NCBI RefSeq assembly: GCF_036924745.1
Contig: NZ_JAZHSD010000001.1
Location: 3,038,001 to 3,102,000, forward strand
DNA from: Bradyrhizobium sp. AZCC 1693
Lineage (GTDB): Bacteria > Pseudomonadota > Alphaproteobacteria > Rhizobiales > Xanthobacteraceae
Direction of reading: 5' to 3'
DNA length: 64,000 nucleotides
Shown: positions 1-64,000 of the stretch, piece after piece
Layout of the letters: each line of letters begins with the position of its first letter
Position numbering within the stretch: position 1 is the stretch's first letter
Position numbers and translations under genes: made by a program
The notes under the pieces: generated by a model
What the model saw: the letters and a program-made list of their open reading frames with translations, nothing else
Database searches by the model: none
What the model was told of the DNA's origin: nothing

Positions 1-1
1 C

Positions 2-1144
2 GAGATCGCGTCCTGGACCATCGATACCAAGGCAGAGGACTGGCAGACCCGCACGGCCTACGATTTCCTCCGGTTCGAGGATTTCATCCAGCAGGATCTG
101 GCGTCGCCGATCTGGCGCACGGTCTTCAGCGCGGTGTGGATCTACTGGCGGCTGGTCTTCGCCGGCACCATCGCCCGCTTCGGCAAGGCGAACTGGCGTT
201 TCGCGACTTTCATCACCTATCCGCACTTGATGCTGTTGCTGGAAGCCGCGTGCGCCGGAGCCATCGCCTTTGTCTTCGAAAAGGGACTGAACGCGCTTGG
301 CATTCCCGACATTTTCAGCATCGCCATCGCGACCGCCCTGTTCGTCGCCCTGCTCGGCACCGTGCTGAAATACACCGAGAACGCCACCTACGTGCTCTAT
401 CTGCTGTGCGACACGATCTGGACCTGGGAGTTCTCGCGTCGCGAACGCACCGAATGGGACCAGCGCATCGACCGCTTCGCGCAGCATCTGGTCAAGACAG
501 CCAAAAGCACCGACGCCGAAGAAATCGTCATCGTCGGCCACAGTTCCGGATCGTTCCTGTCGACGGAAATGCTGGCGCGCGCGCTGAAGCTCGATCCCGC
601 GCTCGGCCGCCACGGTCCGCGGATCGTGCTGCTGACGATCGGCGGCAATTTCCCGATCGTCGGCTATCACGCCGTGTCGAGACAGTTCCGCGACCATCTG
701 CGGATGCTGGCAGTCGAACCCTCGATCGACTGGATCGACTGCCAGGCTCGCAAGGACGTGATGAATTTCTACCAGTTCGATCCGATCACGAGCCATGGCA
801 TCGACGTCGGCGCCGCCAAGCGCAATCCGAAGATCGTGCCGGTTCGCTTCCGTGACATCATCCGGCCCGAGCACTACGAAAAATTTCGCTGGCAGTTCTT
901 CCGCGTGCATTTCCAGTTCGTGATGGCCAACGAACTGCCCAACGCCTACGACTTCTTCATGATCGTCTGCGGACCGATCCCCCTCAGTGAGCGCATGGCC
1001 GCCCCCGACGCCGCGCTTGATGTCGCCACCGGCGATTCCGGGGTGCGCGACCGCGCCTGGAAAAGGATCGAAGCGGCCACGATGGCGGCCACAAGTGCCG
1101 CCGATTTGAGCAAACTGGAACCATCCGCCCGCCGCAGCGGTTGA
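2..1144 (+). CDS. Alpha/beta-hydrolase-like membrane protein, 5' part missing
   Basis: The frame is open from base 2, so the true start lies before the window; about 380 residues are visible. Two hydrophobic stretches (encoded around 220-290 and 305-372) are probable membrane segments. Further on, IVIVGHSSGSF (serine codon at 542-544) has the GxSxG form of a serine-hydrolase nucleophile elbow following a hydrophobic strand, so a lipase/esterase-type fold is plausible. A possible acid and histidine lie downstream but I cannot assign them. The C-terminus is Ala-rich and probably flexible. No substrate can be named. The stop is at 1142-1144, followed by a weak AT-rich inverted repeat (1144-1159) that may help termination. 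Confidence 0.8.
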   Translation, partial: EIASWTIDTKAEDWQTRTAYDFLRFEDFIQQDLASPIWRTVFSAVWIYWRLVFAGTIARFGKANWRFATFITYPHLMLLLEAACAGAIAFVFEKGLNALGIPDIFSIAIATALFVALLGTVLKYTENATYVLYLLCDTIWTWEFSRRERTEWDQRIDRFAQHLVKTAKSTDAEEIVIVGHSSGSFLSTEMLARALKLDPALGRHGPRIVLLTIGGNFPIVGYHAVSRQFRDHLRMLAVEPSIDWIDCQARKDVMNFYQFDPITSHGIDVGAAKRNPKIVPVRFRDIIRPEHYEKFRWQFFRVHFQFVMANELPNAYDFFMIVCGPIPLSERMAAPDAALDVATGDSGVRDRAWKRIEAATMAATSAADLSKLEPSARRSG

Positions 1145-1494
1145 AAAATCGAGATTTTTGGTTACCTGCCCCAGGAACCAATCCCGCTCGGCGGGTTGGC
1201 TTTGGCGACTGCTTTGGTGTAAAGCTTGGAGTTCTATGGGCTGAAGCGAGCAGCCTGCCGCGGATTTCCGAGGGCAGTAAGCGCTTCAAATAGCTAAAGA
1301 AACTTACCGGGAAGGGTTAAGAAGCTACCAACGTGATGCATATCACATGGTTTAGGCCGGAGTGCATCTAGGCTCTCAAATCAGGTGCCGGCCTGTCGAG
1401 GTGGCAGGTGGGTCTGGATTTTCACGGCGCGGTTAACGCGCTTCCCGTCTCGCGTCAGGCTTTTCGCCCTGACATGCAAAATTGGAATAACGCT
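1145..1494. other. Intergenic region upstream of dxs
   Basis: About 350 bases without a convincing gene. It starts with a short inverted repeat (AAAAATC/GATTTTT, 1144-1159). A CRP-like palindrome sits at 1332-1347 and is listed separately. The reading frame of dxs is open upstream to at least 1408, but that stretch ([11 protein letters not shown]...) does not resemble the Dxs N-terminus and is probably leader. Confidence 0.5.
1332..1347. promoter_or_regulatory. CRP/FNR-family-like palindrome upstream of dxs
   Basis: The sequence CGTGA-N6-TCACA matches nine of ten positions of the classical CRP half-sites TGTGA-N6-TCACA. It lies about 150 bases upstream of the dxs start. CRP/FNR-type regulators are abundant in Bradyrhizobium, but the FixK2 consensus (TTGAT-N4-ATCAA) differs at the outer bases. 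Which protein binds, if any, is inference. Confidence 0.4.
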
Positions 1495-3420
1495 GTGACC
1501 ACATTTAGTAAAACGCCGCTTCTCGATACCATCCGAACGCCCGACGACCTTCGCAAGCTCAAGATCGAGCAGGTGCGGCAGGTCGCCGACGAACTCCGCC
1601 AGGAAACCATCGACGCCGTGTCGGTGACCGGCGGCCACTTCGGCGCCGGCCTCGGCGTCGTGGAACTGACCACCGCGATCCATTACACCTTCGATACGCC
1701 GCGCGACCGCCTGATCTGGGACGTCGGCCACCAGGCCTACCCGCACAAGATCCTGACCGGCCGCCGCGACCGCATCCGCACGCTGCGCACCGCCGGCGGC
1801 CTGTCCGGCTTCACCAAGCGCACCGAGAGCGACTACGATCCGTTCGGCGCCGCGCACTCCTCGACCTCGATTTCGGCCGGCCTCGGCATGGCGGTGGCGC
1901 GCGACCTCTCCGGTGGCAAGAACAACGTCATCGCCGTGATCGGCGACGGCTCGATGTCCGCCGGCATGGCCTATGAGGCGATGAACAATGCGGGCGCGAT
2001 GAACTCGCGCCTGATCGTGATCCTCAACGACAACGACATGTCGATTGCTCCGCCGGTCGGCGCGATGAGCGCCTATCTGTCCCGCCTCTACTCCGGCAAG
2101 ACCTACCGCTCGCTGCGCGAGGCGGCCAAGCAGATCAACAAGCGTCTGCCCAAGATCCTGGCCAACCGCGCCAACCGCGTCGAGGAATATTCCCGCGGCT
2201 TCATGATGGACGGCGGCACGCTGTTCGAGGAACTCGGCTTCTATTACGTCGGCCCGATCGACGGCCACAACCTCGACCATCTGCTCCCCGTTCTGAAGAA
2301 CGTCCGCGACATGGAAACCGGCCCGATCCTGGTTCACGTCGTGACGCAGAAGGGCAAGGGCTACGGCCCGGCGGAAGCTTCCGCCGACAAGTATCACGCA
2401 GTGGTCAAGTTCGACGTCGCCACCGGCGCCCAGGCCAAAGCCAAACCGAATGCGCCGGCCTACCAGAACGTGTTCGGCCAGAGCCTCGTCAAGGAAGCGG
2501 AGAAGGACGACAAGATCGTCGCCATCACCGCCGCGATGCCGTCCGGCACCGGTGTCGACATCTTCAACAAGTCCTTCCCCAACCGCACCTTCGACGTCGG
2601 CATCGCCGAGCAGCATGCGGTGACGTTCGCGGCCGGCCTCGCCACCGAAGGCTACAAGCCGTTCTGCGCGATCTACTCGACCTTCCTGCAGCGCGGCTAC
2701 GACCAGGTGGTCCATGACGTCGCGATCCAGAGCCTGCCGGTTCGTTTTGCGATCGACCGCGCCGGCCTGGTCGGCGCCGACGGCGCGACCCATGCAGGTT
2801 CCTTCGACTGCGCCTATCTCGGCTGCCTGCCGAACTTCGTCATCATGGCCGCCTCCGACGAGGCCGAACTGGTGCACATGGTCGCCACGCAGGTTGCGAT
2901 CAACGACCGCCCGAGCGCGGTGCGCTATCCGCGCGGCGAAGGCCGCGGCGTGGAAATGCCGGAGTTCGGCGTTCCCCTCGAAATCGGCAAGGGCCGCATC
3001 GTCCGCCAGGGCAACAAGATCGCCCTACTCTCGTTCGGCACGCGCATGGCCGAATGCGAAAAGGCTGCCGACGAACTCGCCGCCCACGGCCTCTCCACCA
3101 CCATCGCCGACGCGCGCTTCATGAAGCCGCTCGACGTCGATCTGGTGCTGAAGCTGGCGCGCGACCACGAGGTGCTGCTCACCATCGAGGAAGGCGCGAT
3201 CGGCGGCTTCGGCTCGCACGTGATGCAGACGCTGGCCGAAAACGGCATGCTCGATGGCGGCTTGAGGATGCGGGCGATGATCCTGCCCGACGAGTTCATC
3301 GACCACGATTCACCGAACGCGATGTATGCCCATGCCGGCCTCGACGCCAAGGGCATCGTCGCCAAGGTGTTCGACGCGCTCGGCAAGGACTACAAGACCG
3401 AGACGGTCAAGCTCGCCTGA
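1495..3420 (+). CDS. dxs: 1-deoxy-D-xylulose-5-phosphate synthase
   Basis: Condenses pyruvate and glyceraldehyde 3-phosphate to 1-deoxyxylulose 5-phosphate, the first step of the MEP isoprenoid pathway, using thiamine diphosphate in the cytoplasm. With the GTG start at 1495 it is 641 residues, normal for the family, and begins with the familiar [12 protein letters not shown]. The ThDP/Mg site [16 protein letters not shown] ... NDNDMSIA is present, as are [10 protein letters not shown], the catalytic-Glu region [15 protein letters not shown] and RYPRGEGRG. An in-frame ATG at 1474 is possible but has no ribosome site; GGAAT precedes the GTG. A hairpin with repeats follows the stop. Confidence 0.97.
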
Positions 3421-3430
3421 GGCGCTAGCC

Positions 3431-3500
3431 CCTTCGGTTCTGGCTTGATCAGAACCGAAGGCCTTGCAGAACCGAAGGCCCCGCAGAACCGAATATCTGG
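3431..3500 (+). repeat. Hairpin plus 17-base tandem repeat after dxs
   Basis: An 11-base inverted repeat (CCTTCGGTTCT at 3431-3441, AGAACCGAAGG at 3451-3461) follows the dxs stop without a clear T-run. The second arm begins a 17-base direct repeat: copies start at 3451, 3468 and 3485 (AGAACCGAAGGCC..., the third degenerate). Any of the copies could pair with the first arm. The element ends about 20 bases before the next gene. Confidence 0.7.
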
Positions 3501-3520
3501 TTCTTTCGCCGGTAAATCCC

Positions 3521-4084
3521 ATGAATATCTATCTGGCAGGTCCCGATGTGTTCCTGCCGGATGCCATCGAGATTGGGCGCCGCAAGGCCGCGATTTGCGC
3601 CCGGCATGGCGTGAGCGGGCTCTATCCGCTCGACAATGCGGTCGATCTTTCGGCCGCCGATGTTTCGCTTGCGATCTTCCGGGGCAACGAGGCCATGATG
3701 GACGCGGCGGATGCGATCATTGCCAACCTTACGCCGTTTCGTGGCCCCAGTGCCGACGCCGGCACCGTCTATGAACTCGGCTATATGGCCGGGCGCGGCA
3801 AGCTCTGCTTCGCCTACAGCAACGATCCCGCTGACTATGCCGAGCGGGTTGCGCGATCCTTTGCGGTCACGAAAGCCAGTGGCGGCCATCTGATCGACGA
3901 TGACGGACTGACCGTCGAGGATTTCGGACTGCCCGATAATCTCATGATGATCCACACGCTCGATCTGCATGGTGCTAGACTGGTGACGCCGCGGCAGCGG
4001 CCTCTGGATATCTGGCACGATCTGACCTCGTTCGAGACCTGCGTTCGTCTGGCGGCGGATCGCGCCAACGGCAAATCGGGCTGA
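3521..4084 (+). CDS. Nucleoside 2-deoxyribosyltransferase family protein
   Basis: Predicted to transfer or hydrolyse the deoxyribosyl group of nucleosides or related N-glycosides in purine/pyrimidine salvage. The 187-residue protein starts MNIYLAGPDVFLP, the typical first strand of the family, and has the active-site segment ANLTPFRGPSADAGTVYELGYMA with the likely nucleophilic Glu in the TVYELGY motif. The ATG at 3521 was chosen because the family motif begins directly there; the upstream in-frame extension is the repeat region. It is followed after two bases by tlyA, so the genes may be cotranscribed. Substrate specificity is not readable; some family members are DNA-damage or cofactor housekeeping hydrolases. 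Confidence 0.9.
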   Translation: MNIYLAGPDVFLPDAIEIGRRKAAICARHGVSGLYPLDNAVDLSAADVSLAIFRGNEAMMDAADAIIANLTPFRGPSADAGTVYELGYMAGRGKLCFAYSNDPADYAERVARSFAVTKASGGHLIDDDGLTVEDFGLPDNLMMIHTLDLHGARLVTPRQRPLDIWHDLTSFETCVRLAADRANGKSG

Positions 4085-4086
4085 CC

Positions 4087-4842
4087 TTGGCAAAGACCAG
4101 CAACAGCGAAACCTCTCCCCGCAAGCGCGTGGACGTGCTCCTGGTCGAGCGCGGCCTGTTCGAAAGCCGCGCCCGCGCCCGCGCCGCGATCGACGCCGGC
4201 GGCGTAACCGCCGACGGCAGGCCCGTGTTGAAAGCGTCGGACATGATCGCCGTCAATGCCGAATTGTCCGCGCAGCCGGCGCACCCCTATGTCTCGCGCG
4301 GCGGCGTCAAGCTCGCAGGCGCCCTGGAGCTGTATCCGATCGAGATCGAGGGCCATGTCTGCCTCGACGTCGGCGCCTCCACCGGCGGCTTCACCGAGGT
4401 GCTGCTGCAAAACGGCGCGAGCCTTGTCTTCGCCATCGATGTCGGGCACGGCCAGTTGCATCCCTCGCTGCGCAACCATCCCCGTATCGTGTCGATGGAA
4501 GAAACCGATATCCGCAAGTTCGAGGGCAAGCGGCTGCCGGCACGGCCCGATATCGTCGTCATCGACGTCAGCTTCATTTCATTGAAGGCGGTGCTGCCGG
4601 TGGCGCTGGAACTCGCCGCCGCGCCGATGCATCTGCTGGCGCTGATCAAGCCGCAATTCGAGGCGGAGCGGAAACATTCCAAGCACGGCATCATCCGCAA
4701 CGCGATGGTGCATCAGGAAATCTGCGACGATATCTCGGCATTCGCCGCCTCGCTCGGCTGCACCGATATCCAGGTGTTTCCCTCGCCGATCACCGGCGGC
4801 GACGGCAATATCGAATTCTTCATGGGCGCGCGCCGTGGCTGA
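4087..4842 (+). CDS. tlyA: TlyA-family rRNA 2'-O-methyltransferase (hemolysin A family)
   Basis: SAM-dependent ribose methyltransferase; the family modifies rRNA, best known from mycobacteria. Residues about 10-70 form an S4 RNA-binding domain ([20 protein letters not shown]). The FtsJ-like domain follows, with SAM motif [14 protein letters not shown] around residue 96 and [13 protein letters not shown] after it. Length 251 residues is normal. The likely start is TTG at 4087, two bases after the preceding stop; no other start fits the S4 domain. Its end overlaps the next RNA methyltransferase by eight bases, indicating translational coupling. Confidence 0.93.
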
Positions 4843-6082
4843 CGGCGAGCGCCTCGTCATCGACCATGTCGGCCATCAGGGCGATGGCGTCGCTATCGCA
4901 GGCGGCGGCAACATCTATGTGCCGTACACGCTGGGCGGCGAAACAATCGAGGTCGCAGCCGTTCCCGGCCATCATCCCGACCGCCGGCGATTGCTCAAGA
5001 TCGAGGCTGCCAGCGTGGAGCGGATCGCGCCGTTCTGTCCGCATTTCGGCGTCTGCGGCGGCTGCGCGATCCAGCACTGGGACGCCACGCCCTATCGTGC
5101 CTGGAAGCGCGAGCTCGTGGTGACGGCGCTGGCGCAGGCGGGAATCGATTGCGACGTCGCGCCTTTGGTCGATGCCCATGGCGCGGGTCGCCGGCGCATC
5201 ACCCTGCACGGCCGAATCGGAACCCACGACGTGCTCAAGGTCGGCTATGCGGCGGCTGGGGCGCACGACATCATTCCGATCGACCGCTGCCCGATCCTCG
5301 ACCCGCATCTGAACGGCGCGATCGAGGTGGCCTGGGCGATCGCCGAGCCGCTGATCTCTATGGGCAAGCCGCTCGACATCCAGGTCACGGCGACCAATAG
5401 CGGGTTAGATGTCGATGTGCGCGGCTCCGGCCCCCTGTCGACCGCCACGATAACAAGGCTGTCGCGCATCGCCGAACAGCATCGGCTGGCGCGGCTGACG
5501 CGCCACGGCGAGCTGGTCTTGATGCGAACGCCGCCCGTGATTTCGATCGGCGCCGCGCAGGTGGCGTTGCCGCCCGGCTCGTTCCTGCAGGCAACGGTGG
5601 CGGGCGAAGAGGCGCTGGCGGCGCTGGTATCCGACCATTGCAAACGCGGCAAACATATTGCCGACCTCTTCTGCGGCGTCGGCCCCTTCGCGCTGCGGCT
5701 GGCGGCGAAGTCGCGGGTAACCGCCTTCGACAGCGACGCCGGCGCGGTCGCAGCGCTGCAGAAGGCCGCGACATCCACCTCAGGACTGAAGCCGATCAAG
5801 GCGGAAGCGCGCGATCTATTCCGCCGCCCGCTGATGCCGCAGGAATTGCGCGATTACGACACGGTCGTGTTCGATCCCCCAAGGCAGGGCGCGCAGGCGC
5901 AGGTGACGCAACTTGCGGCCAGCAAGATTCCGACGGTGGTTGCGGTATCGTGCAACGTCACGACGTTCGCGCGCGACGCGAAGATTTTGATCGACGGCGG
6001 TTACAGGATCGATGGCGTTACGCCGGTCGACCAGTTCCGCCACACGCCGCATGTGGAATTGGTGGCAAGGTTCAGGCGGTAA
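4835..6082 (+). CDS. 23S rRNA/tRNA m5U methyltransferase (TrmA/RlmD family)
   Basis: Class I SAM-dependent methyltransferase that makes 5-methyluridine in RNA. The 415-residue protein has a short TRAM-like N-terminus, a cysteine cluster [10 protein letters not shown] (residues about 67-76) with a likely later Cys ligand for a 4Fe-4S cluster, the SAM-binding [16 protein letters not shown], the FDPPRQGA motif and the catalytic [11 protein letters not shown] near the C-terminus. GTG at 4835 overlaps tlyA. Alphaproteobacterial members are compact relative to E. coli RlmD; whether the target is 23S rRNA or tRNA is not decided by sequence. Confidence 0.93.
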
Positions 6083-6122
6083 GCGCCTTGTCTTCACCCT
6101 CCCCTGGAGGGGTAAGAACGAG

Positions 6123-6995
6123 CTACCTTCCCCACCTGTCCTGCCAGATCTTTTCACCGATCATGCAGTTGACGCGCGGCTCCCTGCCGGCGGCGGGCAC
6201 GACCGGGCGTTCGGGGGTGCGGCCGGCGATCTCGAGCAGCAGCTTGGTGCGGATCGCTTCCTTGAACTTGTCGCGGTCCTTGATCGTGACGACGAAGGAG
6301 CCGGGGCCGCCGATGACGCAATCCTCGTAATAGAGATCGAGATTGTCGATATCCATGGTGGAGTAGGACGGCTCCTTCACCATGATCGGCAGGCCGTTGA
6401 TGACGATGCCCTTTTCCACCGCGGCATCGCGGGCGATGGCGACAGGCGCGCCGTTGTTGTTCGGGCCATCGCCGGAAATATCGATCACCCGCCGCAGGCC
6501 GCGGTGCGGGTTCTCGTCGAACAGCGGCATCGCGAAGTTGATCGCACCCGAGATCGAGGTGCGCGACGCCCGGCGGATCGGGGTCTTGAGGATCTCATTG
6601 GCGACGGCATCGGCCGTCTCCGGCCCGTCGATGACGCGCCACGGGATGATAATCTTCTGGTCGGTAGATGCCGCCCATTCGAAATAGGTGACCGAGATCC
6701 TGCCGTTCGGGCCGCTCTTCAGCGCCTGCAGGAATTCCTTGGAGACGATCGCCTGCGCATAGCCCTCCCGCTGCAGCGCGAGTTCATCCATGTCCATCGA
6801 ATAGGAGACGTCGACGGCAAGCACGAGTTCGACGTCGACGGTCGGATTGGCTTCCTTGTCGGCCAGTTGACGGCTGGCGGCGGTCGGCTGCTGGCCCGGC
6901 CGGTTCGCAGGGTTCGGCGCGGCAAAACCCGCCACATCGCCGCCGGCGAGTACGCCCGCGACAAGCACGACCCCGATCGAGACATACCAGCGCAT
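6123..6995 (-). CDS. Secreted DUF1194 protein with von Willebrand A domain
   Basis: The 290-residue product begins MRWYVSIGVVLVAGVLAGG, a clear signal peptide, then carries one vWA-like domain from about residue 55 with the MIDAS-type DVSYSM and later DISGDGPNNNG. These features match DUF1194 proteins of alphaproteobacteria, exported proteins of unknown role. The ATG at 6995 was chosen because GGGAGGG lies just upstream and the signal peptide starts there; a longer frame to 7049 exists. It converges with the RNA methyltransferase gene, 40 bases apart. Confidence 0.9.
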   Translation of the reverse strand: MRWYVSIGVVLVAGVLAGGDVAGFAAPNPANRPGQQPTAASRQLADKEANPTVDVELVLAVDVSYSMDMDELALQREGYAQAIVSKEFLQALKSGPNGRISVTYFEWAASTDQKIIIPWRVIDGPETADAVANEILKTPIRRASRTSISGAINFAMPLFDENPHRGLRRVIDISGDGPNNNGAPVAIARDAAVEKGIVINGLPIMVKEPSYSTMDIDNLDLYYEDCVIGGPGSFVVTIKDRDKFKEAIRTKLLLEIAGRTPERPVVPAAGREPRVNCMIGEKIWQDRWGR

Positions 6996-7063
6996 TGCGG
7001 CCCTCCCGTCGAACGACCGTGATGGTGACATGCAAAACGGCCGGCGCAAAGCGCTGAAATCAT

Positions 7064-7264
7064 TTGTCCTTCACGTTCGGGTTAGAGGCCGCCAAAGCCG
7101 CGGAACTCGACGAACCCGGGGCGATGAAAGCGCTAATCGGGCTGAAACTCTCGGCAAGCGCCCGGTTTCAGGACCGGCCCGGAGCCTGTAAACTGATCGA
7201 GGCGGCCGCCAGCCGCGGCGATCAGACCATGGCGCAGCGTCTGGCGGACTGCCGCGCCAACTGA
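7064..7264 (+). CDS. Possible small hypothetical protein upstream of clpS
   Basis: A 66-residue frame from TTG at 7064 to TGA at 7262-7264, with an internal ATG at 7124 as an alternative start. Codon third positions are GC-rich as in neighbouring genes and the composition (Ala, Lys, Gln, two Cys) is protein-like. The tail ACKLIEAAASRGDQ... MAQRLADC could be helical. No family is recognised and no good ribosome site precedes the TTG. It may instead be leader sequence of clpS, 44 bases downstream. Confidence 0.4.
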   Translation: MSFTFGLEAAKAAELDEPGAMKALIGLKLSASARFQDRPGACKLIEAAASRGDQTMAQRLADCRAN

Positions 7265-7308
7265 GCGCGCGCCCGTCAAAAATTTGTTCGCCTCGGGACT
7301 TCATTGGA

Positions 7309-7614
7309 ATGGCCGATACCACCGTCACGCCAAAAACCAAGGTCAAGACCAAGACCGAGCGGCCGCGCCTGCACAAGGTCATCCTGATCAATGACGACTA
7401 CACGCCGCGCGAATTCGTCGTCACGGTGCTGAAGGCCGAATTCCGCATGACCGAGGATCAGGCGCACAAGGTGATGATCACGGCGCATCGCCGCGGCGTC
7501 TGCGTCGTCGCCGTGTTCACCAAGGACGTCGCCGAGACCAAGGCGACCCGCGCCACCGACGCCGGCCGCGCCAAGGGTTATCCGCTGCTGTTCACGACCG
7601 AGCCGGAAGAGTAG
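7309..7614 (+). CDS. clpS: ATP-dependent Clp protease adaptor ClpS
   Basis: ClpS binds N-degron substrates and hands them to ClpA of the ClpAP protease in the cytoplasm. The 101-residue protein has a flexible Lys/Thr-rich N-terminal tail, then the core HKVILINDDYTPREFVVTVL, in which the paired Asp (NDD) contact the N-terminal amino acid, and MITAHRRGVCVVAVFTKDVA. Length and motifs are typical. No clpA lies in the window; alphaproteobacteria often have two ClpS paralogues, and which this is cannot be told from the sequence. Confidence 0.96.
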   Translation: MADTTVTPKTKVKTKTERPRLHKVILINDDYTPREFVVTVLKAEFRMTEDQAHKVMITAHRRGVCVVAVFTKDVAETKATRATDAGRAKGYPLLFTTEPEE

Positions 7615-7631
7615 CAGTTCGCACGCGCCGA

Positions 7632-8816
7632 TTAGGCCGCCGATTTTTCGTCTACCAGGCCGTAGACGCGTGCGGCTTTCGAGAAACCGGCGACTGGGAA
7701 CTCGCCGAGATCGCTCCAGCCTCCCCGGCAGATTCCGGCAAACCCCTCCGACGCCACGACCGTGCGGCCGAGCTGGCTGGCGATCTTTTCCAGCCGCGCC
7801 GCCAGATTTACCGCCGGTCCAATGCAGGTGAAGTCGAGCCGATTGCCGCCGCCGATATTGCCGTAGAGAATTCGTCCGACATGCAGGGCGACACCGAAGC
7901 GAAACCGTTCGACGGCGTCGCCGATCGGATACTGCAAGTCGGCGACGCTGGCGCGGGATTCGTGGGCGGCTTCGAGGACGTTCGAGCAAACCTGCTGCTC
8001 GTCGCCGACATATTCATCGATCGGGAAAACCGCGAGCAGGCCGTCGCCCATATATTTCAGGACTTCGCCGCCATGATTCCGGATCGCGGCAACCTGGCAA
8101 TCGAAGTAATTATTCAGGACGTCGACCACAGTTTCCGCCGGCACGCGATCGGACAACGAAGTGAAGCCGCGCAGGTCGGACAGCCATATCGCGGCATTCA
8201 TGGTCTCGGTGTGACCGCGCCTGATCTGGCCGCCAAGGATGCGCTCGCCGGCGCGGTTGCCGACATAAGTATCGAGCAGGCTCGCCGCCATGCGGCGCCA
8301 GTTGATGATCTCGATGACCCGCGATAGCGGCGTGATCAGCCCATGCAGGGCCGCCATCTGTTCGTCGGTGAAACCACCGGGCTGCTTGGTGGTCCAGCTC
8401 GAGGCGTGCACCGAGCCATCGGTAAAAAACAGTGGCAACGCGATATAATCCGTGATGCCTTCGGCGCGCAGCTCATCGACGATCGGAAAGCGATTGCTCT
8501 GCCTATCGTCCGCACGGGCTCGAACTTCCAGCCCTTGCTGGAACACGATGTACAGCGGGCTGGAGTGGAAATCCGGCGAGTCCAGAATCTTGTATTCGAC
8601 CGCGCCGACCTCGACCTCGGCGCCCGGCTTCCAGATGAAACTGCGCCCGTAGATCTCGGGGTGCAGGGTTCGAACGAAAACGCCAACACGCCAGAGCGGC
8701 AGGCCAGCCGCGACCATCCGTTCGCAGCACTCGGCCATAAACCGGCTCGGGCTGGTCGCCGACCTGCCGCCGTCAATCAGCCAGTCGATCAGCTTCTGCA
8801 CTTCTGTGATATTCAT
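7632..8816 (-). CDS. Class III adenylate/guanylate cyclase domain protein
   Basis: The 394-residue protein has an N-terminal domain of about 190 residues of GAF-like or unknown sensory type, ending in a helical linker (LITPLSRVIEIINWRR), and a C-terminal class III nucleotidyl-cyclase domain. Metal-binding aspartates are visible in WLSDLRGFTSLSD and in KYMGDGLLAVFP, and GNIGGGNRLDFTCIGPAVNLAARLE is the usual end of the catalytic core. No transmembrane segment is evident, so it is probably a soluble cAMP (or cGMP) producer. Such cyclases are numerous in Bradyrhizobium. It converges with clpS. Confidence 0.92.
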   Translation of the reverse strand: MNITEVQKLIDWLIDGGRSATSPSRFMAECCERMVAAGLPLWRVGVFVRTLHPEIYGRSFIWKPGAEVEVGAVEYKILDSPDFHSSPLYIVFQQGLEVRARADDRQSNRFPIVDELRAEGITDYIALPLFFTDGSVHASSWTTKQPGGFTDEQMAALHGLITPLSRVIEIINWRRMAASLLDTYVGNRAGERILGGQIRRGHTETMNAAIWLSDLRGFTSLSDRVPAETVVDVLNNYFDCQVAAIRNHGGEVLKYMGDGLLAVFPIDEYVGDEQQVCSNVLEAAHESRASVADLQYPIGDAVERFRFGVALHVGRILYGNIGGGNRLDFTCIGPAVNLAARLEKIASQLGRTVVASEGFAGICRGGWSDLGEFPVAGFSKAARVYGLVDEKSAA

Positions 8817-8931
8817 GGCGCCGGTATTTGCCGCGCAACTGCAGCGCGCGTCAAGCGGCTCCCACGACAGCCGGCGTGACGCGACGACGGAGCTGCGCTA
8901 GCTTTACGGTGCGACCAGAGGAAACGTCACA

Positions 8932-10626
8932 GTGTACGACACCATCATCGTCGGCGGGGGATCAGCGGGCTCGGTCATGGCCCACAGGCTCTCGGCCAGG
9001 AGCGCCAACAAAGTCCTGCTATGCGAAGCGGGCCAGGACACGCCGCCCGGCAACGAGCCGCCCGAGATTCGCGACAGTTATTCGGGGCTGGCCTATTTCG
9101 ATCCGCGCTTCCACTGGACCGAACTCAAGGTCACGACCCAAATCGTCAGCCACAACAACCCCGATGAGAGCCGCCCGCCGTTGCGCAAGTATGAACAAGC
9201 GCGCGTGCTGGGTGGCGGATCCTCCATCAACGGCCAGATGGCCAACCGCGGCGCGCCGACCGATTACGCGGAGTGGGAGGCCCGCGGTGCCACGGGCTGG
9301 AACTGGAACGACGTGCTGCCCTACTTCAAGAAGGTCGAGCGCGATCTCGATTTCGACGGGCCATTCCACGGTAACGACGGCCGTATCCCCGTCCGCCGCA
9401 TTCCGCACCAGCATTGGACCGGGCACTCGCAAGCCATGGGTGAGGCCTGCAAGCTCGCCGGCTACGCGTTCCTGCCCGACCAGAACGGCGAGTTCACGGA
9501 CGGCTACTTCCCGGTGACGCACTCCAATCAGGATGAGCAACGCGTCTCGGCCGCGATGGGCTATCTCGATCGCGAAACACGCAAGCGCGCCAACCTGACG
9601 ATCTCGACCAACACAGAGGTCAAGGAGCTGCTGTTCGAGGGCACGCAATGCGTCGGCGTGAAGGCGCTGGTTAATGGCCGCGAACAGCAGTTCCGCGGTC
9701 GCGAGGTCATCCTTTCCTGCGGAGCGATCCATTCGCCGGCGCATCTGTTGCGCGCCGGCATCGGACCGGTCGGGCATCTGAAGGAGATGGGCATTCCGGT
9801 CCTGATGGGCCTCGCGGGCGTCGGCCAGGGTCTGATGGACCATCCCTCGATCGCGCTGTCATCTTTTGTCCGCCGTGGCGCACGCATGAACGCGCACACC
9901 CGACGCCACATCCAGATGGGGCTGCGCTACTCCTCAGGCCTTCCGGGCACGCCGGCCGGCGACATGTTCGTCGCCGTCCTCACCAAATCGGCCTGGCATT
10001 CGGTCGGCGAGCAGATCGCCTCGCTGCTCACCTTCGTCAACAAGACCTACTCGGAGACCGGTCAGGTCAAACTCGCCTCGCGCGACCCGCGGAAAGAGCC
10101 GATTGTCGAGTTCAACCTGCTGTCCGACAAACGCGATCTCGACCGCCTGATGAGCGGCTTTCGCAAGATGGCGGCGCTGCAGATGAGTGCGCCGCTCAAG
10201 GCCGTCACCGACAAGCCATTCCCGGCCTCGTATTCCGACCGCGTGCGCAAGATTGGCGTGGTCAACACAAAGAACAAGGTGCTCACCGCCATTGCCGCCG
10301 TCCTGATGGACGGGCCGGCGCCGCTGCGCCACGCCATGATCGACAACTTCATCGTCGAAGGTTTTACGTTCGAGCAGGTCATGCGCGACGACGAGGCGCT
10401 CGAAGCCTTCGTGCGCAAGGCGGCGATCGGCGTGTGGCATGCCTCCTGCTCATGCCGGATGGGCCGGGCGGACGATCCGATGGCGGTTGTCGACACCCAA
10501 GGCCGGGTCAAGGGCGTGCAGGGATTGCGCGTGGTCGACGCTTCGATCTTCCCGGTGGTGCCATGCGCCAACACCAATTTCCCGGTCCTGATGACGGCGG
10601 AAAAGATCGCAGACGCCATGCAGTGA
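8932..10626 (+). CDS. GMC-family FAD oxidoreductase (choline dehydrogenase-like)
   Basis: Flavoprotein oxidising an alcohol substrate. The 564-residue protein starts with the ADP-binding motif IIVGGGSAGSVMAHRLSA, has the GMC signature ARVLGGGSSINGQMANRG, a second signature SCGAIHSPAHLLRAGIGP, and near the C-terminus the active-site His in GVWHASCSCRMG and Asn in PCANTNFPVLMTAEKIADAM. Start is GTG at 8932 preceded by AGAGGA. It is divergent from the cyclase gene. Substrate is unknown; choline, alkan-1-ols or polyethylene-glycol-like alcohols are all possible for this family. Confidence 0.93.
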   Translation: MYDTIIVGGGSAGSVMAHRLSARSANKVLLCEAGQDTPPGNEPPEIRDSYSGLAYFDPRFHWTELKVTTQIVSHNNPDESRPPLRKYEQARVLGGGSSINGQMANRGAPTDYAEWEARGATGWNWNDVLPYFKKVERDLDFDGPFHGNDGRIPVRRIPHQHWTGHSQAMGEACKLAGYAFLPDQNGEFTDGYFPVTHSNQDEQRVSAAMGYLDRETRKRANLTISTNTEVKELLFEGTQCVGVKALVNGREQQFRGREVILSCGAIHSPAHLLRAGIGPVGHLKEMGIPVLMGLAGVGQGLMDHPSIALSSFVRRGARMNAHTRRHIQMGLRYSSGLPGTPAGDMFVAVLTKSAWHSVGEQIASLLTFVNKTYSETGQVKLASRDPRKEPIVEFNLLSDKRDLDRLMSGFRKMAALQMSAPLKAVTDKPFPASYSDRVRKIGVVNTKNKVLTAIAAVLMDGPAPLRHAMIDNFIVEGFTFEQVMRDDEALEAFVRKAAIGVWHASCSCRMGRADDPMAVVDTQGRVKGVQGLRVVDASIFPVVPCANTNFPVLMTAEKIADAMQ

Positions 10627-10640
10627 GGGAGGCCGGGCCC

Positions 10641-11729
10641 CTACCCGCCGACCTGCCCGCGATGGCGCAGGAAGTGATCGGCCAGCACGCAGGCCATCAT
10701 GGCCTCGCCCACGGGTACGGCGCGGATGCCGACGCAGGGGTCGTGGCGGCCCTTGGTCATGATGTCGGTATCGGCGCCGGCGCGATCTACCGTCTTGCGC
10801 GGCGACAGGATCGACGAGGTCGGCTTCACCGCAAAACGCACCACCACCGGCTGGCCGGTCGAGATGCCGCCGAGCACGCCGCCGGCATTGTTGGACAAAA
10901 ACCGCGTGCCGTCATTGCCGGTGCGCATCTCGTCGGCGTTTTCCTCGCCCGACAATTCGGCGGCGCCAAAGCCGGCGCCGATCTCGACGCCCTTCACGGC
11001 GTTGATGCTCATCATCGCGGCCGCCAGCTCGCCGTCGAGCTTGGCATAGATCGGCGCGCCCCATCCGGCCGGCACGCCTTCGGCCACCACTTCGATGACG
11101 GCGCCGATCGAGGAGCCGCTCTTGCGGATGCCGTCGAGATACGTCTCGAAGAACGCCGCGCTGTTCTTGTCCGGGCAGAAGAACGGATTGCGCGCGATCT
11201 CGTCCCAATCCCATTTGTCGCGGTCGATCCTGTGCGGCCCCATCTGCACCAGCGCGCCGCGCACCTTCACGTCGGGGAGAATTCTTCGCGCGATGGCGCC
11301 GGCCGCGACGCGGGTAGCGGTCTCGCGCGCCGACGACCGCCCGCCGCCGCGATAATCGCGCAGGCCGTATTTGGCCTCATAGGTGAAGTCGGCGTGGCCG
11401 GGGCGAAACTTGTCCTTGATCTCGGAATAGTCCTTGGAGCGCTGATCGGTGTTCTCGATCAGAAGCGCGATCGGCGTGCCCGTCGTCACCTGCACGCCGG
11501 TCTCGGGATGCGCCATCACGCCGGACAGGATCTTTACCGCATCCGGCTCCTGGCGCTGGGTGGTGAAGCGCGATTGTCCCGGACGGCGGCGGTCGAGATC
11601 GTGCTGGATGTCCTCATTGGTCAGCGGGATCAGCGGCGGGCAGCCATCGACCACGCAGCCGATCGCGATCCCGTGGCTTTCGCCGAAGGTCGTGACCCGG
11701 AACAGATGGCCGAAGGTGTTGTGGGACAT
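10641..11729 (-). CDS. aroC: Chorismate synthase
   Basis: Converts 5-enolpyruvylshikimate 3-phosphate to chorismate with reduced FMN, last step of the shikimate pathway. The 362-residue protein shows [20 protein letters not shown] at the start, the [13 protein letters not shown] segment, [11 protein letters not shown], and [21 protein letters not shown], all family signatures. The ATG at 11729 matches the universal family start; the open frame runs upstream through a palindromic repeat but that is not coding. Its stop lies 14 bases from the GMC oxidoreductase stop (convergent). Confidence 0.97.
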
Positions 11730-11807
11730 TTGCGCTGTTTGCTCGCCAAAGTAAGTCAATTCTGACTTGTCGTAACGCGCGCAGTCTAAGGGGTCAAATG
11801 ACCTTTC

Positions 11808-11904
11808 AGCCGTCATGGCCGGGCTTGTCCCGGCCATCCACGTCTTGCGTCCTAAACCCAAAGAAAGAACGTGGATGCCCGGGCCAAGCCCGGGCATGAC
11901 GGCT
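11808..11904. repeat. Palindromic intergenic repeat, family A copy 1
   Basis: Imperfect inverted repeat: AGCCGTCATGGCCGGG...CCGGCCATCCACGTCTT pairs with ACGTGGATGCCCGGG...CCCGGGCATGACGGCT. Two arms each form an inner hairpin. The same element occurs at 16807-16898 and 27495-27579. It sits between aroC and the phosphatase gene. Confidence 0.9.
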
Positions 11905-11921
11905 GAGGACGTGCCCTGCCC

Positions 11922-12521
11922 TTAACTATATTTCCGCAAACCGCCGTCGCGGAACACATAGACCGCGCCCTGCTCGATCAGAAGGTCGGCGGCGCTCTTC
12001 GGCGTTTCGATGCCCAGCGCCACCATCAGCGCCCGCGCGGTGCCGCCATGGGCCACGGCGACGGTGTCGCCCTTCACGGAATCGTACCAGTCGCGCATCC
12101 GCTCCTGCACTTCCGCGTAGGTTTCGCCGCCTTCCGGCGCCATCGTCCATTTCGCCGTCAGCCGCCTGGCATAGAGCACGGGGTCGGCGGCCTGCATCTC
12201 GGCCAGCGTCGAACCTTCCCAGACGCCGTAGCCGATCTCTCGCAGGCGGTCGTCGAGCGCGTAGTCTTCCGGCGGAAGTTTCAGGGCGCCGCGCACCAAT
12301 TCCATCGTCGCCCGCGCCCGGCCAAGCGGACTTGCGACGAAGGGCAGCGCGCAACTGTCGCGGCCATCGCGCGCCAACAGCTCGGCGAGGACATTCCCGG
12401 CATGCTCAGCCTGCCTGCGGCCGAGATCGTTCAGCGCAATGTCCTGCGTGCCCTGCAGCCTGCCTTCAGCGTTCCACGACGTCTCGCCATGGCGGATGTA
12501 GTAGATCACGGGCGCAGGCAT
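11922..12521 (-). CDS. Histidine phosphatase (phosphoglycerate-mutase-like) family protein
   Basis: A 199-residue protein beginning VIYYIRHGETSWNAEGRLQG, where the RHGE histidine is the phosphorylated nucleophile; the second catalytic His is in TVAVAHGGTARALMVAL and the conserved Arg in SPLGRARATME. These define the histidine phosphatase superfamily, acting on phospho-sugars, nucleotides or phosphoproteins. It lies upstream of aroC on the same strand, 192 bases away, separated by the family A repeat. Substrate cannot be assigned. Confidence 0.92.
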   Translation of the reverse strand: MPAPVIYYIRHGETSWNAEGRLQGTQDIALNDLGRRQAEHAGNVLAELLARDGRDSCALPFVASPLGRARATMELVRGALKLPPEDYALDDRLREIGYGVWEGSTLAEMQAADPVLYARRLTAKWTMAPEGGETYAEVQERMRDWYDSVKGDTVAVAHGGTARALMVALGIETPKSAADLLIEQGAVYVFRDGGLRKYS

Positions 12522-12758
12522 CGGACTATCAGGCTATTCCTTCGCTACCGAATTGGAGAGCGAGATGTCGGGCGCGTCGGGGCGCTTCATGCCGGCGACG
12601 TGCCTGGAGGTACACCAGCACTCCAGCGCGGTCGAGCCCAAATCGCCTCTCGGATTAACGCTGTTTGTGACGCGGCTCAATGGCTGGAATAGACACGTCA
12701 ATTGGGTGTTATGCTGGGTAAGGCGTTCGCGCCTCATGACTCTTGCAATCTGGTACTG

Positions 12759-13247
12759 ATGAGCGCGTTTCGCCAAAGTGTCGAGGCCATGATTCCGGCG
12801 CTCCGCCGCTATGCACGCGCGCTCGCGCGCGATGCCGACATCGCCGACGATCTGGTGCAGGACACGCTGGTGCGCGCGTTGCGTTCGGAACGGCTGTTTC
12901 TCGGCGGCGACGTCAGGAGCTGGCTCTATACGATCCTGACCAATTTGAACAAGAACCGGCGGCGGTCGCTGGCGCGACGTCCGCAATTCATGCCGCTGCT
13001 CGACAACAACCCCGACGCCAGCGGCACCGAGGCGGAGGGCCGCGATATCGCCCGCGCGCTGGCAAGTCTGGTGGAAGAGCAGCGCTCGGTGCTGCTCTTG
13101 GTGATGCTGGAAGGACTGAGCTACCGCGAGGTCGCCGACATCCAGGGCGTGCCGATCGGCACCGTAATGTCCCGGCTTGCCCGCGCCCGCGCGCATGTCA
13201 AAGCTTCGCTCGAGGGCGAGCGTACGGCGCTGCGGCGGGTGAAATGA
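12759..13247 (+). CDS. ECF RNA polymerase sigma factor
   Basis: Alternative sigma factor of 162 residues. Region 2 is seen in LRRYARALARDADIADDLVQ and TLVRALRSERLFLGGDVRSW, and region 4 in LLLVMLEGLSYREVADIQG plus VPIGTVMSRLARARAHVK, the DNA-reading helix-turn-helix. The ATG at 12759 starts the recognisable MSAFRQSVEAMIPALRRYA; longer frames upstream look non-coding. A membrane anti-sigma factor gene follows after 64 bases, so activity is probably controlled by membrane sequestration. No matching target promoter was identified in the window. Confidence 0.94.
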   Translation: MSAFRQSVEAMIPALRRYARALARDADIADDLVQDTLVRALRSERLFLGGDVRSWLYTILTNLNKNRRRSLARRPQFMPLLDNNPDASGTEAEGRDIARALASLVEEQRSVLLLVMLEGLSYREVADIQGVPIGTVMSRLARARAHVKASLEGERTALRRVK

Positions 13248-13311
13248 TGAAAGCATGACGTACAGGCGGATCAGAGAATAGACGCAGGATCAGGAAGAGA
13301 CAGAGACGACA

Positions 13312-14085
13312 ATGACCGATCGCAACATTCCCGTCACCGAAGACGAGCTGCATGCTTACGTCGACAACGAGCTGCCGGCGGAACGCCGCGGCGATGTCGA
13401 GGCGTGGCTCGCCTCGCATCCCGACGATGCCGCGCGGGTGCAGTCGTGGCGCGCGATGGCGGAGGCGCTGCATGCCAGGTACGATTCGGTTATCGACGAA
13501 GCCGTGCCGAAGCGGCTCGAGATCGAGCGGCTGGTGCAACAGCCGCGCAAATGGGTCTACGGCGCGATCGCGGCCACGCTGGCGGCGTTCATCATAGGCG
13601 GCAGCGCCGGCTGGCTCGCGCGCGGCGTGGCCGCAGCGCCTTCCGCTTTCCAAAATCTGACGGTTCACGCGATTGAAGCACACCGGCTCTACGTGGTGGA
13701 GGTGCGGCATCCCGTCGAGGTGCCGGGCAGCGAACGCAGCCATCTGCAGCAATGGCTGACCAAGCGCTGTGGCTGGGTCGTCCGCGCGCCCGAACTGGCT
13801 GGCGCCGGATTGAAGCTCGTTGGCGGGCGGCTATTGCCGGGTTCTGCGGGTCCGGCATCCTTCATGATGTATGAGAGTGCCTCGGGCGAACGTTTTACGA
13901 TCTACACCGCGAAATCGGACGCCGAGGCGACGCAGATGCGATACGCGGCGGAAGGCAAGGAAAGCACGCTGTTCTGGGCCGATGACGGCGTCGTCTATGC
14001 CGTGGTGTCCACCGGCGCCGACCGGGGGCGGCTGACCCAGATCGCCCAAGCCGTCTACGATCAGATGGAGAAAAAGGGCGGCTAG
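13312..14085 (+). CDS. Membrane anti-sigma factor
   Basis: The 257-residue product begins with a cytoplasmic helix domain (TEDELHAYVDNELPAERR) typical of anti-sigma factors paired with ECF sigmas, lacking the HxxxCxxC zinc motif. One transmembrane segment follows near residues 83-104 (YGAIAATLAAFIIGGSAGWL). The rest should be periplasmic and may sense a signal; a repeated feature is hydrophobic beta-like strands and one Cys (KRCGWVV). Position directly after the sigma gene supports the pairing. The inducing signal is unknown. Confidence 0.9.
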   Translation: MTDRNIPVTEDELHAYVDNELPAERRGDVEAWLASHPDDAARVQSWRAMAEALHARYDSVIDEAVPKRLEIERLVQQPRKWVYGAIAATLAAFIIGGSAGWLARGVAAAPSAFQNLTVHAIEAHRLYVVEVRHPVEVPGSERSHLQQWLTKRCGWVVRAPELAGAGLKLVGGRLLPGSAGPASFMMYESASGERFTIYTAKSDAEATQMRYAAEGKESTLFWADDGVVYAVVSTGADRGRLTQIAQAVYDQMEKKGG

Positions 14086-14086
14086 A

Positions 14087-14195
14087 GCGTTTTCCAGCGA
14101 AAGCCTGCCCCGGACTTGATCCGGGGTGGAGACCGGTTCGCGTCAAGAAAACGCGTCAAAATAAAAATCTAGCGCCCATTCCGATTGCATCGGAA
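14087..14195. repeat. Palindromic intergenic repeat, family B copy 1
   Basis: Begins right after the anti-sigma stop: AGCGTTTTCCAGCGAAAG... TGCCCCGGACTTGATCCGGGG hairpin, CGGTTCGCGTCAAGAAAACGCG, then TTCCGAT-TGC-ATCGGAA hairpin. The front part recurs at 25373-25455, and the related inverted form at 39849-39944. May also serve as transcription terminator for the sigma operon. Confidence 0.85.
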
Positions 14196-14505
14196 CGGGG
14201 TCCAGGCGACTTCAGACCGCTTGTCCCAATTCTGACATCGAAAATCTGGAATCAAAACACGGGCGCGTCTCATTAATGCACCGGGTGATCACGCGAAAAT
14301 GAGCAGCGCTCGATCCGCCGATCGGCGCAAGCGGCCTCGATCGGGGTTTGGTACCGCGCTGGTCCCCCTTTCGAGGCCGCCCCTTTTTCCAAGAAACCAT
14401 TTGTTTTCAAGGAAATAGGCCAAGTTTTTGGAAAAAAATTCCTGCCATGCCCCGTACGGTTCGACATATGTTTTCACGCCACGAATCGCAGCCGAATCGC
14501 TCGAC
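14196..14505. other. Intergenic region, no gene seen
   Basis: About 310 bases between the family B repeat and the convergent chaperone gene. It is less GC-rich than its surroundings (runs of A and T near 14390-14445). Short open frames on the minus strand show no family likeness or good start signals. Confidence 0.5.
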
Positions 14506-15480
14506 TCAGCCAAAATCGCTGCGCGGGTTATAAGGGTGGCCGTCGCGCCACTTCTCCATCAATGCCTCAAGCTCGGCATCGTTCCCGTCGGGCAGAATAA
14601 TTCGGGTGGTGACGAACAGATCCCCGGCTCCGCCCGCCTTGGGCAGACCCTTGCCCTTGAGGCGGAAAATGCGGCCGCTGGAAGTATTTTTCGGAATCGA
14701 CAGTTCCACCGCGCTGCCGAGCGTCGGCACCCGAACCTTGCCGCCCAGCACCGCCTCATAGAGCGTAATGGGCAGATCCAGGCGCAAATCGCTGCCGTCG
14801 ACCTTGAAAAAAGGATGCGGTGCGATGCTGACCGTAATCAGGAGATCGCCCGGCGGGTGGCCCGGAGCGGTTTCGCCCTGCCCCTTCAGCCGGATCTGCT
14901 GGCCGGCGATGACGCCCGCCGGAATTTTGACGTTGAGCTCCTTGCCGGTCGGCAGGCGGACGCGCTTTTCCCCGCCCTTGACCGCCTCTTCCAGCGACAC
15001 CGTCATCGCGACATTCAGATCGAGATCGAGGCCGATCCCGCCGGTGTCGAATTCAAAGGTCCGGCCGCTGCCGGGACGTCCGCCCCGGGCCGCGCCGCCG
15101 AACATGCTGTTGAGGATATCCTCAAAGCCTGCCCCGCCCGTGCCGCCGGGACCGCCGCCGGTGCGGAAGGAATAGGATTCGAAGCCGCTCGCTCGACCGG
15201 CGCGGCCGCGCGGGTCGCCGCCGCCAAAGCCGCTACCAGAAAAACCCTGGAAGCGCGGCTTGCCCTCGGCGTCGATCTCGCCGCGGTCGAACTGCTTGCG
15301 CTTGTCCTCGTCGCCGATGATCTCGTTGGCGGAATTGATCTCGGAAAAGCGCGCAGCCGCCTTCGGGTCGTTCTTGTTGTTATCAGGGTGATGCTTCTTG
15401 GCGAGCTTGCGATAGGCACTCTTGATCGCCGCAGCGCTGGCGCCCCGCGGCACCCCCAAGACCTCATAGGGGTCGCGCAT
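14506..15480 (-). CDS. DnaJ-type co-chaperone (CbpA-like, no zinc finger)
   Basis: Stimulates DnaK-type Hsp70 ATPase and delivers substrates. The 324-residue protein has an N-terminal J domain (residues 1-70) with YRKLAKKHHPDNN containing the HPD motif, a Gly/Arg-rich linker (about 75-140), and DnaJ C-terminal beta-sandwich domains (from LDLNVAMTVSLEEAVKGGEK). There is no CxxCxGxG zinc-finger, which makes it a class B type like CbpA rather than true DnaJ. It stands alone on the minus strand; its start is ATG at 15480. Confidence 0.93.
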   Translation of the reverse strand: MRDPYEVLGVPRGASAAAIKSAYRKLAKKHHPDNNKNDPKAAARFSEINSANEIIGDEDKRKQFDRGEIDAEGKPRFQGFSGSGFGGGDPRGRAGRASGFESYSFRTGGGPGGTGGAGFEDILNSMFGGAARGGRPGSGRTFEFDTGGIGLDLDLNVAMTVSLEEAVKGGEKRVRLPTGKELNVKIPAGVIAGQQIRLKGQGETAPGHPPGDLLITVSIAPHPFFKVDGSDLRLDLPITLYEAVLGGKVRVPTLGSAVELSIPKNTSSGRIFRLKGKGLPKAGGAGDLFVTTRIILPDGNDAELEALMEKWRDGHPYNPRSDFG

Positions 15481-15625
15481 CCGTCAGGTCTCCTTCACGG
15501 GAATTCGGTTGTTGAAGCTTAGGACAATTCGCCCGCTTTGGCTTCATCTGGGGAGCCAGTTGCATTTTTGCAACTACCTCCAAGGCTTCACTTGAAAAAG
15601 GCTTCGCTTGAAAGATGTTCCGGCC

Positions 15626-16057
15626 TTATCCCCTCGTCCAGGGCTTGATCGTATGGATTTCCCATCGGCCATTGCCGGCCTTGCAGGCAGCGCCCTGCAG
15701 CCAGCTTTCCGCGCGGCCGTTGACGTAGCTCGCCAGGAAATCCCGGCAGGTGCGCCCGTCTTCCGCAGAATAGGCCTGCGACAGCGGCGTCACCGAGCCG
15801 CGCGCGCCGGTTTCCGGATTTTCCCAGGGCTGGCTTGAATCCTTGTCGCCCTTGGTCAGCACGTCGGAGGCGGCGGTGCGCGCAAAGGCGAAATCGCTCT
15901 CGGTCGGCACCGGCGGGTTGTCCGGTTGCTTGGCCAGCGAACCCGTGACGTCGGCGGCGTTCATCCTGGCGTAGGCGTCGGGGCGCGACAGGCTGCAGCC
16001 GCCCGAGCCGAGGCCGATCAAAATCAACGTTATCGCCGCGCCCCTCGGCCCGATCAC
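15626..16057 (-). CDS. RT0821/Lpp0805-family surface lipoprotein
   Basis: From the likely GTG start at 16057 the product is 143 residues, with a hydrophobic leader [14 protein letters not shown] ending at a Cys (SGGCSLSR) that could be lipidated, although the -3 residue is not ideal for a lipobox. The mature part ends with [19 protein letters not shown] and WEIHTIKPW, the conserved C-terminus of the RT0821/Lpp0805 family of outer-membrane-associated proteins of unknown function. Start choice is uncertain (TTG 16060 or an upstream ATG at 16141 are in frame). It diverges from pdxH, so promoters overlap. Confidence 0.85.
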
Positions 16058-16155
16058 CAATAGGCCAACGCGTCCCCATGCCCTATATAGGGCGTGCCCG
16101 TACCGGGGCTGCAACGCGCTCTGGGACGCGAACGGACGCAAATGGGACTCCTGCC

Positions 16156-16797
16156 ATGACGGACACGACCTCCATCAAACACCCGGCACCGTTAACATCG
16201 GGTGATTTTACCGCGGCCGAGGAACCGTTTGCGCTGTTCGCCGAGTGGTTTGCGGAAGCGGTGAAGTCCGAGCCGAACGATCCGAACGCGATGGCGCTGG
16301 CGACTGTCGATAGCGACGGGCTGCCTGACGTCCGGATGGTGCTGATGAAAGGCTATGATACGGATGGTTTCGTGTTCTACAGCCACATCGCCAGCCAGAA
16401 GGGCCGCGAACTCGCCGCAAATCCTAAGGCGGCTTTACTATTTCACTGGAAGTCGCTGCGCCGTCAGGTGCGCATCCGCGGCAACGTGTCGCCGGTGACA
16501 TCAGAGGAAGCCGACGCCTATTTCGCCACGCGGCCGAAGCAGGCGCAGATCGGCGCCTGGGCCAGCAAGCAGTCGCAGCCGCTGGAGAGCCGCTTTGCCT
16601 TCGAGCAGGCGATCGCCAAGGTCGCCGCCAAATATATGATCGGCGAAGTGCCGCGCCCGCCCGGATGGAGCGGCTGGCGCATCCAGCCACAGCGCTTCGA
16701 ATTCTGGCACGACCGCCCGTTCCGCCTGCACGACCGCATCGAATTCCGCCGCGATGCGCCGGCACAAGCCTGGAGCAAGGTGCGGCTCTATCCTTAA
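16156..16797 (+). CDS. pdxH: Pyridoxamine 5'-phosphate oxidase
   Basis: Oxidises pyridoxine or pyridoxamine 5'-phosphate to pyridoxal 5'-phosphate with FMN and oxygen. The 213-residue protein has the FMN-binding [20 protein letters not shown] and [19 protein letters not shown], the RQVRIRG segment, and the C-terminal signature [12 protein letters not shown] with [14 protein letters not shown]. The ATG at 16156 starts [18 protein letters not shown], matching family length; upstream in-frame codons overlap the divergent promoter region. A family A repeat follows. Confidence 0.96.
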
Positions 16798-16806
16798 AAA
16801 CTCAGA

Positions 16807-16898
16807 CCGTCATGGCCGGGCTTGACCCGGCCATCCACGACTTCCTTCTATGCGACAAGACAAGACGTGGATGCCCGGGACAAGCCCGGGCATGACGG
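16807..16898. repeat. Palindromic intergenic repeat, family A copy 2
   Basis: CCGTCATGGCCGGGCTTGAC...CCATCCACGA pairs with ACGTGGATGCCCGGG...GGGCATGACGG. Same architecture as 11808-11904, here between pdxH and the SDR gene, ending 17 bases before the next start codon. Confidence 0.9.
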
Positions 16899-16915
16899 AG
16901 AACAAGAGAACCTGA

Positions 16916-17668
16916 ATGCCCTCTTCATCCAACGCGCCGCGGCGCACGCTGCTTCTGACCGGCGCCAGCCGCGGCATCGGCCATGCCACCGCGATCCGTT
17001 TCTCCTCCGCCGGCTGGCGCGTCATCACCTGCTCGCGGCATGCGTTTCCGGAAGTCTGCCCGTGGGGCGCAGGGCCGGAGGACCACATCGAGGTCGATCT
17101 CGCCGACCACGACGACACCACGCGCGCGATCTCCGAGATCCGCAGGCGGCTGGAGAACGACGAGTTGCACGCGCTGGTCAACAACGCCGCGATCTCGCCG
17201 AAGGGCCCGGGCGGCGGCCGGCTCGGCACCATGGACACCGACATCGAAACCTGGAGCCACGTATTTCGCGTCAACTTCTTCGCGCCGATCATGATGGCGC
17301 GCGGCCTGATCGAGGAATTGAAGCACGCCAAGGGCGCAGTGGTGAACGTCACCTCGATCGCGGGCTCGCGCGTGCACCCGTTCGCGGGCGTGGCGTACGC
17401 GACCTCGAAGGCGGCGCTTGCTTCACTCACGCGGGAAATGGCCTCCGACTTCGGCCGCGTCGGCGTCCGCGTCAATTCGATCGCGCCAGGCGAGATCGAC
17501 ACCTCGATCCTGTCGCCGGGCACCGAGAAGATCGTCGAGCAGCAGATTCCGATGCACCGGCTCGGCACGCCGGACGAGGTCGCCAAGATCATCTATGTGC
17601 TGTGCACGGAAACCAGTTCCTACGTGAACGGCGCCGAGATCCACATCAACGGCGGCCAGCACGTTTAG
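16916..17668 (+). CDS. SDR-family NAD(P)-dependent oxidoreductase
   Basis: Classical short-chain dehydrogenase of 250 residues: cofactor motif LLTGASRGIGHATAIRF near the N-terminus, LVNNAAISPKG, catalytic Ser in VNVTSIAGSRV, and the YATSKAALASLTREM motif carrying Tyr and Lys. The C-terminus ends INGGQHV as in many 3-oxoacyl reductase-like members. Substrate is unknown. It may be cotranscribed with pdxH across the repeat, but the repeat could equally end transcription. Confidence 0.92.
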   Translation: MPSSSNAPRRTLLLTGASRGIGHATAIRFSSAGWRVITCSRHAFPEVCPWGAGPEDHIEVDLADHDDTTRAISEIRRRLENDELHALVNNAAISPKGPGGGRLGTMDTDIETWSHVFRVNFFAPIMMARGLIEELKHAKGAVVNVTSIAGSRVHPFAGVAYATSKAALASLTREMASDFGRVGVRVNSIAPGEIDTSILSPGTEKIVEQQIPMHRLGTPDEVAKIIYVLCTETSSYVNGAEIHINGGQHV

Positions 17669-17682
17669 CCGGCGACGATTTC

Positions 17683-17773
17683 GTAGGGTAGGCAAAGCGA
17701 AAGCGTGCCCACCAATTCTTTCAGCGGAAGACAAATGGTGGGCACGGCGCAAGTGCGCCTTTGCCCACCCTAC
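17683..17773. repeat. Palindromic intergenic repeat, family D copy 1
   Basis: GTAGGGTAGGCAAAGCGAAA...GTGCCCACCAATT pairs with AAATGGTGGGCAC...GCGCCTTTGCCCACCCTAC. A second copy is at 52284-52371. It separates convergent genes and could act as a bidirectional terminator. Confidence 0.9.
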
Positions 17774-17786
17774 ACGATCTTGCCGT

Positions 17787-18005
17787 TCACTCCGCGTAAA
17801 ACTTTCGTTGCGCCGTGCGCAGTGTCGTCGCAGCAACGTTAAGCGTGCTCGAACACTCGTCCTCGTTCTCGCCGTCCGCCAGCACAGCACCGCAGTGCCG
17901 GCAAAGCCGCGTCGAGAACGCCTGCGCCTTGCCAACGACACGGCCCTGCTGATAGCGCGCCAGATCGATGACGTTACGCGGCGACATTATGAGTTTCTCA
18001 ACCAT
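17787..18005 (-). CDS. Small hypothetical protein with Cys motif
   Basis: A 72-residue protein from ATG at 18005, preceded by GAGGATC. The middle has RLCRHCGAVLADGENEDEC, a CxxC pair plus a third Cys that could bind zinc or form disulfides. No signal peptide or membrane segment. Codon use matches neighbours. I do not recognise a characterised family; the conserved-looking Cys arrangement suggests a small zinc-ribbon-like protein, which is inference. Confidence 0.75.
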   Translation of the reverse strand: MVEKLIMSPRNVIDLARYQQGRVVGKAQAFSTRLCRHCGAVLADGENEDECSSTLNVAATTLRTAQRKFYAE

Positions 18006-18135
18006 GGGATCCTCGCGGCCTGAGAGACACTTTATCGCAGACAAGTTTCGACCATTCGTTCAGTCCACCGCTCAAATTTTAGCGGTGGAATTGAGCCGAT
18101 CTTTCGGACGTCAGGAACCACATGGAACCGCTGTC

Positions 18136-19113
18136 TTACAGCCACTTCTTCCACTTGAAGAGGAAGTACGGCAGCACGGCTGCCATGAGCATCATGACAA
18201 GCGCCATCGGATAGCCGTGCGCCCATTCGAGTTCCGGCATCGCCTTGAAGTTCATGCCGTAGATCGAGGCGATCAGCGTCGGCGGCATCAGGACGACGGC
18301 CATCACAGAGAACAGCTTGATGATGTTGTTCTGCTCAAGATTGACCACGCCGAGCATGGCGTCGAGCGTAAACGTGATCTTGTTGGAGAGGTAGGACGCG
18401 TGGTCGGTCAGGGAACCGACGTCGCGCTGCATGGTCTTGAGCTGCTCGCGCATGTCCTTGGACCATTTGACGCCCTCCATCACCGCCGACAGGAAGGTGA
18501 CGACGCGGCCGATCGAGACCAGGCTCTCGCGGATCTTGGAGACCAGATCCCCCTTGCGGCCGATCGCGATCAGTATCTGCGAGTATCGCTTGGCCTGGCC
18601 ATGGCGCGCGCTTTCGGGCTCGAAGATGTCGTGGGAGACCTGGTCGACCTCGGCGCCGGCGCGCTCCAGAATGTCGGCGCAGCGGTCGATCACCGCGTCC
18701 AGCAGTTCCATCAGCACCATTTCGCCCGAGATCCCCGGCATGCAGGAGCGGGCCAGCTTGTGCTCGACGAGGGCAAACGGCTTCGGCTCGTCGTACCGCA
18801 CGGTCACCAGGCGGTGACCGGCGAGGATGAAGGTGACGGCCGTGGTCTTCGGCATATCGGTGTCGGATTGGCACATCAGCGTCGCGGTCATGTAGCGGGC
18901 GCCGTTCTCGATATAGAGCCGGCTGGAAATCTCGATCTCCTGCATGTCTTCCCGGGTCGGCACCGCGATCCCGGCCAGCCGCTCGACCGCGCGGTCCTCC
19001 TCCATCGTCGGGTTCAACAGATCGATCCAGACCGCATTGTCCGGCAATGCCGCCGGGTCCGTGGCCGGGAACTTCTTCAGGGAGGATTCGGAGGGAACAA
19101 ACACCGAAAACAT
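18136..19113 (-). CDS. corA: CorA-family magnesium/divalent cation transporter
   Basis: Inner-membrane Mg2+ (Co2+, Ni2+) channel working as a pentamer. The 325-residue protein has a large N-terminal cytoplasmic funnel domain, long helices, and two C-terminal transmembrane segments with the signature YGMNF between them (ASIYGMNFKAMPELEW), followed by basic FKWKKWL. The ATG at 19113 has GGAG upstream; the in-frame upstream ATG (19131) is less likely. No Mg-sensing leader is recognisable in the preceding region. Confidence 0.95.
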   Translation of the reverse strand: MFSVFVPSESSLKKFPATDPAALPDNAVWIDLLNPTMEEDRAVERLAGIAVPTREDMQEIEISSRLYIENGARYMTATLMCQSDTDMPKTTAVTFILAGHRLVTVRYDEPKPFALVEHKLARSCMPGISGEMVLMELLDAVIDRCADILERAGAEVDQVSHDIFEPESARHGQAKRYSQILIAIGRKGDLVSKIRESLVSIGRVVTFLSAVMEGVKWSKDMREQLKTMQRDVGSLTDHASYLSNKITFTLDAMLGVVNLEQNNIIKLFSVMAVVLMPPTLIASIYGMNFKAMPELEWAHGYPMALVMMLMAAVLPYFLFKWKKWL

Positions 19114-19470
19114 GGGCAACTCCGGAACCAAGAGGTAACAGCACCAGCGGTACTAACCCGATTCTGGCAAGTGCTTCATGACCGGCGCATTAACCGCCGG
19201 TCCATATTTATGGCGGTGGGGTGGCGTTTATGGCGTCGGGGTGGCGTCGACACGGCCCCGATTTGGCCGCGCGCCACCTGTGCCTAGAAATCCACCGGAA
19301 CTCGCAAAATTTGCGGCACAAAAGCCACAGCCAGCCTTCCGCAGCGCCGAACGGACGCGCAGACGCTGGCATATCAGCCGGTTTTTGCGGATAATGGCAT
19401 TAATGGAATCGTCGCGTTTAAGGCGCAACACTGTTGCTGCGAACGCCAGACTTTCGATTGGAAGTGTGCC
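19114..19470. other. Divergent promoter region, corA / L,D-transpeptidase
   Basis: About 357 bases without a gene. A short imperfect direct repeat of GGGGTGGCGT occurs near 19216-19246. No operator or riboswitch is recognised. Both flanking genes read outwards, so their promoters must be here. Confidence 0.5.
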
Positions 19471-20157
19471 ATGTCGTCGTTGAAAGTAATCCTGGGGTTG
19501 TTCGCCGTCGGCCTTGCGTTGTCCGGCTGCATGCCGGCAACCACCTATCAGGCCGCCCCTGAAGCCACCCTCAAGCCGAACGACAAGGCCCAGCTCGCCA
19601 AGGCGCGCTACGCCGTCGTACCGCCGGCGGAGCCGTTCCGCCGCGCCATCGTCGACTATCACCGCAAGGAACTGCCCGGCACCATCGTCGTCGATTCCGA
19701 TAATCACTACCTCTATCTGGTTCAAGATAGCGGCAAGGCGATCCGCTATGGCGTCACCGTCGGCGAGGAAGCCCTTGCCTTCTCGGGTATCGCCCGCGTC
19801 GGCAACATGGCGGAATGGCCGAAATGGACGCCGACGGCCGACATTCACAAGCGCATCGAAGGCCTGCCTGCCTCGGTGCCCGGCGGCGTCGACAATCCGC
19901 TCGGCGCCCGCGCGCTCTATCTCTATCAGGGCAACAAGGACACGCTGTTCCGCATCCATGGCACCAACCAGCCGGAATATATCGGCGCCTCGATCTCATC
20001 GGGCTGCATCCGCATGACCAACGAGGACGTCATCGACCTCTATAGCCGGGTCAAGCAGGGTACGGTGGTTGTCGTGCTCGAACCCAAGCAAGGCGACTCG
20101 CCGTACAATTCCAAGATGGCGCTGCAGGGCGGCGGCAACATCCCGATGTCTCAGTAG
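19471..20157 (+). CDS. L,D-transpeptidase lipoprotein (YkuD domain)
   Basis: Periplasmic enzyme that makes 3-3 peptidoglycan cross-links or attaches proteins to peptidoglycan. The 228-residue precursor has a lipoprotein signal (GLALSGC, Cys at about residue 20), then a YkuD domain with HGTNQPEYIGASISSGCIRM, containing the catalytic His and Cys. Start ATG 19471 with GGAAG upstream. It converges with an extensin-like/M15-type gene, so two cell-wall proteins share this locus. Members of this family are numerous in Bradyrhizobium. Confidence 0.95.
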   Translation: MSSLKVILGLFAVGLALSGCMPATTYQAAPEATLKPNDKAQLAKARYAVVPPAEPFRRAIVDYHRKELPGTIVVDSDNHYLYLVQDSGKAIRYGVTVGEEALAFSGIARVGNMAEWPKWTPTADIHKRIEGLPASVPGGVDNPLGARALYLYQGNKDTLFRIHGTNQPEYIGASISSGCIRMTNEDVIDLYSRVKQGTVVVVLEPKQGDSPYNSKMALQGGGNIPMSQ

Positions 20158-20185
20158 CCGACGCCGGTTACGCCGCGGTCGAAGA

Positions 20186-21352
20186 TCAGGAGCGCCGGTT
20201 TTGCCGGCGCTTCTTCTTTGCAGGCTTCTCCTCGCGCGGCGGCTCGGCCTCCTCCGATTTCTCGGCATCCGGCTTTTGAGCCTGGGACTCGGCATCATGA
20301 GCCTTGGCAGCGTCAGACTTGGCAGTGTCAGACTTGGCAGTGTCAGACTTGGCAGCATCGGACTTGGCGTCGTCCGGTTTGGCGGCGACCTCGCGCGGCG
20401 GCGCTTCGTCGGGCCGCTCGGCCGGCAGTAGCGGCGCTTTCTGCGGCAGCGGGTCCCACACGTCCCACTGGCAGATCCGGTAATTGCCGCGCCGTTCCAT
20501 CAGGTCGAGATGGATATGGTCCTCGTGGTACCAGTCCGAGCCTGGACCCAGCACCGTAGAGAACCGCGTGCAGGCGGAATGCAGCACACTCTCGCGCAAT
20601 CCCCGCGGCACGGTGCGGTCAGTCAGCGAGATCAAGCTGCCGTCGGCGAACTTGAAGGCGCGAACGTCGAGCGCGTTGGCGCGGCCGTGCTCGGAGAGCT
20701 TGGCGCCGACGATGCGGTTGCGGCCGCGGCACTCGAACGAATCGAAATTGTCGAGATCGGAGACGGAACTGCCGAGGCGCTCCGCCAGCGGCGCGATATC
20801 GCTGCGGATCCACTCGGCCAGCGCAGACGCCATGGGACAGCGCAGGATCGCCGCCGGCTTCACCGAAACCCGCCGCTTGTCCGGCAGCACGATCGCCTCC
20901 AGCCGCACCAAATCCTCGCCACCGCAGCCGCCGTTGCCACGGATATCGGGAATGCTTGGGGCGATGGCGATGGCGTCCGTCAGCGCCAGCCGGCAGGCGG
21001 ATGGCTCCGGCGTGGGCGGCGGTGCGGGCGCGGCCTGCTCGCCGGGCTTGCCGTTCGGGGGAGACGCCTGCTGCTCCTTGTCCGGCTTGTCGCGCTCGGC
21101 TGAAGGGGCCTCGGCCGGGCGGGGCTTGGGCAGCGGCACCGCCGCGCGGCGCGCCGCCGGCCGCGGCCTCGACGATACGTCCCTGAACAGGTCTGCCCAC
21201 GGCGCCGAGTGGGACGCTTTCGCGGCCACCGCCGGCCCGGTTGGCATGCCCAGCAGGAGCGCGACCGCCGCAACGGTAACCATTGCCGGTTCGATGCGGC
21301 GAAAGGCGCCATAAGCCCATTTTCGGCTTGCGTTCTGCGCGGTAAAGTTCAT
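20186..21352 (-). CDS. Extensin-like C-terminal domain protein (M15 peptidase-like)
   Basis: The 388-residue product has an N-terminal membrane/signal segment (VTVAAVALLLGMPTGPAVAA), a Pro/Ala/Lys-rich linker, then an extensin-like C-terminal domain (about residues 160-335). LSEHGRANALDVRAF and HEDHIHLDL resemble the zinc-binding pattern of D-Ala-D-Ala carboxypeptidases of the M15 type, so a peptidoglycan role is likely. The tail is Ala/Lys/Asp-rich with a five-residue repeat (SD(A/T)AK) encoded by a tandem DNA repeat, ending KKKRRQNRRS. ATG at 21352 chosen because the signal segment follows it. Confidence 0.88.
   Translation of the reverse strand: MNFTAQNASRKWAYGAFRRIEPAMVTVAAVALLLGMPTGPAVAAKASHSAPWADLFRDVSSRPRPAARRAAVPLPKPRPAEAPSAERDKPDKEQQASPPNGKPGEQAAPAPPPTPEPSACRLALTDAIAIAPSIPDIRGNGGCGGEDLVRLEAIVLPDKRRVSVKPAAILRCPMASALAEWIRSDIAPLAERLGSSVSDLDNFDSFECRGRNRIVGAKLSEHGRANALDVRAFKFADGSLISLTDRTVPRGLRESVLHSACTRFSTVLGPGSDWYHEDHIHLDLMERRGNYRICQWDVWDPLPQKAPLLPAERPDEAPPREVAAKPDDAKSDAAKSDTAKSDTAKSDAAKAHDAESQAQKPDAEKSEEAEPPREEKPAKKKRRQNRRS
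20192..20220 (+). terminator. Probable terminator of the L,D-transpeptidase gene
   Basis: Stem GCGCCGG (20192-20198) / CCGGCGC (20204-20210) with loop TTTTG, followed by TTCTTCTTTG. It lies inside the last codons of the convergent extensin-like gene. Confidence 0.4.
20306..20380. repeat. 15-base tandem repeat in the extensin-like gene
   Basis: Four good units of GGCAG(C/T)GTCAGACTT (20306, 20321, 20336, 20351) and a degenerate fifth (20366). Being 15 bases, copy-number change keeps frame and alters only the number of SD(A/T)AK pentapeptides in the C-terminal tail. Confidence 0.9.
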
Positions 21353-21437
21353 GTCAATTCCATGAACCCACCCTGCGGTCCGCCCGTATAGTCGGCGGAT
21401 CGTGCGGCAACGACAAAACCATCGGAGGGAAGTGCGT

Positions 21438-23066
<1,629 letters not shown>

Positions 23067-23106
23067 GGCGAAGCCGGCTCTCAATTCAGAAAGGCCGCCT
23101 TCCCGC

Positions 23107-23142
23107 AAAAAAGCTAATCTCCGCATATTATGCGGAGATTAG
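23107..23142 (-). terminator. Intrinsic terminator on the minus strand
   Basis: A perfect 13-base stem (CTAATCTCCGCAT 23114-23126, ATGCGGAGATTAG 23130-23142, loop ATT) is followed on the minus strand by CTTTTTTG (A-run at 23107-23112). It would end transcription coming from the Sel1-like gene and TAXI remnant. Confidence 0.85.
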
Positions 23143-23147
23143 GACCT

Positions 23148-23780
23148 CTATTCCCCGCAAACGGGAAAGCAGGTCGGCACGACGTGGCGGGTCGTAGAAC
23201 GGGGCGGCCCGCCCGTTGCATATACCGCCACGATCGTGGCCGCTAACAGCCCTGGAGCGTTGCAGGCGGCCAGGATCGCCGGCACCGCGACGGTGTCGAC
23301 ACGGCCGCCGGGCGGGATCAGCAACGGATAGTCCTCCGCCCTGAGCTCGGCCGGCAGATAATCGCCCTGCAGCGGCCCGCTATAGGGATCGGGACGAAAT
23401 GCAGGCTCTCCTCCCTTCACCTGGCTGACGGCCCTGGACGGGCTTCCCTGCACGGCTACGACGGCATCGAGTTCGCCGTTCTTCAGCTTCTCGTAGGCGA
23501 CGCGCTGCTCGATGAAGGCGTAGGCCGGCTTGATGCCCAGCCGTTCGAAGATCGTGATGGCGGTGGTGACGAACGTGCCCCCGTTCGGCAGGTCGACCGC
23601 GACGCGCCGGCCGTTCAGATCGGCGAGGCTGCGGATCGACGTCCTGGCGACGACGTGCATCTCTTCATTGCAGAGCTTGGTGATATAGGCGAACTGGCCG
23701 CGGATGTTGCCAGTGTAGCCTTTCCGTTCCAGGTACTCGAGCGTGTCGGCACGAGCGCGTGCGAACGCGCCGCGTCGAAA
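23148..23780 (-). pseudogene. Remnant of a TAXI-family TRAP transporter binding protein
   Basis: The minus-strand frame reads DTLEYLERKGYTGN, YITKLCNEEMHVVARTSI, FVTTAITIFERLGIKPAYAF and IPPGGRVDTVAVPAILAACN, clear matches to the middle and C-terminal half of TAXI-type solute-binding proteins. The signal peptide and first ~100 residues are absent, and no ATG, GTG or TTG occurs between the stop of the upstream gene (23781-23783) and the internal ATG at 23660. The frame follows that stop in phase. The last ~35 residues do not look like the family end, suggesting a second lesion; a different frame ends FYDPPRRADLLSRL nearby. Likely a decayed gene, perhaps expressed from 23660. Confidence 0.6.
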
Positions 23781-25022
23781 TCAGCGCGAGCGCGCCAGCG
23801 CTTCCAGCTTTCGCTGCGCGTCGGGTTCGCCCCATTCCTTTGCCCGCTGATACCATGTGCGGGCCTGCGCGGCGTCCGCCAGCGGACCGTCGGCGCCGAT
23901 CTGCCGGAGCAGCGCCGGATCATAGGTCGTGCCGACGAGCAAGGCCGCCCGCGCATCCCGCGCCTCGGCGCCGCGCATCAGCAGCAGCCGCGCCGACTGG
24001 ACGTCGCCGCTGGCGAGCAGATCCTGTCCGCGTTTGATCAAGGCAGCGACTTCCCTCGGATCGAGGCTGCGCACGACCTCCGCCTGCAGCGCGGGCATCG
24101 CCGACGGCGCGGCCGTAGCCACGGCAACCGGCGGCGCCACGGCGACCGGCGGCGGCACGACAACTGGCGGCGGCACGGCAGCCGGCGGCGCCGCGGCGAC
24201 CCTTGGCGCTGCTACCGCGGCAAGGCTTGGCGGCGCCTGCCAGGTCAGCCGCGTGGAGGTGCCGGTGAGCGCCACGCCGGCACCGTCACGCAATTCCGCC
24301 GTGACCAGCATCTGGCCGGTGAACCCGTCAGGCGGAATGACCGAAACGCCGGAAATCTCCGTCGCCGGCACGCGCCACTCGCTGCCACCGACACGCTTGC
24401 CTGACGTCAGGCGTGCGCCGGCCGTCAGTCCGCTGATGGATACGAACGCGTCGGGCGGCGGAGCGCCGACGTGAATGCCGAGCGGCACCGGATCGTTGGC
24501 AAACCCGCTGCCATCCTGCACGGCCAAAGTCGGCGTGCGCTTCGGCGGTGATGCCGGCTGCGGCGCCGGGGTAACCGACGATTTTACCGACTGCCAGGCG
24601 GCCGCCAGCGACGCGTTGTCCTGGCCGGCGGGCCGCTGCGAAGACGGGATGGCCATGACGAGAAGCGTCGCTATGCTCGCCGCAATCGCCACCGCGATCG
24701 AGAAGCGGATGACCTGCTGGAGCAGCGCGCGCCGACCCGACAGGTCGCGGAGCACGGACGGCGCTTCGACCGGCGCCATGTCCCTCGACTCCTGCATCGC
24801 CTGCGCGACGGCTTTGGTGAACATTTCGGAATCCTGGCGGCGTGCAGGCTTGCTAAATGGTTGCAAGGGCGGTCCTTCCGTCGGCATTCGCGGACGCCAC
24901 CCGTCGTTCGGCATGAGCATCGGGCTCGGCTGCTCGCTGGCCGGCCGCTCCCTCATCTCGCGCGGCGCATAATATTCCGGATCGCTCGGACCGACATTTC
25001 TTTCGTGCTTTGCGTCACTCAT
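23781..25022 (-). CDS. Membrane protein with Pro-rich linker and Sel1-like C-terminus
   Basis: A 413-residue protein. Residues 1-95 are hydrophilic and Pro/Arg-rich; one transmembrane helix follows (IRFSIAVAIAASIATLLVMA), then a periplasmic part with LGIHVGAPPPDAFVSISGL, a repetitive Pro/Val/Ala linker (about 290-330), and a C-terminal helical repeat with RAALLVGTTYDPALLRQIG and WYQRAKEWGEPDAQRKLEA, which resembles Sel1/TPR units. Similar proteins occur in Bradyrhizobium near TAXI-type proteins; function unknown. The ATG at 25022 opens MSDAKHERN. The TAXI remnant follows in the same frame. Confidence 0.82.
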   Translation of the reverse strand: MSDAKHERNVGPSDPEYYAPREMRERPASEQPSPMLMPNDGWRPRMPTEGPPLQPFSKPARRQDSEMFTKAVAQAMQESRDMAPVEAPSVLRDLSGRRALLQQVIRFSIAVAIAASIATLLVMAIPSSQRPAGQDNASLAAAWQSVKSSVTPAPQPASPPKRTPTLAVQDGSGFANDPVPLGIHVGAPPPDAFVSISGLTAGARLTSGKRVGGSEWRVPATEISGVSVIPPDGFTGQMLVTAELRDGAGVALTGTSTRLTWQAPPSLAAVAAPRVAAAPPAAVPPPVVVPPPVAVAPPVAVATAAPSAMPALQAEVVRSLDPREVAALIKRGQDLLASGDVQSARLLLMRGAEARDARAALLVGTTYDPALLRQIGADGPLADAAQARTWYQRAKEWGEPDAQRKLEALARSR

Positions 25023-25372
25023 ACTGAACACTCGCCCTGATGGGGCTTTCCGCCACCCCGCGGACGTATGCCGATTGCGCCTTATGATCCCTGAAACTCC
25101 GGAAGGGCGCAACCGTAAGCTTACGGCTTCGCCCAATAACATGAACCGGAAGTTGAGATCATCCTGCAGCACTTGCGGCTGACGCCCGCCGTTTCCCCTT
25201 TGGGTTGGTGTTCGCCGTGTCCGGTGCAGGACAGTCCCGTGTTGCGGCAAATACGACAACCCGGAGGCGAGAGGTAGACGAAAGTTGGACCAACTTCAAT
25301 CTACAACTAATAATCAATTTACAGGGATGGTTAACCGGGAAGGTTGTCACAGCCCGCGATGACCCGATTAGC
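25023..25372. other. Intergenic region upstream of the Sel1-like gene
   Basis: No convincing gene. Holds the 30-base palindrome at 25105-25134 and an AT-richer stretch (25290-25325). Short open frames here show no family features. Confidence 0.5.
25105..25134. promoter_or_regulatory. 30-base two-part palindrome, possible operator
   Basis: GGGCG-CAA-CCGTAAGCTTACGG-CTT-CGCCC: a perfect 14-base palindrome (25113-25126) flanked by symmetric GGGCG/CGCCC. It lies about 85 bases upstream of the minus-strand start at 25022. The symmetry suits a dimeric regulator; the regulator is unknown. Confidence 0.4.
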
Positions 25373-25455
25373 AGCGTTTTCGAGCGAAAGCCTGCCCCGG
25401 ACTTGATCCGGGGTGGATACCCGGTTCGCGTCAAGAAGCCGCGTCAAACAAGAAG
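25373..25455. repeat. Palindromic intergenic repeat, family B copy 2
   Basis: AGCGTTTTCGAGCGAAAG, the hairpin CCCCGGACTTGATCCGGGG, CGGTTCGCGTCAAGAAG, GCGTCAAAC: nearly the same order as at 14087-14171. Confidence 0.88.
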
Positions 25456-25558
25456 TATGTCGCGCAAACCTTGAAATTCGCGCCCCGCCGTGGTCTCAAG
25501 CTGCGAGTTTGCAGCCCGGCCCGCCCGCCGGCCAGACTCCAACCCGGCAGATTTACCG

Positions 25559-26407
25559 ATGGCCCGAAGGTTTTCCGCTCCCTACCAGTCGGAGCCCGTG
25601 TCCAGCCTCGCCACCTGGTCGCGCAACCTCGCTATTTTCGCTGTGGTCGCGGTGGTGGTCTCGATCCTCATCGTCCGCTTCGGCTTTCTGGAGATGAAGC
25701 CGGCGCTGGCGACCTTCTTCGGCGCGCTCGGCTGCGCCGTGCTGTCGATCCTGGTCGGCCTCGCCGCCTTTGCTGCAATCTGGCAGAACGGGTCGCGCGG
25801 CATGGGCCGGATCCTGCTGGCGTTCCTGATCAATACCCTGCTGCTTGCCTACCCGGCCTACCTCGCTTTGCAATACCGCAAGCTGCCGCCGATCCACGAC
25901 ATCACTACCGATCCGATCGATCCGCCGCGCTTCGAGGCCCTGGCGCGCTTACGCAGCGGCGAAGGCGCCAACTCCGCGGTCTATGCCGGGCTCTATTCGG
26001 CCGAACAGCAGCGGATCGCCTATCCCGATATCGAGACCGTGGAGCTCGAAGTCCCGCCGCAGCGGGCCTATGAGGTAACGCTGGCGCTGGTCACCAAGCG
26101 CAAATGGCTCGTGATCGACGAACGGCCGCCGCAGCTCCCGCGCCGCATCGGCCGCATCGAGGCGGTGGCGCGGACGCCGATCATGGGATTTCGCGAGGAT
26201 ATCTCGATCCGCATCACGCCCGACGGCGAGGAATCGCGCGTCGATATCCGCTCTTCCTCGCGCTATTTCGAAAGCGACCTCGGCAGCAACGCCGCGCGCG
26301 TCTCCAAGCTGATCGAGGACATCAATTCGGCCGTCGACAACGCCAAGCCGGCGCAGAAGAAACCGCAGGCGCCGGCCAAGGTGCAGCCGAAGACGGTGAA
26401 GAAGTGA
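25559..26407 (+). CDS. DUF1499 membrane protein
   Basis: The 282-residue product has three predicted transmembrane helices in the first 110 residues (NLAIFAVVAVVVSILIVRF; FGALGCAVLSILVGLAAFAA; ILLAFLINTLLLAYPAY) and then a soluble DUF1499 domain with DITTDPIDPPRFEAL, VVDERPPQ-like strands and DVRSSSRYFESDLGSNA-type C-terminal motif (here DIRSSSRYFESDLGSNAARV). The tail is Lys/Pro/Ala-rich. Function of DUF1499 is unknown. ATG at 25559 gives a sensible cytoplasmic N-terminus. Confidence 0.88.
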   Translation: MARRFSAPYQSEPVSSLATWSRNLAIFAVVAVVVSILIVRFGFLEMKPALATFFGALGCAVLSILVGLAAFAAIWQNGSRGMGRILLAFLINTLLLAYPAYLALQYRKLPPIHDITTDPIDPPRFEALARLRSGEGANSAVYAGLYSAEQQRIAYPDIETVELEVPPQRAYEVTLALVTKRKWLVIDERPPQLPRRIGRIEAVARTPIMGFREDISIRITPDGEESRVDIRSSSRYFESDLGSNAARVSKLIEDINSAVDNAKPAQKKPQAPAKVQPKTVKK

Positions 26408-26413
26408 AAGCGC

Positions 26414-26537
26414 GTCATTCCGGGGCGCGTCTTAGCGCGAACCTCAGGTGCGCAATTGCGCACCGGGGAATCTCGAGATTCCCCGATGTGCAATTGCACA
26501 TCTGAGGTCTGGTCCCTACGGACCATCCCGGAATGAC
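26414..26537. repeat. Mosaic palindromic repeat, family C copy 1
   Basis: Outer arms GTCATTCCGG / CCGGAATGAC enclose several smaller hairpins: TGCGCAATTGCGCA, GGGGAATCTCGAGATTCCCC, TGTGCAATTGCACA and GGTCCCTACGGACC. The same modules appear in the opposite order at 28901-29002. Confidence 0.88.
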
Positions 26538-26540
26538 GAC

Positions 26541-27464
26541 CTAACCATTCGCCATCCGATACGTCCCGCCGATCACCGGATCGCCGTCCGTCGCCACGAT
26601 CCCGCGCGCGACCAGGTCTTCCAGGTGAGCCAGCACGGAATAGCCGGCGGCATTCGTCAGCCGCGGATCGATGCCGATATAGATCGCGCGCACCATGGTC
26701 GGGATGTCGGCCTCGCCCTTGGCGAGGCGATGCAGGATCGAGGCTTCGCGGGCCTGGCGGTGCCGGGTCAGGAAACGGACGTAACGCGGTCCTTCCGGGA
26801 TTTCCGGCCCGTGGCCGGAGAAATACAGATCCTCCTCGCGGGCTTCCAGCCGCGCCAGCGAGGCCATGTAGTCGATCATCGATCCGTCCGGCGGCGCCAC
26901 GATCGAGGTCGACCATCCCATCACATGGTCGCCGACGAAGTTGATCTTCCGCTCAGGCCACGCGAATGCCAGATGATTGGCAGTGTGGCCCGGCGTTGCG
27001 ACCGCCTCCAGCGCCCAGCCCTGCCCTTCGATGACGTCGCCGTTCTTCACTTCGATATCGGGCCGGAAATCGCGGTCAGCACCTGACTCCGGATTGTGCT
27101 TCTCGCTCTCGAAGCGCGGCCGCGAGGCGCGATGTGGCCCCTCCGCATAAACCGGCGCGCCGGTAGCGGCCTTGATCCGCGCGGTGTTCGGCGAGTGGTC
27201 GCGATGGGTATGGGTGACGAGAATATGCGTCACGGTCTCGCCGCGCACGGCGTCGAGCAGCGCCTTGGCATGTGCTTCGTCATCGGGCCCGGGATCGATG
27301 ATCGCGACCTTGCCCTTGCCCACGATGTAGCTGACCGTGCCGGTGAAGGTGAACGGGCTCGGATTGTTGCAGAGGACACGCCGCACGCCGGGGCGGGCTT
27401 CGTCCACAACGCCGGGCTTGAGCGGGAAGTCGCGGTTGAACGGGATGTCGTCGTTGTCGGCCAT
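26541..27464 (-). CDS. MBL-fold metallo-hydrolase (LACTB2-like)
   Basis: The 307-residue protein has the metallo-beta-lactamase metal site HTHRDHS (about residue 86), later TPGHTANHLAFAW, FVGDHVMGW and the FSGHGPEI histidine, and a C-terminal winged-helix-like region seen in LACTB2-type members (AAGYSVLAHLEDLVARGIV). Family members are nucleases or thioester hydrolases; this one is undefined. It is downstream of glutaryl-CoA dehydrogenase on the same strand with a repeat in between (135 bases). Confidence 0.92.
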   Translation of the reverse strand: MADNDDIPFNRDFPLKPGVVDEARPGVRRVLCNNPSPFTFTGTVSYIVGKGKVAIIDPGPDDEAHAKALLDAVRGETVTHILVTHTHRDHSPNTARIKAATGAPVYAEGPHRASRPRFESEKHNPESGADRDFRPDIEVKNGDVIEGQGWALEAVATPGHTANHLAFAWPERKINFVGDHVMGWSTSIVAPPDGSMIDYMASLARLEAREEDLYFSGHGPEIPEGPRYVRFLTRHRQAREASILHRLAKGEADIPTMVRAIYIGIDPRLTNAAGYSVLAHLEDLVARGIVATDGDPVIGGTYRMANG

Positions 27465-27494
27465 GGGAGCACTCGTGATTTGCGGATTTTGCTT

Positions 27495-27579
27495 CCGTCA
27501 TGCCGGCCTTGTGCCGGGCATCCACGCTCTTCTCTTTGGCACCAAGACGTGGATGGCCGGGACAAGCCCGGCCATGACG
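27495..27579. repeat. Palindromic intergenic repeat, family A copy 3
   Basis: CCGTCATGCCGGCCTTGTGC...CATCCACGCTC pairs with ACGTGGATGGCCGGG...CCGGCCATGACG. Inner arms are partly swapped compared with the copies at 11808 and 16807. Confidence 0.88.
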
Positions 27580-27599
27580 AGGTTTGGTGCATTACGCCT

Positions 27600-28814
27600 T
27601 TACGAAAACGCCTGAATGCCGGTGATCGCCCGGCCCAGGATCAGGGCGTGGACGTCGTGGGTGCCTTCGTAGGTGTTCACGGTTTCCAAATTCGCGGTGT
27701 GGCGCATCACGTGGTACTCGATCTGGATGCCGTTGCCGCCGTGCATGTCGCGGGATACCCGCGCGATGTCGAGCGCCTTGCCGCAATTGTTGCGCTTGAC
27801 GATCGAGATCATCTCCGGCGCCATCTTGCCCTCGTCCATCAGGCGGCCGACGCGCAACGAGGCCTGCAAGCCCAGCGCGATTTCCGTCTCCATGTCGGCG
27901 AGCTTCTTCTGCACCAGCTGGGTTGCCGCCAGCGGCCGGCCGAACTGCTTGCGGTCGAGCGTGTACTGGCGGGCGCGGTGCATGCAGTCTTCAGCGGCGC
28001 CCATCGCGCCCCAGGAAATGCCATAGCGGGCACGGTTGAGGCAGCCGAACGGGCCCTTGAGGCCGGATACGTTGGGCAGCAGCGCGTCTTCCGGCACCAC
28101 CACGCCATCCATCACGATCTCGCCGGTGATCGAGGCGCGCAAGGAAAGCTTGCCGCCGATCTTCGGCGCCGACAGGCCCTTCATGCCCTTCTCGAGAATG
28201 AAGCCGCGGATCTGGTTGTCATGCGCGGCCGATTTCGCCCAGACGACGAAGACGTCGGCGATCGGCGCGTTGGAAATCCACATCTTGCTGCCGGTCAGCT
28301 TGTAGCCGTCGGAAACCTTCTCGGCGCGGGTCTTCATGCCGTTGGGATCGGAACCGGCGTCCGGCTCGGTCAGGCCGAAGCAGCCGACCCACTCGCCGGT
28401 CGCGAGCTTCGGCAGGTATTTCTTGCGCTGGTTCTCGTCGCCATAGGCGTAGATCGGGTACATCACCAGCGATGACTGCACCGAGTTCATCGAGCGATAG
28501 CCGCTATCGACGCGCTCGATCTCGCGCGCCACAAGGCCATAGGCGACGTAGCTCGCGTTCGCACAGCCATATTCCTCCGGCAACGTGATACCGATCAGGC
28601 CGAGCTCGCCCATCTCGTTGAAGATCTCGCGGTCGGTCTTCTCTTCGAGATAGGCCTTGACGATGCGCGGCAACAGCTTGTCCTGCGCATAGGCGCGCGC
28701 GGTGTCGCGGATCATGCGCTCGTCTTCGGTGAGCTGGTCGTCGAGCAGGAACGGGTCGTCCCACTGGAAAGAAGCCGCCGCCGGCTTGTCCTTGGCTTGA
28801 GGGCGCACGCTCAT
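27600..28814 (-). CDS. gcdH: Glutaryl-CoA dehydrogenase (acyl-CoA dehydrogenase family)
   Basis: FAD enzyme converting glutaryl-CoA to crotonyl-CoA plus CO2 in lysine, tryptophan and aromatic acid catabolism. The 404-residue protein shows [56 protein letters not shown] and the catalytic-Glu segment [20 protein letters not shown], all characteristic of GcdH rather than straight-chain dehydrogenases. ATG at 28814 has AAGGGA upstream. No partner ETF or CoA-transferase gene is adjacent. Confidence 0.93.
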
Positions 28815-28900
28815 GAAAATCCCTTTCGCATCACTGTCCTCATGGAAATTGTCCATAAATTAATGCGCTATCGGCAGAAGCGCAAATGGATTGGGTGATC

Positions 28901-29002
28901 GTCATTCCGGGATGGTGCGCAAGCACCAGACCTCAGGGGTGCAATTGCACCCCGGGGAATCTCGAGATTCCGGGTTCGCGCTATCGCGCGCCCCGGAATG
29001 AC
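28901..29002. repeat. Mosaic palindromic repeat, family C copy 2
   Basis: GTCATTCCGG / CCGGAATGAC outer arms with inner GGGGTGCAATTGCACCCC, GAATCTCGAGATTC and TCGCGCTATCGCGCG hairpins. It is inverted relative to 26414-26537. Confidence 0.88.
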
Positions 29003-29007
29003 GGTGT

Positions 29008-30084
29008 TCATCCCTCCAACTTTTCGTTGGAGACGATCTCGATGCCGAAACCGGACAGTCCCTTGTAGTCGTGCACGGACGACGTGAGGTTGACGATCGA
29101 GGTGATACCGAGATCGCGCAGGATCTGGGCGCCGACGCCGACTTCACGCCATTGCCGGTTGCGATCGGCCTCCGCGGTTTTCTGTTCGCCGACCGGCTCG
29201 ACGGGAACCCCGGCTGCGCCGTCGCGCAAATAGACCAGCACGCCGCGGCCGGCTTTCTCGAAATGGTTCAGCACGACCTGCATGCGCGCCTGGCCGGTGA
29301 AGAGATCCTTGACGATGTTCGGCTTGTGCAGCCGCGTCAGCACATTCTTGCCGTCGCCGATGCCATTATAGACGAAGGCGACATGCGCAATCTCGTCGAA
29401 TGGCGAGCGATAGGCATAGCCCTGCAGCGGCCCGATCGGGCTGTCGGTGGTGAAGGTCGCGACCCGCTCGATCAGCTTTTCGCGCGCCTGGCGGTAGGCG
29501 ATCATGTCAGCGATCGTGACGTGCTTGAGCTTGTAGGTGGCGGCGAAGCGCGCGACCTGCTCGCCCTTCATCACGGTGCCGTCGTCGTTCATCAACTCGG
29601 AGATGACGCCGACCGGCGGCAACCCTGAAAGCTTGCAGAGATCGACCGCCGCCTCGGTATGGCCGGAGCGCAACAGCACGCCGCCGTCGCGGGCGATCAG
29701 CGGGAAGATGTGGCCGGGCCGGGCAAAGTCGTTGGCGCCGGCATTGGGATTGGCGAGCGCGCGGCAGCAGGAGGCGCGCTCGTCCGCCGAAATGCCGGTG
29801 CCGCCATCGGGCTTGTAATCGATCGAGACCGTGAAGGCGGTGGTATGGCTGGACTCATTATGCGCCACCATCGGATCGAGCCGCAGCCTGCGGGCGTCGT
29901 CGGTGGTGATCGGCGCGCAGACGATGCCGGAGGTATGGCGGATGATGAATGCCATCTTCTCCGCGGTGCAGAGCGAGGCCGCGACGATCAAATCGCCCTC
30001 GCCCTCGCGGTCGTCATCGTCGGTCACGACGACGAGCTCACCCTTGGCAAAGGCTTGCAGAACTTCCTGGATGGTATCGGCCAT
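29008..30084 (-). CDS. ribB: 3,4-dihydroxy-2-butanone-4-phosphate synthase with degenerate RibA domain
   Basis: The N-terminal ~205 residues are a complete DHBP synthase (riboflavin pathway): DDDDREGEGDLIVAA, RHTSGIVCAPI, KPDGGTGISADERA, FARPGHIFPLIA and LRSGHTEAAVDLCKL. The C-terminal ~150 residues align with GTP cyclohydrolase II, but the zinc-binding Cys triad and the QEGRGIG motif are gone (here DLFTGQARMQVVL and YLRDGAAGVP), so that activity is probably lost. This matches the RibBX-type hybrid known in rhizobia. It is 358 residues; no FMN riboswitch is recognisable in the 158 bases upstream. Confidence 0.93.
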   Translation of the reverse strand: MADTIQEVLQAFAKGELVVVTDDDDREGEGDLIVAASLCTAEKMAFIIRHTSGIVCAPITTDDARRLRLDPMVAHNESSHTTAFTVSIDYKPDGGTGISADERASCCRALANPNAGANDFARPGHIFPLIARDGGVLLRSGHTEAAVDLCKLSGLPPVGVISELMNDDGTVMKGEQVARFAATYKLKHVTIADMIAYRQAREKLIERVATFTTDSPIGPLQGYAYRSPFDEIAHVAFVYNGIGDGKNVLTRLHKPNIVKDLFTGQARMQVVLNHFEKAGRGVLVYLRDGAAGVPVEPVGEQKTAEADRNRQWREVGVGAQILRDLGITSIVNLTSSVHDYKGLSGFGIEIVSNEKLEG

Positions 30085-30191
30085 TTTCTCTGGATCTCGC
30101 TATCTTCAGCCAGTGCATTAGCCGGACTCAATGGTCTGCGCCAGCGTCAATACGCAGGGCAGAACGGCGTCCGCAGGCATACCAGGATGCC

Positions 30192-30232
30192 AGCCCGTGG
30201 CCCGGATGGAGCGCAGCGCAATCCGGGCTACG
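30192..30232. repeat. Short palindromic intergenic repeat, family H
   Basis: GCCCGGAT...ATCCGGGC arms around GGAGCGCAGCGCA, a motif common in Bradyrhizobium spacers. It lies between the antiporter stop and the ribB start. Confidence 0.6.
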
Positions 30233-30242
30233 CAGGCCCATT

Positions 30243-31970
30243 TTACGGCAGTACCTCGCGGCGCTCGCTGAGCAGCGCGTCGGTCTCGGCGCGCTTGTCT
30301 TCCAGGAGGCCGGCCTGGGCCGCCTCGATCACCTTGTACATCTCATGGGCGTCGCTGAGCCGGGTCACGGTCACGTAGTCGGCCCCGGCGTCGTAGAGGT
30401 CGTTGACGTCAGCCAGGACCTCCGCGGTGGCGACGATCTTGGCGGTCGGGTTGAGCGAACGGACATGCCGGACCAGCTTTTCGTTGTCGGCGCCCTTCAA
30501 CAGCGAGTCCGGGATGCTGAGGATGATCAGTTCGGACTTGCCGACGCCGGCATGCACCAGCGTGTCCACGTTGCTGATGTCGCCGTAGACCACGTGCATG
30601 CCGCGGTCCGTCAAGGTCCGGAACACCAGCGGATTGAAATCGATCACGGTGATCTGCTCGAGCACATCAGGACTGCGGCGCTCGATCTCGCTCAACAGCG
30701 CGCTTGCGGCGCGAAAGAAGCCAAGGATGACGATCCGGCGCGCCTCCCCGTGCCCGCCCTCATGGCCGGCGTCGGCTTCATGCTTGTGATCGAGATCGCG
30801 CAAGCCGATCCGCTTCAAGGGACCGATCAGGCCCCGCGTGACCTGGTCGCTGCGCGCCATCACGAAGGTACTGAGCACCGCCAGCACCACGAAGGCGAAC
30901 GACGCCGCGCTCGACGTCTCGGTGCTGATATGGTTTGCGGTCACGCCGGTCTGGATCACGACCAGCGAGAATTCCGAGATCTGCGCCAGGTTGATCGCCG
31001 GCAGCAGGCTGGCGCGCAGGCCCTGCTTCATCAGATAGAGCGGCGCGAACGTCGTCACCACGCGGCTGACGACCGTAAACGCCGCGATCATCAGCGCCAG
31101 CCCGATCACCGACGCCCCCGGGATCGGGATCGTCATGCCGAGCGAGACGAAGAACAGCGTGATGAAGAAGTCGCGCAGCGTCGTCACCTTGGCGGTGACG
31201 TCGAGCGCATAGGGGAATGTCGAGAGCGAAACGCCTGCCACCAGCGAGCCCATCTCGCGCGACAGATGCAGCTTTTCGGCGATCTCGCCGATCAGGAAGC
31301 ACCAGGCCAGCGCGCCGAGCAGGATCAGTTCCGGCCGGCGCGCGATCTGGTGAAACAGCCGCGGCAGCACGTAGCGGCTGAGCACGAGCGCAGTCGCCAC
31401 CAGCACGCCGACCCGGCCGATCGACAGCAGGATCACGCTGATCTGCAGGTTATCGAGGCTGGGCTGCACCGCCAGGAACAGAATCGCAAAAATGTCCTGC
31501 AGCACCAGCACGCCGAGCGTGATCCGCCCGGGCAGCGTGTCGAGCTCGCGCTTCTCGTACAGCACCTTGACGATGATGACCGTGCTGGAGAGTGCGCAGG
31601 CGATGCAGAGATACAGCGCGTCGAAATGGCCATTGCCCATCGACAGGCCGATCCCGACAAAGAACAATATGCCGAGCAGGACGCCGCCGATCAGTTGCCC
31701 GCCCGCGGCAAACAGGATGACCTTGCCGGCGCGCACGATCTTCTTCAGGTCGATTTCCAGCCCGATCATGAACAGCATGAAGATCAGGCCGAGCTCGGAG
31801 ATGACGTTGATCGATTCCTGGGACTTGACCCAGCCCATGCCGAATGGACCAATGAGGAACCCGGCGATAAGGTAGGCCAGGATCAGCGGCTGCCGGGAAA
31901 AATGCGCCAACAGGCCGAGCACCCAGGCGAACAGGATGCATAAGGTGATATCGCGAATAAGTTCGTGCAT
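30243..31970 (-). CDS. CPA2-family cation:proton antiporter (KefB/KefC-like)
   Basis: A 575-residue inner-membrane antiporter: about 12 hydrophobic helices (residues 1-385) starting MHELIRDITLCILFAWVLG, with AYLIAGFLIGPFGMGW, ELGLIFMLFMIGLEIDLKK and DIFAILFLAVQ, then a cytoplasmic TrkA-N-type domain (from RRIVILGFFRAASALL). The usual GxGxxG of the NAD domain is altered to GFFRAA, so nucleotide control may be changed. It exchanges K+ or Na+ for protons. ATG at 31970 begins the first helix; an in-frame upstream start (32021) is unlikely. It reads toward ribB. Confidence 0.92.
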   Translation of the reverse strand: MHELIRDITLCILFAWVLGLLAHFSRQPLILAYLIAGFLIGPFGMGWVKSQESINVISELGLIFMLFMIGLEIDLKKIVRAGKVILFAAGGQLIGGVLLGILFFVGIGLSMGNGHFDALYLCIACALSSTVIIVKVLYEKRELDTLPGRITLGVLVLQDIFAILFLAVQPSLDNLQISVILLSIGRVGVLVATALVLSRYVLPRLFHQIARRPELILLGALAWCFLIGEIAEKLHLSREMGSLVAGVSLSTFPYALDVTAKVTTLRDFFITLFFVSLGMTIPIPGASVIGLALMIAAFTVVSRVVTTFAPLYLMKQGLRASLLPAINLAQISEFSLVVIQTGVTANHISTETSSAASFAFVVLAVLSTFVMARSDQVTRGLIGPLKRIGLRDLDHKHEADAGHEGGHGEARRIVILGFFRAASALLSEIERRSPDVLEQITVIDFNPLVFRTLTDRGMHVVYGDISNVDTLVHAGVGKSELIILSIPDSLLKGADNEKLVRHVRSLNPTAKIVATAEVLADVNDLYDAGADYVTVTRLSDAHEMYKVIEAAQAGLLEDKRAETDALLSERREVLP

Positions 31971-32046
31971 AGGTCCGGTCTTGCCCCTACCCCAACCTAG
32001 AGGTCCCGGCGCGGGGGTCAAACAAGCAATGTGTCACAGCCATGGA

Positions 32047-32565
32047 ATGAGGGCTTTTCTCGCGATTCTGGCCGCACTGTCGATACTATATTCCCCCGCT
32101 GCGGCCGCGCAGAGCGGGGCCATCGAACAGAACTTCGCCGCCTCCCTCACCGCGATGCCCACAGAAAACCTCGCCGTCACAGGCGCGTTCTACGTGCCGG
32201 TCTATTCCAGCGTCGCGATGAGCCAGGGCAAGCTGCGGGCGGATTTTTCGGTCACGCTCAGCGTCCACAACGCATCCGAAACCCGTCCCCTGGTATTGAA
32301 GCGGGTCGCCTATTTCGACACAGCAGGCAAGCTCGTGGAGAGCTACCTCAAATCGCCGGTTGCGCTAAAACCGTTCTCGACGATCGAGGTCTTCATCGCC
32401 GCGAATGACGTGCGCGGCGGAACGGGGGCCAATTTCGTGGTCGACTGGGCGGCCACGGGCGAAATCGCCGAACCTGCGGTCGAGGCGCTGATGGTCGGCG
32501 GCGTCGGCGCCGGACATTATGCCTTCATCAGCCAGGGGCGGCCGATCAGGATCATCAAGAACTAG
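32047..32565 (+). CDS. Secreted DUF3124 protein
   Basis: The 172-residue precursor has a signal peptide (MRAFLAILAALSILYSPAAAA). The mature part carries YVPVYSSVAMSQGKLRADFSV with TLSVHNASETRPL and VLKRVAYFDTAGKLVESYL, motifs of DUF3124, an all-beta periplasmic domain of unknown role. It ends GHYAFISQGRPIRI, also family-typical. ATG at 32047 starts the signal peptide. It is divergent from the antiporter gene, which may share regulation. Confidence 0.88.
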   Translation: MRAFLAILAALSILYSPAAAAQSGAIEQNFAASLTAMPTENLAVTGAFYVPVYSSVAMSQGKLRADFSVTLSVHNASETRPLVLKRVAYFDTAGKLVESYLKSPVALKPFSTIEVFIAANDVRGGTGANFVVDWAATGEIAEPAVEALMVGGVGAGHYAFISQGRPIRIIKN

Positions 32566-32636
32566 CCTGCAAGAGACTAGCCTGCCGGAGGGCCGCACGG
32601 CCTTCTCAACGAAAAACAAAACGGGAGTGAATATCC

Positions 32637-33881
32637 ATGTCCACCGCAACCCCCTTCGATTTCGCGCCATTGCTGCCCGCCGGATTGCCGGCCCCGGCGG
32701 CGCGGTGGACGGGCCTTGCCAAATACAGTTTCGTCGGCGGCAACAACGATCCCGACCAGGTTCCGGTCGACGGCCTGATCGACGCGGTCAGTGCCGTGCT
32801 GAGGCGCGAGGGCAAGACGCTAGCGACCTACGGGCTTGCCAGCGGTCCGCAGGGCTATCGTCCCCTGCGTGAATTCCTCACCGCAAAACTCAAGCGCGAT
32901 GCAGGCATCGCCTGTGCCGCCGACGACATCATGATCGTGTCGGGCTCGCTGCAGGCGCTCGATCTCGTCAATCAAACGCTCCTGGCGCGCGGCGATACCG
33001 TGCTGGTCGAGCAGGAGACCTATCAGGGCGCGCTGACCCGGCTGACACGGCTCGGCGTCAAGGCGGTCGGCATTCCCCTTGACGACCACGGCATGCGGAT
33101 GGACGCGCTGGAGGCTGTTCTCGCCGACCACAAAAGCCGCGGCATCACGCCGAAATACATCTACACCATCCCGACCGTGCAGAACCCGACCGGTTCGATC
33201 ATGCCGGGATCCCGGCGCGCGGAGATGCTGAAGCTGTCGCAGCAATACGGCGTGCCGATCTTCGAGGACGATTGCTACGCCGATCTGGTCTGGAGCGGCG
33301 AACGCCCGCCCGCGATCTACGCCATGAGCCAGCATGGCGGCGTGATTCACATCGGCTCGTTCTCGAAGTCGATCGCCCCCGCCCTGCGCGTCGGCTTCAT
33401 CGTCGCGCCCTGGGAAATGATGTCTCGGATGCTGGCGCTGAAAACCGACGCCGGAAGCGGCGCGCTGGAGCAGATGGTGCTGGCGGAATATTGCGCGCCG
33501 CATTTTTCCACCCATGTGCCGAAACTGACGCGCGGCCTGCGCGCCAAGCTCGGCACGCTGATGGAAGCGCTCAACGCGCAGTTCGGCACCGCGGCCGAAT
33601 TCGAAGCGCCCGAGGGCGGCATCTTTCTGTGGGTGAAGCTGCCCGACAATGTCGACACGCTAAAGCTCTATCAGGCAGCGCTCGCCGCCGGCGTCGCCAT
33701 CAACCCCGGGCCGGAATGGTCGACCGACAAGGCCTATGCCGGCAGCCGGCTGCGGCTGTGCTTTGCCAGCCCCTCGCACGAACAGATCCGCGAGGGGGTC
33801 GCCCTGCTCGCCGAAGTCTGCCGCAAAGAGTTTGGCGTGCCGGAACGAATTGCGAATGTGGAGAAGCGCGCGCGGAGCTGA
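32637..33881 (+). CDS. PLP-dependent aminotransferase (class I/II, 2-aminoadipate type)
   Basis: The 414-residue protein has the MocR-type aminotransferase core: TYGLASGPQGYRPLREFL, YTIPTVQNPTGSIMPGSRR, FEDDCYADLVW and the Schiff-base Lys in IGSFSKSIAPALRVGFI, ending GGIFLWVKLPD and GSRLRLCFASPSHEQI. It lacks the N-terminal GntR domain, so it is a free enzyme, close to 2-aminoadipate or branched-chain transaminases. Amino donor and acceptor unknown. ATG at 32637 begins the protein with AACGGGAG upstream. Confidence 0.92.
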   Translation: MSTATPFDFAPLLPAGLPAPAARWTGLAKYSFVGGNNDPDQVPVDGLIDAVSAVLRREGKTLATYGLASGPQGYRPLREFLTAKLKRDAGIACAADDIMIVSGSLQALDLVNQTLLARGDTVLVEQETYQGALTRLTRLGVKAVGIPLDDHGMRMDALEAVLADHKSRGITPKYIYTIPTVQNPTGSIMPGSRRAEMLKLSQQYGVPIFEDDCYADLVWSGERPPAIYAMSQHGGVIHIGSFSKSIAPALRVGFIVAPWEMMSRMLALKTDAGSGALEQMVLAEYCAPHFSTHVPKLTRGLRAKLGTLMEALNAQFGTAAEFEAPEGGIFLWVKLPDNVDTLKLYQAALAAGVAINPGPEWSTDKAYAGSRLRLCFASPSHEQIREGVALLAEVCRKEFGVPERIANVEKRARS

Positions 33882-33908
33882 GCGCTCGGGCTCAACCTGT
33901 CGCACACG

Positions 33909-34190
33909 CTATTCGCAGCGAAACACGAGCGCGATCCGCAACAGCCGCACGATCGAGACGTTGCCCTTGCCCGCCTCGATCTGGGCCACGAAGCGCTCGG
34001 AAAGGCCGGACCGGCGGGCGAGCTCCCGGCGCGACATGCCGCGGAGCGCGCGCATCTCGCGCACGCGGTTGCCGAGTTGCTTGAGAAACTCACTTTCGTA
34101 AGGCAGGCGGCCGTCCTCGTCGCGCAGGACCGGCCGGACGGGACGGTTCAAACGCGCGTCGGTATGGGACAGGCTTTCGCTACGTGCCAC
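33909..34190 (-). pseudogene. Truncated BoxR-like XRE regulator (HTH only)
   Basis: The 93-residue product contains LGNRVREMRALRGMSRRELA followed by SGLSERFVAQIEAGKGNVSI, the DNA-binding domain of BoxR/BzdR-type regulators of benzoyl-CoA metabolism. Those normally continue into a shikimate-kinase-like effector domain (about 300 residues). Here similarity ends at LLRIA and the frame stops after VFRCE. The remaining two-thirds is absent and the next sequence is the end of the aminotransferase gene. GTG at 34190 (AAAGGA upstream) gives the family-like start MARSESLSHTD. It may still make an effector-blind DNA-binding protein. Confidence 0.65.
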
Positions 34191-34305
34191 GCTCGATCCT
34201 TTCACCCGCCATGATCGCGAAGCAAAAGGGCCGCCGCATTGATCGGGATCAAATGCTGACGCCCTGTGACTTGAGCACGCGGTGCCGGGCTGGAGCTGTG
34301 GCGTC

Positions 34306-35286
34306 TTATTCGGTTTTGATGCCGGCCTCGGCGATCAGCTTGCCCCATTTCGCGCTTTCGCTCTGGATGAATTTTGCAAAAGCCTCGGGCGACGAGGGCG
34401 CGGGTTCGGCGCCGAGAACGCGGATTTTTTCGACCGCGGCGGGATCGCTCAACGCCTTCACGAAGGCGGCATTCAACTTGCCGATGATCTCGGGCGGCGT
34501 GCCGGCGGGCGCAACGATCCCGAACCAGCCGACGGATTCGAAGCCGCTCAGGCCCTGCTCGGCCAACGTTGGCACATCGGGCAGAAAGGCGACGCGCCTG
34601 GCGGCGGAAACCCCGAGCGCCTTCAGCTTGCCGTCGCCGATCAATTGCCTGGATGCGGGAATGTCCAGCACCGCGAGCGGGACATGGCCGGCGAGAACGT
34701 CCGTCGTCGCCGGCGCGGTGCCGCGATAGGCGATCAATTGGATTCCGATGCCGGCCTTCTGGTTGAACAAGGCCGAGGTCAGATGCATCGCGGTGCCGTT
34801 GCCGCCATGGCCGATCGACAGGCCCTGCGGTTGCGCCTTGGCTTTCGCAATGAGATCCGCGACCGAGGCAATGGCCGACTGCTGCGAGGATACCAGCACG
34901 AACGGGATTTCCGCCAGCATTGTCACCGGCGTCAGATCCTTGACCGGATCGAACGGCATCGCCGCGCGGTTGAGGTGGGGATTGACGGTCAGCACGCCCG
35001 CCGCCGCCACGCCGAGCGTGTAGCCGTCAGGCGCGGCCTGCGCCACGACCCCGATTCCGATATTGCCGCCCGCGCCCGCCCGGTTCTCGACGACGATCGG
35101 CTGGTTCAGGGATTCCGCGAGCGCCGGCTGCAGGGCGCGGATCACGATATCGGCGCTGCCGCCGGGCGGAAACGTCACGATGATCTTGATCGGTTGATCA
35201 GGATATGCGTTTGCTGCTTCAATCGTAGACAGCGACAAAACAACAACAAGGGCATGGATCATGCCTCGCCGGATCGACGGAAACAT
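34306..35286 (-). CDS. Bug-family tripartite tricarboxylate transporter binding protein
   Basis: The 326-residue precursor has a signal peptide (HALVVVLSLSTIEAANA) and a Bug/TctC domain: PIKIIVTFPPGGSADIVIRAL, NRAGAGGNIGIGVVAQAAPD, LIAYRGTAPATTDVLAGHV and GWFGIVAPAGTPPEIIGKL. Such proteins bind small carboxylates in the periplasm. No TctA/TctB membrane genes are in the window, so it is an orphan binding protein, as is common. It is divergent from an FAD monooxygenase gene 65 bases away, which suggests shared control and perhaps a shared substrate. Confidence 0.93.
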   Translation of the reverse strand: MFPSIRRGMIHALVVVLSLSTIEAANAYPDQPIKIIVTFPPGGSADIVIRALQPALAESLNQPIVVENRAGAGGNIGIGVVAQAAPDGYTLGVAAAGVLTVNPHLNRAAMPFDPVKDLTPVTMLAEIPFVLVSSQQSAIASVADLIAKAKAQPQGLSIGHGGNGTAMHLTSALFNQKAGIGIQLIAYRGTAPATTDVLAGHVPLAVLDIPASRQLIGDGKLKALGVSAARRVAFLPDVPTLAEQGLSGFESVGWFGIVAPAGTPPEIIGKLNAAFVKALSDPAAVEKIRVLGAEPAPSSPEAFAKFIQSESAKWGKLIAEAGIKTE

Positions 35287-35351
35287 TCAGGGTCCCCCGA
35301 TGATCTCTGTGGCACTTAGTTATGCATGATCGTCAAGGGGCAGCAAGCGAC

Positions 35352-36998
35352 ATGGTCAAGACTCGCGTTCTGGTGGTGGGGGCCGGTCCGGTCGGACTCA
35401 CTCTGGCAATGGACCTCGCAACGCGGGGAATATCTGTAACTGTCGTGGAAACGCGCGCCGCCGGGGAAGCGCCGAGCGTGAAATGCAACCACGTCTCGTC
35501 GCGTTCGATGGAAATCTTCCGCAGGTTAGGGGTGGCGCGGAAGCTGCGCGACACCGGACTGCCGGCCGATTACCCGAACGATTGCTCCTACCGCACCACG
35601 GCAACAGGCATCGAGCTCTCGCGCATCCTGATTCCCTGCCGGCGCGATCGCTATACCGCAGCGAGCGGGCCGGATACCGACTGGCCGACGGCCGAGCCGC
35701 CGCACCGCATCAACCAGATCTATATGGAACCGGTGCTGTTCGCGCACGCGGCTTCCATCGACGGGCTTCAGATCCTGAACCGCACCGCGTTCGAGGATTT
35801 CAGCGAGGGCAGTGACGGCATCGTTGCGACCGTCCGGAACCTCGACACCGGAACCGCCTCGCAAATTCATGCCGATTTCATCGTCGGCTGCGACGGAGCG
35901 CGATCGCTGGTGCGCAAGGCGATCGACGCCAACCTGCAGGGAACGCCGATCATCCAGCGTGTGCAATCGACCTATATTCACGCGCCCGCCCTGCTCGCCC
36001 TGATGGACCAGCCCGCCTGGATGACGCTGGCGCTCAACCCGCGGCGCTGCGGCACGGTGGTTGCGATCGACGGCCGGGAGAAATGGCTGATCCATAACCA
36101 CCTCAATCGCGAGGACGAGACCTTCGAATCGGTCGATCGCGACGCCTCGATCCGCGCCATCCTCGGCGTCGGCCCCGATTTCGAATACGAGATTCTGAGC
36201 AAGGAAGATTGGGTCGGCCGCCGCCTGGTCGCCGACCGGTTTCGCAAGGGGCGCGCGTTCATCTGCGGCGACGCCGCGCATTTGTGGATGCCCTATGCCG
36301 GCTACGGCATGAATGCCGGGATCGCTGATGCGACCAACCTCGCATGGCTGCTCGCGGCCTATCTGCAAGGGTGGGCTGATATCGCCATTCTCGATGCCTA
36401 TGAAGCCGAGCGCCTTCCCATCACCGAACAGGTGTCGCGCTTTGCGATGGAGATGGCGGGCAAGGTTTTGAGCCAGCGCCGCACCGTTCCCGATGAAATC
36501 GAGCAGCCGGGGCCGGCGGGCGACGCCGTCCGCAAGCAGGTCGGGCAAGCCGCCTATGATTTGAACGTGCAGCAATATTGCTGCGCCGGCCTCAACTTCG
36601 GTTATTTCTACGATCGCTCCCCGATCATCGCCTATGACGACGCCGAGCAGCCGGGCTTTACGATGGCGAACTTCACGCCATCCTCGACGCCGGGATGCCG
36701 GCTTCCATTCGCGAAGCTATCCGACGGCCGGCCGGTCTATGACGCGCTCGGGCCGGGCTACACGCTTTTGCGTTACGATCCGGATGTTGCGGTTGCGCCA
36801 TTGACTGACGCGATGCGCAGCAGCGGCGTGCCCTTCAACATCGTCGATATTCCCGACGCGCAACCGCCCAGCGACCACAAACTGATCCTGACGCGCACCG
36901 ATCAGCACGTCGCCTGGCGCGGCGACGCCATCCCTGACAATCCCGCGCACCTCCTCGGCAAGCTGCTCGGCCGAAGCTTCAACCTCAGTCCAGATTGA
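35352..36998 (+). CDS. FAD-dependent aromatic-ring hydroxylase
   Basis: NAD(P)H-dependent flavin monooxygenase of the phenol/PHBH class. The 548-residue protein begins TRVLVVGAGPVGLTLAMDL (FAD dinucleotide motif), has IVGCDGARSLVRKAI (DG motif) and the second FAD motif ICGDAAHLWMPYAGYGMNAG followed by DATNLAWLLAAYLQGW, and a C-terminal thioredoxin-like domain region. ATG at 35352 is chosen (AGGGG upstream); ATG at 35322 is in frame. An EamA exporter gene follows after 8 bases, so they are probably one operon. Substrate unknown; a hydroxylated aromatic or heterocycle is likely. Confidence 0.92.
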   Translation: MVKTRVLVVGAGPVGLTLAMDLATRGISVTVVETRAAGEAPSVKCNHVSSRSMEIFRRLGVARKLRDTGLPADYPNDCSYRTTATGIELSRILIPCRRDRYTAASGPDTDWPTAEPPHRINQIYMEPVLFAHAASIDGLQILNRTAFEDFSEGSDGIVATVRNLDTGTASQIHADFIVGCDGARSLVRKAIDANLQGTPIIQRVQSTYIHAPALLALMDQPAWMTLALNPRRCGTVVAIDGREKWLIHNHLNREDETFESVDRDASIRAILGVGPDFEYEILSKEDWVGRRLVADRFRKGRAFICGDAAHLWMPYAGYGMNAGIADATNLAWLLAAYLQGWADIAILDAYEAERLPITEQVSRFAMEMAGKVLSQRRTVPDEIEQPGPAGDAVRKQVGQAAYDLNVQQYCCAGLNFGYFYDRSPIIAYDDAEQPGFTMANFTPSSTPGCRLPFAKLSDGRPVYDALGPGYTLLRYDPDVAVAPLTDAMRSSGVPFNIVDIPDAQPPSDHKLILTRTDQHVAWRGDAIPDNPAHLLGKLLGRSFNLSPD

Positions 36999-37005
36999 TT
37001 GCCTT

Positions 37006-37884
37006 ATGGCGGAGGCGCGCTCCCAACATCGCATAGGCATAGCCCTCGTCGTCGCCGCCGCCATCGCCTGGAGCACGGCGCCGTTTTTCACGCGGCTGCT
37101 TCCCTATGACTCCTGGACCATCCTGTTCTGGCGCGGATTGTTCGCCAGCGTCATGATCGTGGCGATCATGCTGGTGCTGCAAGGCCGTGCCGGCCTGCGG
37201 GATCTGATCAGGATGAGCAAAAGCGGCTGGCTGGTCGCGTCGTTGTCGGCATCGGCCATGATCGCCTTCATCCCGTCGCTGCAACTGACCAGCGTGTCCA
37301 ATGTGGCGATCATCATCGCAACCGGCCCCTTCGTCACCGCCGCGCTCGCCTGGGTCTGGTTGCGGGAAGTTCCGCACGTGCGAACCATGATCGCGAGCGT
37401 CGTGGCGCTTTGCGGTGTCGCTGTCATCGTCGGCAACGCACGCGTCGGTTCCGACATCCTCGGTGTCGCGCTCGCCTGCTTCATGACGCTGGCGATTGCC
37501 GCGATGACGGTCTTGCTCCGGCGGCACAAGAACACGTCGATGGTGGCCGCCGCCGCGTTGTCGAACGTCCTGGGCAGCATCGTCAGCATTCCCTTCGCCC
37601 GCGAAATAGGCGGCGTGACCGGGGCCGATATCCTGATTCTCGCGATGTTCGGATGCTTTCAGGTTTCGCTGGGCCTCACGCTGTTCTTCCTCGGCTCGCG
37701 CCTGCTGCCGTCGGGCCAGGCCGCCCTGATCTCCACACTGGAGACGCCGCTGATGCCGTTCTGGATCTGGGTGGGATTTGCCGAGCTTCCCGCGCTGCGG
37801 GTTTTCATCGGCGGCACCCTGGTGATGGGCGCCGTCATTGCCGACATCATCGGCGATATCCGCACGGAGCGGCAATCAAAGTGA
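37006..37884 (+). CDS. DMT-superfamily transporter (EamA domains)
   Basis: A 292-residue inner-membrane protein with about ten transmembrane helices arranged as two EamA repeats (from IGIALVVAAAIAWSTAPFF and ILGVALACFMTLAIAAMT). Typical C-terminal repeat elements are LISTLETPLMPFWIWVGFAE and GALVMGAVIA-like (here GGTLVMGAVIADIIG). Probably exports a metabolite. It starts 8 bases after the monooxygenase stop, so it likely handles a product or substrate of that enzyme; this link is inference. Confidence 0.91.
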   Translation: MAEARSQHRIGIALVVAAAIAWSTAPFFTRLLPYDSWTILFWRGLFASVMIVAIMLVLQGRAGLRDLIRMSKSGWLVASLSASAMIAFIPSLQLTSVSNVAIIIATGPFVTAALAWVWLREVPHVRTMIASVVALCGVAVIVGNARVGSDILGVALACFMTLAIAAMTVLLRRHKNTSMVAAAALSNVLGSIVSIPFAREIGGVTGADILILAMFGCFQVSLGLTLFFLGSRLLPSGQAALISTLETPLMPFWIWVGFAELPALRVFIGGTLVMGAVIADIIGDIRTERQSK

Positions 37885-37894
37885 GCGGACCAAA

Positions 37895-39175
37895 CTACCG
37901 CACCGCGAACGGCGCCTGGTAGGGCCGGCCGAACGGCACGCCGTTGATCACGGTCTGCACGGGCTTGAGCAAAAGCTTGCCCTCGCGCTTGTTGTTGCGG
38001 GTGTCGACGAACGAGGTCTGCGCCTCCACCAGATCCATGATCGCGACGTCGCCGGGAGCGCCGATCTGCAGCGTGCCGATCTTCGGCGCACGGTTGATGA
38101 TTTTTGCAGGCGCCGTGGTCGCCATCGCCACCACTTGCTCCACCGTAAATCCCAGCGGGATGAACTTGCTCATGACGTTCGGCAGGTAAGGCATGCCCGG
38201 CGAATTGCCGGAGAAGACGTGAATGTCGGAAGAGATCGTGTCCGGCCCGCAGCCGCCGGGGATCGCCACTTCCGCCACGGTAAAGTCAAAACTGCCCCCG
38301 CCATGGCCGACATCGAACATCACGCCGCGCTGCTTGGCGGCGAGCGCCGCCGGCAGCAGCTTGCCGTCCTGCACGATGTTGGTGAAGACGCCGGCGATGT
38401 TCGGTGCACCGGAATAGCAATGGGTCAGCACGTCGCCCGGTCGCAGCAGGTCGAGAATCTCCGACATCAGCTCCTTGGTCTCGACGCCGCCGATATGAAC
38501 CATCATCTTGGCCGGCCACCCGCACATCTCGCAGGCCTTGATCGAACGCTTGAGCGGCTCGAGGCCATGCTTGGCGATGACGTTCTCCGACATCCTGACC
38601 TTCACGCCGAGCAGGAAATCCGGATTTTCGGCCAGCGCCATCGCGCAGGCTTCGACCTGCGCGTAGTCGATGTTGTAGAGCTCGGCGACGGGGAAGCCGG
38701 AGAGGCCGTTGTTGGCGATGTGGACGAAGGCGTAAATCCGCGCCCGCGATTGCGCCACGATGTAGCGCCGCAGCGCGGCAAGGTTGTTGACGCCGGCGTC
38801 GCCCGCCGACACCACCGTGGTGGTGGCCTGCGCCTGCACCAGCTCGTCGGCGGGAATGCCGATCGCCGAGCCGTAGGGGTAAACATGGGAATGCAGGTCG
38901 ATCAGGCCGGGCGTCACCAGTCTGCCCGAAGCGTCGATGGTCTTGGCGGCACGGGCGGCCGGAATCTCGTTCTCGACCGCTTCGATCACGCCCCAGCGAA
39001 TCCCGATGTCGCGCTTGCCGCGCAGCGACTGGCTGGGATCCAGCACGTCGCCGCCCTTGATGACGAGGTCGAACTTGTCGTTCGGACCCATCGCGGCATT
39101 AGCGCGGCCTGATATGGCTGCGACCGCAGCCGAGCCGGTCAGACCCAGAAAATGACGGCGTGAAACCCCGCGCAT
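37895..39175 (-). CDS. Tat-exported amidohydrolase/deacetylase-type metallohydrolase
   Basis: The 426-residue protein starts with a twin-arginine signal (SRRHFLGLTGSAAVAAI). The amidohydrolase barrel follows: LVIKGGDVLDPSQSLRGKRD, TPGLIDLHSHVYPYG (first metal-binding His pair), KVRMSENVIAKHG, THCYSGAPNI and VMFDVGHGGGSFDF, with TISSDIHVFSG near the end. This resembles D-aminoacylase/dihydroorotase-like deacetylases. Periplasmic location is unusual but the Tat signal is clear. It converges with the EamA gene, 10 bases apart. Confidence 0.9.
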   Translation of the reverse strand: MRGVSRRHFLGLTGSAAVAAISGRANAAMGPNDKFDLVIKGGDVLDPSQSLRGKRDIGIRWGVIEAVENEIPAARAAKTIDASGRLVTPGLIDLHSHVYPYGSAIGIPADELVQAQATTTVVSAGDAGVNNLAALRRYIVAQSRARIYAFVHIANNGLSGFPVAELYNIDYAQVEACAMALAENPDFLLGVKVRMSENVIAKHGLEPLKRSIKACEMCGWPAKMMVHIGGVETKELMSEILDLLRPGDVLTHCYSGAPNIAGVFTNIVQDGKLLPAALAAKQRGVMFDVGHGGGSFDFTVAEVAIPGGCGPDTISSDIHVFSGNSPGMPYLPNVMSKFIPLGFTVEQVVAMATTAPAKIINRAPKIGTLQIGAPGDVAIMDLVEAQTSFVDTRNNKREGKLLLKPVQTVINGVPFGRPYQAPFAVR

Positions 39176-39358
39176 GGCAACGCTCCCCCTTTAGATTTTT
39201 ATGGCGCAATGATGCGCCGGGCACCGGCGTTCCGCAAGCACCGCGAGCATCGTCCCACGCAAAACCAACGGTAGTGCCGATGATTCCTGAGTGGGCAGAC
39301 CAGGCGCGTTTGCCCGCCGGAGCTCAACGAGCGAAGGCGATACCCATCCTATTGGGCT
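39176..39358. other. Intergenic region upstream of the deacetylase
   Basis: With the following repeat this makes a 436-base gap without a gene. A small hairpin GGCGCA-ATGA-TGCGCC lies at 39203-39218, just upstream of the minus-strand start, preceded by a T-run. Confidence 0.45.
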
Positions 39359-39494
39359 GTCGTCCCTGCGAACGCAGGGACCCATACCGCGTGATCCATC
39401 GATAGGGCGGCGTGGCAGACGTCCTTCGCAAAACCTCCGCCGGTGGTTATGGGTCCCTGCGCCCGTGCGCAATTGCGCACTAGGCAGGGACGAC
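39359..39494. repeat. Palindromic intergenic repeat, family G
   Basis: Outer arms GTCGTCCCTGCG...CGCAGGGACCCATA pair with TATGGGTCCCTGCG...GCAGGGACGAC; inner TGCGCAATTGCGCA is shared with family C. Only one copy is seen here. Confidence 0.85.
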
Positions 39495-39611
39495 ACGGAG
39501 TGCGCAGCGCGACACACGCACCTGAACAGGCGTTTAGAATTCTCTTCAAGTTCCGCGGGAACGTTCCCTGCAATCTGATGTTTTATCTTCGCTCAATTGA
39601 GGAGGATTGGA

Positions 39612-39839
39612 ATGAAGAAGCTTGGATACGTTATCGCCGCACTTGGCGCACTCGTCATCGCGGCGCCGTCAATCGCGAGCGCCGAGACCGTCGTGATCAA
39701 GCGTGGCGGCTACCACGGCCATCACCATGGCTATGGCGCGCGTGCCGAATTCCGAGGGCACCGTGACCGCGGCTACCATCGCGGATGGCGCCATGGTCAT
39801 CACGACAGGGTCCTGGTCATCAAGAAGCATCGCTACTGA
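39612..39839 (+). CDS. Small secreted His/Gly-rich basic protein
   Basis: A 75-residue precursor with signal peptide KKLGYVIAALGALVIAAPSIASA and a mature part rich in His, Gly, Arg and Tyr (GGYHGHHHGYGA, RDRGYHRGWRHGHHDR), ending VLVIKKHRY. GAGGAGG precedes the ATG at 39612. The many His residues suggest metal or polyanion binding in the periplasm; no family function is known. A strong terminator follows, so it is a single-gene unit. Confidence 0.85.
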   Translation: MKKLGYVIAALGALVIAAPSIASAETVVIKRGGYHGHHHGYGARAEFRGHRDRGYHRGWRHGHHDRVLVIKKHRY

Positions 39840-39848
39840 GGCCGACAC

Positions 39849-39892
39849 CTGGAGCATGGTTCTGATGGATCAGAACCATGCTCCAGTTTTTT
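39849..39892 (+). terminator. Strong intrinsic terminator
   Basis: A 16-base perfect stem CTGGAGCATGGTTCTG / CAGAACCATGCTCCAG (39849-39864, 39871-39886) with a 6-base loop, followed by TTTTTT. It ends the His-rich gene and is the first part of the family B element. Confidence 0.9.
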
Positions 39893-39944
39893 GTTTGACG
39901 CGTTTTCTTCACGCGAACCGATATCCACTTCGCTAGAAAACGCT
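39893..39944. repeat. Palindromic intergenic repeat, family B copy 3 (inverted)
   Basis: TTTGACGCGTTTTCTTCACG ... GCGAACCGATATCC ... ACTTCGCTAGAAAACGCT is the reverse complement of the core seen at 14087 and 25373. Confidence 0.8.
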
Positions 39945-40006
39945 ATGAACTGAAAATGGCTCCTCTCGGAGCCATTTTCCTTTGTTAAGCGCTGTTTGCG
40001 AAAGTC

Positions 40007-41179
40007 TCAGCTATAGATTTCGAACAGGCCTGCGCCGCCCTGGCCGCCGCCGATGCACATCGTGACGACACCCCACTTGGCCTTGCGCCGGCGGCCTTCC
40101 TGCAGGATGTGGCCGGTGAGACGCGCGCCGGTCATGCCGAAGGGATGGCCGATCGCGATCGAGCCGCCGTTGACATTGTACTTCTCGGGATCGATGCCGA
40201 GCTGGTCGCGGGAATAGAGGCACTGGCTGGCGAAGGCTTCGTTGAGCTCCCAGAGATCGATGTCGTCGATCTTCAGGCCATTGCGCTTCAACAGCTTCGG
40301 CACGGCGTAGATCGGACCGATGCCCATCTCATCCGGCTCGCAGCCCGCCGACGCCCAGCCAACGAAGCGGCCGAGCGGATTGAGCCCGCGCTTCTCGGCG
40401 TCCTTGGCTTCCATCAGCACGACCGCCGCCGCACCGTCCGAGAGCTGGCTGGCGTTGCCGGCGGTGACGAACTTGCCGGGGCCCTTGACCGGCTCGAGCT
40501 TGGCGAGGCCTTCCATGGTGGTCTCAGGACGGTTGCACTCGTCGCGGTCGACAGTGTAGTCGACGATGCTTTCCGCTTTCGTCGCCTTGTCGACCACCTT
40601 CATCTTGGTCTTCATCGGGACGATTTCGTCCTTGAACTTGTTGGCCTGCTGAGCGGCCGCCATGCGGCGCTGCGATTCCAGCGAATATTCGTCCTGATAC
40701 TCACGGCTGAGCTTGTAGCGCTCGGCGACGATATCGGCGGTGTCGATCATCGCCATGAAGATCGCAGGAGCGATGTTGAGCAACTCCGGATCGACCACTT
40801 CCTTCGGCAGCGGGCCGCCGGGCACCGAGATGCTTTCGACGCCGCCGGCAACGATGCATTCAGAACCCTCCGAGCGGATCGAGTTGGCGGCCATCGCGAT
40901 GGTCTGCAGGCCCGACGAACAGAACCGGTTCACGGATACGCCGCCGGTCGACTTCGGCAATCCGGCAAGCAGCGCGGCCTGACGGCCGATATTGGGCGCG
41001 CCATGCGCGCAGTTTCCGAGATAGCAGTCCTCGACGTATTCCTTGTCGACGCCGGCGCGCTCGACGGCGTGCTTGATGGCGTAGGCCGCCATCGACATCG
41101 GCGGGGTGATGTTGAACCCGCCGCGGCCGGACTTTGCCAGCCCGGTACGTGCATAGGAAACGATAACAGCTTCACGCAT
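40007..41179 (-). CDS. Acetyl-CoA C-acyltransferase (thiolase)
   Basis: The 390-residue enzyme has the nucleophile Cys in [20 protein letters not shown], the [10 protein letters not shown] histidine and the C-terminal [13 protein letters not shown]ys. Also [16 protein letters not shown] and [16 protein letters not shown]. It cleaves 3-ketoacyl-CoA or condenses two acyl-CoA; which direction and chain length cannot be read. ATG at 41179. It stands alone on the minus strand; no neighbouring beta-oxidation partner is adjacent. Confidence 0.94.
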
Positions 41180-41470
41180 TTTGAAGACCTCCCTTTGATG
41201 CGATCCAGTATGGACTGGAGCCCAGCCCGTGTGTAGCGAAAACCCGAATTCCGGCGGACGGAAAAGAAAAGAATCTTCATCAATCCCACGCCGGCGCGTA
41301 GCCGGGATTTACACACCGTTTGTCCTTCGGCAAGGCCGTGGTGGCTTGTGAAAAGCGGCGCGCCCGATGCGCGACGAAAGACGCATGAGCCGGCTATTTC
41401 ACTGAGCGAAATTGACCGCTAATGAGATCGCGCGCGTGCAAGGTGCGGGCAATCAGGACCAGGGGGTGCG
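41180..41470. other. Intergenic region upstream of the thiolase
   Basis: About 290 bases, no gene recognised; thiolase promoter and the leader of a possible 42-residue protein lie here. Confidence 0.45.
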
Positions 41471-41599
41471 ATGGTAAGGGCGTTGCGACAATGGCTGGAA
41501 ACCCATGAACTGCCTGCGATCATCGTCGCGGTGCTCGGCGTGGTCGTAGCGCTCTCGGTACTGATGGTCGTCGGCGGCTATTTTGCGGTGGCTCCCTGA
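41471..41599 (+). CDS. Possible 42-residue single-span membrane protein
   Basis: ATG at 41471 with AGGGGG just upstream, stop at 41597-41599. The peptide starts MVRALRQWLETHELPA, then a strongly hydrophobic span (IIVAVLGVVVALSVLMVVG) and ends YFAVAP. Charge pattern (Arg before the span) suits an N-in membrane peptide. It is below normal gene-calling size and I know no family. It converges with the Bug-type gene (stops 26 bases apart). Confidence 0.5.
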   Translation: MVRALRQWLETHELPAIIVAVLGVVVALSVLMVVGGYFAVAP

Positions 41600-41624
41600 G
41601 CGAATTTCACGTGGCGCACTCGTC

Positions 41625-42608
41625 TCATTTCCCTGTTCCAGCCGCAGCAAGAATGGGTGCCCAGCGTGCGATCTCGGACCGAACAAAGCGATCGAATGCT
41701 GCCGGGTTGCGTTCGTCCTTTGCCGGTATCGAGCCACCGAGTTGGGCAATCCGCTCGCGCACAACGTCCTCATCGAGCGCACCGTCGAGCGCATCGGAAA
41801 GCCTGGCGATGATTTCGGGCGAAATGCCTTTCGGCGCAAACAGTCCTGCCCAAACGCTCATCTCGTAGCTGATGCCCGCCTCCCTCGCGGTCGGAACATC
41901 AGGCAACGTTTCAAGACGTTTCGCGGCAGAGACGGCGAAGGCCTTGACCGAGCCGGCCAAAACCGACTCCGCCACGCTGACCGACTGCTCGCACATGAAA
42001 TCGACGTGGCCGCCAACCAGATCGTTCAATGCCGGGCCCGAACCGCGATAGGCGACCAGCGCCGGCTTGGCGCCGATTTCCGCGGTGAACAAGAGACACG
42101 CCATATGCGAGGACGCGCCGATGCCGCCATGGGCCTGCTTCACCGCGTCACCCCGTTGCCGGAGGCTTGCGACGAACTCCTTCAAGTCCTTTGCCGGGAA
42201 ATCCTTCCGCGCGATGATGACTGCCGGGGAATGGGCGGTGAAGCCGATCGGCACGAAGTCGGCAACGGGATCGTATTTGAGGTTCGGCGTCAGCACCGGC
42301 GCCGCGACATGCGGGCCCATTGCCGCTGCAAGCAGGGTATAGCCGTCGGGTACGGCAGCCGCTACGCGGGCGCTGCCGACGGTGCCGCCGGCGCCGCTGA
42401 CATTCTCGATGATGATGGATTGCCCGAGGATCTTCGACATCTGGTTGGTGACGATGCGGGCAACAACGTCGCTGGCGCCGCCGGGAGGGAACGGCACCAC
42501 CACCGTGATCGCCCTGGAGGGATAGTCCTGCGCGGCTACCTCCCCGGCGATGCTGACCAATAGCGTCGCAACCACGAAAACTTTCCAGACACACGTGCCA
42601 GGCTTCAT
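41625..42608 (-). CDS. Bug-family tripartite tricarboxylate transporter binding protein
   Basis: A 327-residue precursor: signal peptide VWKVFVVATLLVSIAGEVAA, then DYPSRAITVVVPFPPGGASD, NVSGAGGTVGSARVAAAVPD, LVAYRGSGPALNDLVGGHV and WAGLFAPKGISPEIIARL. ATG at 42608 has GGGAGC upstream. No membrane partners lie nearby. It is downstream of a Gfo/Idh/MocA gene (32 bases), so the two are probably one operon, suggesting uptake of a carboxylated substrate for that oxidoreductase. Confidence 0.93.
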   Translation of the reverse strand: MKPGTCVWKVFVVATLLVSIAGEVAAQDYPSRAITVVVPFPPGGASDVVARIVTNQMSKILGQSIIIENVSGAGGTVGSARVAAAVPDGYTLLAAAMGPHVAAPVLTPNLKYDPVADFVPIGFTAHSPAVIIARKDFPAKDLKEFVASLRQRGDAVKQAHGGIGASSHMACLLFTAEIGAKPALVAYRGSGPALNDLVGGHVDFMCEQSVSVAESVLAGSVKAFAVSAAKRLETLPDVPTAREAGISYEMSVWAGLFAPKGISPEIIARLSDALDGALDEDVVRERIAQLGGSIPAKDERNPAAFDRFVRSEIARWAPILAAAGTGK

Positions 42609-42640
42609 AACGCGCGCTCCCATCCTTAGCTGCTGCGCCG

Positions 42641-43657
42641 TCACATTTTTCCGTCACCGTTCAGTATCTGGGCAATCTCGACCGGGCGTCCCTCGCGCGC
42701 CGAGAGAATGCCGGCGCGTACCACGGCGAGCGATCGCGTCGCTTCCTCACCCCCGACTTCGTGCTGGCGCTGCCCGCGCACCGCCGCGGCAAACTCCTCG
42801 AGCTCCTCGACCAGAGTGTCGTTATTCGCGCATGGCACCGCAACCGGCTGGCTTTCACCGCGCTTGAGCAGCCGGAGTCCATTGTGCAAATCGTAATAGG
42901 CCGTCATGTCCTTGCCGTAGACATTCATCAGGTAGTACTCGGACGCCGAGGCGTAGCTTGCGTTCAGCGTCGAAAGCGCACCGTTCTCATGCTGCAGGAT
43001 CAGGCTCGCGACGTCGGGATTGTCGCCGGGCAGCACCAGTTGCGCCGACTGTGCCCGTACCGCATGGATTGGCCCGATCAGGTAGGCGAGCACGTCGATG
43101 TAGTGGATCCCGATCTGCAACATCACGCCGCCCGGCATGCCCGCGGCCTGGTAGCGCCAGGAGGTGAGATCGACCTTGCCGAGACGATCGCGGCTGATGT
43201 TCGCCTCGGCGTTGACGAGCTTGCCGAACCGGCCGGCGTCGATCTGCTGCCTGACATAGCGGAAATGGCTCTCGCGCCGCCGCTGATAGCCGAGCGCCAG
43301 CACCACGCCGGCCTTGCGGCAGGCCTCGGTGATGGCGCGGCCGTCGGAGATGCTGTTGGCGATCGGCTTGTCGAGAAAGACGTGCTTGCCGGCGGCTGCG
43401 GCAGCGCAGGTCGTCGCCAGATGCACATCGTTCGGCGTGGTGTTGATGATCGCCTCGATCTCGGTATCGGCTAGCAGCGCCTCGTAACTCGCGGCCGGCC
43501 GGCAGCGGTACTTTGCCGCGAAATTGTTGCGCTTTTCCTCGGACCGGGTGTAGCAGCCTCGGATCTCGAGCTTGCCCGAGCGCTGGATGGCATCCGCCAG
43601 AACATCGGACCACCATCCCATCCCGATACAAGCCACGCGAAGCGGATCGGCGCTCAT
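42641..43657 (-). CDS. Gfo/Idh/MocA-family oxidoreductase
   Basis: NAD(P)-dependent sugar or cyclic-acid dehydrogenase family. The 338-residue protein begins with a Rossmann motif (RVACIGMGWWSDVLADAI), has HVFLDKPIANSISDG with the conserved Lys, and SWRYQAAGMPGGVMLQIGIHYIDVLAYLIG containing the usual catalytic His/Asp region. ATG at 43657 follows GAGAGGG; a GTG one codon earlier is in frame. The following Bug-type gene is close. A phthalate-type dehydrogenation or sugar oxidation is possible; substrate unknown. Confidence 0.91.
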   Translation of the reverse strand: MSADPLRVACIGMGWWSDVLADAIQRSGKLEIRGCYTRSEEKRNNFAAKYRCRPAASYEALLADTEIEAIINTTPNDVHLATTCAAAAAGKHVFLDKPIANSISDGRAITEACRKAGVVLALGYQRRRESHFRYVRQQIDAGRFGKLVNAEANISRDRLGKVDLTSWRYQAAGMPGGVMLQIGIHYIDVLAYLIGPIHAVRAQSAQLVLPGDNPDVASLILQHENGALSTLNASYASASEYYLMNVYGKDMTAYYDLHNGLRLLKRGESQPVAVPCANNDTLVEELEEFAAAVRGQRQHEVGGEEATRSLAVVRAGILSAREGRPVEIAQILNGDGKM

Positions 43658-43874
43658 CACTTTGCCCTCTCCAAGAACTTTGGCCTCCCCCGATCCGGCG
43701 GCGAGCGCAAGTCCGAGCGCTACCCCGATCGCATCGGCTCACATCGAAGAAATTGCACGCAACTTCCGGCTGCGATTTTGCACCCCGCCCGTCGGCAAGG
43801 CAACCTACCGAAACTATGCGGCGCGAACATGGAGGGGTTATCGGGATCCACCGCTGGTTTCCCGATCGAACGCG

Positions 43875-45509
43875 TCAGATATGCTGCGCCATGATCTGGC
43901 CGGGCCGCGCGTCCGGACGGGGCTCGATATCAACCGACCAGAGGTCGCGGTTGTCGACGTCCTTCAGCGTCACGGTCATCACTTCGGTCTTGCCGTCGAT
44001 GTCGACGCGGCCGAAAAACTGCAGGCCGAAACAGGGTGCAAGATTCTCGCCCTGCTCCGCGCTGCAGCCCTTCTGGAACGCAGCTTTCGGCCCGAACGTA
44101 TTGTCGAGCGGAGCCGGCGCCCAGGTACCTGCGTGCAGCGGACCGGAGACGAATTCCCAGAACGGTTCGAAATCCTGGAATGCCGCGCGATTCGGATCGT
44201 AATGATGCGCGGCCGTGTAATGCATGTCGGCGGTCAGCCACACCGTGTTGCGGATGCCGGCGCGCTTCATGAACGACAACAGATCGGCGGTCTCGTGCTC
44301 GCGCCGCTCCGGCGTGCCATCGCCGAGGGCAATGGCATCCTCGCTGACCAGACCGATCGGCATGTCGGCGGCGATCACCTTCCAGGTCGCGTCCGAAGCC
44401 ACCAGCGCGCGTTTCAGCCACGCCAGTTGCGCCGCACCAAAGATGCAGGTGTCGCCGCGGTCGTCGCGCTTGTTAAAGGTGGAATCGCGGTAGCTGCGCA
44501 TGTCGACCATGAAGACGTCGAGCAGCGGGCCGTAGGCGATCTTGCGATAGATACGGCCGTCCTCCTGCGCGGGGGCGGTGCGCATCGGCATGAATTCATG
44601 GAACGCGCGGCGGGCGCGCGCGACCAGAAGCGAGCTGCCGTCCTCGGCATAGCCGGTATCGTCGGCCGTGCCGATCGGCGCCCAGTCGTTGGTGACCTCG
44701 TGATCGTCCCATTGCGCGAACAAGGGGACGGCGGCGTGGAAGGCGCGAAAGCTTTGGTCGAGCCAGTTGTATTTGTAGTTGCCGCGGAACTGCGCGAGGG
44801 TTTGGGCGACGACGGATTTTTCCTCGGTGACGATGTTCCGCCAGATATCGCCACCGGCCAGCTTCAACTCCGATTCCACCGGGCAATCCGCATAGATGTG
44901 GTCACCGGAATGGATGAAGAAGTCCGGACGGTTGTCGAGCATGGTGCGGTAAGTCCGCATCCCGCCACGGTTTTCGTCGATGCCCCAGCCTTGCCCCGTC
45001 GTATCGCCCGACCAGGCGAACGATACCGACGTTCGCTCTGTCGGCGCGGTACGAAAATGCCCGAGCTGCGTCTCGCCGGCGATGCCGCTCTCGCTGATGT
45101 CGTCGAAGCGTACGCGATAAAAAATATCCTGCCCGGGCGGCAGGCCGTCGAGCAGCAGCTTTGCGGTAAAATCGCGATCCGGCAATGCATCGGCGGCAGC
45201 CGAGCCAATGATGGTCTTGAAACTCTCGACAACAGAACATTCGACCTGCATCCGCGCCGGCCGGTCGGCGCGCGCCCAGATGACAGCGGAGTCGGCCGAG
45301 ACGTCGCCCGATTGAATGCCGCTGGTGATGAGCGGCCGGTCCGCGGCGCGGCTGAGGTAAGGTCTGGCGAGGCTGCCGAGACCGGCAACGGTGAATGTTG
45401 CGGCGGAGCGGACCAGCAATTGACGCCGGCTCAAGCCTTGTTTGTTCAAGCCTTGTTTGTTCAAGCCTTGTTTGTTCAAGCCTTGGCTTGCGCGTATCGC
45501 AATCGGCAT
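43875..45509 (-). CDS. PhoD-family alkaline phosphatase/phosphodiesterase, Tat-exported
   Basis: The 544-residue protein has a Tat signal (LSRRQLLVRSAATFTVAGLG) whose n-region is expanded by a pentapeptide repeat (GLNKQ). The PhoD domain shows AWSGDTTGQGWG, FFIHSGDHIYADCPVE, FAQWDDHEVTNDW, VFMVDMRSYRD and VWLTADMHYTAAHHYDP, metal-binding motifs of Ca/Fe-dependent PhoD. It hydrolyses phosphate esters in the periplasm, usually under phosphate limitation; no Pho box is identified. ATG at 45509. Confidence 0.94.
   Translation of the reverse strand: MPIAIRASQGLNKQGLNKQGLNKQGLSRRQLLVRSAATFTVAGLGSLARPYLSRAADRPLITSGIQSGDVSADSAVIWARADRPARMQVECSVVESFKTIIGSAAADALPDRDFTAKLLLDGLPPGQDIFYRVRFDDISESGIAGETQLGHFRTAPTERTSVSFAWSGDTTGQGWGIDENRGGMRTYRTMLDNRPDFFIHSGDHIYADCPVESELKLAGGDIWRNIVTEEKSVVAQTLAQFRGNYKYNWLDQSFRAFHAAVPLFAQWDDHEVTNDWAPIGTADDTGYAEDGSSLLVARARRAFHEFMPMRTAPAQEDGRIYRKIAYGPLLDVFMVDMRSYRDSTFNKRDDRGDTCIFGAAQLAWLKRALVASDATWKVIAADMPIGLVSEDAIALGDGTPERREHETADLLSFMKRAGIRNTVWLTADMHYTAAHHYDPNRAAFQDFEPFWEFVSGPLHAGTWAPAPLDNTFGPKAAFQKGCSAEQGENLAPCFGLQFFGRVDIDGKTEVMTVTLKDVDNRDLWSVDIEPRPDARPGQIMAQHI
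45431..45485. repeat. 15-base tandem repeat in the PhoD signal region
   Basis: Three perfect units of TCAAGCCTTGTTTGT (45431, 45446, 45461) and ten bases of a fourth. On the minus strand they encode repeated GLNKQ just before the twin-arginine motif. Copy changes would keep frame but alter the n-region length. Confidence 0.95.
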
Positions 45510-45607
45510 CGAAGCACCCTCGTCGAATCACGACGAAGGTGTGCCCGAGCAATTTGAATGTGGGCCGAAGGTTTTACGACAGGTGGATGACGTGGAATCG
45601 TAGGGAT

Positions 45608-45690
45608 CGTAGGATGGGTAGAGCGAAGCGAAACCCATCAATCCCTGCGCAGAGGCATGATGGGTATCGCTTCGCTCCACCCATCCTACG
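45608..45690. repeat. Palindromic intergenic repeat, family E
   Basis: CGTAGGATGGGTAGAGCGAA...ACCCATCAAT pairs with GATGGGTATCGCTTCGCTCC...CCCATCCTACG. One copy in this window, between the PhoD gene and a secreted-protein gene. Confidence 0.88.
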
Positions 45691-45705
45691 AACGACGAAC
45701 CAATT

Positions 45706-46128
45706 CTACCGCTGCCAGTCGCAGATGCCGCCGGACTTGCACGGCCAGGTCTGGACCCGGGTGTCGCGCGCCTGCGCGTCGAGCGGATTGGTATGGCGCC
45801 GCGCCAGCTTGGTGCGGGCGGCGCCGCGCGGTTTCTCGGCGCGCTCATGTGCTACGTGAGTTGCTACGTGAGCCGCTACCTGAGGCTTGGGCGCGGCGGC
45901 CTTCGGCACAACCACGCGCTCCGTCTTCACCGGCCGGGCATCGTTTCTGGCCTCGATCCGGACCGGGGCGAATTGTGTCTCCGGGCCGAGCCGCTTCGGC
46001 GAGAGCACGGCTTGGGAAAGATCGAGGCCGAGGATCTCACCCGCCTTGTACTCATCAGCCAGCGCAGCGCTGCCCGACATCAGGAGCCCCGTGCAAAGTG
46101 CTGTCGCAATAGCGTTTTTCAGGACCAT
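45706..46128 (-). CDS. Secreted basic hypothetical protein
   Basis: A 140-residue precursor with signal peptide MVLKNAIATALCTGLLMSGS (cleavage near AALA) and a mature part that starts DEYKAGEILGLDLSQAVLSP and continues with a Lys/Arg/Ala-rich stretch, including AAHVATHVAHERAEKPRGAA. Two Cys near the C-terminus (WPCKSGGICDWQR) may form a disulfide. AGGAGG precedes the ATG at 46128. No recognised family; a cell-envelope role is inference. Confidence 0.82.
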   Translation of the reverse strand: MVLKNAIATALCTGLLMSGSAALADEYKAGEILGLDLSQAVLSPKRLGPETQFAPVRIEARNDARPVKTERVVVPKAAAPKPQVAAHVATHVAHERAEKPRGAARTKLARRHTNPLDAQARDTRVQTWPCKSGGICDWQR

Positions 46129-46273
46129 CGCCGGCCTCCTGAAATCAACCAAAAGGTGAAACTACAACCCACCATGTAGTAAACCGGCCGGACAATTCCA
46201 GCCGTTGCCGGCCACAAGGTTACCGGTGAGTGATCCCGGCTGTGGAAAAGTTCACAAGCCGGGTGAACAGCCC

Positions 46274-49200
46274 CTACTCGGCTGCCTGCGCCACCGGCTG
46301 GCCGATCGCAGCTTCCAGGCGCGCGCATTCTCCGCGGAACTTCGCGACACTGGCTTCCTTGACGTGACCGTAGCCGCGAACGAGTTCCGCGGACTTCGCC
46401 AGCGCCACCAGACGCGGCCAGTCATGCGGCTTCGCCTTGTCGAGATGACGGAAAATCATCGCGGAATATTCGCCGGGCAATGCCCGTTCCATCCGGCGTT
46501 CGGCCGTGTAGCCGAACGGATCGAACGATGTTCCGCGCAGGAACTTGAACCGCGTCAGGAGTTCGAAGGCGCGAAAAATCCAGGAACCGAACTCGCGCTT
46601 GCGCAGATGTCCGGTCACCTTGTCGCGCGAAGCCAGCAGCGGCGGCGCGAGGCTGACTTTCACGCCCGGGTTGCCGTCGAACTGTTCCTTCAACACTTTT
46701 GCGAACTCGCCGTCGGAATAGAGCCGGGCGACTTCGTATTCGTCCTTGTAGGCCATCAGCTTGAACAGGCCCTTTGCAAAGGCCTCGGTGAGGTCATGCG
46801 AGCCGGGCGAGCCCTTGCCTTCGGCCGCGCGAACGCGCTCGACCTCGGCGAGGTAGCGCTTCGAATAGGCCTCATTCTGATAGTCCGTCAGGAACCTGGC
46901 GCGGAAAGCGATGCTCTCGTCGAGCGTCCGCTTCGCAGGCTGAGCGCCCGAACTCTTGAAACGCGCGGCGCTGACGACGCGCTGCAGGTCGTGCGCGGCG
47001 AGCCGGCCCCAGGAGAACGCCAGCCTGTTCATCTCGATCGCCGCACCATTGAGGTCGATCGCCTTCATGATCGCCTCCAGCGAAAGGGGAATCGCGCCGC
47101 GCTGGAACGCGAAGCCGAGCATGAAGGCGTTGGTGGCGATGCTGTCGCCCATCAGCGCCGTGGCGAGCCCGGTGGCATCGAGGATGTCGAGATCGGAGGC
47201 GCTGACGGCCCCGTTGAGCGACTCCCGCATCGTCCCCGCCTCGAAGTCGATGTCGGGGTTGATGACGAAGCTCGCGGTCGGCAGCAGGTCAGCATTGACG
47301 ATCGCCCGCGTCACGCCGCGCTCGGCCCGGCTCAGCGCCGGAATGCCGGTGGCGACCACGATGTCGCAGCCGAGGATGAGGTTGGCGCCGCCGGGCGCGA
47401 TGCGGACGGTTGCGAGATCATCCGCCTCGGGCGCGATGCGGACATGGCTCATGACGGCGCCGTTCTTCTGCGATAACCCTGTGAAGTCCAGCGTCGAGCA
47501 CGCCTTGCCGTCGACATGGGCGGCCATGCCGAGCAGCGCGCCGATGGTGATGACGCCGGTGCCGCCGATCCCGGTGACGAGGATGTTGTAGGCGCCATCG
47601 AGCGCAGGCGCGGCCGGGACAGGCAGATCGGCGAACAGCGCGGATGGATCGGCCGCGGTACGATCGGCCTTCCTCAGCCTGGCGCCATGCACGGTCACAA
47701 AGCTCGGGCAAAAGCCCTCGATGCAGGAAAAGTCCTTGTTGCAGTTCGATTGGTCGATCCGCCGCTTGCGGCCGAACTCGGTCTCCAGCGGCTGCACCGA
47801 GACGCAGTTGGAAACCGACGAACAGTCGCCACAGCCTTCGCAGACGCGTTCGTTGATGAAAACGCGCTTCGGCGGATCCGGATAGAGCCCGCGCTTGCGG
47901 CGGCGCCGCTTCTCCGCCGCGCAGGTCTGGTCGTAGATCAGGACGGTGAGGCCCTTGACCTCGCGCAGCTCCTTCTGCACCGCGTCGAGTTCGCGGCGGT
48001 GATGAACAGTCGCGCCTGATGGGAAGTAATTGCTGGGATATTTTTCGGGATCGTCGGAGACGATGACGAGGTGCCTGGCGCCTTCCGCCGAAACCTGGTG
48101 CGCGATCTGCGACACCGTCAGCCCGCCCTCCGCCGGCTGGCCGCCGGTCATCGCCACCGCATCATTATAAAGGATCTTGTAGGTGATGTTGACGCCGGAG
48201 GCGGCTGCTGCGCGGATCGCCAGCAGGCCGGAATGGGTGTAGGTGCCGTCGCCCAGATTCTGGAACACGTGTGGTTCGCTGGTGAACGGCGCCTGCCCGA
48301 TCCAGGTGACGCCCTCCGCGCCCATATGCGAGATCGTCTGGGTGCGGCGGTTCGGCACCGACAGCGCCATGCCGTGACAGCCGATGCCGGCCATGGCGCG
48401 GCTGCCCTCGGGGATCTTGGTCGAAGTGTTGTGGGGACAGCCCGAACAGAAATACGGCGTGCGCTGCAGCTTTGCCGCGCCGCCGCCATCCGCCGGCCGG
48501 TCGAACGCTTCGAGCTTTGCCAGACGCTGCTCCAGCGCCGGGCTGCGATGGCCAAGCTTGCGCAGCCGCGCCACGACCGCCGCCGCCACCATGGTCGGCG
48601 TTATTTCGCCTTCGCTCGGCAGCAGCGGCGCACCGCTCTCGTCGCGCTTGCCGACCACCGACGGTCGCCTCGACGCATCGACATTATAGAGAATGCGCAG
48701 TAGCTGGTCCTCGATGAACCCGCGCTTCTCCTCGACGACGAGCACATCCTGCAAGCCTTCCGCGAACGCCTTTGCGCCGGACTCCTCCAGCGGCCAGGTC
48801 AGCGCGACCTTGTAGATGCGAAGTCCCAGCGCCTGCGCCTCGGCATCGGTAATGCCGAGATCGGCCAGCGCCTGCCGGAGATCGAGATAGGCCTTGCCGG
48901 TCGCCATGATGCCGAGCCGCGCCGGCTTCGAATCCAGCACGATGCGGTCGAAGCGATTGACGCGCGCGAATGCCGCGACCGCCTGCATCTTCGGACCGTG
49001 CAAGCGCCGTTCCTGTTCCATCGGCGCATCAGGCCAGCGGATCGAAAGCCCGCCCGGCGGCATTTCGAAATCCGTTGGAAGAACGATCCTGATGCGATCG
49101 GGATCGCTGACGATCGAGGCCGAGCTTTCAACGGTTTCGGAAATCGCCTTGAAGCCGACCCAGCAACTTGAGTAGCGCGACAGCGCAAATCCCAAAATGC

Positions 49201-49747
49201 CGAGATCGAGATAATCCTGCAGCGTCGCCGGGTTGACCACCGGCATCAATGCTGCGGCAAACACCTGCTCGCTCTGATGGGCGAGCGTCGAGGACTGGCA
49301 GCCATGGTCGTCGCCGGCCAGCGCGATCACGCCACCGTTCGGCGAGGTGCCGGCCGAGTTGGCATGCTTGAGCGCGTCCATCGAGCGGTCGACGCCCGGG
49401 CCCTTGCCATACCAGATGCCGAATACGCCATCGACCTTGGCGCCGGGGAACATGCCGACCTGCTGGCTGCCCCACACGGCGGTGGCCGCAAGATCCTCGT
49501 TGAGACCGGGCGCGAACTCGATGTCATGCTGCTTGAGGAAGGTTTTCGCACGCCACAGCGCGTGGTCGTACATGCCGAGCGGCGAGCCGCGGTATCCGGA
49601 GATGAAGCCGGCGGTGTTGAGCCCCGCGGCCCGGTCGCGTTCGCGCTGCAACATGGGAAGTCGGACCAGCGCCTGCGTACCGGAGAGGAATATGCGCTTC
49701 ACATCCAGCCGGTACTTGTCGTCCAGCCCAACTTCCATCAACGCCAT
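46274..49747 (-). CDS. Fused indolepyruvate:ferredoxin oxidoreductase family protein
   Basis: Oxidatively decarboxylates aromatic 2-keto acids to acyl-CoA, using TPP and Fe-S clusters. At 1157 residues it is the fused alpha+beta form found in aerobic proteobacteria. In order: N-terminal keto-acid domain; YFCSGCPHNTS (about 430); TPP domain GDGTYTHSGLLAIRAAAASG (about 500) with YNDAVAMTGG; a 4Fe-4S segment CEGCGDCSSVSNC ... CNKDFSCIEGFCPSF (about 640); the gamma domain VTGIGGTGVITIGALLGMA (about 727) with GLSQKNGAVMSHVR; and a C-terminal domain usual in these fusions. It probably serves phenylalanine/tyrosine/tryptophan degradation, feeding electrons to a ferredoxin not encoded here. Confidence 0.94.
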   Translation of the reverse strand: MALMEVGLDDKYRLDVKRIFLSGTQALVRLPMLQRERDRAAGLNTAGFISGYRGSPLGMYDHALWRAKTFLKQHDIEFAPGLNEDLAATAVWGSQQVGMFPGAKVDGVFGIWYGKGPGVDRSMDALKHANSAGTSPNGGVIALAGDDHGCQSSTLAHQSEQVFAAALMPVVNPATLQDYLDLGILGFALSRYSSCWVGFKAISETVESSASIVSDPDRIRIVLPTDFEMPPGGLSIRWPDAPMEQERRLHGPKMQAVAAFARVNRFDRIVLDSKPARLGIMATGKAYLDLRQALADLGITDAEAQALGLRIYKVALTWPLEESGAKAFAEGLQDVLVVEEKRGFIEDQLLRILYNVDASRRPSVVGKRDESGAPLLPSEGEITPTMVAAAVVARLRKLGHRSPALEQRLAKLEAFDRPADGGGAAKLQRTPYFCSGCPHNTSTKIPEGSRAMAGIGCHGMALSVPNRRTQTISHMGAEGVTWIGQAPFTSEPHVFQNLGDGTYTHSGLLAIRAAAASGVNITYKILYNDAVAMTGGQPAEGGLTVSQIAHQVSAEGARHLVIVSDDPEKYPSNYFPSGATVHHRRELDAVQKELREVKGLTVLIYDQTCAAEKRRRRKRGLYPDPPKRVFINERVCEGCGDCSSVSNCVSVQPLETEFGRKRRIDQSNCNKDFSCIEGFCPSFVTVHGARLRKADRTAADPSALFADLPVPAAPALDGAYNILVTGIGGTGVITIGALLGMAAHVDGKACSTLDFTGLSQKNGAVMSHVRIAPEADDLATVRIAPGGANLILGCDIVVATGIPALSRAERGVTRAIVNADLLPTASFVINPDIDFEAGTMRESLNGAVSASDLDILDATGLATALMGDSIATNAFMLGFAFQRGAIPLSLEAIMKAIDLNGAAIEMNRLAFSWGRLAAHDLQRVVSAARFKSSGAQPAKRTLDESIAFRARFLTDYQNEAYSKRYLAEVERVRAAEGKGSPGSHDLTEAFAKGLFKLMAYKDEYEVARLYSDGEFAKVLKEQFDGNPGVKVSLAPPLLASRDKVTGHLRKREFGSWIFRAFELLTRFKFLRGTSFDPFGYTAERRMERALPGEYSAMIFRHLDKAKPHDWPRLVALAKSAELVRGYGHVKEASVAKFRGECARLEAAIGQPVAQAAE

Positions 49748-49935
49748 TCGTCCGCTCCCCGTGGCACGTTCCGCCGGTTATTTGAACCGGTCTAATTGCG
49801 AACAGAATGCACCGGTTTTGCTATGCGTGCCCAGCGTGAATTCATGGCCGCAGGACATATCTCGCTTGTAGATCAGCCCGCCTCTTGCCGAAAACCGCCT
49901 TCTTTGAAACGCTGCCGCGCAAAGGGAGACCAGGG

Positions 49936-50880
49936 ATGACAGAAGCGGCGTTCACGACCGAACTATTGGAAAGCGGCAATCTGCTGGTGGGGCCATGGCG
50001 GCAGCCGAAGCAGATGCTTCACGCGCAGGTCTACGACTCCCACGCCTCGATCCACGACGATGCGACCGCGCAAAAGCTCGGCTTTCAGGGCGGCACCATC
50101 GAGGGCCCGACTCATTTCAGCCAGTTCGCGCCTTTGTGCGAGCGGATCTGGGGCCAGGCCTGGTTCGAGACCGGCTGCCTTTCGGCGCATTACCGCAACC
50201 CTGCCTTCGAGGGCGAAGAGGTTCAGGCCAATATCGAAAAGCCGAAGGCGGGCGAGAGGATTTGCGCGATCGGCATGACCAGGCGCGACGGCACCGAGAT
50301 TTTGCGCGGCACCGCATCGATCGGCGGTGACGGAACAGACACGGCGCTTTCCCGGCGGCTCGGCGAACTAAAACCGCTGGCCGATCCCGTCATTCTCGCC
50401 GATCTCAAGGTCGGCATGAAGACGCCGCGCCAGACGGTGAAGATGGATTTCGACCAGCACATGGGCGATCTCTATCCGTTTTCGCTTGAGCAAAAGCTGA
50501 AGGTCATCACCGAACCCTCGGCGTACTATTCGCAGGAGCTCAATCCCTGGGGACGCGCGATCATTCCCATGGAGATGCTGAGCGTGCTGTTTCAGTATCG
50601 CGCCCGCGAGGACCGGCTGCCGGTCCGCGGGCCGGCGGTCGGGCTGTTCGCCGATCAGGAAATCCGCCTGCTGCGCGGGCCGCTATTCGCAGGCGAGAGC
50701 TACGTCACCGAGCGCGAAGTGGTCGCGCTCAGCGGCAGCCGCCGCACCGAAAGCGTGTGGGTACGCACGACCGTGCTCGGAGCCGACGATGCACCGGTTG
50801 CAACCATGTTGTTGAACATGGCCAGTATCAAGGACTCCTACGCCAACTACGAACGGGAGCACAAAGCGCTGTACGGCTAG
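49936..50880 (+). CDS. Hotdog-fold (MaoC-like) protein
   Basis: A 314-residue protein of probable double-hotdog architecture: the first half has GFQGGTIEGPTHFSQFAPL with AHYRNPAFEGEEVQANIEKP, resembling MaoC/acyl-CoA dehydratase or thioesterase folds; the second half includes IIPMEMLSVLFQYRAREDRL and VGLFADQEIRLLRGPLFAGE. I do not see a clear catalytic dyad, so the activity is uncertain. ATG at 49936 follows GGGAGACCAGGG. Two enzyme genes follow closely (CMD, SDR), forming a likely operon. It is divergent from the indolepyruvate oxidoreductase. Confidence 0.8.
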   Translation: MTEAAFTTELLESGNLLVGPWRQPKQMLHAQVYDSHASIHDDATAQKLGFQGGTIEGPTHFSQFAPLCERIWGQAWFETGCLSAHYRNPAFEGEEVQANIEKPKAGERICAIGMTRRDGTEILRGTASIGGDGTDTALSRRLGELKPLADPVILADLKVGMKTPRQTVKMDFDQHMGDLYPFSLEQKLKVITEPSAYYSQELNPWGRAIIPMEMLSVLFQYRAREDRLPVRGPAVGLFADQEIRLLRGPLFAGESYVTEREVVALSGSRRTESVWVRTTVLGADDAPVATMLLNMASIKDSYANYEREHKALYG

Positions 50881-50920
50881 GTGAGCCTCATCCGCTATCG
50901 CCAACAAGGACAACAACAAA

Positions 50921-51475
50921 ATGGCACGCCTGCCCTACCTCGAAGCCGGCCAGGTCGCCCCCGAATACCGCGACATGCTCAAGCGCAACACCAACCTGCA
51001 CAAGCTGCTGGTGAACTCGCCCGACATGGCGCGCGCCTTCAACGGCGTCGGCGGCTACATCCGCTTCAACAGCAAGCTCGATCCGCGCCTGCGTGAACTC
51101 GCGATCCTCCAGGTCGGCTGGATGGAGAAATCCGAATATGAGTTCACCCATCACGTGAAGATCGGCAAGGAATTCGGCGTCACCGATGACGATATCGCCG
51201 GGCTGATGGCCGAGACCGAGGGTAAGCCCTCCAAGCTCGAACCGCTGACGAAGGCGATACTGCGCGGCGCCCGCGAGATGGTGCGGGAGCTGGCGATGTC
51301 GGAGGCGACCTTCTCTGAGATCAAGCAAAAACTCTCCGACGAGCAGATGGTCGATCTCGTGCTCACCATCGCCTTCTACTGCGCCGTGGTCCGCGTGCTG
51401 GCGACGATGAAGATCGACAACGAACCCTATTACAAAGAGGTACTACAACAGTACCCGATCCCAGGAGTGGAATGA
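50921..51475 (+). CDS. Carboxymuconolactone decarboxylase family protein
   Basis: A 184-residue all-helical AhpD/CMD-type protein with RLRELAILQVGWMEKSEYEF-type core (here LRELAILQVGWMEKSEYEF) followed by THHVKIGKEFGVTDDDIAGL. It lacks the CxxC redox pair of AhpD, so it is more like the decarboxylase/gamma-carboxymuconolactone branch, or a detoxifying member. In an operon with the hotdog and SDR genes (40 bases before, 1 base after). Likely part of catabolism of an aromatic or other acyl compound. Confidence 0.9.
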   Translation: MARLPYLEAGQVAPEYRDMLKRNTNLHKLLVNSPDMARAFNGVGGYIRFNSKLDPRLRELAILQVGWMEKSEYEFTHHVKIGKEFGVTDDDIAGLMAETEGKPSKLEPLTKAILRGAREMVRELAMSEATFSEIKQKLSDEQMVDLVLTIAFYCAVVRVLATMKIDNEPYYKEVLQQYPIPGVE

Positions 51476-51476
51476 G

Positions 51477-52277
51477 ATGCGCCTGAAAGATCGTGTCGCC
51501 ATCGTTGTGGGCGCGGGACAGAGCCCCGGCGAGGGCATCGGCAATGGCCGCGCCACCGCGCTGACCTTTGCGCGCGAAGGCGCCAGGGTGTTGTGCGTCG
51601 ACAACAATCTGGCCTCCGCCCAGGAAACCGTCGACATGATCGCCGCGAGCGGCGGCACCGCCACGGCGTTCAAGGCCGACGTCACCAAAAATGCCGACCT
51701 CAAGGCAATGGTAGAGGATGCGCAACGACGCTGGGGCCGCATCGACATCCTGCACAATAATGTCGGCGTCAGCCTGTCCGGCGGCGACGCCGAGCTGCTC
51801 GACATTTCAGAGGAGGCGTTCGACCGCTGCGTGGCGATCAACCTGAAGAGCTGCGTGCTGGCGGCCAAGCATGTGATCCCGATCATGCGCCAACAAAAGA
51901 GCGGCGCGATCATCAACATCTCGTCGATGGCCGCGATCACCACCTACCCTTATGTGGCCTACAAGGCGACCAAGTCGGCGATGATCGCCTTCACCGAACA
52001 ACTCGCCTACCAGAACGCGCAATACGGCATCCGCGCCAACGTCATCCTGCCCGGCCTGATGAACACGCCGATGGCGGTCGATACCCGCGCGCGCGAGTTC
52101 AAGAAGAGCCGCGCCGAAGTCGAGGCCGAGCGCGACGCCAAGGTGCCGCTGCGCCACAAGATGGGCACCGGCTGGGACGTCGCCAACGCCGCGCTGTTCC
52201 TCGCGTCCGACGAAGCGAGCTTTATTACCGGCGTGACACTGCCCGTAGATGGCGGGGCGAGCGTGCGGCGGGGATAG
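51477..52277 (+). CDS. SDR-family oxidoreductase
   Basis: A 266-residue short-chain dehydrogenase. The cofactor loop is longer than usual (VVGAGQSPGEGIGNGRATAL). DNNLASAQETVD follows, then HNNVGVSLSGG, INISSMAAITTYPYVAYKAT with the catalytic Tyr/Lys (YKATK), and VDGGASVRRG at the end. Starts one base after the CMD stop. With CMD and the hotdog protein it may form a beta-oxidation-like or ring-modifying module. Substrate unknown. Confidence 0.92.
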   Translation: MRLKDRVAIVVGAGQSPGEGIGNGRATALTFAREGARVLCVDNNLASAQETVDMIAASGGTATAFKADVTKNADLKAMVEDAQRRWGRIDILHNNVGVSLSGGDAELLDISEEAFDRCVAINLKSCVLAAKHVIPIMRQQKSGAIINISSMAAITTYPYVAYKATKSAMIAFTEQLAYQNAQYGIRANVILPGLMNTPMAVDTRAREFKKSRAEVEAERDAKVPLRHKMGTGWDVANAALFLASDEASFITGVTLPVDGGASVRRG

Positions 52278-52283
52278 ATTCGG

Positions 52284-52371
52284 GTAGGGTGGGCAAAGGC
52301 GCACCGCGCCGTGCCCACCATTCTCTCGGCGAAAAAAGATGGTGAGCACGCTTGCGCTTTGCGCACCCTAC
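52284..52371. repeat. Palindromic intergenic repeat, family D copy 2
   Basis: GTAGGGTGGGCAAAGGCGCA...GTGCCCACCAT pairs with ATGGTGAGCACG...TTTGCGCACCCTAC. Same element as 17683-17773. Confidence 0.9.
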
Positions 52372-52692
52372 AGCATCTCGCTAGCGCACAATGGCCGCGA
52401 GACAATGAGTTCCGACCGCCCGCATCTTTACCTTTGGTTAGTAACTTTCTCTTAAGGGTTGCGGCGATTGGGCGGTCTTTTTGACGCCCGTACTCACGCA
52501 ATTTTGCGCCAGCGTTTTTGTCCGGCCATCTGTGTGATTCGACACATTCAATCGATTCCAGTGACACGATGATGTGACAGCGCATCGTCGCTTGTCGAAA
52601 TACCGACTCGTTGCGGTCGCACGAATTTCACGTGCGCTCGCTATTACGCGCCACAAGAATTGTGGCAAGCGCTCAGAGAATGCCGAGGCACC
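52372..52692. other. Intergenic region, no gene seen
   Basis: About 320 bases, lower in GC than the genes around it. No recognisable promoter or RNA. The following small gene begins at 52693. Confidence 0.45.
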
Positions 52693-52917
52693 ATGAACGA
52701 AGAATTCGACTACGACCTGACGCCGTCCCAATGGGAAGCATTGAAAGCGTTGCGGACGCCGGCATCAAAGCTGCCGCGCATGAGCCGCTACACGATTGAC
52801 GGCCTGATCGCGCTCGAGCTTGCCGCCATGAACGGCGATGCGCCCGCCATCACGGCGAAGGGACGCAAGGTGCTGATTCGCGGCTCGTCGCTGCTGTTGC
52901 AGGATCTGGCGGCCTGA
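52693..52917 (+). CDS. Small hypothetical protein
   Basis: A 74-residue protein MNEEFDYDLTPSQWEALKAL ... SRYTIDGLIALELAAMN ... ITAKGRKVLIRGSSLLLQDL. Helical, charged, no signal peptide or membrane segment; the pattern of two helix regions and a short strand could be a winged helix. GAGGC upstream of ATG 52693. No family recognised; codon use matches neighbours, so probably real. Confidence 0.7.
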   Translation: MNEEFDYDLTPSQWEALKALRTPASKLPRMSRYTIDGLIALELAAMNGDAPAITAKGRKVLIRGSSLLLQDLAA

Positions 52918-53146
52918 CCGCGCGGCATTGCGCACCTGCAGCATAAATTCCGGATTGACCGCACCTGATTCCCTGACATATCGGAGTTCCATCGACTGAG
53001 TGGCAACTAGGGTTCCGGATGGCGAGACCGCCATCGCCGGTCCGAGCGTTGCGGAAACCGCGGTAGCACGCGGCTGCACCCGAGGGACAAAAGCCCAGAG
53101 GAGGAGATGTCGAGATCTTGTTCGCGCCAGATGGCACGGAGGTCTC

Positions 53147-54025
53147 ATGTCGTTGCTCTCGCTTGCCCTCGTCGTCCTCGCCGCCTTCATCCACGCCACC
53201 TGGAATCTGCTCTCAAAGCGTGCGGCAGCGGCCGGCGCGGCCTTCGTGTTCGCCTCCAACCTGATTTCCAGCATCGTCTATCTGCCGTGGATGATCTGGA
53301 TTCTGGTGCATGGCGAACTGACCTGGAACTGGCCCGTCGTCGCCTGCATCGTGCTCAGCACCGTGATCCACCTCGCATACAGCCTGTGCCTGCAGCGCGG
53401 CTATCAGGTCGCGGACCTCTCGGTGGTCTATCCGATCGCCCGCGGCACCGGGCCGATGCTGTCATCGATCGGCGCGTTCATCCTGCTGCGGGAAACGCCG
53501 ACCACACAGGGCATCGTTGGCTTGTTCGCGGTCGTTGCCGGCATCGGCCTCATCACGACGCAGGGCGACCTTTCGGCGTTCCGGCAGCCGCGCGGCCTGG
53601 ACGGCGTGCGCTGGGGCACGGCGACGGGTTCGCTGATCGCGAGTTACACCGTCGTCGACGGATACGGCGTCAAGGTGCTTGGGATTCACCCCGTCGTGCT
53701 TGACTGGCTCTCCAACCTGTTGCGCTTCTTCCTGCTGGTGCCGGTCGTGATGAGGGACTGGCCGGGGGCGAAGAAAAGGATGCAGGGCCATTGGTGGCTG
53801 GCGCTCGGCGTCGGGGCGCTCGCGCCGCTATCCTACATCCTCGTGCTGTCCGCCATCGAGATGGGCGCGCCGCTCAGCCTCGTGGCACCGGCGCGCGAAA
53901 TGTCGATGATGGTGGGCGCGCTGTTCGGCATGCTGATCCTGGGCGAACGGGTCACGGCATGGCGCGTGGTGGGGTGCGCGATCCTGATTGGGGGCGTCGT
54001 GCTGCTGGGATCGGCTAAGGCGTAG
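53147..54025 (+). CDS. EamA-family transporter
   Basis: A 292-residue inner-membrane protein with about ten helices in two EamA repeats: LSLALVVLAAFIHATWNLLS at the N-terminus and VGALAPLSYILVLSAIEMGA with GMLILGERVTAWRVVG at the end. GGAGG precedes ATG 53147. Related to PhnA-/RhaT-like permeases that move small metabolites out of or into the cell. Not clearly tied to the neighbours. Confidence 0.9.
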   Translation: MSLLSLALVVLAAFIHATWNLLSKRAAAAGAAFVFASNLISSIVYLPWMIWILVHGELTWNWPVVACIVLSTVIHLAYSLCLQRGYQVADLSVVYPIARGTGPMLSSIGAFILLRETPTTQGIVGLFAVVAGIGLITTQGDLSAFRQPRGLDGVRWGTATGSLIASYTVVDGYGVKVLGIHPVVLDWLSNLLRFFLLVPVVMRDWPGAKKRMQGHWWLALGVGALAPLSYILVLSAIEMGAPLSLVAPAREMSMMVGALFGMLILGERVTAWRVVGCAILIGGVVLLGSAKA

Positions 54026-54040
54026 GTGCGAGCCGACTCC

Positions 54041-54167
54041 GTGTCCCGGACGCGGTGCAGCACCCTTGTGCTGCTCCGCAGAGCCGGGACCCACGGCCGC
54101 ATCGTATGGACCCCGGATCTGCAGCGCACCACGCCGCAAGCGCGGCGTGCTGCGCAGCGTCCGGGGA
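54041..54167. repeat. Mosaic palindromic intergenic repeat, family I
   Basis: TCCCGGACGCGGTGCAGCAC, GTGCTGCTCCGCAGAGCCGGGA, then CCCCGGATCTGCAGCG, CGCCGCAAGCGCGGCG and GCGCAGCGTCCGGGG. Several nested hairpins between convergent genes. Confidence 0.8.
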
Positions 54168-54196
54168 ACGCAGTCCCTACCCGTCGCTCGCCGTTC

Positions 54197-54580
54197 TCAC
54201 ACCGGCTTCTCGTCATCCGTCACCGGCGAGGTGATCACCAGAAACACCAGATCGACCAACCCCGAATTCGAGATCGCGTGTTCGACACCCGGCGGCAGGA
54301 AGATGAAGTCGTGCTTGCGCACCACGTGGTTCTTGCCGGCGATTTCCATCAGCCCTTCGCCTTCGAGCACGTGATAGATCTGCTCCTGCACCAGATGCTT
54401 GTGGCGCGCGACATGTGCCATCGGCTGGTACATCGAGATCCGGTAGTCGATGTGACGGGAGCCCGCGGTCTCCGGCATGACCAGCGGTTTTGACAGCGCG
54501 CCGCCGAAATGATTGGGGAATTCGCGCCACGGCACTTCGGCGATGTTGCGAATGAAGGCGCCGTTATCTTCTGAAGCCAT
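54197..54580 (-). CDS. Single-domain cupin protein
   Basis: A 127-residue cupin: motif 1 in VARHKHLVQEQIYHVLEGEG with His, His, Glu metal ligands, motif 2 in LPPGVEHAISNSG. Small cupins include dioxygenases, isomerases and sugar-binding proteins. It is the last gene of a three-gene operon (TPP enzyme, SDR, cupin), 17 bases after the SDR stop, so a role in the same pathway (metal-dependent ring or side-chain chemistry, or quality control) is likely. ATG at 54580 with GGAGG upstream. Confidence 0.9.
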   Translation of the reverse strand: MASEDNGAFIRNIAEVPWREFPNHFGGALSKPLVMPETAGSRHIDYRISMYQPMAHVARHKHLVQEQIYHVLEGEGLMEIAGKNHVVRKHDFIFLPPGVEHAISNSGLVDLVFLVITSPVTDDEKPV

Positions 54581-54597
54581 GATGGCCTCCTCTGTCG

Positions 54598-55302
54598 TCA
54601 GATCACCAGCGCCCCGCCATCGATATAGACGATCGATCCGGTCGCAAAGCCGTTCGCCATGAAACCAAGGATCTGCCGCGCGATATCTTCGCCAATGCCG
54701 ACGCGGCCGACCGGCAGCGACGCCGCAGCTTTCGCCAGCATGTCGCGCCGCGCCTCTTCCGGCATCGCGGCGCGAATCGGGGTGTCGATGATTCCGGGCG
54801 AGACCGCGTTGACGCGCACCGGCGCCAGTTCGAGCGCTAGCGCCCGGGCCAACGATTCCAGCGCGCCGTTGGCGGCGCTGACGATCGCCGAGTTCGGGCG
54901 CGGACGAACGCTGAGGAAACCCGACACCAGAGTGAGCGATCCGCCGGGGCGAATTTCGGCCCGCTGCGCGACGCGCCAGGCACCCCAGAATTTCCCCTCC
55001 ATCGTTCCCCGCACATCCTCCATCGCCACCGTCTTGAACGGACCGGTGCGAAGCTGCGCCGCCGTCACCACGACATGATCGACCGGGCCGCAGCGCTGGA
55101 ACAGCTTTGCCACGCTGTCATCGCTGGTAACATCGGTTGGAATCGCGATCGCGTTCAGCTTCTCCGCCGCCTTGTCGAGCCGCTCGACATTGCGCGACGC
55201 AAGGATGATTTCGGCGCCCTCGCGCTTCGCCATCTCGGCGGTCGCAAGACCGATGCCGGAGGAACCACCGACGACGACGACTTTCTTGCCTGCAAGCAAC
55301 AT
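54598..55302 (-). CDS. Atypical SDR-family oxidoreductase lacking catalytic Tyr/Lys
   Basis: The 234-residue protein has the SDR cofactor motif VVVGGSSGIGLATAEMAKRE, TDVTSDDSVAKLF and LTLVSGFLSVRP (catalytic-Ser region), and the usual C-terminal INTPIRAAMPEE-like segment (here IDTPIRAAMPEEARRDMLAK). At the position of the YxxxK pair the sequence is NSAIVSAANGALESLARAL, so both Tyr and Lys seem replaced. It may be catalytically altered or non-catalytic. Second gene of the TPP/SDR/cupin operon; 20 bases after the TPP enzyme stop. ATG at 55302 preceded by GAGGG. Confidence 0.88.
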   Translation of the reverse strand: MLLAGKKVVVVGGSSGIGLATAEMAKREGAEIILASRNVERLDKAAEKLNAIAIPTDVTSDDSVAKLFQRCGPVDHVVVTAAQLRTGPFKTVAMEDVRGTMEGKFWGAWRVAQRAEIRPGGSLTLVSGFLSVRPRPNSAIVSAANGALESLARALALELAPVRVNAVSPGIIDTPIRAAMPEEARRDMLAKAAASLPVGRVGIGEDIARQILGFMANGFATGSIVYIDGGALVI

Positions 55303-55322
55303 GGGATTTCCCTCGCGTGAGA

Positions 55323-57122
55323 TCAGGCGGGCTGATAGCGCGTGCCGATGCCGGCCTTGCTCTGGCCGAGCCCGGGCAATTCCCATACCCCCGCGCCGAC
55401 CGGATTGATGTCGGCCGCGATATCGACATCGATCAGAAAGGGTTTGTTGGCGGCGATGCCCTTGCGAATGGCCTCGCCGAGATCGCCGGCGCGATCAACG
55501 CGCACGCCCTCGACGCCGCAGGAGCGCGCCATCGCGGCGAAATCCGGATTGTAGCGCTCGCCGGTGGCGGGATCGTGGAAATCGGTCGCCAGCTCACGGC
55601 CGCCGAGATAGCCGCGCTGCAAACCGCGGATCGAGGCATAGGCGTAATTGTTCCAGACCACCCACACGACAGGCAGGTTATATTCGACCGCCGTGCCCAG
55701 CACGTTGGCATGCATGAAGAACGCTCCGTCGCCGCACACCGAAACGCAGGGCCGGTCGGGCGCTGCAAACTTCGCGCCCATCACGCCGGCGACGCCAAAG
55801 CCCATCGGGCCAAACCCCATCGAGCCGATCAGCGAATCCGGCCGCCGCGGCTTGCAGAAGCCGAGCAGCCAGTTGTGGTGCACGCCGATGTCGCTGACGA
55901 GGATCGCATCATCAGGCAGCGCCTTATCGATTTCGAGCGCGGCGCGCTGCGGATTGATCGGCGTGGTGTCGTCGGAAAATCCGGGGGCGACGAACTCGTC
56001 CCATTCCTTGCGATAGGTATCGATCTGCGCCAGCCATTTCTTGCGCGCGTCCGCTTTCTTCGAAAGATCGGCGCGGCGATCGAGTTCGGCATGCACCTGC
56101 CGCAGGAAGGTGCGCACGTCGGCCATCAGGCCGAGCGCGACCGGATAATTGCGGCCGATCTCTTCGGGATCGATATCGACATGGATCAGCCGCGTCGGCG
56201 GGATGGTGAAGGAATAGCCGGGAATCCACGAACTCGAGGTGCGGTCGTCGAACCGCATCCCCAACGCGAGCAGCACGTCCGCCTGACGCGTCGCGTGGTT
56301 GGCCTGGTAGTGGCCGGCGCGCGCGACGAGACCCAGCGCCAGCGGATGGTTGCAATCGATCGCGCCCAAGCCGCTTGCCGAGGCCGCGACCGGAATCTGC
56401 AGCCGGTCGGCGAGCCTCAAGAGTTCCTCCGCCGCGCCGCCATAGCGTACGCCCTGCCCGACAATGATCGTCGGCCGATCGGCCGCGAGCAGCATGTCGA
56501 CGGCTTTCACCACGCCATCAGGATCGGCGCCGCAGCGGCTCGATATGTTGGCGTTCCAGGCCTGCGCATTCGGCGCCTCCTCGGCCGCCGATTCCATGAA
56601 CACGTCAAAAGGCACGTCGAGCACGACGGGTCCGGGCCGGCCGCTCGTCATGGTCTTCCAGGCCTGCCGCACGGCCAGCGGCACCATCTCGCCGCGCGTC
56701 GGCTGGAACACCTTCTTGCACATTGTGCGCACGGTGGAGGGAAAATCGGCCTGATAGTGCCGGTACATTTCCTGGAAGGCGCCGCGGTTGAACTGGCTGG
56801 TCGGCACGTTGCCGGTCACCGCCAGGAACGGCACGGAGTCGAGGAAGGCGTTGGCGAGCGAGATCGGCAGATTCGCCGAGCCCGGCCCGCAGGACGTAAA
56901 CGTCGCCGTCGGCCGCCCCGACACGCGGTAGTACACATCGGCCATGAATCCGGCGACGCTCTCGTGATGCACCGAGATGGTCTTGATGTCGGATGAGCGC
57001 TCGTACAGCGCGTCGATGAACTGGATGTTGCCATGGCCGCACAGGCCGAACACCTGCGGCACCTTCTCCTGGATCAGATAGTCGACGATGACCTGGGCGC
57101 CGTTGAGCATGTTACGCGACAT
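55323..57122 (-). CDS. Acetolactate-synthase-like TPP-dependent enzyme
   Basis: A 599-residue TPP enzyme of the acetolactate synthase/benzoylformate decarboxylase superfamily. Catalytic Glu in ISVHHESVAGFMADVYYR; TPP motif CGDGAFFMHANVLGTAVEYN followed by NNYAYASIRG; middle domain with RPTIIVGQGVRYGG and LLALGMRFDDRTSS. It is not IlvB because the local partners differ and no IlvN is present. It could decarboxylate or carboligate a 2-keto acid. First gene of the TPP/SDR/cupin operon and divergent from an IclR regulator (209 bases apart), a strong hint of co-regulation. ATG at 57122. Confidence 0.92.
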   Translation of the reverse strand: MSRNMLNGAQVIVDYLIQEKVPQVFGLCGHGNIQFIDALYERSSDIKTISVHHESVAGFMADVYYRVSGRPTATFTSCGPGSANLPISLANAFLDSVPFLAVTGNVPTSQFNRGAFQEMYRHYQADFPSTVRTMCKKVFQPTRGEMVPLAVRQAWKTMTSGRPGPVVLDVPFDVFMESAAEEAPNAQAWNANISSRCGADPDGVVKAVDMLLAADRPTIIVGQGVRYGGAAEELLRLADRLQIPVAASASGLGAIDCNHPLALGLVARAGHYQANHATRQADVLLALGMRFDDRTSSSWIPGYSFTIPPTRLIHVDIDPEEIGRNYPVALGLMADVRTFLRQVHAELDRRADLSKKADARKKWLAQIDTYRKEWDEFVAPGFSDDTTPINPQRAALEIDKALPDDAILVSDIGVHHNWLLGFCKPRRPDSLIGSMGFGPMGFGVAGVMGAKFAAPDRPCVSVCGDGAFFMHANVLGTAVEYNLPVVWVVWNNYAYASIRGLQRGYLGGRELATDFHDPATGERYNPDFAAMARSCGVEGVRVDRAGDLGEAIRKGIAANKPFLIDVDIAADINPVGAGVWELPGLGQSKAGIGTRYQPA

Positions 57123-57331
57123 CGATTTAACTCTCTCCCTGAGCTCAACGAATTCGCCTCCGCGTCTTGCTTGCGCGGCCGGCAACGGGCCCGAACCTAT
57201 TTCTCATAATACTGTACGTCAATTGCTATTGTGGTATGGTGCAGATTGCGGCCTCAGCCGAGACGCGGCGCTGTTGCCGGGCGAGGACGGCCTGATAGAG
57301 TTCGCCTCGCCCATCCTGGAGAGTTGATTCC

Positions 57332-58240
57332 GTGAACCCGCGCACCAAGCCGAAGACGAGCGACAAGCAGGCAACGCCGCGCAAGGTTTCGATCGGCAAG
57401 GTCTCGATCGCAAGGCTGGTGCCATCAAGCGAACCCAACATCGACGACGAGGCCGAGGAGCGCGCGCGCGGCGGCGTGCAGTCGCTGGGCCGCGCCTTTT
57501 CGATCCTCGAGGAAGTCGCGCGACACCGCGAGGGCATTGGATTAGCGGACCTCAGCAAGCTGGTAGGCCTGCATAATTCCACCACCTTTCACCTCGCCAA
57601 GACGCTGGTCTCGCTCGGCTATCTCCGGCAGGAGCGCGATTCAAAACGCTATCGCGTCGGCCGGCCGCTGTTTGCACTCGCAGCCAGCGCGCTCGACGAA
57701 ATCGAGATGGTGAATCTGGCGACGCCGGTGCTGGAAGACCTGTCGCGCGAAACCGGCGAAAGCGGCCATTTTGCCGTGCGCATGGGCGACGCCGTGGTCG
57801 TGATCGCCCGCACCAGCGGGCTAGGGGCGTTCCAGTTGACCGACCGCGTCGGCGTGGTGCGGCCGGCGCATTGCACCGCGCTCGGCAAGATCATGCTGGC
57901 CTCGCTGCGCCCCGACCAGTTGAAGCGCTTTCTCGAACGGGTCGAACTGAATCCGTCGACGAAAAAATCGATTACGGACCCCGCCGTACTCTTGCGCGAG
58001 ATCGCCGAAATCCGCCGCAGCGCGATCGCCTTCGACGACGGCGAATTCAATGCGGAAGTCCGCTGCGTCGCGGTGCCGGTCTATAACTTCACCGGCGAAG
58101 TGATCGGCGCGCTCGGCATTTCCGGCCCGATCTGGCGCATGACGGACCAAGTGCTGCAAAGCCGCGCCAAGCTGGTGCAATCGGCCGCCGCCCGGCTGTC
58201 AGCCGAATTCGGCGCGCGGGATCTGGCAAAGTCCTCCTGA
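57332..58240 (+). CDS. IclR-family transcriptional regulator
   Basis: A 302-residue regulator: an N-terminal extension of about 50 residues, winged-helix DNA-binding domain (LADLSKLVGLHNSTTFHLAK, LVSLGYLRQE), then the IclR effector-binding domain with VRMGDAVVVIARTSGLGAF, HCTALGKIMLASL and VAVPVYNFTGEVIGALGIS. GTG start at 57332. Divergent from the TPP/SDR/cupin operon and upstream of an ABC-type uptake system, so it probably controls both in response to a small organic acid. Such regulators act as repressors or activators. Confidence 0.93.
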   Translation: MNPRTKPKTSDKQATPRKVSIGKVSIARLVPSSEPNIDDEAEERARGGVQSLGRAFSILEEVARHREGIGLADLSKLVGLHNSTTFHLAKTLVSLGYLRQERDSKRYRVGRPLFALAASALDEIEMVNLATPVLEDLSRETGESGHFAVRMGDAVVVIARTSGLGAFQLTDRVGVVRPAHCTALGKIMLASLRPDQLKRFLERVELNPSTKKSITDPAVLLREIAEIRRSAIAFDDGEFNAEVRCVAVPVYNFTGEVIGALGISGPIWRMTDQVLQSRAKLVQSAAARLSAEFGARDLAKSS

Positions 58241-58418
58241 TCCGATCGGGCCAAACTCCGCTCCCAACGGCTTGAACGCGGCTGCGACGCATTTGGCGTT
58301 GACAGGAGCCACTGCGTCCGGAAATATCCTACAACAATAAAAGAACGTCTCTCACATTGTCGCATAAGCGGGAACGGAAGAGAGAACGTCGCGACGTATC
58401 CCGGGGAGGAGAGCAGTG

Positions 58419-59663
58419 ATGAGCCGCTACAGCCGACGTACCCTGTTGAAGGCCGGCGCCGCCTTTGCCGGCGCCTCCGCGATCGGATCTCCTTCCATCC
58501 TCAGCGCCCAGGCCGCGCGAATAAAGATCGGCCATCTGGTGCCGCTGACCGGCTTCCTCGGCGCGATCGGCAGCTACGCCCAGCTCGGGGTGAAGATGGC
58601 GGCCGAAGAGATCAACGCGTCCGGCGGCATCATGGGCAAGCAGATCGACCTGATGTCGGAAGACTCGGTTAATCCCGCCACCGCGTCCACCAAGGCGCAG
58701 CGCATGATCGAGCAGGACGGCGCGGTATTGTTGTTTGGCGAAATCTCCTCCGCCTCGTCGCTGACCATCATGCAGGTCGCCGAGCGCAACAAGAAGGTGT
58801 TCTTCTCCACCGGTGCGCGCTCCGACGCGCTGCGCGGCAAGGATTGCAACCGCTACGCCTTCCACTGCGACATTCCCAATACCGTGATGGTCAACGCCGT
58901 CGGCACCGCGCTCAATCAGAAGGGCATGGTGAAGGGCAAGAAGTTCGTCACCCTGACCGCGGACTATATTTTCGGCCACGACCTCCTAAAGGCCGCCAAA
59001 GCCTTTTTCAGCGCCAACGACGCCACCCTGATCGGCGACGAGCTGGTTGCAACCGACGTCAACGACTTCAGCCCGTATCTGTTAAAAGTCCGGCAGGCCA
59101 AGCCCGATGTCGTGTGCTGCAACCTCGCCGGCAACCAGGTGACCAACCTCGTCAAGCAATATGCCGAGTTCGGCTTCGCCTACCCGCTCGTCGGCTTCAA
59201 CCTCAACACCGGCGACGCCTGGGCGATGGGCGAAGGCAATCTCAGCGGCACCTGGCCGACGGTCTGGTATCACACGCTCGACAATCCGGCCTCGAAGGCT
59301 TTTGTCGAGGCCTTCACCAGGAAATACGGCAAGCCGCCGGAGAACCACGCCTGGATCGAATACATCACGCTGAAAATGATCGCGCAGGCGATCACCGAGA
59401 CCAAGTCGACCGAGAGCGATGCGCTGATCGGCTATTTCGAGAAGCAGACGCAGTTCGACATCATGAAGGGCCGCAAGGCCTATTTCCGTTCCTGGGACCA
59501 TCAGCTCGTGCAGGAGGCCTATCCGTTCACCGTGAAGCCGAAAAACGAGATGAAGGACAAGTGGGACATGCTCGTGCTCGGCGAAGCCGTGCCGACCGCA
59601 GGCGCCGAACTTGAATCGATCTACCCGACGAAGACGCAAAATCCCTGCAACATGAAGGCATAG
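58419..59663 (+). CDS. Branched-chain-type ABC transporter substrate-binding protein
   Basis: A 414-residue precursor with a twin-arginine-like signal (SRYSRRTLLKAGAAFAGASA). The mature part starts RIKIGHLVPLTGFLGAIGSY and has NPATASTKAQRMIEQDGAVL, VKGKKFVTLTADYIFGHDLL and DKWDMLVLGEAVPT: LivK/HAAT family. GGGGAGGAG precedes ATG 58419 (GTG at 58416 alternative). It lies downstream of the IclR gene and is followed by permease/ATPase genes after a terminator-like hairpin. Binds an unknown, probably organic-acid or aromatic, ligand. Confidence 0.93.
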   Translation: MSRYSRRTLLKAGAAFAGASAIGSPSILSAQAARIKIGHLVPLTGFLGAIGSYAQLGVKMAAEEINASGGIMGKQIDLMSEDSVNPATASTKAQRMIEQDGAVLLFGEISSASSLTIMQVAERNKKVFFSTGARSDALRGKDCNRYAFHCDIPNTVMVNAVGTALNQKGMVKGKKFVTLTADYIFGHDLLKAAKAFFSANDATLIGDELVATDVNDFSPYLLKVRQAKPDVVCCNLAGNQVTNLVKQYAEFGFAYPLVGFNLNTGDAWAMGEGNLSGTWPTVWYHTLDNPASKAFVEAFTRKYGKPPENHAWIEYITLKMIAQAITETKSTESDALIGYFEKQTQFDIMKGRKAYFRSWDHQLVQEAYPFTVKPKNEMKDKWDMLVLGEAVPTAGAELESIYPTKTQNPCNMKA

Positions 59664-59697
59664 AAGCCCGAAACGGGCGTCGGGCACACTGGCGTTG

Positions 59698-59735
59698 CGG
59701 CGCCGGCACAGATCAGCCGGCGCCGTCTCTTTTTC
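59698..59735 (+). terminator. Hairpin between binding-protein and permease genes
   Basis: Perfect 10-base stem CGGCGCCGGC / GCCGGCGCCG (59698-59707, 59716-59725) then TCTCTTTTTC. It could partly terminate transcription so that the binding protein is made in excess over the permease. Confidence 0.7.
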
Positions 59736-59764
59736 AAGGCGCGTTTAGAGGTCGCGGATCGCAC

Positions 59765-60640
59765 ATGCAGTTCGGATTTCTACTGGAGCAGGTTGTGAAT
59801 GGCCTGGTGCTCGGAGGCTATTACCTCCTGATTGCGCTCGGCCTGTCGCTGATCTTCAGCGTCGGCGGCATCGTCAATCTCGCGCATGGCGCGTTCTATG
59901 CGCTCGGCGCCTACATCTCCGTCGAGATCACGAAATATCTCGGCTTCGGTTCGGCGATGGTGCTGTCGCCGGTTGCGGTCGCGTTGCTCGGCATTCTCTT
60001 CGAGCGCTTCATTTTGCGCCGCTTCTACGACGCCGATCCGATCCTGAGCCTCTTGGTGACGTTCGGCCTCGCCATGGTCACCGAGCAGGCGATCCGCATT
60101 ATCTGGGGCGCGCCGCCGGTATCGGCCGCGATCCCGCAATCCTTTCGCGGCTCGGTCTTCCTCGGCGACTTCCTGTTCTCGCGCTATCGCTTGCTGATCC
60201 TCGCCGTCGTCGCCGCGGTCCTCGTCGGCGTCTGGCTGCTCTTGCACAAGACCTCGTTCGGCCGCGTGGTGCGCGCCGGCATCCAGCGGCCGGATATGGT
60301 GGCTGCGCTGGGCATCCGGCTACAGCCCTACATGACCGCGATCGTCATGCTCGGCGTCGGCATGGCGGCGCTTGGCGGCGCGTTCTTTGCGCCGATCACG
60401 ATCGTGCATCCCGCCATGGGCGCCGAGATCATCACGGTCGCCTTTGTCGTCGTCGTCATCGGCGGCCTCGGCAGCTTTTGGGGCGTGGTGCTGGCGGCGA
60501 TGCTGGTTGGCGTTGTCCGCGGCATCACCATCCATTTCGCGCCGGCTGCCGGCGAAGCATCGATCTACGTGCTGATGTTCCTGGTGCTGCTGGTGCGCCC
60601 GCGCGGGCTCTTGGGCGAACGGATCGAGAAGTTCGAATGA
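59765..60640 (+). CDS. Branched-chain-type ABC permease (LivH)
   Basis: A 291-residue inner-membrane permease with about eight helices. MQFGFLLEQVVNGLVLGGYY and ALGLSLIFSVGGIVNLAHGA are LivH hallmarks. The C-terminus (GLGSFWGVVLAAMLVGVVRG) is also typical. Its stop overlaps the next start (ATGA at 60637-60640), coupling it to the LivM-G-F fusion. Works with the fused permease/ATPase and the binding protein upstream. Confidence 0.93.
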   Translation: MQFGFLLEQVVNGLVLGGYYLLIALGLSLIFSVGGIVNLAHGAFYALGAYISVEITKYLGFGSAMVLSPVAVALLGILFERFILRRFYDADPILSLLVTFGLAMVTEQAIRIIWGAPPVSAAIPQSFRGSVFLGDFLFSRYRLLILAVVAAVLVGVWLLLHKTSFGRVVRAGIQRPDMVAALGIRLQPYMTAIVMLGVGMAALGGAFFAPITIVHPAMGAEIITVAFVVVVIGGLGSFWGVVLAAMLVGVVRGITIHFAPAAGEASIYVLMFLVLLVRPRGLLGERIEKFE

Positions 60641-63174
60641 CAAGCACGTTCCTCAACAAATATCGCCCGCTGCAATCAGCCACGCTCGCCGTCATCGCGC
60701 TGCCGTTCGGCCTCTATCTGCTCGGGCTGTCGCTCAACACCGGCACCATGGTGGTGGCGCTCGCCATTGCCGCGATGGGGCTCAACCTCTGCATCGGCTA
60801 TACCGGCCTGGTCTCGTTCGGCCACGGCGCGTGGTTCGGCATCGGCGCCTACGCGGCGGGGCTGATCCAGCGCAACTGGTTCAACAACGATATCTTCCTG
60901 CCGCTGCTGCTGGCGGCCGTTGTCGTCGCCGTTATCGCAACCTTTGTCGGCTTCGTCATCCTGCGCCGGCGCGGCGTCTATTTCTCGCTGCTGACGCTGG
61001 CGCTGTCGGCGCTGGCCTACACCATCGCCTTCCGCTGGACCGCGGTGACTGGCGGCGAGGACGGCCTCGGCGGCTTGAAGCGCGGCAGCATCGGGCCTTT
61101 CAGCCTCGACAATGCGCTCAACTATTACATCGTCGTCTCGGTGCTCTGCCTCGGCGTGCTCTATCTGCTGCTGCGGCTTGTGCGCTCGCCGTTCGGCCAT
61201 GTGCTGATGGCGATCCGCGAGAACCAGTTGCGCGCCACGTTCCAGGGCTATCCGGTCGAGCGCTACAAGCTCGGCGTCTTCGTGATCTCGGCCATCGTGA
61301 CCGGCTTTGCCGGCGGGCTGATCGGTTTCCAGAACTACCTCGTTTCCGCCGAAGCGGTCTCGGTGCCGTTCTCCGGCGAACTGCTCGCGATCGTCGTGAT
61401 CGGCGGCATGCGCAGCATGCTGGGGCCGGCGATCGGCGCGCTGTTCTTCATCCTGTTCCGCGAGTTGTTTTCGATCTGGACGTCGAACTGGCTGCTGTGG
61501 TTCGGCCTCGTCTTCGTCGCCTTCGTGCTGTACTCGCCGGGCGGCCTCGTCGGCATCTGGGCGACGCTTGCAAAACGCTGGTGGCCGCCGCCGGAAGAAG
61601 CCGCTGCCATGAGCAAGCGCAAGATTTACGAAGGCCTGCCGCTGCCGGCCTTCCTGCTGCCGAAAGGACTCGACGGCATCGTGCTTGACGTGCGCGGCGT
61701 CTCGAAGACGTTTGGCGGCATTCGCGCGGTGACCGATGCGAGCCTCACCGTCGGCGCGGGCGAAATTCACGCCTTGATCGGGCCGAACGGCGCGGGAAAG
61801 ACCACGCTGTTCAATCTGGTCTCCGGCCTCTACCCGACCGACGGCGGCACCATCAAGCTGAACGGCCGCGAGATCCAGGGCGTGCCGTCGGAGGCGATCT
61901 GCCATCAGGGGCTGGCCCGCTCGTTCCAGATCACCAATCTGTTCAAGGGGCTGTCGATCTACGAAAACCTGCGGCTGTCGCTGCAGGCGCAGAACGCCGG
62001 GCGCTTCAACCTCTGGCGCGATATCGATCACTACAAGGATATCCACGCCGAGACGGCGGAGCTTATAAAATTCCTCGGCCTCGAAGGCATCGAGACCATC
62101 GAGGGCGGCGAACTGTCCTATGGCGGGCAGCGGCTGGTCGATCTCGGCATCGCGCTCGGCTCCAAGCCGCAGGTGCTGCTGCTGGACGAGCCGCTCGCCG
62201 GTCTTGCCGCCGCCGAGCGCGAGCGCGTCTCGAACCTCGTCAAGAACATCGCCGCCAATATTCCGGTCCTGATCGTCGAGCACGACATCGACCGCGTGCT
62301 CGGCTTCTCCCGCACCGTCACCGTGATGAACCAGGGCGAGGTGCTGATGACCGGCTCGCCCGAGGCCGTGCGCGCCGACCGCAGGGTGCAGGAGATCTAT
62401 ACCGGCACCGGCGTACCCGAAGTCGAGCATGTCAGCAGCGATTACGCGAAGGCGAGCGCCACGCCGATCCTGCGCTTCGAGCGCGTCAACACCTTCTACG
62501 GCAAGAGCCACATCCTGCACGACGCCACGCTCGACGTGCGCGAGGGCGAGATCGTCGCCCTGCTTGGCCGCAACGGCGCCGGCAAGTCGACGCTACTGAA
62601 GACGCTTGCGGGCCTCGTGCCGCTGTCGTCGGGCACGATCAAATATTCAGGCAGCGATATCTCCCGCCTGCCCGCGCCGGACATCGCGCGCGCCGGCATC
62701 GGCTATGTGCCGCAGGGCCGCGGCCTGTTCGCCGGCATGACGGTCAGGGAAAATCTCTCGCTCGGTCGTCTCGCCCGCAAGACCGACGGCAGCAACGGCG
62801 TGGTATGGGACGAGGCGAAGATCCTCGAATACTTCCCGCGCCTGCGCGAGCGCATGGACGTCGCGGCGGATTATCTCTCCGGCGGCGAGCAGCAGATGGT
62901 GGCGGTGGCGCGCGCGATGTCGGGCAACGTCAAACTCCTGCTGCTCGACGAACCCTTCGAGGGACTGGCGCCGGCCGTGATCCTCGACCTGTTCAAGGTG
63001 TTCGACCGGCTGCGGCAGCACATCTCGATCGTGATCGTCGAACACAACCTCGATCTCGTGCTGGCGCTCGCCGACCGCGTGTTCGCGCTGGAGCGCGGCG
63101 CAGTGTTCCATGAGGGGCCGGCGCAACCGCTGCTGACCGATCTCGAATACCGCAAGAAGATCTTGTGGCTATGA
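60637..63174 (+). CDS. ABC transporter permease fused to two ATPases (LivM-LivG-LivF)
   Basis: One 845-residue polypeptide: residues about 1-320 are a LivM permease (AAMGLNLCIGYTGLVSFGHG, ITGFAGG-like helices), 350-595 a LivG ATPase (Walker A GPNGAGKTT ~382, signature LSYGGQ ~493, Walker B LLLDEPLAG ~514) and 610-845 a LivF ATPase (Walker A GRNGAGKST ~644, signature LSGGEQQM ~747, Walker B LLLLDEPFEG ~768). All catalytic motifs look intact. LivM-LivG fusions are common in rhizobia; adding LivF is rarer. An internal ATG (61609) with GGAAGAAG upstream could give free ATPases. Confidence 0.93.
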   Translation: MTSTFLNKYRPLQSATLAVIALPFGLYLLGLSLNTGTMVVALAIAAMGLNLCIGYTGLVSFGHGAWFGIGAYAAGLIQRNWFNNDIFLPLLLAAVVVAVIATFVGFVILRRRGVYFSLLTLALSALAYTIAFRWTAVTGGEDGLGGLKRGSIGPFSLDNALNYYIVVSVLCLGVLYLLLRLVRSPFGHVLMAIRENQLRATFQGYPVERYKLGVFVISAIVTGFAGGLIGFQNYLVSAEAVSVPFSGELLAIVVIGGMRSMLGPAIGALFFILFRELFSIWTSNWLLWFGLVFVAFVLYSPGGLVGIWATLAKRWWPPPEEAAAMSKRKIYEGLPLPAFLLPKGLDGIVLDVRGVSKTFGGIRAVTDASLTVGAGEIHALIGPNGAGKTTLFNLVSGLYPTDGGTIKLNGREIQGVPSEAICHQGLARSFQITNLFKGLSIYENLRLSLQAQNAGRFNLWRDIDHYKDIHAETAELIKFLGLEGIETIEGGELSYGGQRLVDLGIALGSKPQVLLLDEPLAGLAAAERERVSNLVKNIAANIPVLIVEHDIDRVLGFSRTVTVMNQGEVLMTGSPEAVRADRRVQEIYTGTGVPEVEHVSSDYAKASATPILRFERVNTFYGKSHILHDATLDVREGEIVALLGRNGAGKSTLLKTLAGLVPLSSGTIKYSGSDISRLPAPDIARAGIGYVPQGRGLFAGMTVRENLSLGRLARKTDGSNGVVWDEAKILEYFPRLRERMDVAADYLSGGEQQMVAVARAMSGNVKLLLLDEPFEGLAPAVILDLFKVFDRLRQHISIVIVEHNLDLVLALADRVFALERGAVFHEGPAQPLLTDLEYRKKILWL

Positions 63175-63185
63175 GATAGCTCACC

Positions 63186-63295
63186 GCCGTCATTGCGAGC
63201 GAAGCGAAGCAATCCATCTCGCGGCATAAAGATGGATTGCTTCGTCGCTTCGCTCCCTTGCGCAAACGCTTCGCGTTTGTCGCAGGCAATGACGG
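63186..63295. repeat. Palindromic intergenic repeat, family F
   Basis: GCCGTCATTGCGAGCGAAGC...AATCCATC pairs with GATGGATTGCTTCG...CAATGACGGC, with an inner GCAAACGCTTCGCGTTTGT hairpin. One copy here, between convergent genes. Confidence 0.9.
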
Positions 63296-63308
63296 CGTGG
63301 CGCGTTCG

Positions 63309-63605
63309 TCATTCCGAGCAGAGATAGGTCCGCAGGCCCGCGCGATAGGCGCTGTATCGATAATACGGCCGGTAGGCGCGGCCGCGATACAGCGCGGTCG
63401 GCTGCCCGGCATACCAGGCGCCGTGATAGAAATTGTCCGCGGGTCCCTCGCTGCAGCGGAACGGAATCCAGGTGTAGCGCGCGGGCGGCGGCCCGATGCC
63501 GATCTCTTCGGGGGTCACCAGAAAGCGCTGCTGGGCTTGCGCCGGCAGCGAGAGTAGCGCTGCGGTCGCGACCAATGCGGCACTCAGAACTGACGCGTAA
63601 CGCAT
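63309..63605 (-). CDS. Small secreted protein, Tyr/Arg-rich
   Basis: A 98-residue precursor with signal peptide RYASVLSAALVATAALLSLP (cut near AQA). The mature part has RFLVTPEEIGIGPPPARYTW, two Cys (FRCSEG, YLCSE) and YRGRAYRPYYRYSAYRAGL. ATG at 63605 is preceded by GAGGGG. No recognised family; likely periplasmic or surface-associated. It is divergent from a cyclic-nucleotide-binding gene. Confidence 0.82.
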   Translation of the reverse strand: MRYASVLSAALVATAALLSLPAQAQQRFLVTPEEIGIGPPPARYTWIPFRCSEGPADNFYHGAWYAGQPTALYRGRAYRPYYRYSAYRAGLRTYLCSE

Positions 63606-63712
63606 GCAAGTCCCCTCGCCTCTGTCGACCCATCGCAATATACCGGCAGCCGCGCGTCGGCGAAAGCAGGTTCCGAACTTGCCGCTGCCGGGAGCGGGAG
63701 TATATTGACTCG

Positions 63713-64000
63713 ATGGCTGTCAGCTCGCCCGATCTGAAAGCGTTCTTGCTCGCCACACCTTTCTTCGGTGGCCTCTCAGACGCAAGCCTTGATCTCCTGG
63801 TCTCAATGCTGGTCGAGCGCAGCTTCGACGCCGGTGCCCCGATCGTCGCGGAAGGCGAACCGGGGCGCTCCATGTTCATTGTTCACGCGGGCCACCTCGT
63901 GGTGAGCAAGCTCGGCGATTCCGGGCGCTCAATTCGAATGTCGGATCTCGAGCCCGGCGATTTCTTCGGCGAAATGACGCTGATCGAAATGCAGAACCGG
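63713..64000 (+). CDS. Cyclic-nucleotide-binding domain protein, 3' end missing
   Basis: The visible 96 residues start MAVSSPDLKAFLLATPFFGG and contain a cNMP-binding fold: FDAGAPIVAEGEPGRSMFIV, AGHLVVSKLGDSGR and LEPGDFFGEMTLIEMQNR, the last having the GE phosphate-binding motif. Could be a Crp-type regulator, a cNMP-gated protein or a ligand-binding partner of other domains; the deciding C-terminal part is outside. The window also encodes a class III cyclase (7632-8816). Confidence 0.85.
   Translation, partial: MAVSSPDLKAFLLATPFFGGLSDASLDLLVSMLVERSFDAGAPIVAEGEPGRSMFIVHAGHLVVSKLGDSGRSIRMSDLEPGDFFGEMTLIEMQNR

Follow-up and report, generated by a model that had tools for sequence, protein, structure and literature searches.

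The locus described here lies in a window of 64,000 nucleotides from Bradyrhizobium sp. AZCC 1693, the whole stretch of DNA that we analysed, and raises the question of whether an importer, a ThDP-dependent enzyme, an SDR-like protein, a cupin and an IclR regulator, recognised as a seven-gene cluster from open reading frames and domain profiles, belong together and, if so, what they take up and transform. We found no description of this gene set in openly licensed PMC articles, nor, in that same literature, any named pathway that fits it, as the preliminary description had also held; titles and abstract openings of the literature on relatives of the ThDP enzyme contained nothing about the cluster. 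For this cluster, automatic annotation (acetolactate synthase, urea transporter ATPases) would give misleading names; with its regulator, its binding protein and its few enzymes, it provides a direct way to find substrate and reaction.

Three genes on the minus strand encode a ThDP-dependent enzyme with the acetolactate synthase fold (599 aa, 55323..57122; Pfam TPP_N/M/C), an SDR-fold protein that has lost the catalytic YxxxK (234 aa, 54598..55302; NCBIfam PRK07041.1) and a single-domain metal cupin (127 aa, 54197..54580; Pfam Cupin_2), and their coordinates agree with the earlier account of three enzyme genes spaced by 20 and 17 bases and directed away from the IclR gene. The latter, on the plus strand (57332..58240), encodes a 302-aa IclR-family regulator (Pfam HTH_IclR and IclR_C), beyond which, on the same strand, are genes for a periplasmic substrate-binding protein (414 aa, 58419..59663, with an alternative GTG start possible at 58416; Pfam Peripla_BP_6), a LivH/UrtB-type permease (291 aa, 59765..60640; Pfam BPD_transp_2) and a fused permease and two ATPases (845 aa, 60637..63174), whose frame overlaps livH by ATGA. 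Families were assigned by Pfam, and the fused LivM-LivG-LivF frame by NCBIfam only. A branched-chain-type importer is hence present beyond the IclR gene, as had been proposed, but LivM, LivG and LivF make up one open frame; in 43 of the 44 genus records with a match, this frame was matched as a single unbroken segment over 90% of its length, and in the remaining record the match begins at a contig end.

Joint conservation in relatives had been set beforehand as the test on which the proposal could fail, and the neighbours do stay together. All seven genes occur in 31 of the 32 genus loci fetched, the exception (L062) being a locus near a contig end where the importer is absent; across the 32 loci gene order is kept and the outer flanks differ, with the IclR gene relocated in one (L068). 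Presence and absence of the cupin and ThDP genes are identical over 89 genus genomes (39 with both, 50 with neither), the binding protein follows the same distribution except in one genome, being found in 38 of the 39 that carry the ThDP gene (in the one that disagrees, the ThDP gene sits on a 5.6-kb contig), the SDR and ThDP genes agree in all 60 genus genomes searched for both (31 with), and, among 148 genomes searched, all 41 cupin carriers (E ≤ 1e-25) also have a ThDP relative of at least 48% identity, although these agreements are not independent trials because the genomes are related. The neighbourhood is nonetheless more than chance, since the seven genes are together in 31 of 32 loci and the cupin and ThDP distributions are identical; a chance arrangement is thus ruled out by synteny across loci and co-occurrence across genomes. 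Within the genus the importer, the regulator and the three enzyme-like genes form one inherited unit, and on this point the preliminary description stood.

The ThDP enzyme reached no cut-off among the 25 best-listed NCBIfam models. Its score of 399 bits against a cut-off of 538 for the acetolactate synthase large subunit (TIGR00118) rules out a plain acetolactate synthase, and its 246.6 bits against a cut-off of 715 for IolD (TIGR04377), where the best other match in its own genome scored 197.9, rule out a true IolD. The ThDP-binding and catalytic motifs are in place: Glu54, G464-D465-G466 and N491-N492 are invariant in 35 aligned rows. Near the N-terminus is a GHGN motif (with His30) that occurs in 25 of 29 family rows, the window enzyme included (the other four read GHGA in two, GHGT and GHGI), and in all four IolD rows, but in none of the nine alignable ThDP paralogs among the 13 other TPP_N matches in the same genome. 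GHGN and the catalytic Glu are hence common to the window enzyme and IolD, yet the two fall in separate, fully supported clades in our tree, which also sets the window enzyme apart from the benzoylformate-decarboxylase-like paralogs of its own genome. Fold searches confirmed the folds without separating reactions, and IolD was absent among the rows listed. They returned cyclohexane-1,2-dione hydrolase at 27-28% identity; of the His28 and Asn484 pair in that enzyme, His28 lies opposite His30 of the window enzyme by alignment range only.

The cupin (Cupin_2, 48 bits, cut-off 27.2) has the three His and one Glu ligands of a metal cupin, and 44 of 45 matches at 75% identity or more retain the HxH..E..H pattern, as do 33 of 34 at 40-75%. 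Its predicted structure (pLDDT 93.3) was closest to DddK, TM1459 and TM1287, then KdgF, in a fold search on the model; identity to the single-domain cupins DddK, TM1459 and KdgF is 17-25%, and its alignment has features of its own in an invariant W18 and S30-K31 and near-invariant QEQ residues. The SDR scored 288.3 bits on PRK07041.1, above the family cut-off of 257, but lacks the catalytic pair of classical SDRs, as V/I and N replace Tyr and Lys in all 45 segments of at least 75% identity that cover both positions. The description of this protein as an altered SDR therefore holds, and judged from its sequence it may lack the activity of a classical dehydrogenase. PDB entry 3uce, its best PDB match, is likewise without Tyr and Lys at those columns in the alignment. 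Outside the genus the SDR is also conserved less than any other member of the cluster, being found at 50% identity or more in 1 of 29 loci of ThDP relatives at 70-87% identity and in 0 of 39 loci at 48-55%.

The regulator belongs to the IclR family (HTH_IclR 52.5 bits, cut-off 22; IclR_C 149.7, cut-off 24) and scored 172.5 of the 350 bits required by the BhcR model. A conserved intergenic block in the divergent region (57198..57236; 39 distinct aligned sequences) is a candidate operator or promoter, and a second stretch with conserved columns lies 5' of the binding-protein gene (58298..58366; 41 distinct aligned sequences). A 16-column motif common to both intergenic regions did better than each of 60 column shuffles, but a shared IclR operator is only a hint because shuffles did as well at other widths (3 of 60 equal or better at 12 columns, 5 of 60 at 20). 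A search of 57000-58500 for a sigma-70 consensus site found none. Of the importer components, the binding protein (Peripla_BP_6, 251.6 bits) has a twin-arginine-like signal, read by eye, and LivH scored 108.5 bits on BPD_transp_2.

Outside the genus, 25 of the 39 loci of ThDP relatives at 48-55% identity have this cupin nearby and 23 have an aldehyde dehydrogenase, many of these loci being cut by contig ends, and all nine loci of this group that carry a binding protein at 60% identity or more also carry the cupin. Relatives of 70-87% identity have this cupin in 1 of 29 loci and an aldehyde dehydrogenase in 2 of 29. The ThDP-enzyme/cupin pair is thus seen again in a second branch of this enzyme family, where importers and oxidoreductases accompany it, and the two genes were together in all six plasmid regions inspected out of 139 matched records. 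A metal cupin is in this way tied to part of a ThDP-enzyme family whose window member lies below every cut-off of its 25 best-listed NCBIfam models. Within 8 kb in the 45 genus records, query source loci included, the aldehyde dehydrogenase family was seen in 3, a TcuA-like FAD protein in 4, a KstD-like gene in 2 and a TIM-barrel gene also in 2. The best matches to these extra genes in the window genome were of 37% (aldehyde dehydrogenase), 45% (KstD-like) and 33% (TcuA-like), with none for the TIM-barrel relative in a search run without a positive control; an NCBIfam scan of a single TIM-barrel protein gave no match at E 1e-10. The window strain has a short version of the cluster, to which some relatives add aldehyde dehydrogenase, FAD dehydrogenases and isomerase-like genes.

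We consider the cluster, at a probability of about 0.55, to be a dedicated uptake-and-breakdown module, a reading that includes its substrate class, the C-C cleavage, the cupin step and IclR control. Most likely, a hydroxylated or oxo acid would be imported, after which the ThDP enzyme would split a C-C bond, a metal-cupin step being part of the route. The binding protein would capture the hydroxylated or oxo carboxylic acid, and the IclR protein would sense the substrate or an intermediate and regulate the divergent enzyme operon as well as the importer. The ThDP enzyme would cleave the C-C bond beside a carbonyl, in a 2-oxo acid, an acyloin or a vicinal diketone; since it carries His30 in GHGN, it might do so hydrolytically, as IolD and cyclohexane-1,2-dione hydrolase do. 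The metal cupin could carry out an adjoining isomerisation, elimination or hydration, and the SDR-like protein might perform a different chemistry or act as a binding or structural partner.

The ThDP enzyme could instead be a 2-oxo acid decarboxylase of the mandelate-pathway type, its aldehyde product passing for oxidation to an aldehyde dehydrogenase, either a neighbouring or a generic one, and the cupin acting in an upstream step. The aldehyde dehydrogenases in 23 of 39 loci and in three genus records speak for this, as does the best match of one such protein among the NCBIfam models listed, lactaldehyde dehydrogenase (442 of 650 bits). Against it, the other 42 genus records show no member of that family within 8 kb, its best match in the window genome is the one of 37%, and the tree separates the enzyme from the benzoylformate-decarboxylase-like paralogs of its own genome; we hold this explanation to be doubtful. 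An acetolactate-synthase-like carboligase, joining an activated aldehyde to a carbonyl partner, is unlikely. Acetolactate synthases and BbmA are the closest solved structures, BbmA (8x3x, 8xod; here known in function from its entry title alone, ThDP-dependent HKA synthase) being the top PDB sequence match at 30-31% identity, and an RFDDR segment, read from alignments, is shared with acetolactate synthase; however, acetolactate synthase rows have GG and BbmA GG-P in place of GHGN, the TIGR00118 score falls short, and the genome already has an acetolactate synthase (1183.6 bits on PRK09107, cut-off 974). Very improbable is a third alternative, in which the importer takes up amino acids or urea in the ordinary way and just happens to adjoin the enzyme operon: the architecture is of the Liv/Urt type and the UrtD and UrtE cut-offs are passed by the fused protein, but a urea transporter is ruled out by the scores for UrtA (122.2 of 492.75 bits) and UrtB (179.7 of 250.3), and mere adjacency is hard to square with the co-inheritance of the binding protein in 38 of 39 genomes and with the nine loci of the 48-55% group where a related importer accompanies the cupin and the ThDP gene.

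The dedicated uptake-and-breakdown module has a bolder form, which we regard as rather speculative: the ThDP enzyme would be the first of a new C-C hydrolase family that stands alongside IolD and cyclohexane-1,2-dione hydrolase, with a metal cupin as its partner and an SDR whose catalytic site has been remodelled, in a widespread and undescribed route; if true, soil and marine bacteria would use this route to break down hydroxy-oxo acids of cyclic or branched structure. Near some relatives of the window enzyme are sugar-phosphate-isomerase-like, Gfo/Idh/MocA and cupin genes, a likeness to IolD in a gene set that the window cluster is without, and the TIM-barrel, Gfo/Idh/MocA and cupin genes found there, as candidate counterparts of IolE, IolG and IolB, provide only a lead towards an inositol-like pathway. 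The ThDP family itself occurs in records titled alpha-, beta- and gammaproteobacteria, as well as in MAGs titled Nitrospinae, Tectomicrobia and Desulfobacterales.

The cluster at 54197-63174 is well supported as one inherited catabolic-type unit, and we found no description of its gene set among the open-licence papers searched. Reading frames with Pfam/NCBIfam matches lie where the preliminary description had placed its genes: on the minus strand a cupin (54197-54580), an SDR (54598-55302) and a ThDP enzyme (55323-57122), and on the plus strand an IclR gene (57332-58240), a binding protein (58419-59663), a LivH-type permease (59765-60640) and one frame of 845 residues holding the second permease and both ATPases (60637-63174). 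The close spacing it reported (cupin/SDR, 17 bases; SDR/ThDP, 20 bases) and the direction away from IclR were likewise borne out. The fused frame gave one unbroken match over 90% of its length in 43 of the 44 Bradyrhizobium records with a match; in the other, L075, the match starts at the contig end. Its ATPases score above the UrtD and UrtE NCBIfam cut-offs but the permease and binding protein fall below those for UrtB and UrtA, respectively, and hence an automatic urea-transporter label for the importer is probably incorrect. Alignments revealed a conserved block at 57198-57236, between the ThDP and IclR genes (39 distinct sequences), and conserved columns within 58298-58366, upstream of the binding-protein gene (41 distinct sequences). 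A sequence motif common to both regions is of doubtful significance, and a search of 57000-58500 for sigma-70 consensus sites gave none.

The host genome is a single 7.6-Mb contig. Among 149 related genomes searched, 89 of them in the genus, the ThDP gene was present at ≥87% identity in 39 of the 89; in two, G045 and G073, it was recovered only in parts. The cupin occurred in exactly those 39, and the binding protein (≥73%) in 38, the exception being G033, whose ThDP gene sits on a 5.6-kb contig; SDR and ThDP genes agreed in 60/60 genus genomes searched (31 with, 29 without). Three genus genomes (G006, G032, G074) have a binding-protein relative at 54-56% although the cluster is absent. Across the 148 genomes searched with the cupin (E ≤ 1e-25), it was detected in two more from outside the genus, both with a ThDP relative at 48-51% identity, while G127 has a ThDP relative (53%) and no such cupin at that threshold. 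An apparently interrupted cupin in G050 and an SDR apparently split across two frames in G017 speak against universal need, with assembly error a possible cause of both disruptions.

Conservation of the neighbourhood, proposed earlier as a check, was examined here, and the unit is kept together while its outer neighbours vary. Cupin, SDR, ThDP and IclR genes were all present in 32/32 genus loci fetched, with a complete importer in 31. Of 45 genus records, 44 or 45 had each unit member no more than 8 kb from the ThDP gene, against 17, 10, 20 and 7 for the four genes beyond the cupin. Neither these counts nor the matching presence and absence across genomes are independent events, because the genomes are related and some records are one contig entered twice under different names.

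We scanned a species-genome collection for ThDP relatives and used the best 80 of at least 144 confirmed: 12 are Bradyrhizobium loci of the window type, and of the rest 29 have identities of 70-87% and 39 identities of 48-55%. In a tree of 42 proteins, the window protein and the 70-87% relatives form one supported group, neighboured by further groups made up of the 48-55% relatives; IolD and the other ThDP enzymes of the host genome lie outside all of these. The deep joins are unsure owing to long branches flagged by the program. Neighbours were counted as tblastn matches. Two counts weigh against our reading: of the 29 loci at 70-87% outside Bradyrhizobium, only one (L081, also with IclR and importer) has the cupin and two have an aldehyde dehydrogenase. 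Other genes recurring there are IlvD/Edd-like (3/29), HpcH-like (3/29) and amidohydrolase-like (4/29), named by eye. Around the 48-55% relatives, many of whose loci are cut by contig ends, the cupin family was nearby in 25/39 loci, aldehyde dehydrogenase in 23/39, a KstD-like FAD protein in 12/39, a TcuA-like one in 9/39, and binding protein and fused importer in 9/39 each at ≥60%; all nine loci with that binding protein have the cupin. Clustering of called genes gave lower counts (cupin 17, aldehyde dehydrogenase 20). The KstD-like, IlvD/Edd-like, HpcH-like and DUF849-like labels, like the IolE, IolG and IolB roles, are presumptive or assigned by eye unless a family match is given.

Six annotated plasmid regions, from 139 matched records, all contain ThDP and cupin genes (the former annotated as two pieces in L156), and five of the six an aldehyde dehydrogenase and five a sugar phosphate isomerase/epimerase. 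Some also have type II 3-dehydroquinate dehydratase, Gfo/Idh/MocA or FAD oxidoreductases; the nearby transporters vary between regions, some being Liv-type and others belonging to the tripartite tricarboxylate or polar amino-acid types. In the genus, counting query-source loci, aldehyde dehydrogenase adjoins the ThDP gene in 3/45 records, a TcuA-like protein is near it in 4/45, and KstD-like and TIM-barrel genes occur in 2/45 each. Together with the counts for the 48-55% group, these indicate that both ThDP groups draw on common accessory families.

On the best reading, the importer would take up a hydroxylated or oxo acid, the ThDP enzyme would cleave a C-C bond, and the metal cupin would carry out one step. 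By analogy with IolD or cyclohexane-1,2-dione hydrolase (CDH), we modestly favour hydrolytic cleavage, given His30, the lack of a cluster-family aldehyde dehydrogenase within 8 kb in 42/45 genus records, and a closest match of 37% to that family in the bacterium's own genome. The main rival is decarboxylation by the ThDP enzyme followed by oxidation of the aldehyde by a generic enzyme.

Much larger clusters surround some 48-55% relatives (L031, L033, L111, L116, L151-L156). They combine NAD-epimerase and isomerase-like genes with FAD enzymes and differing importer types, two of them also with an AroQ-type dehydratase, and possibly represent an undescribed pathway of their own. One of them, an Aminobacter plasmid cluster (L151), has a second ThDP-enzyme gene (7538-9340), which falls together with that of L141 in a different branch of the enzyme family. 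Bradyrhizobium sp. STM 3809 (L148) has a 49% relative and the larger kind of cluster, and hence both branches occur in Bradyrhizobium. In L185 (8575-13352), L186 and L187 the binding protein has a second copy (55%), accompanied by LivH-like and fused LivMGF-like frames; in L186 and L187 it adjoins genes judged by eye to be DUF849-like and hydroxyacyl-dehydrogenase-like. Elsewhere in the window, a minus-strand gene (46274-49747) encodes a protein of 1157 aa that carries TPP_enzyme_C, POR and DUF6537 domains and resembles a fused 2-oxoacid (indolepyruvate) ferredoxin oxidoreductase. At 41625-43660 (minus strand) a TctC receptor gene and a Gfo/Idh/MocA oxidoreductase gene share a four-base overlap, both types also found in clusters of distant ThDP relatives.
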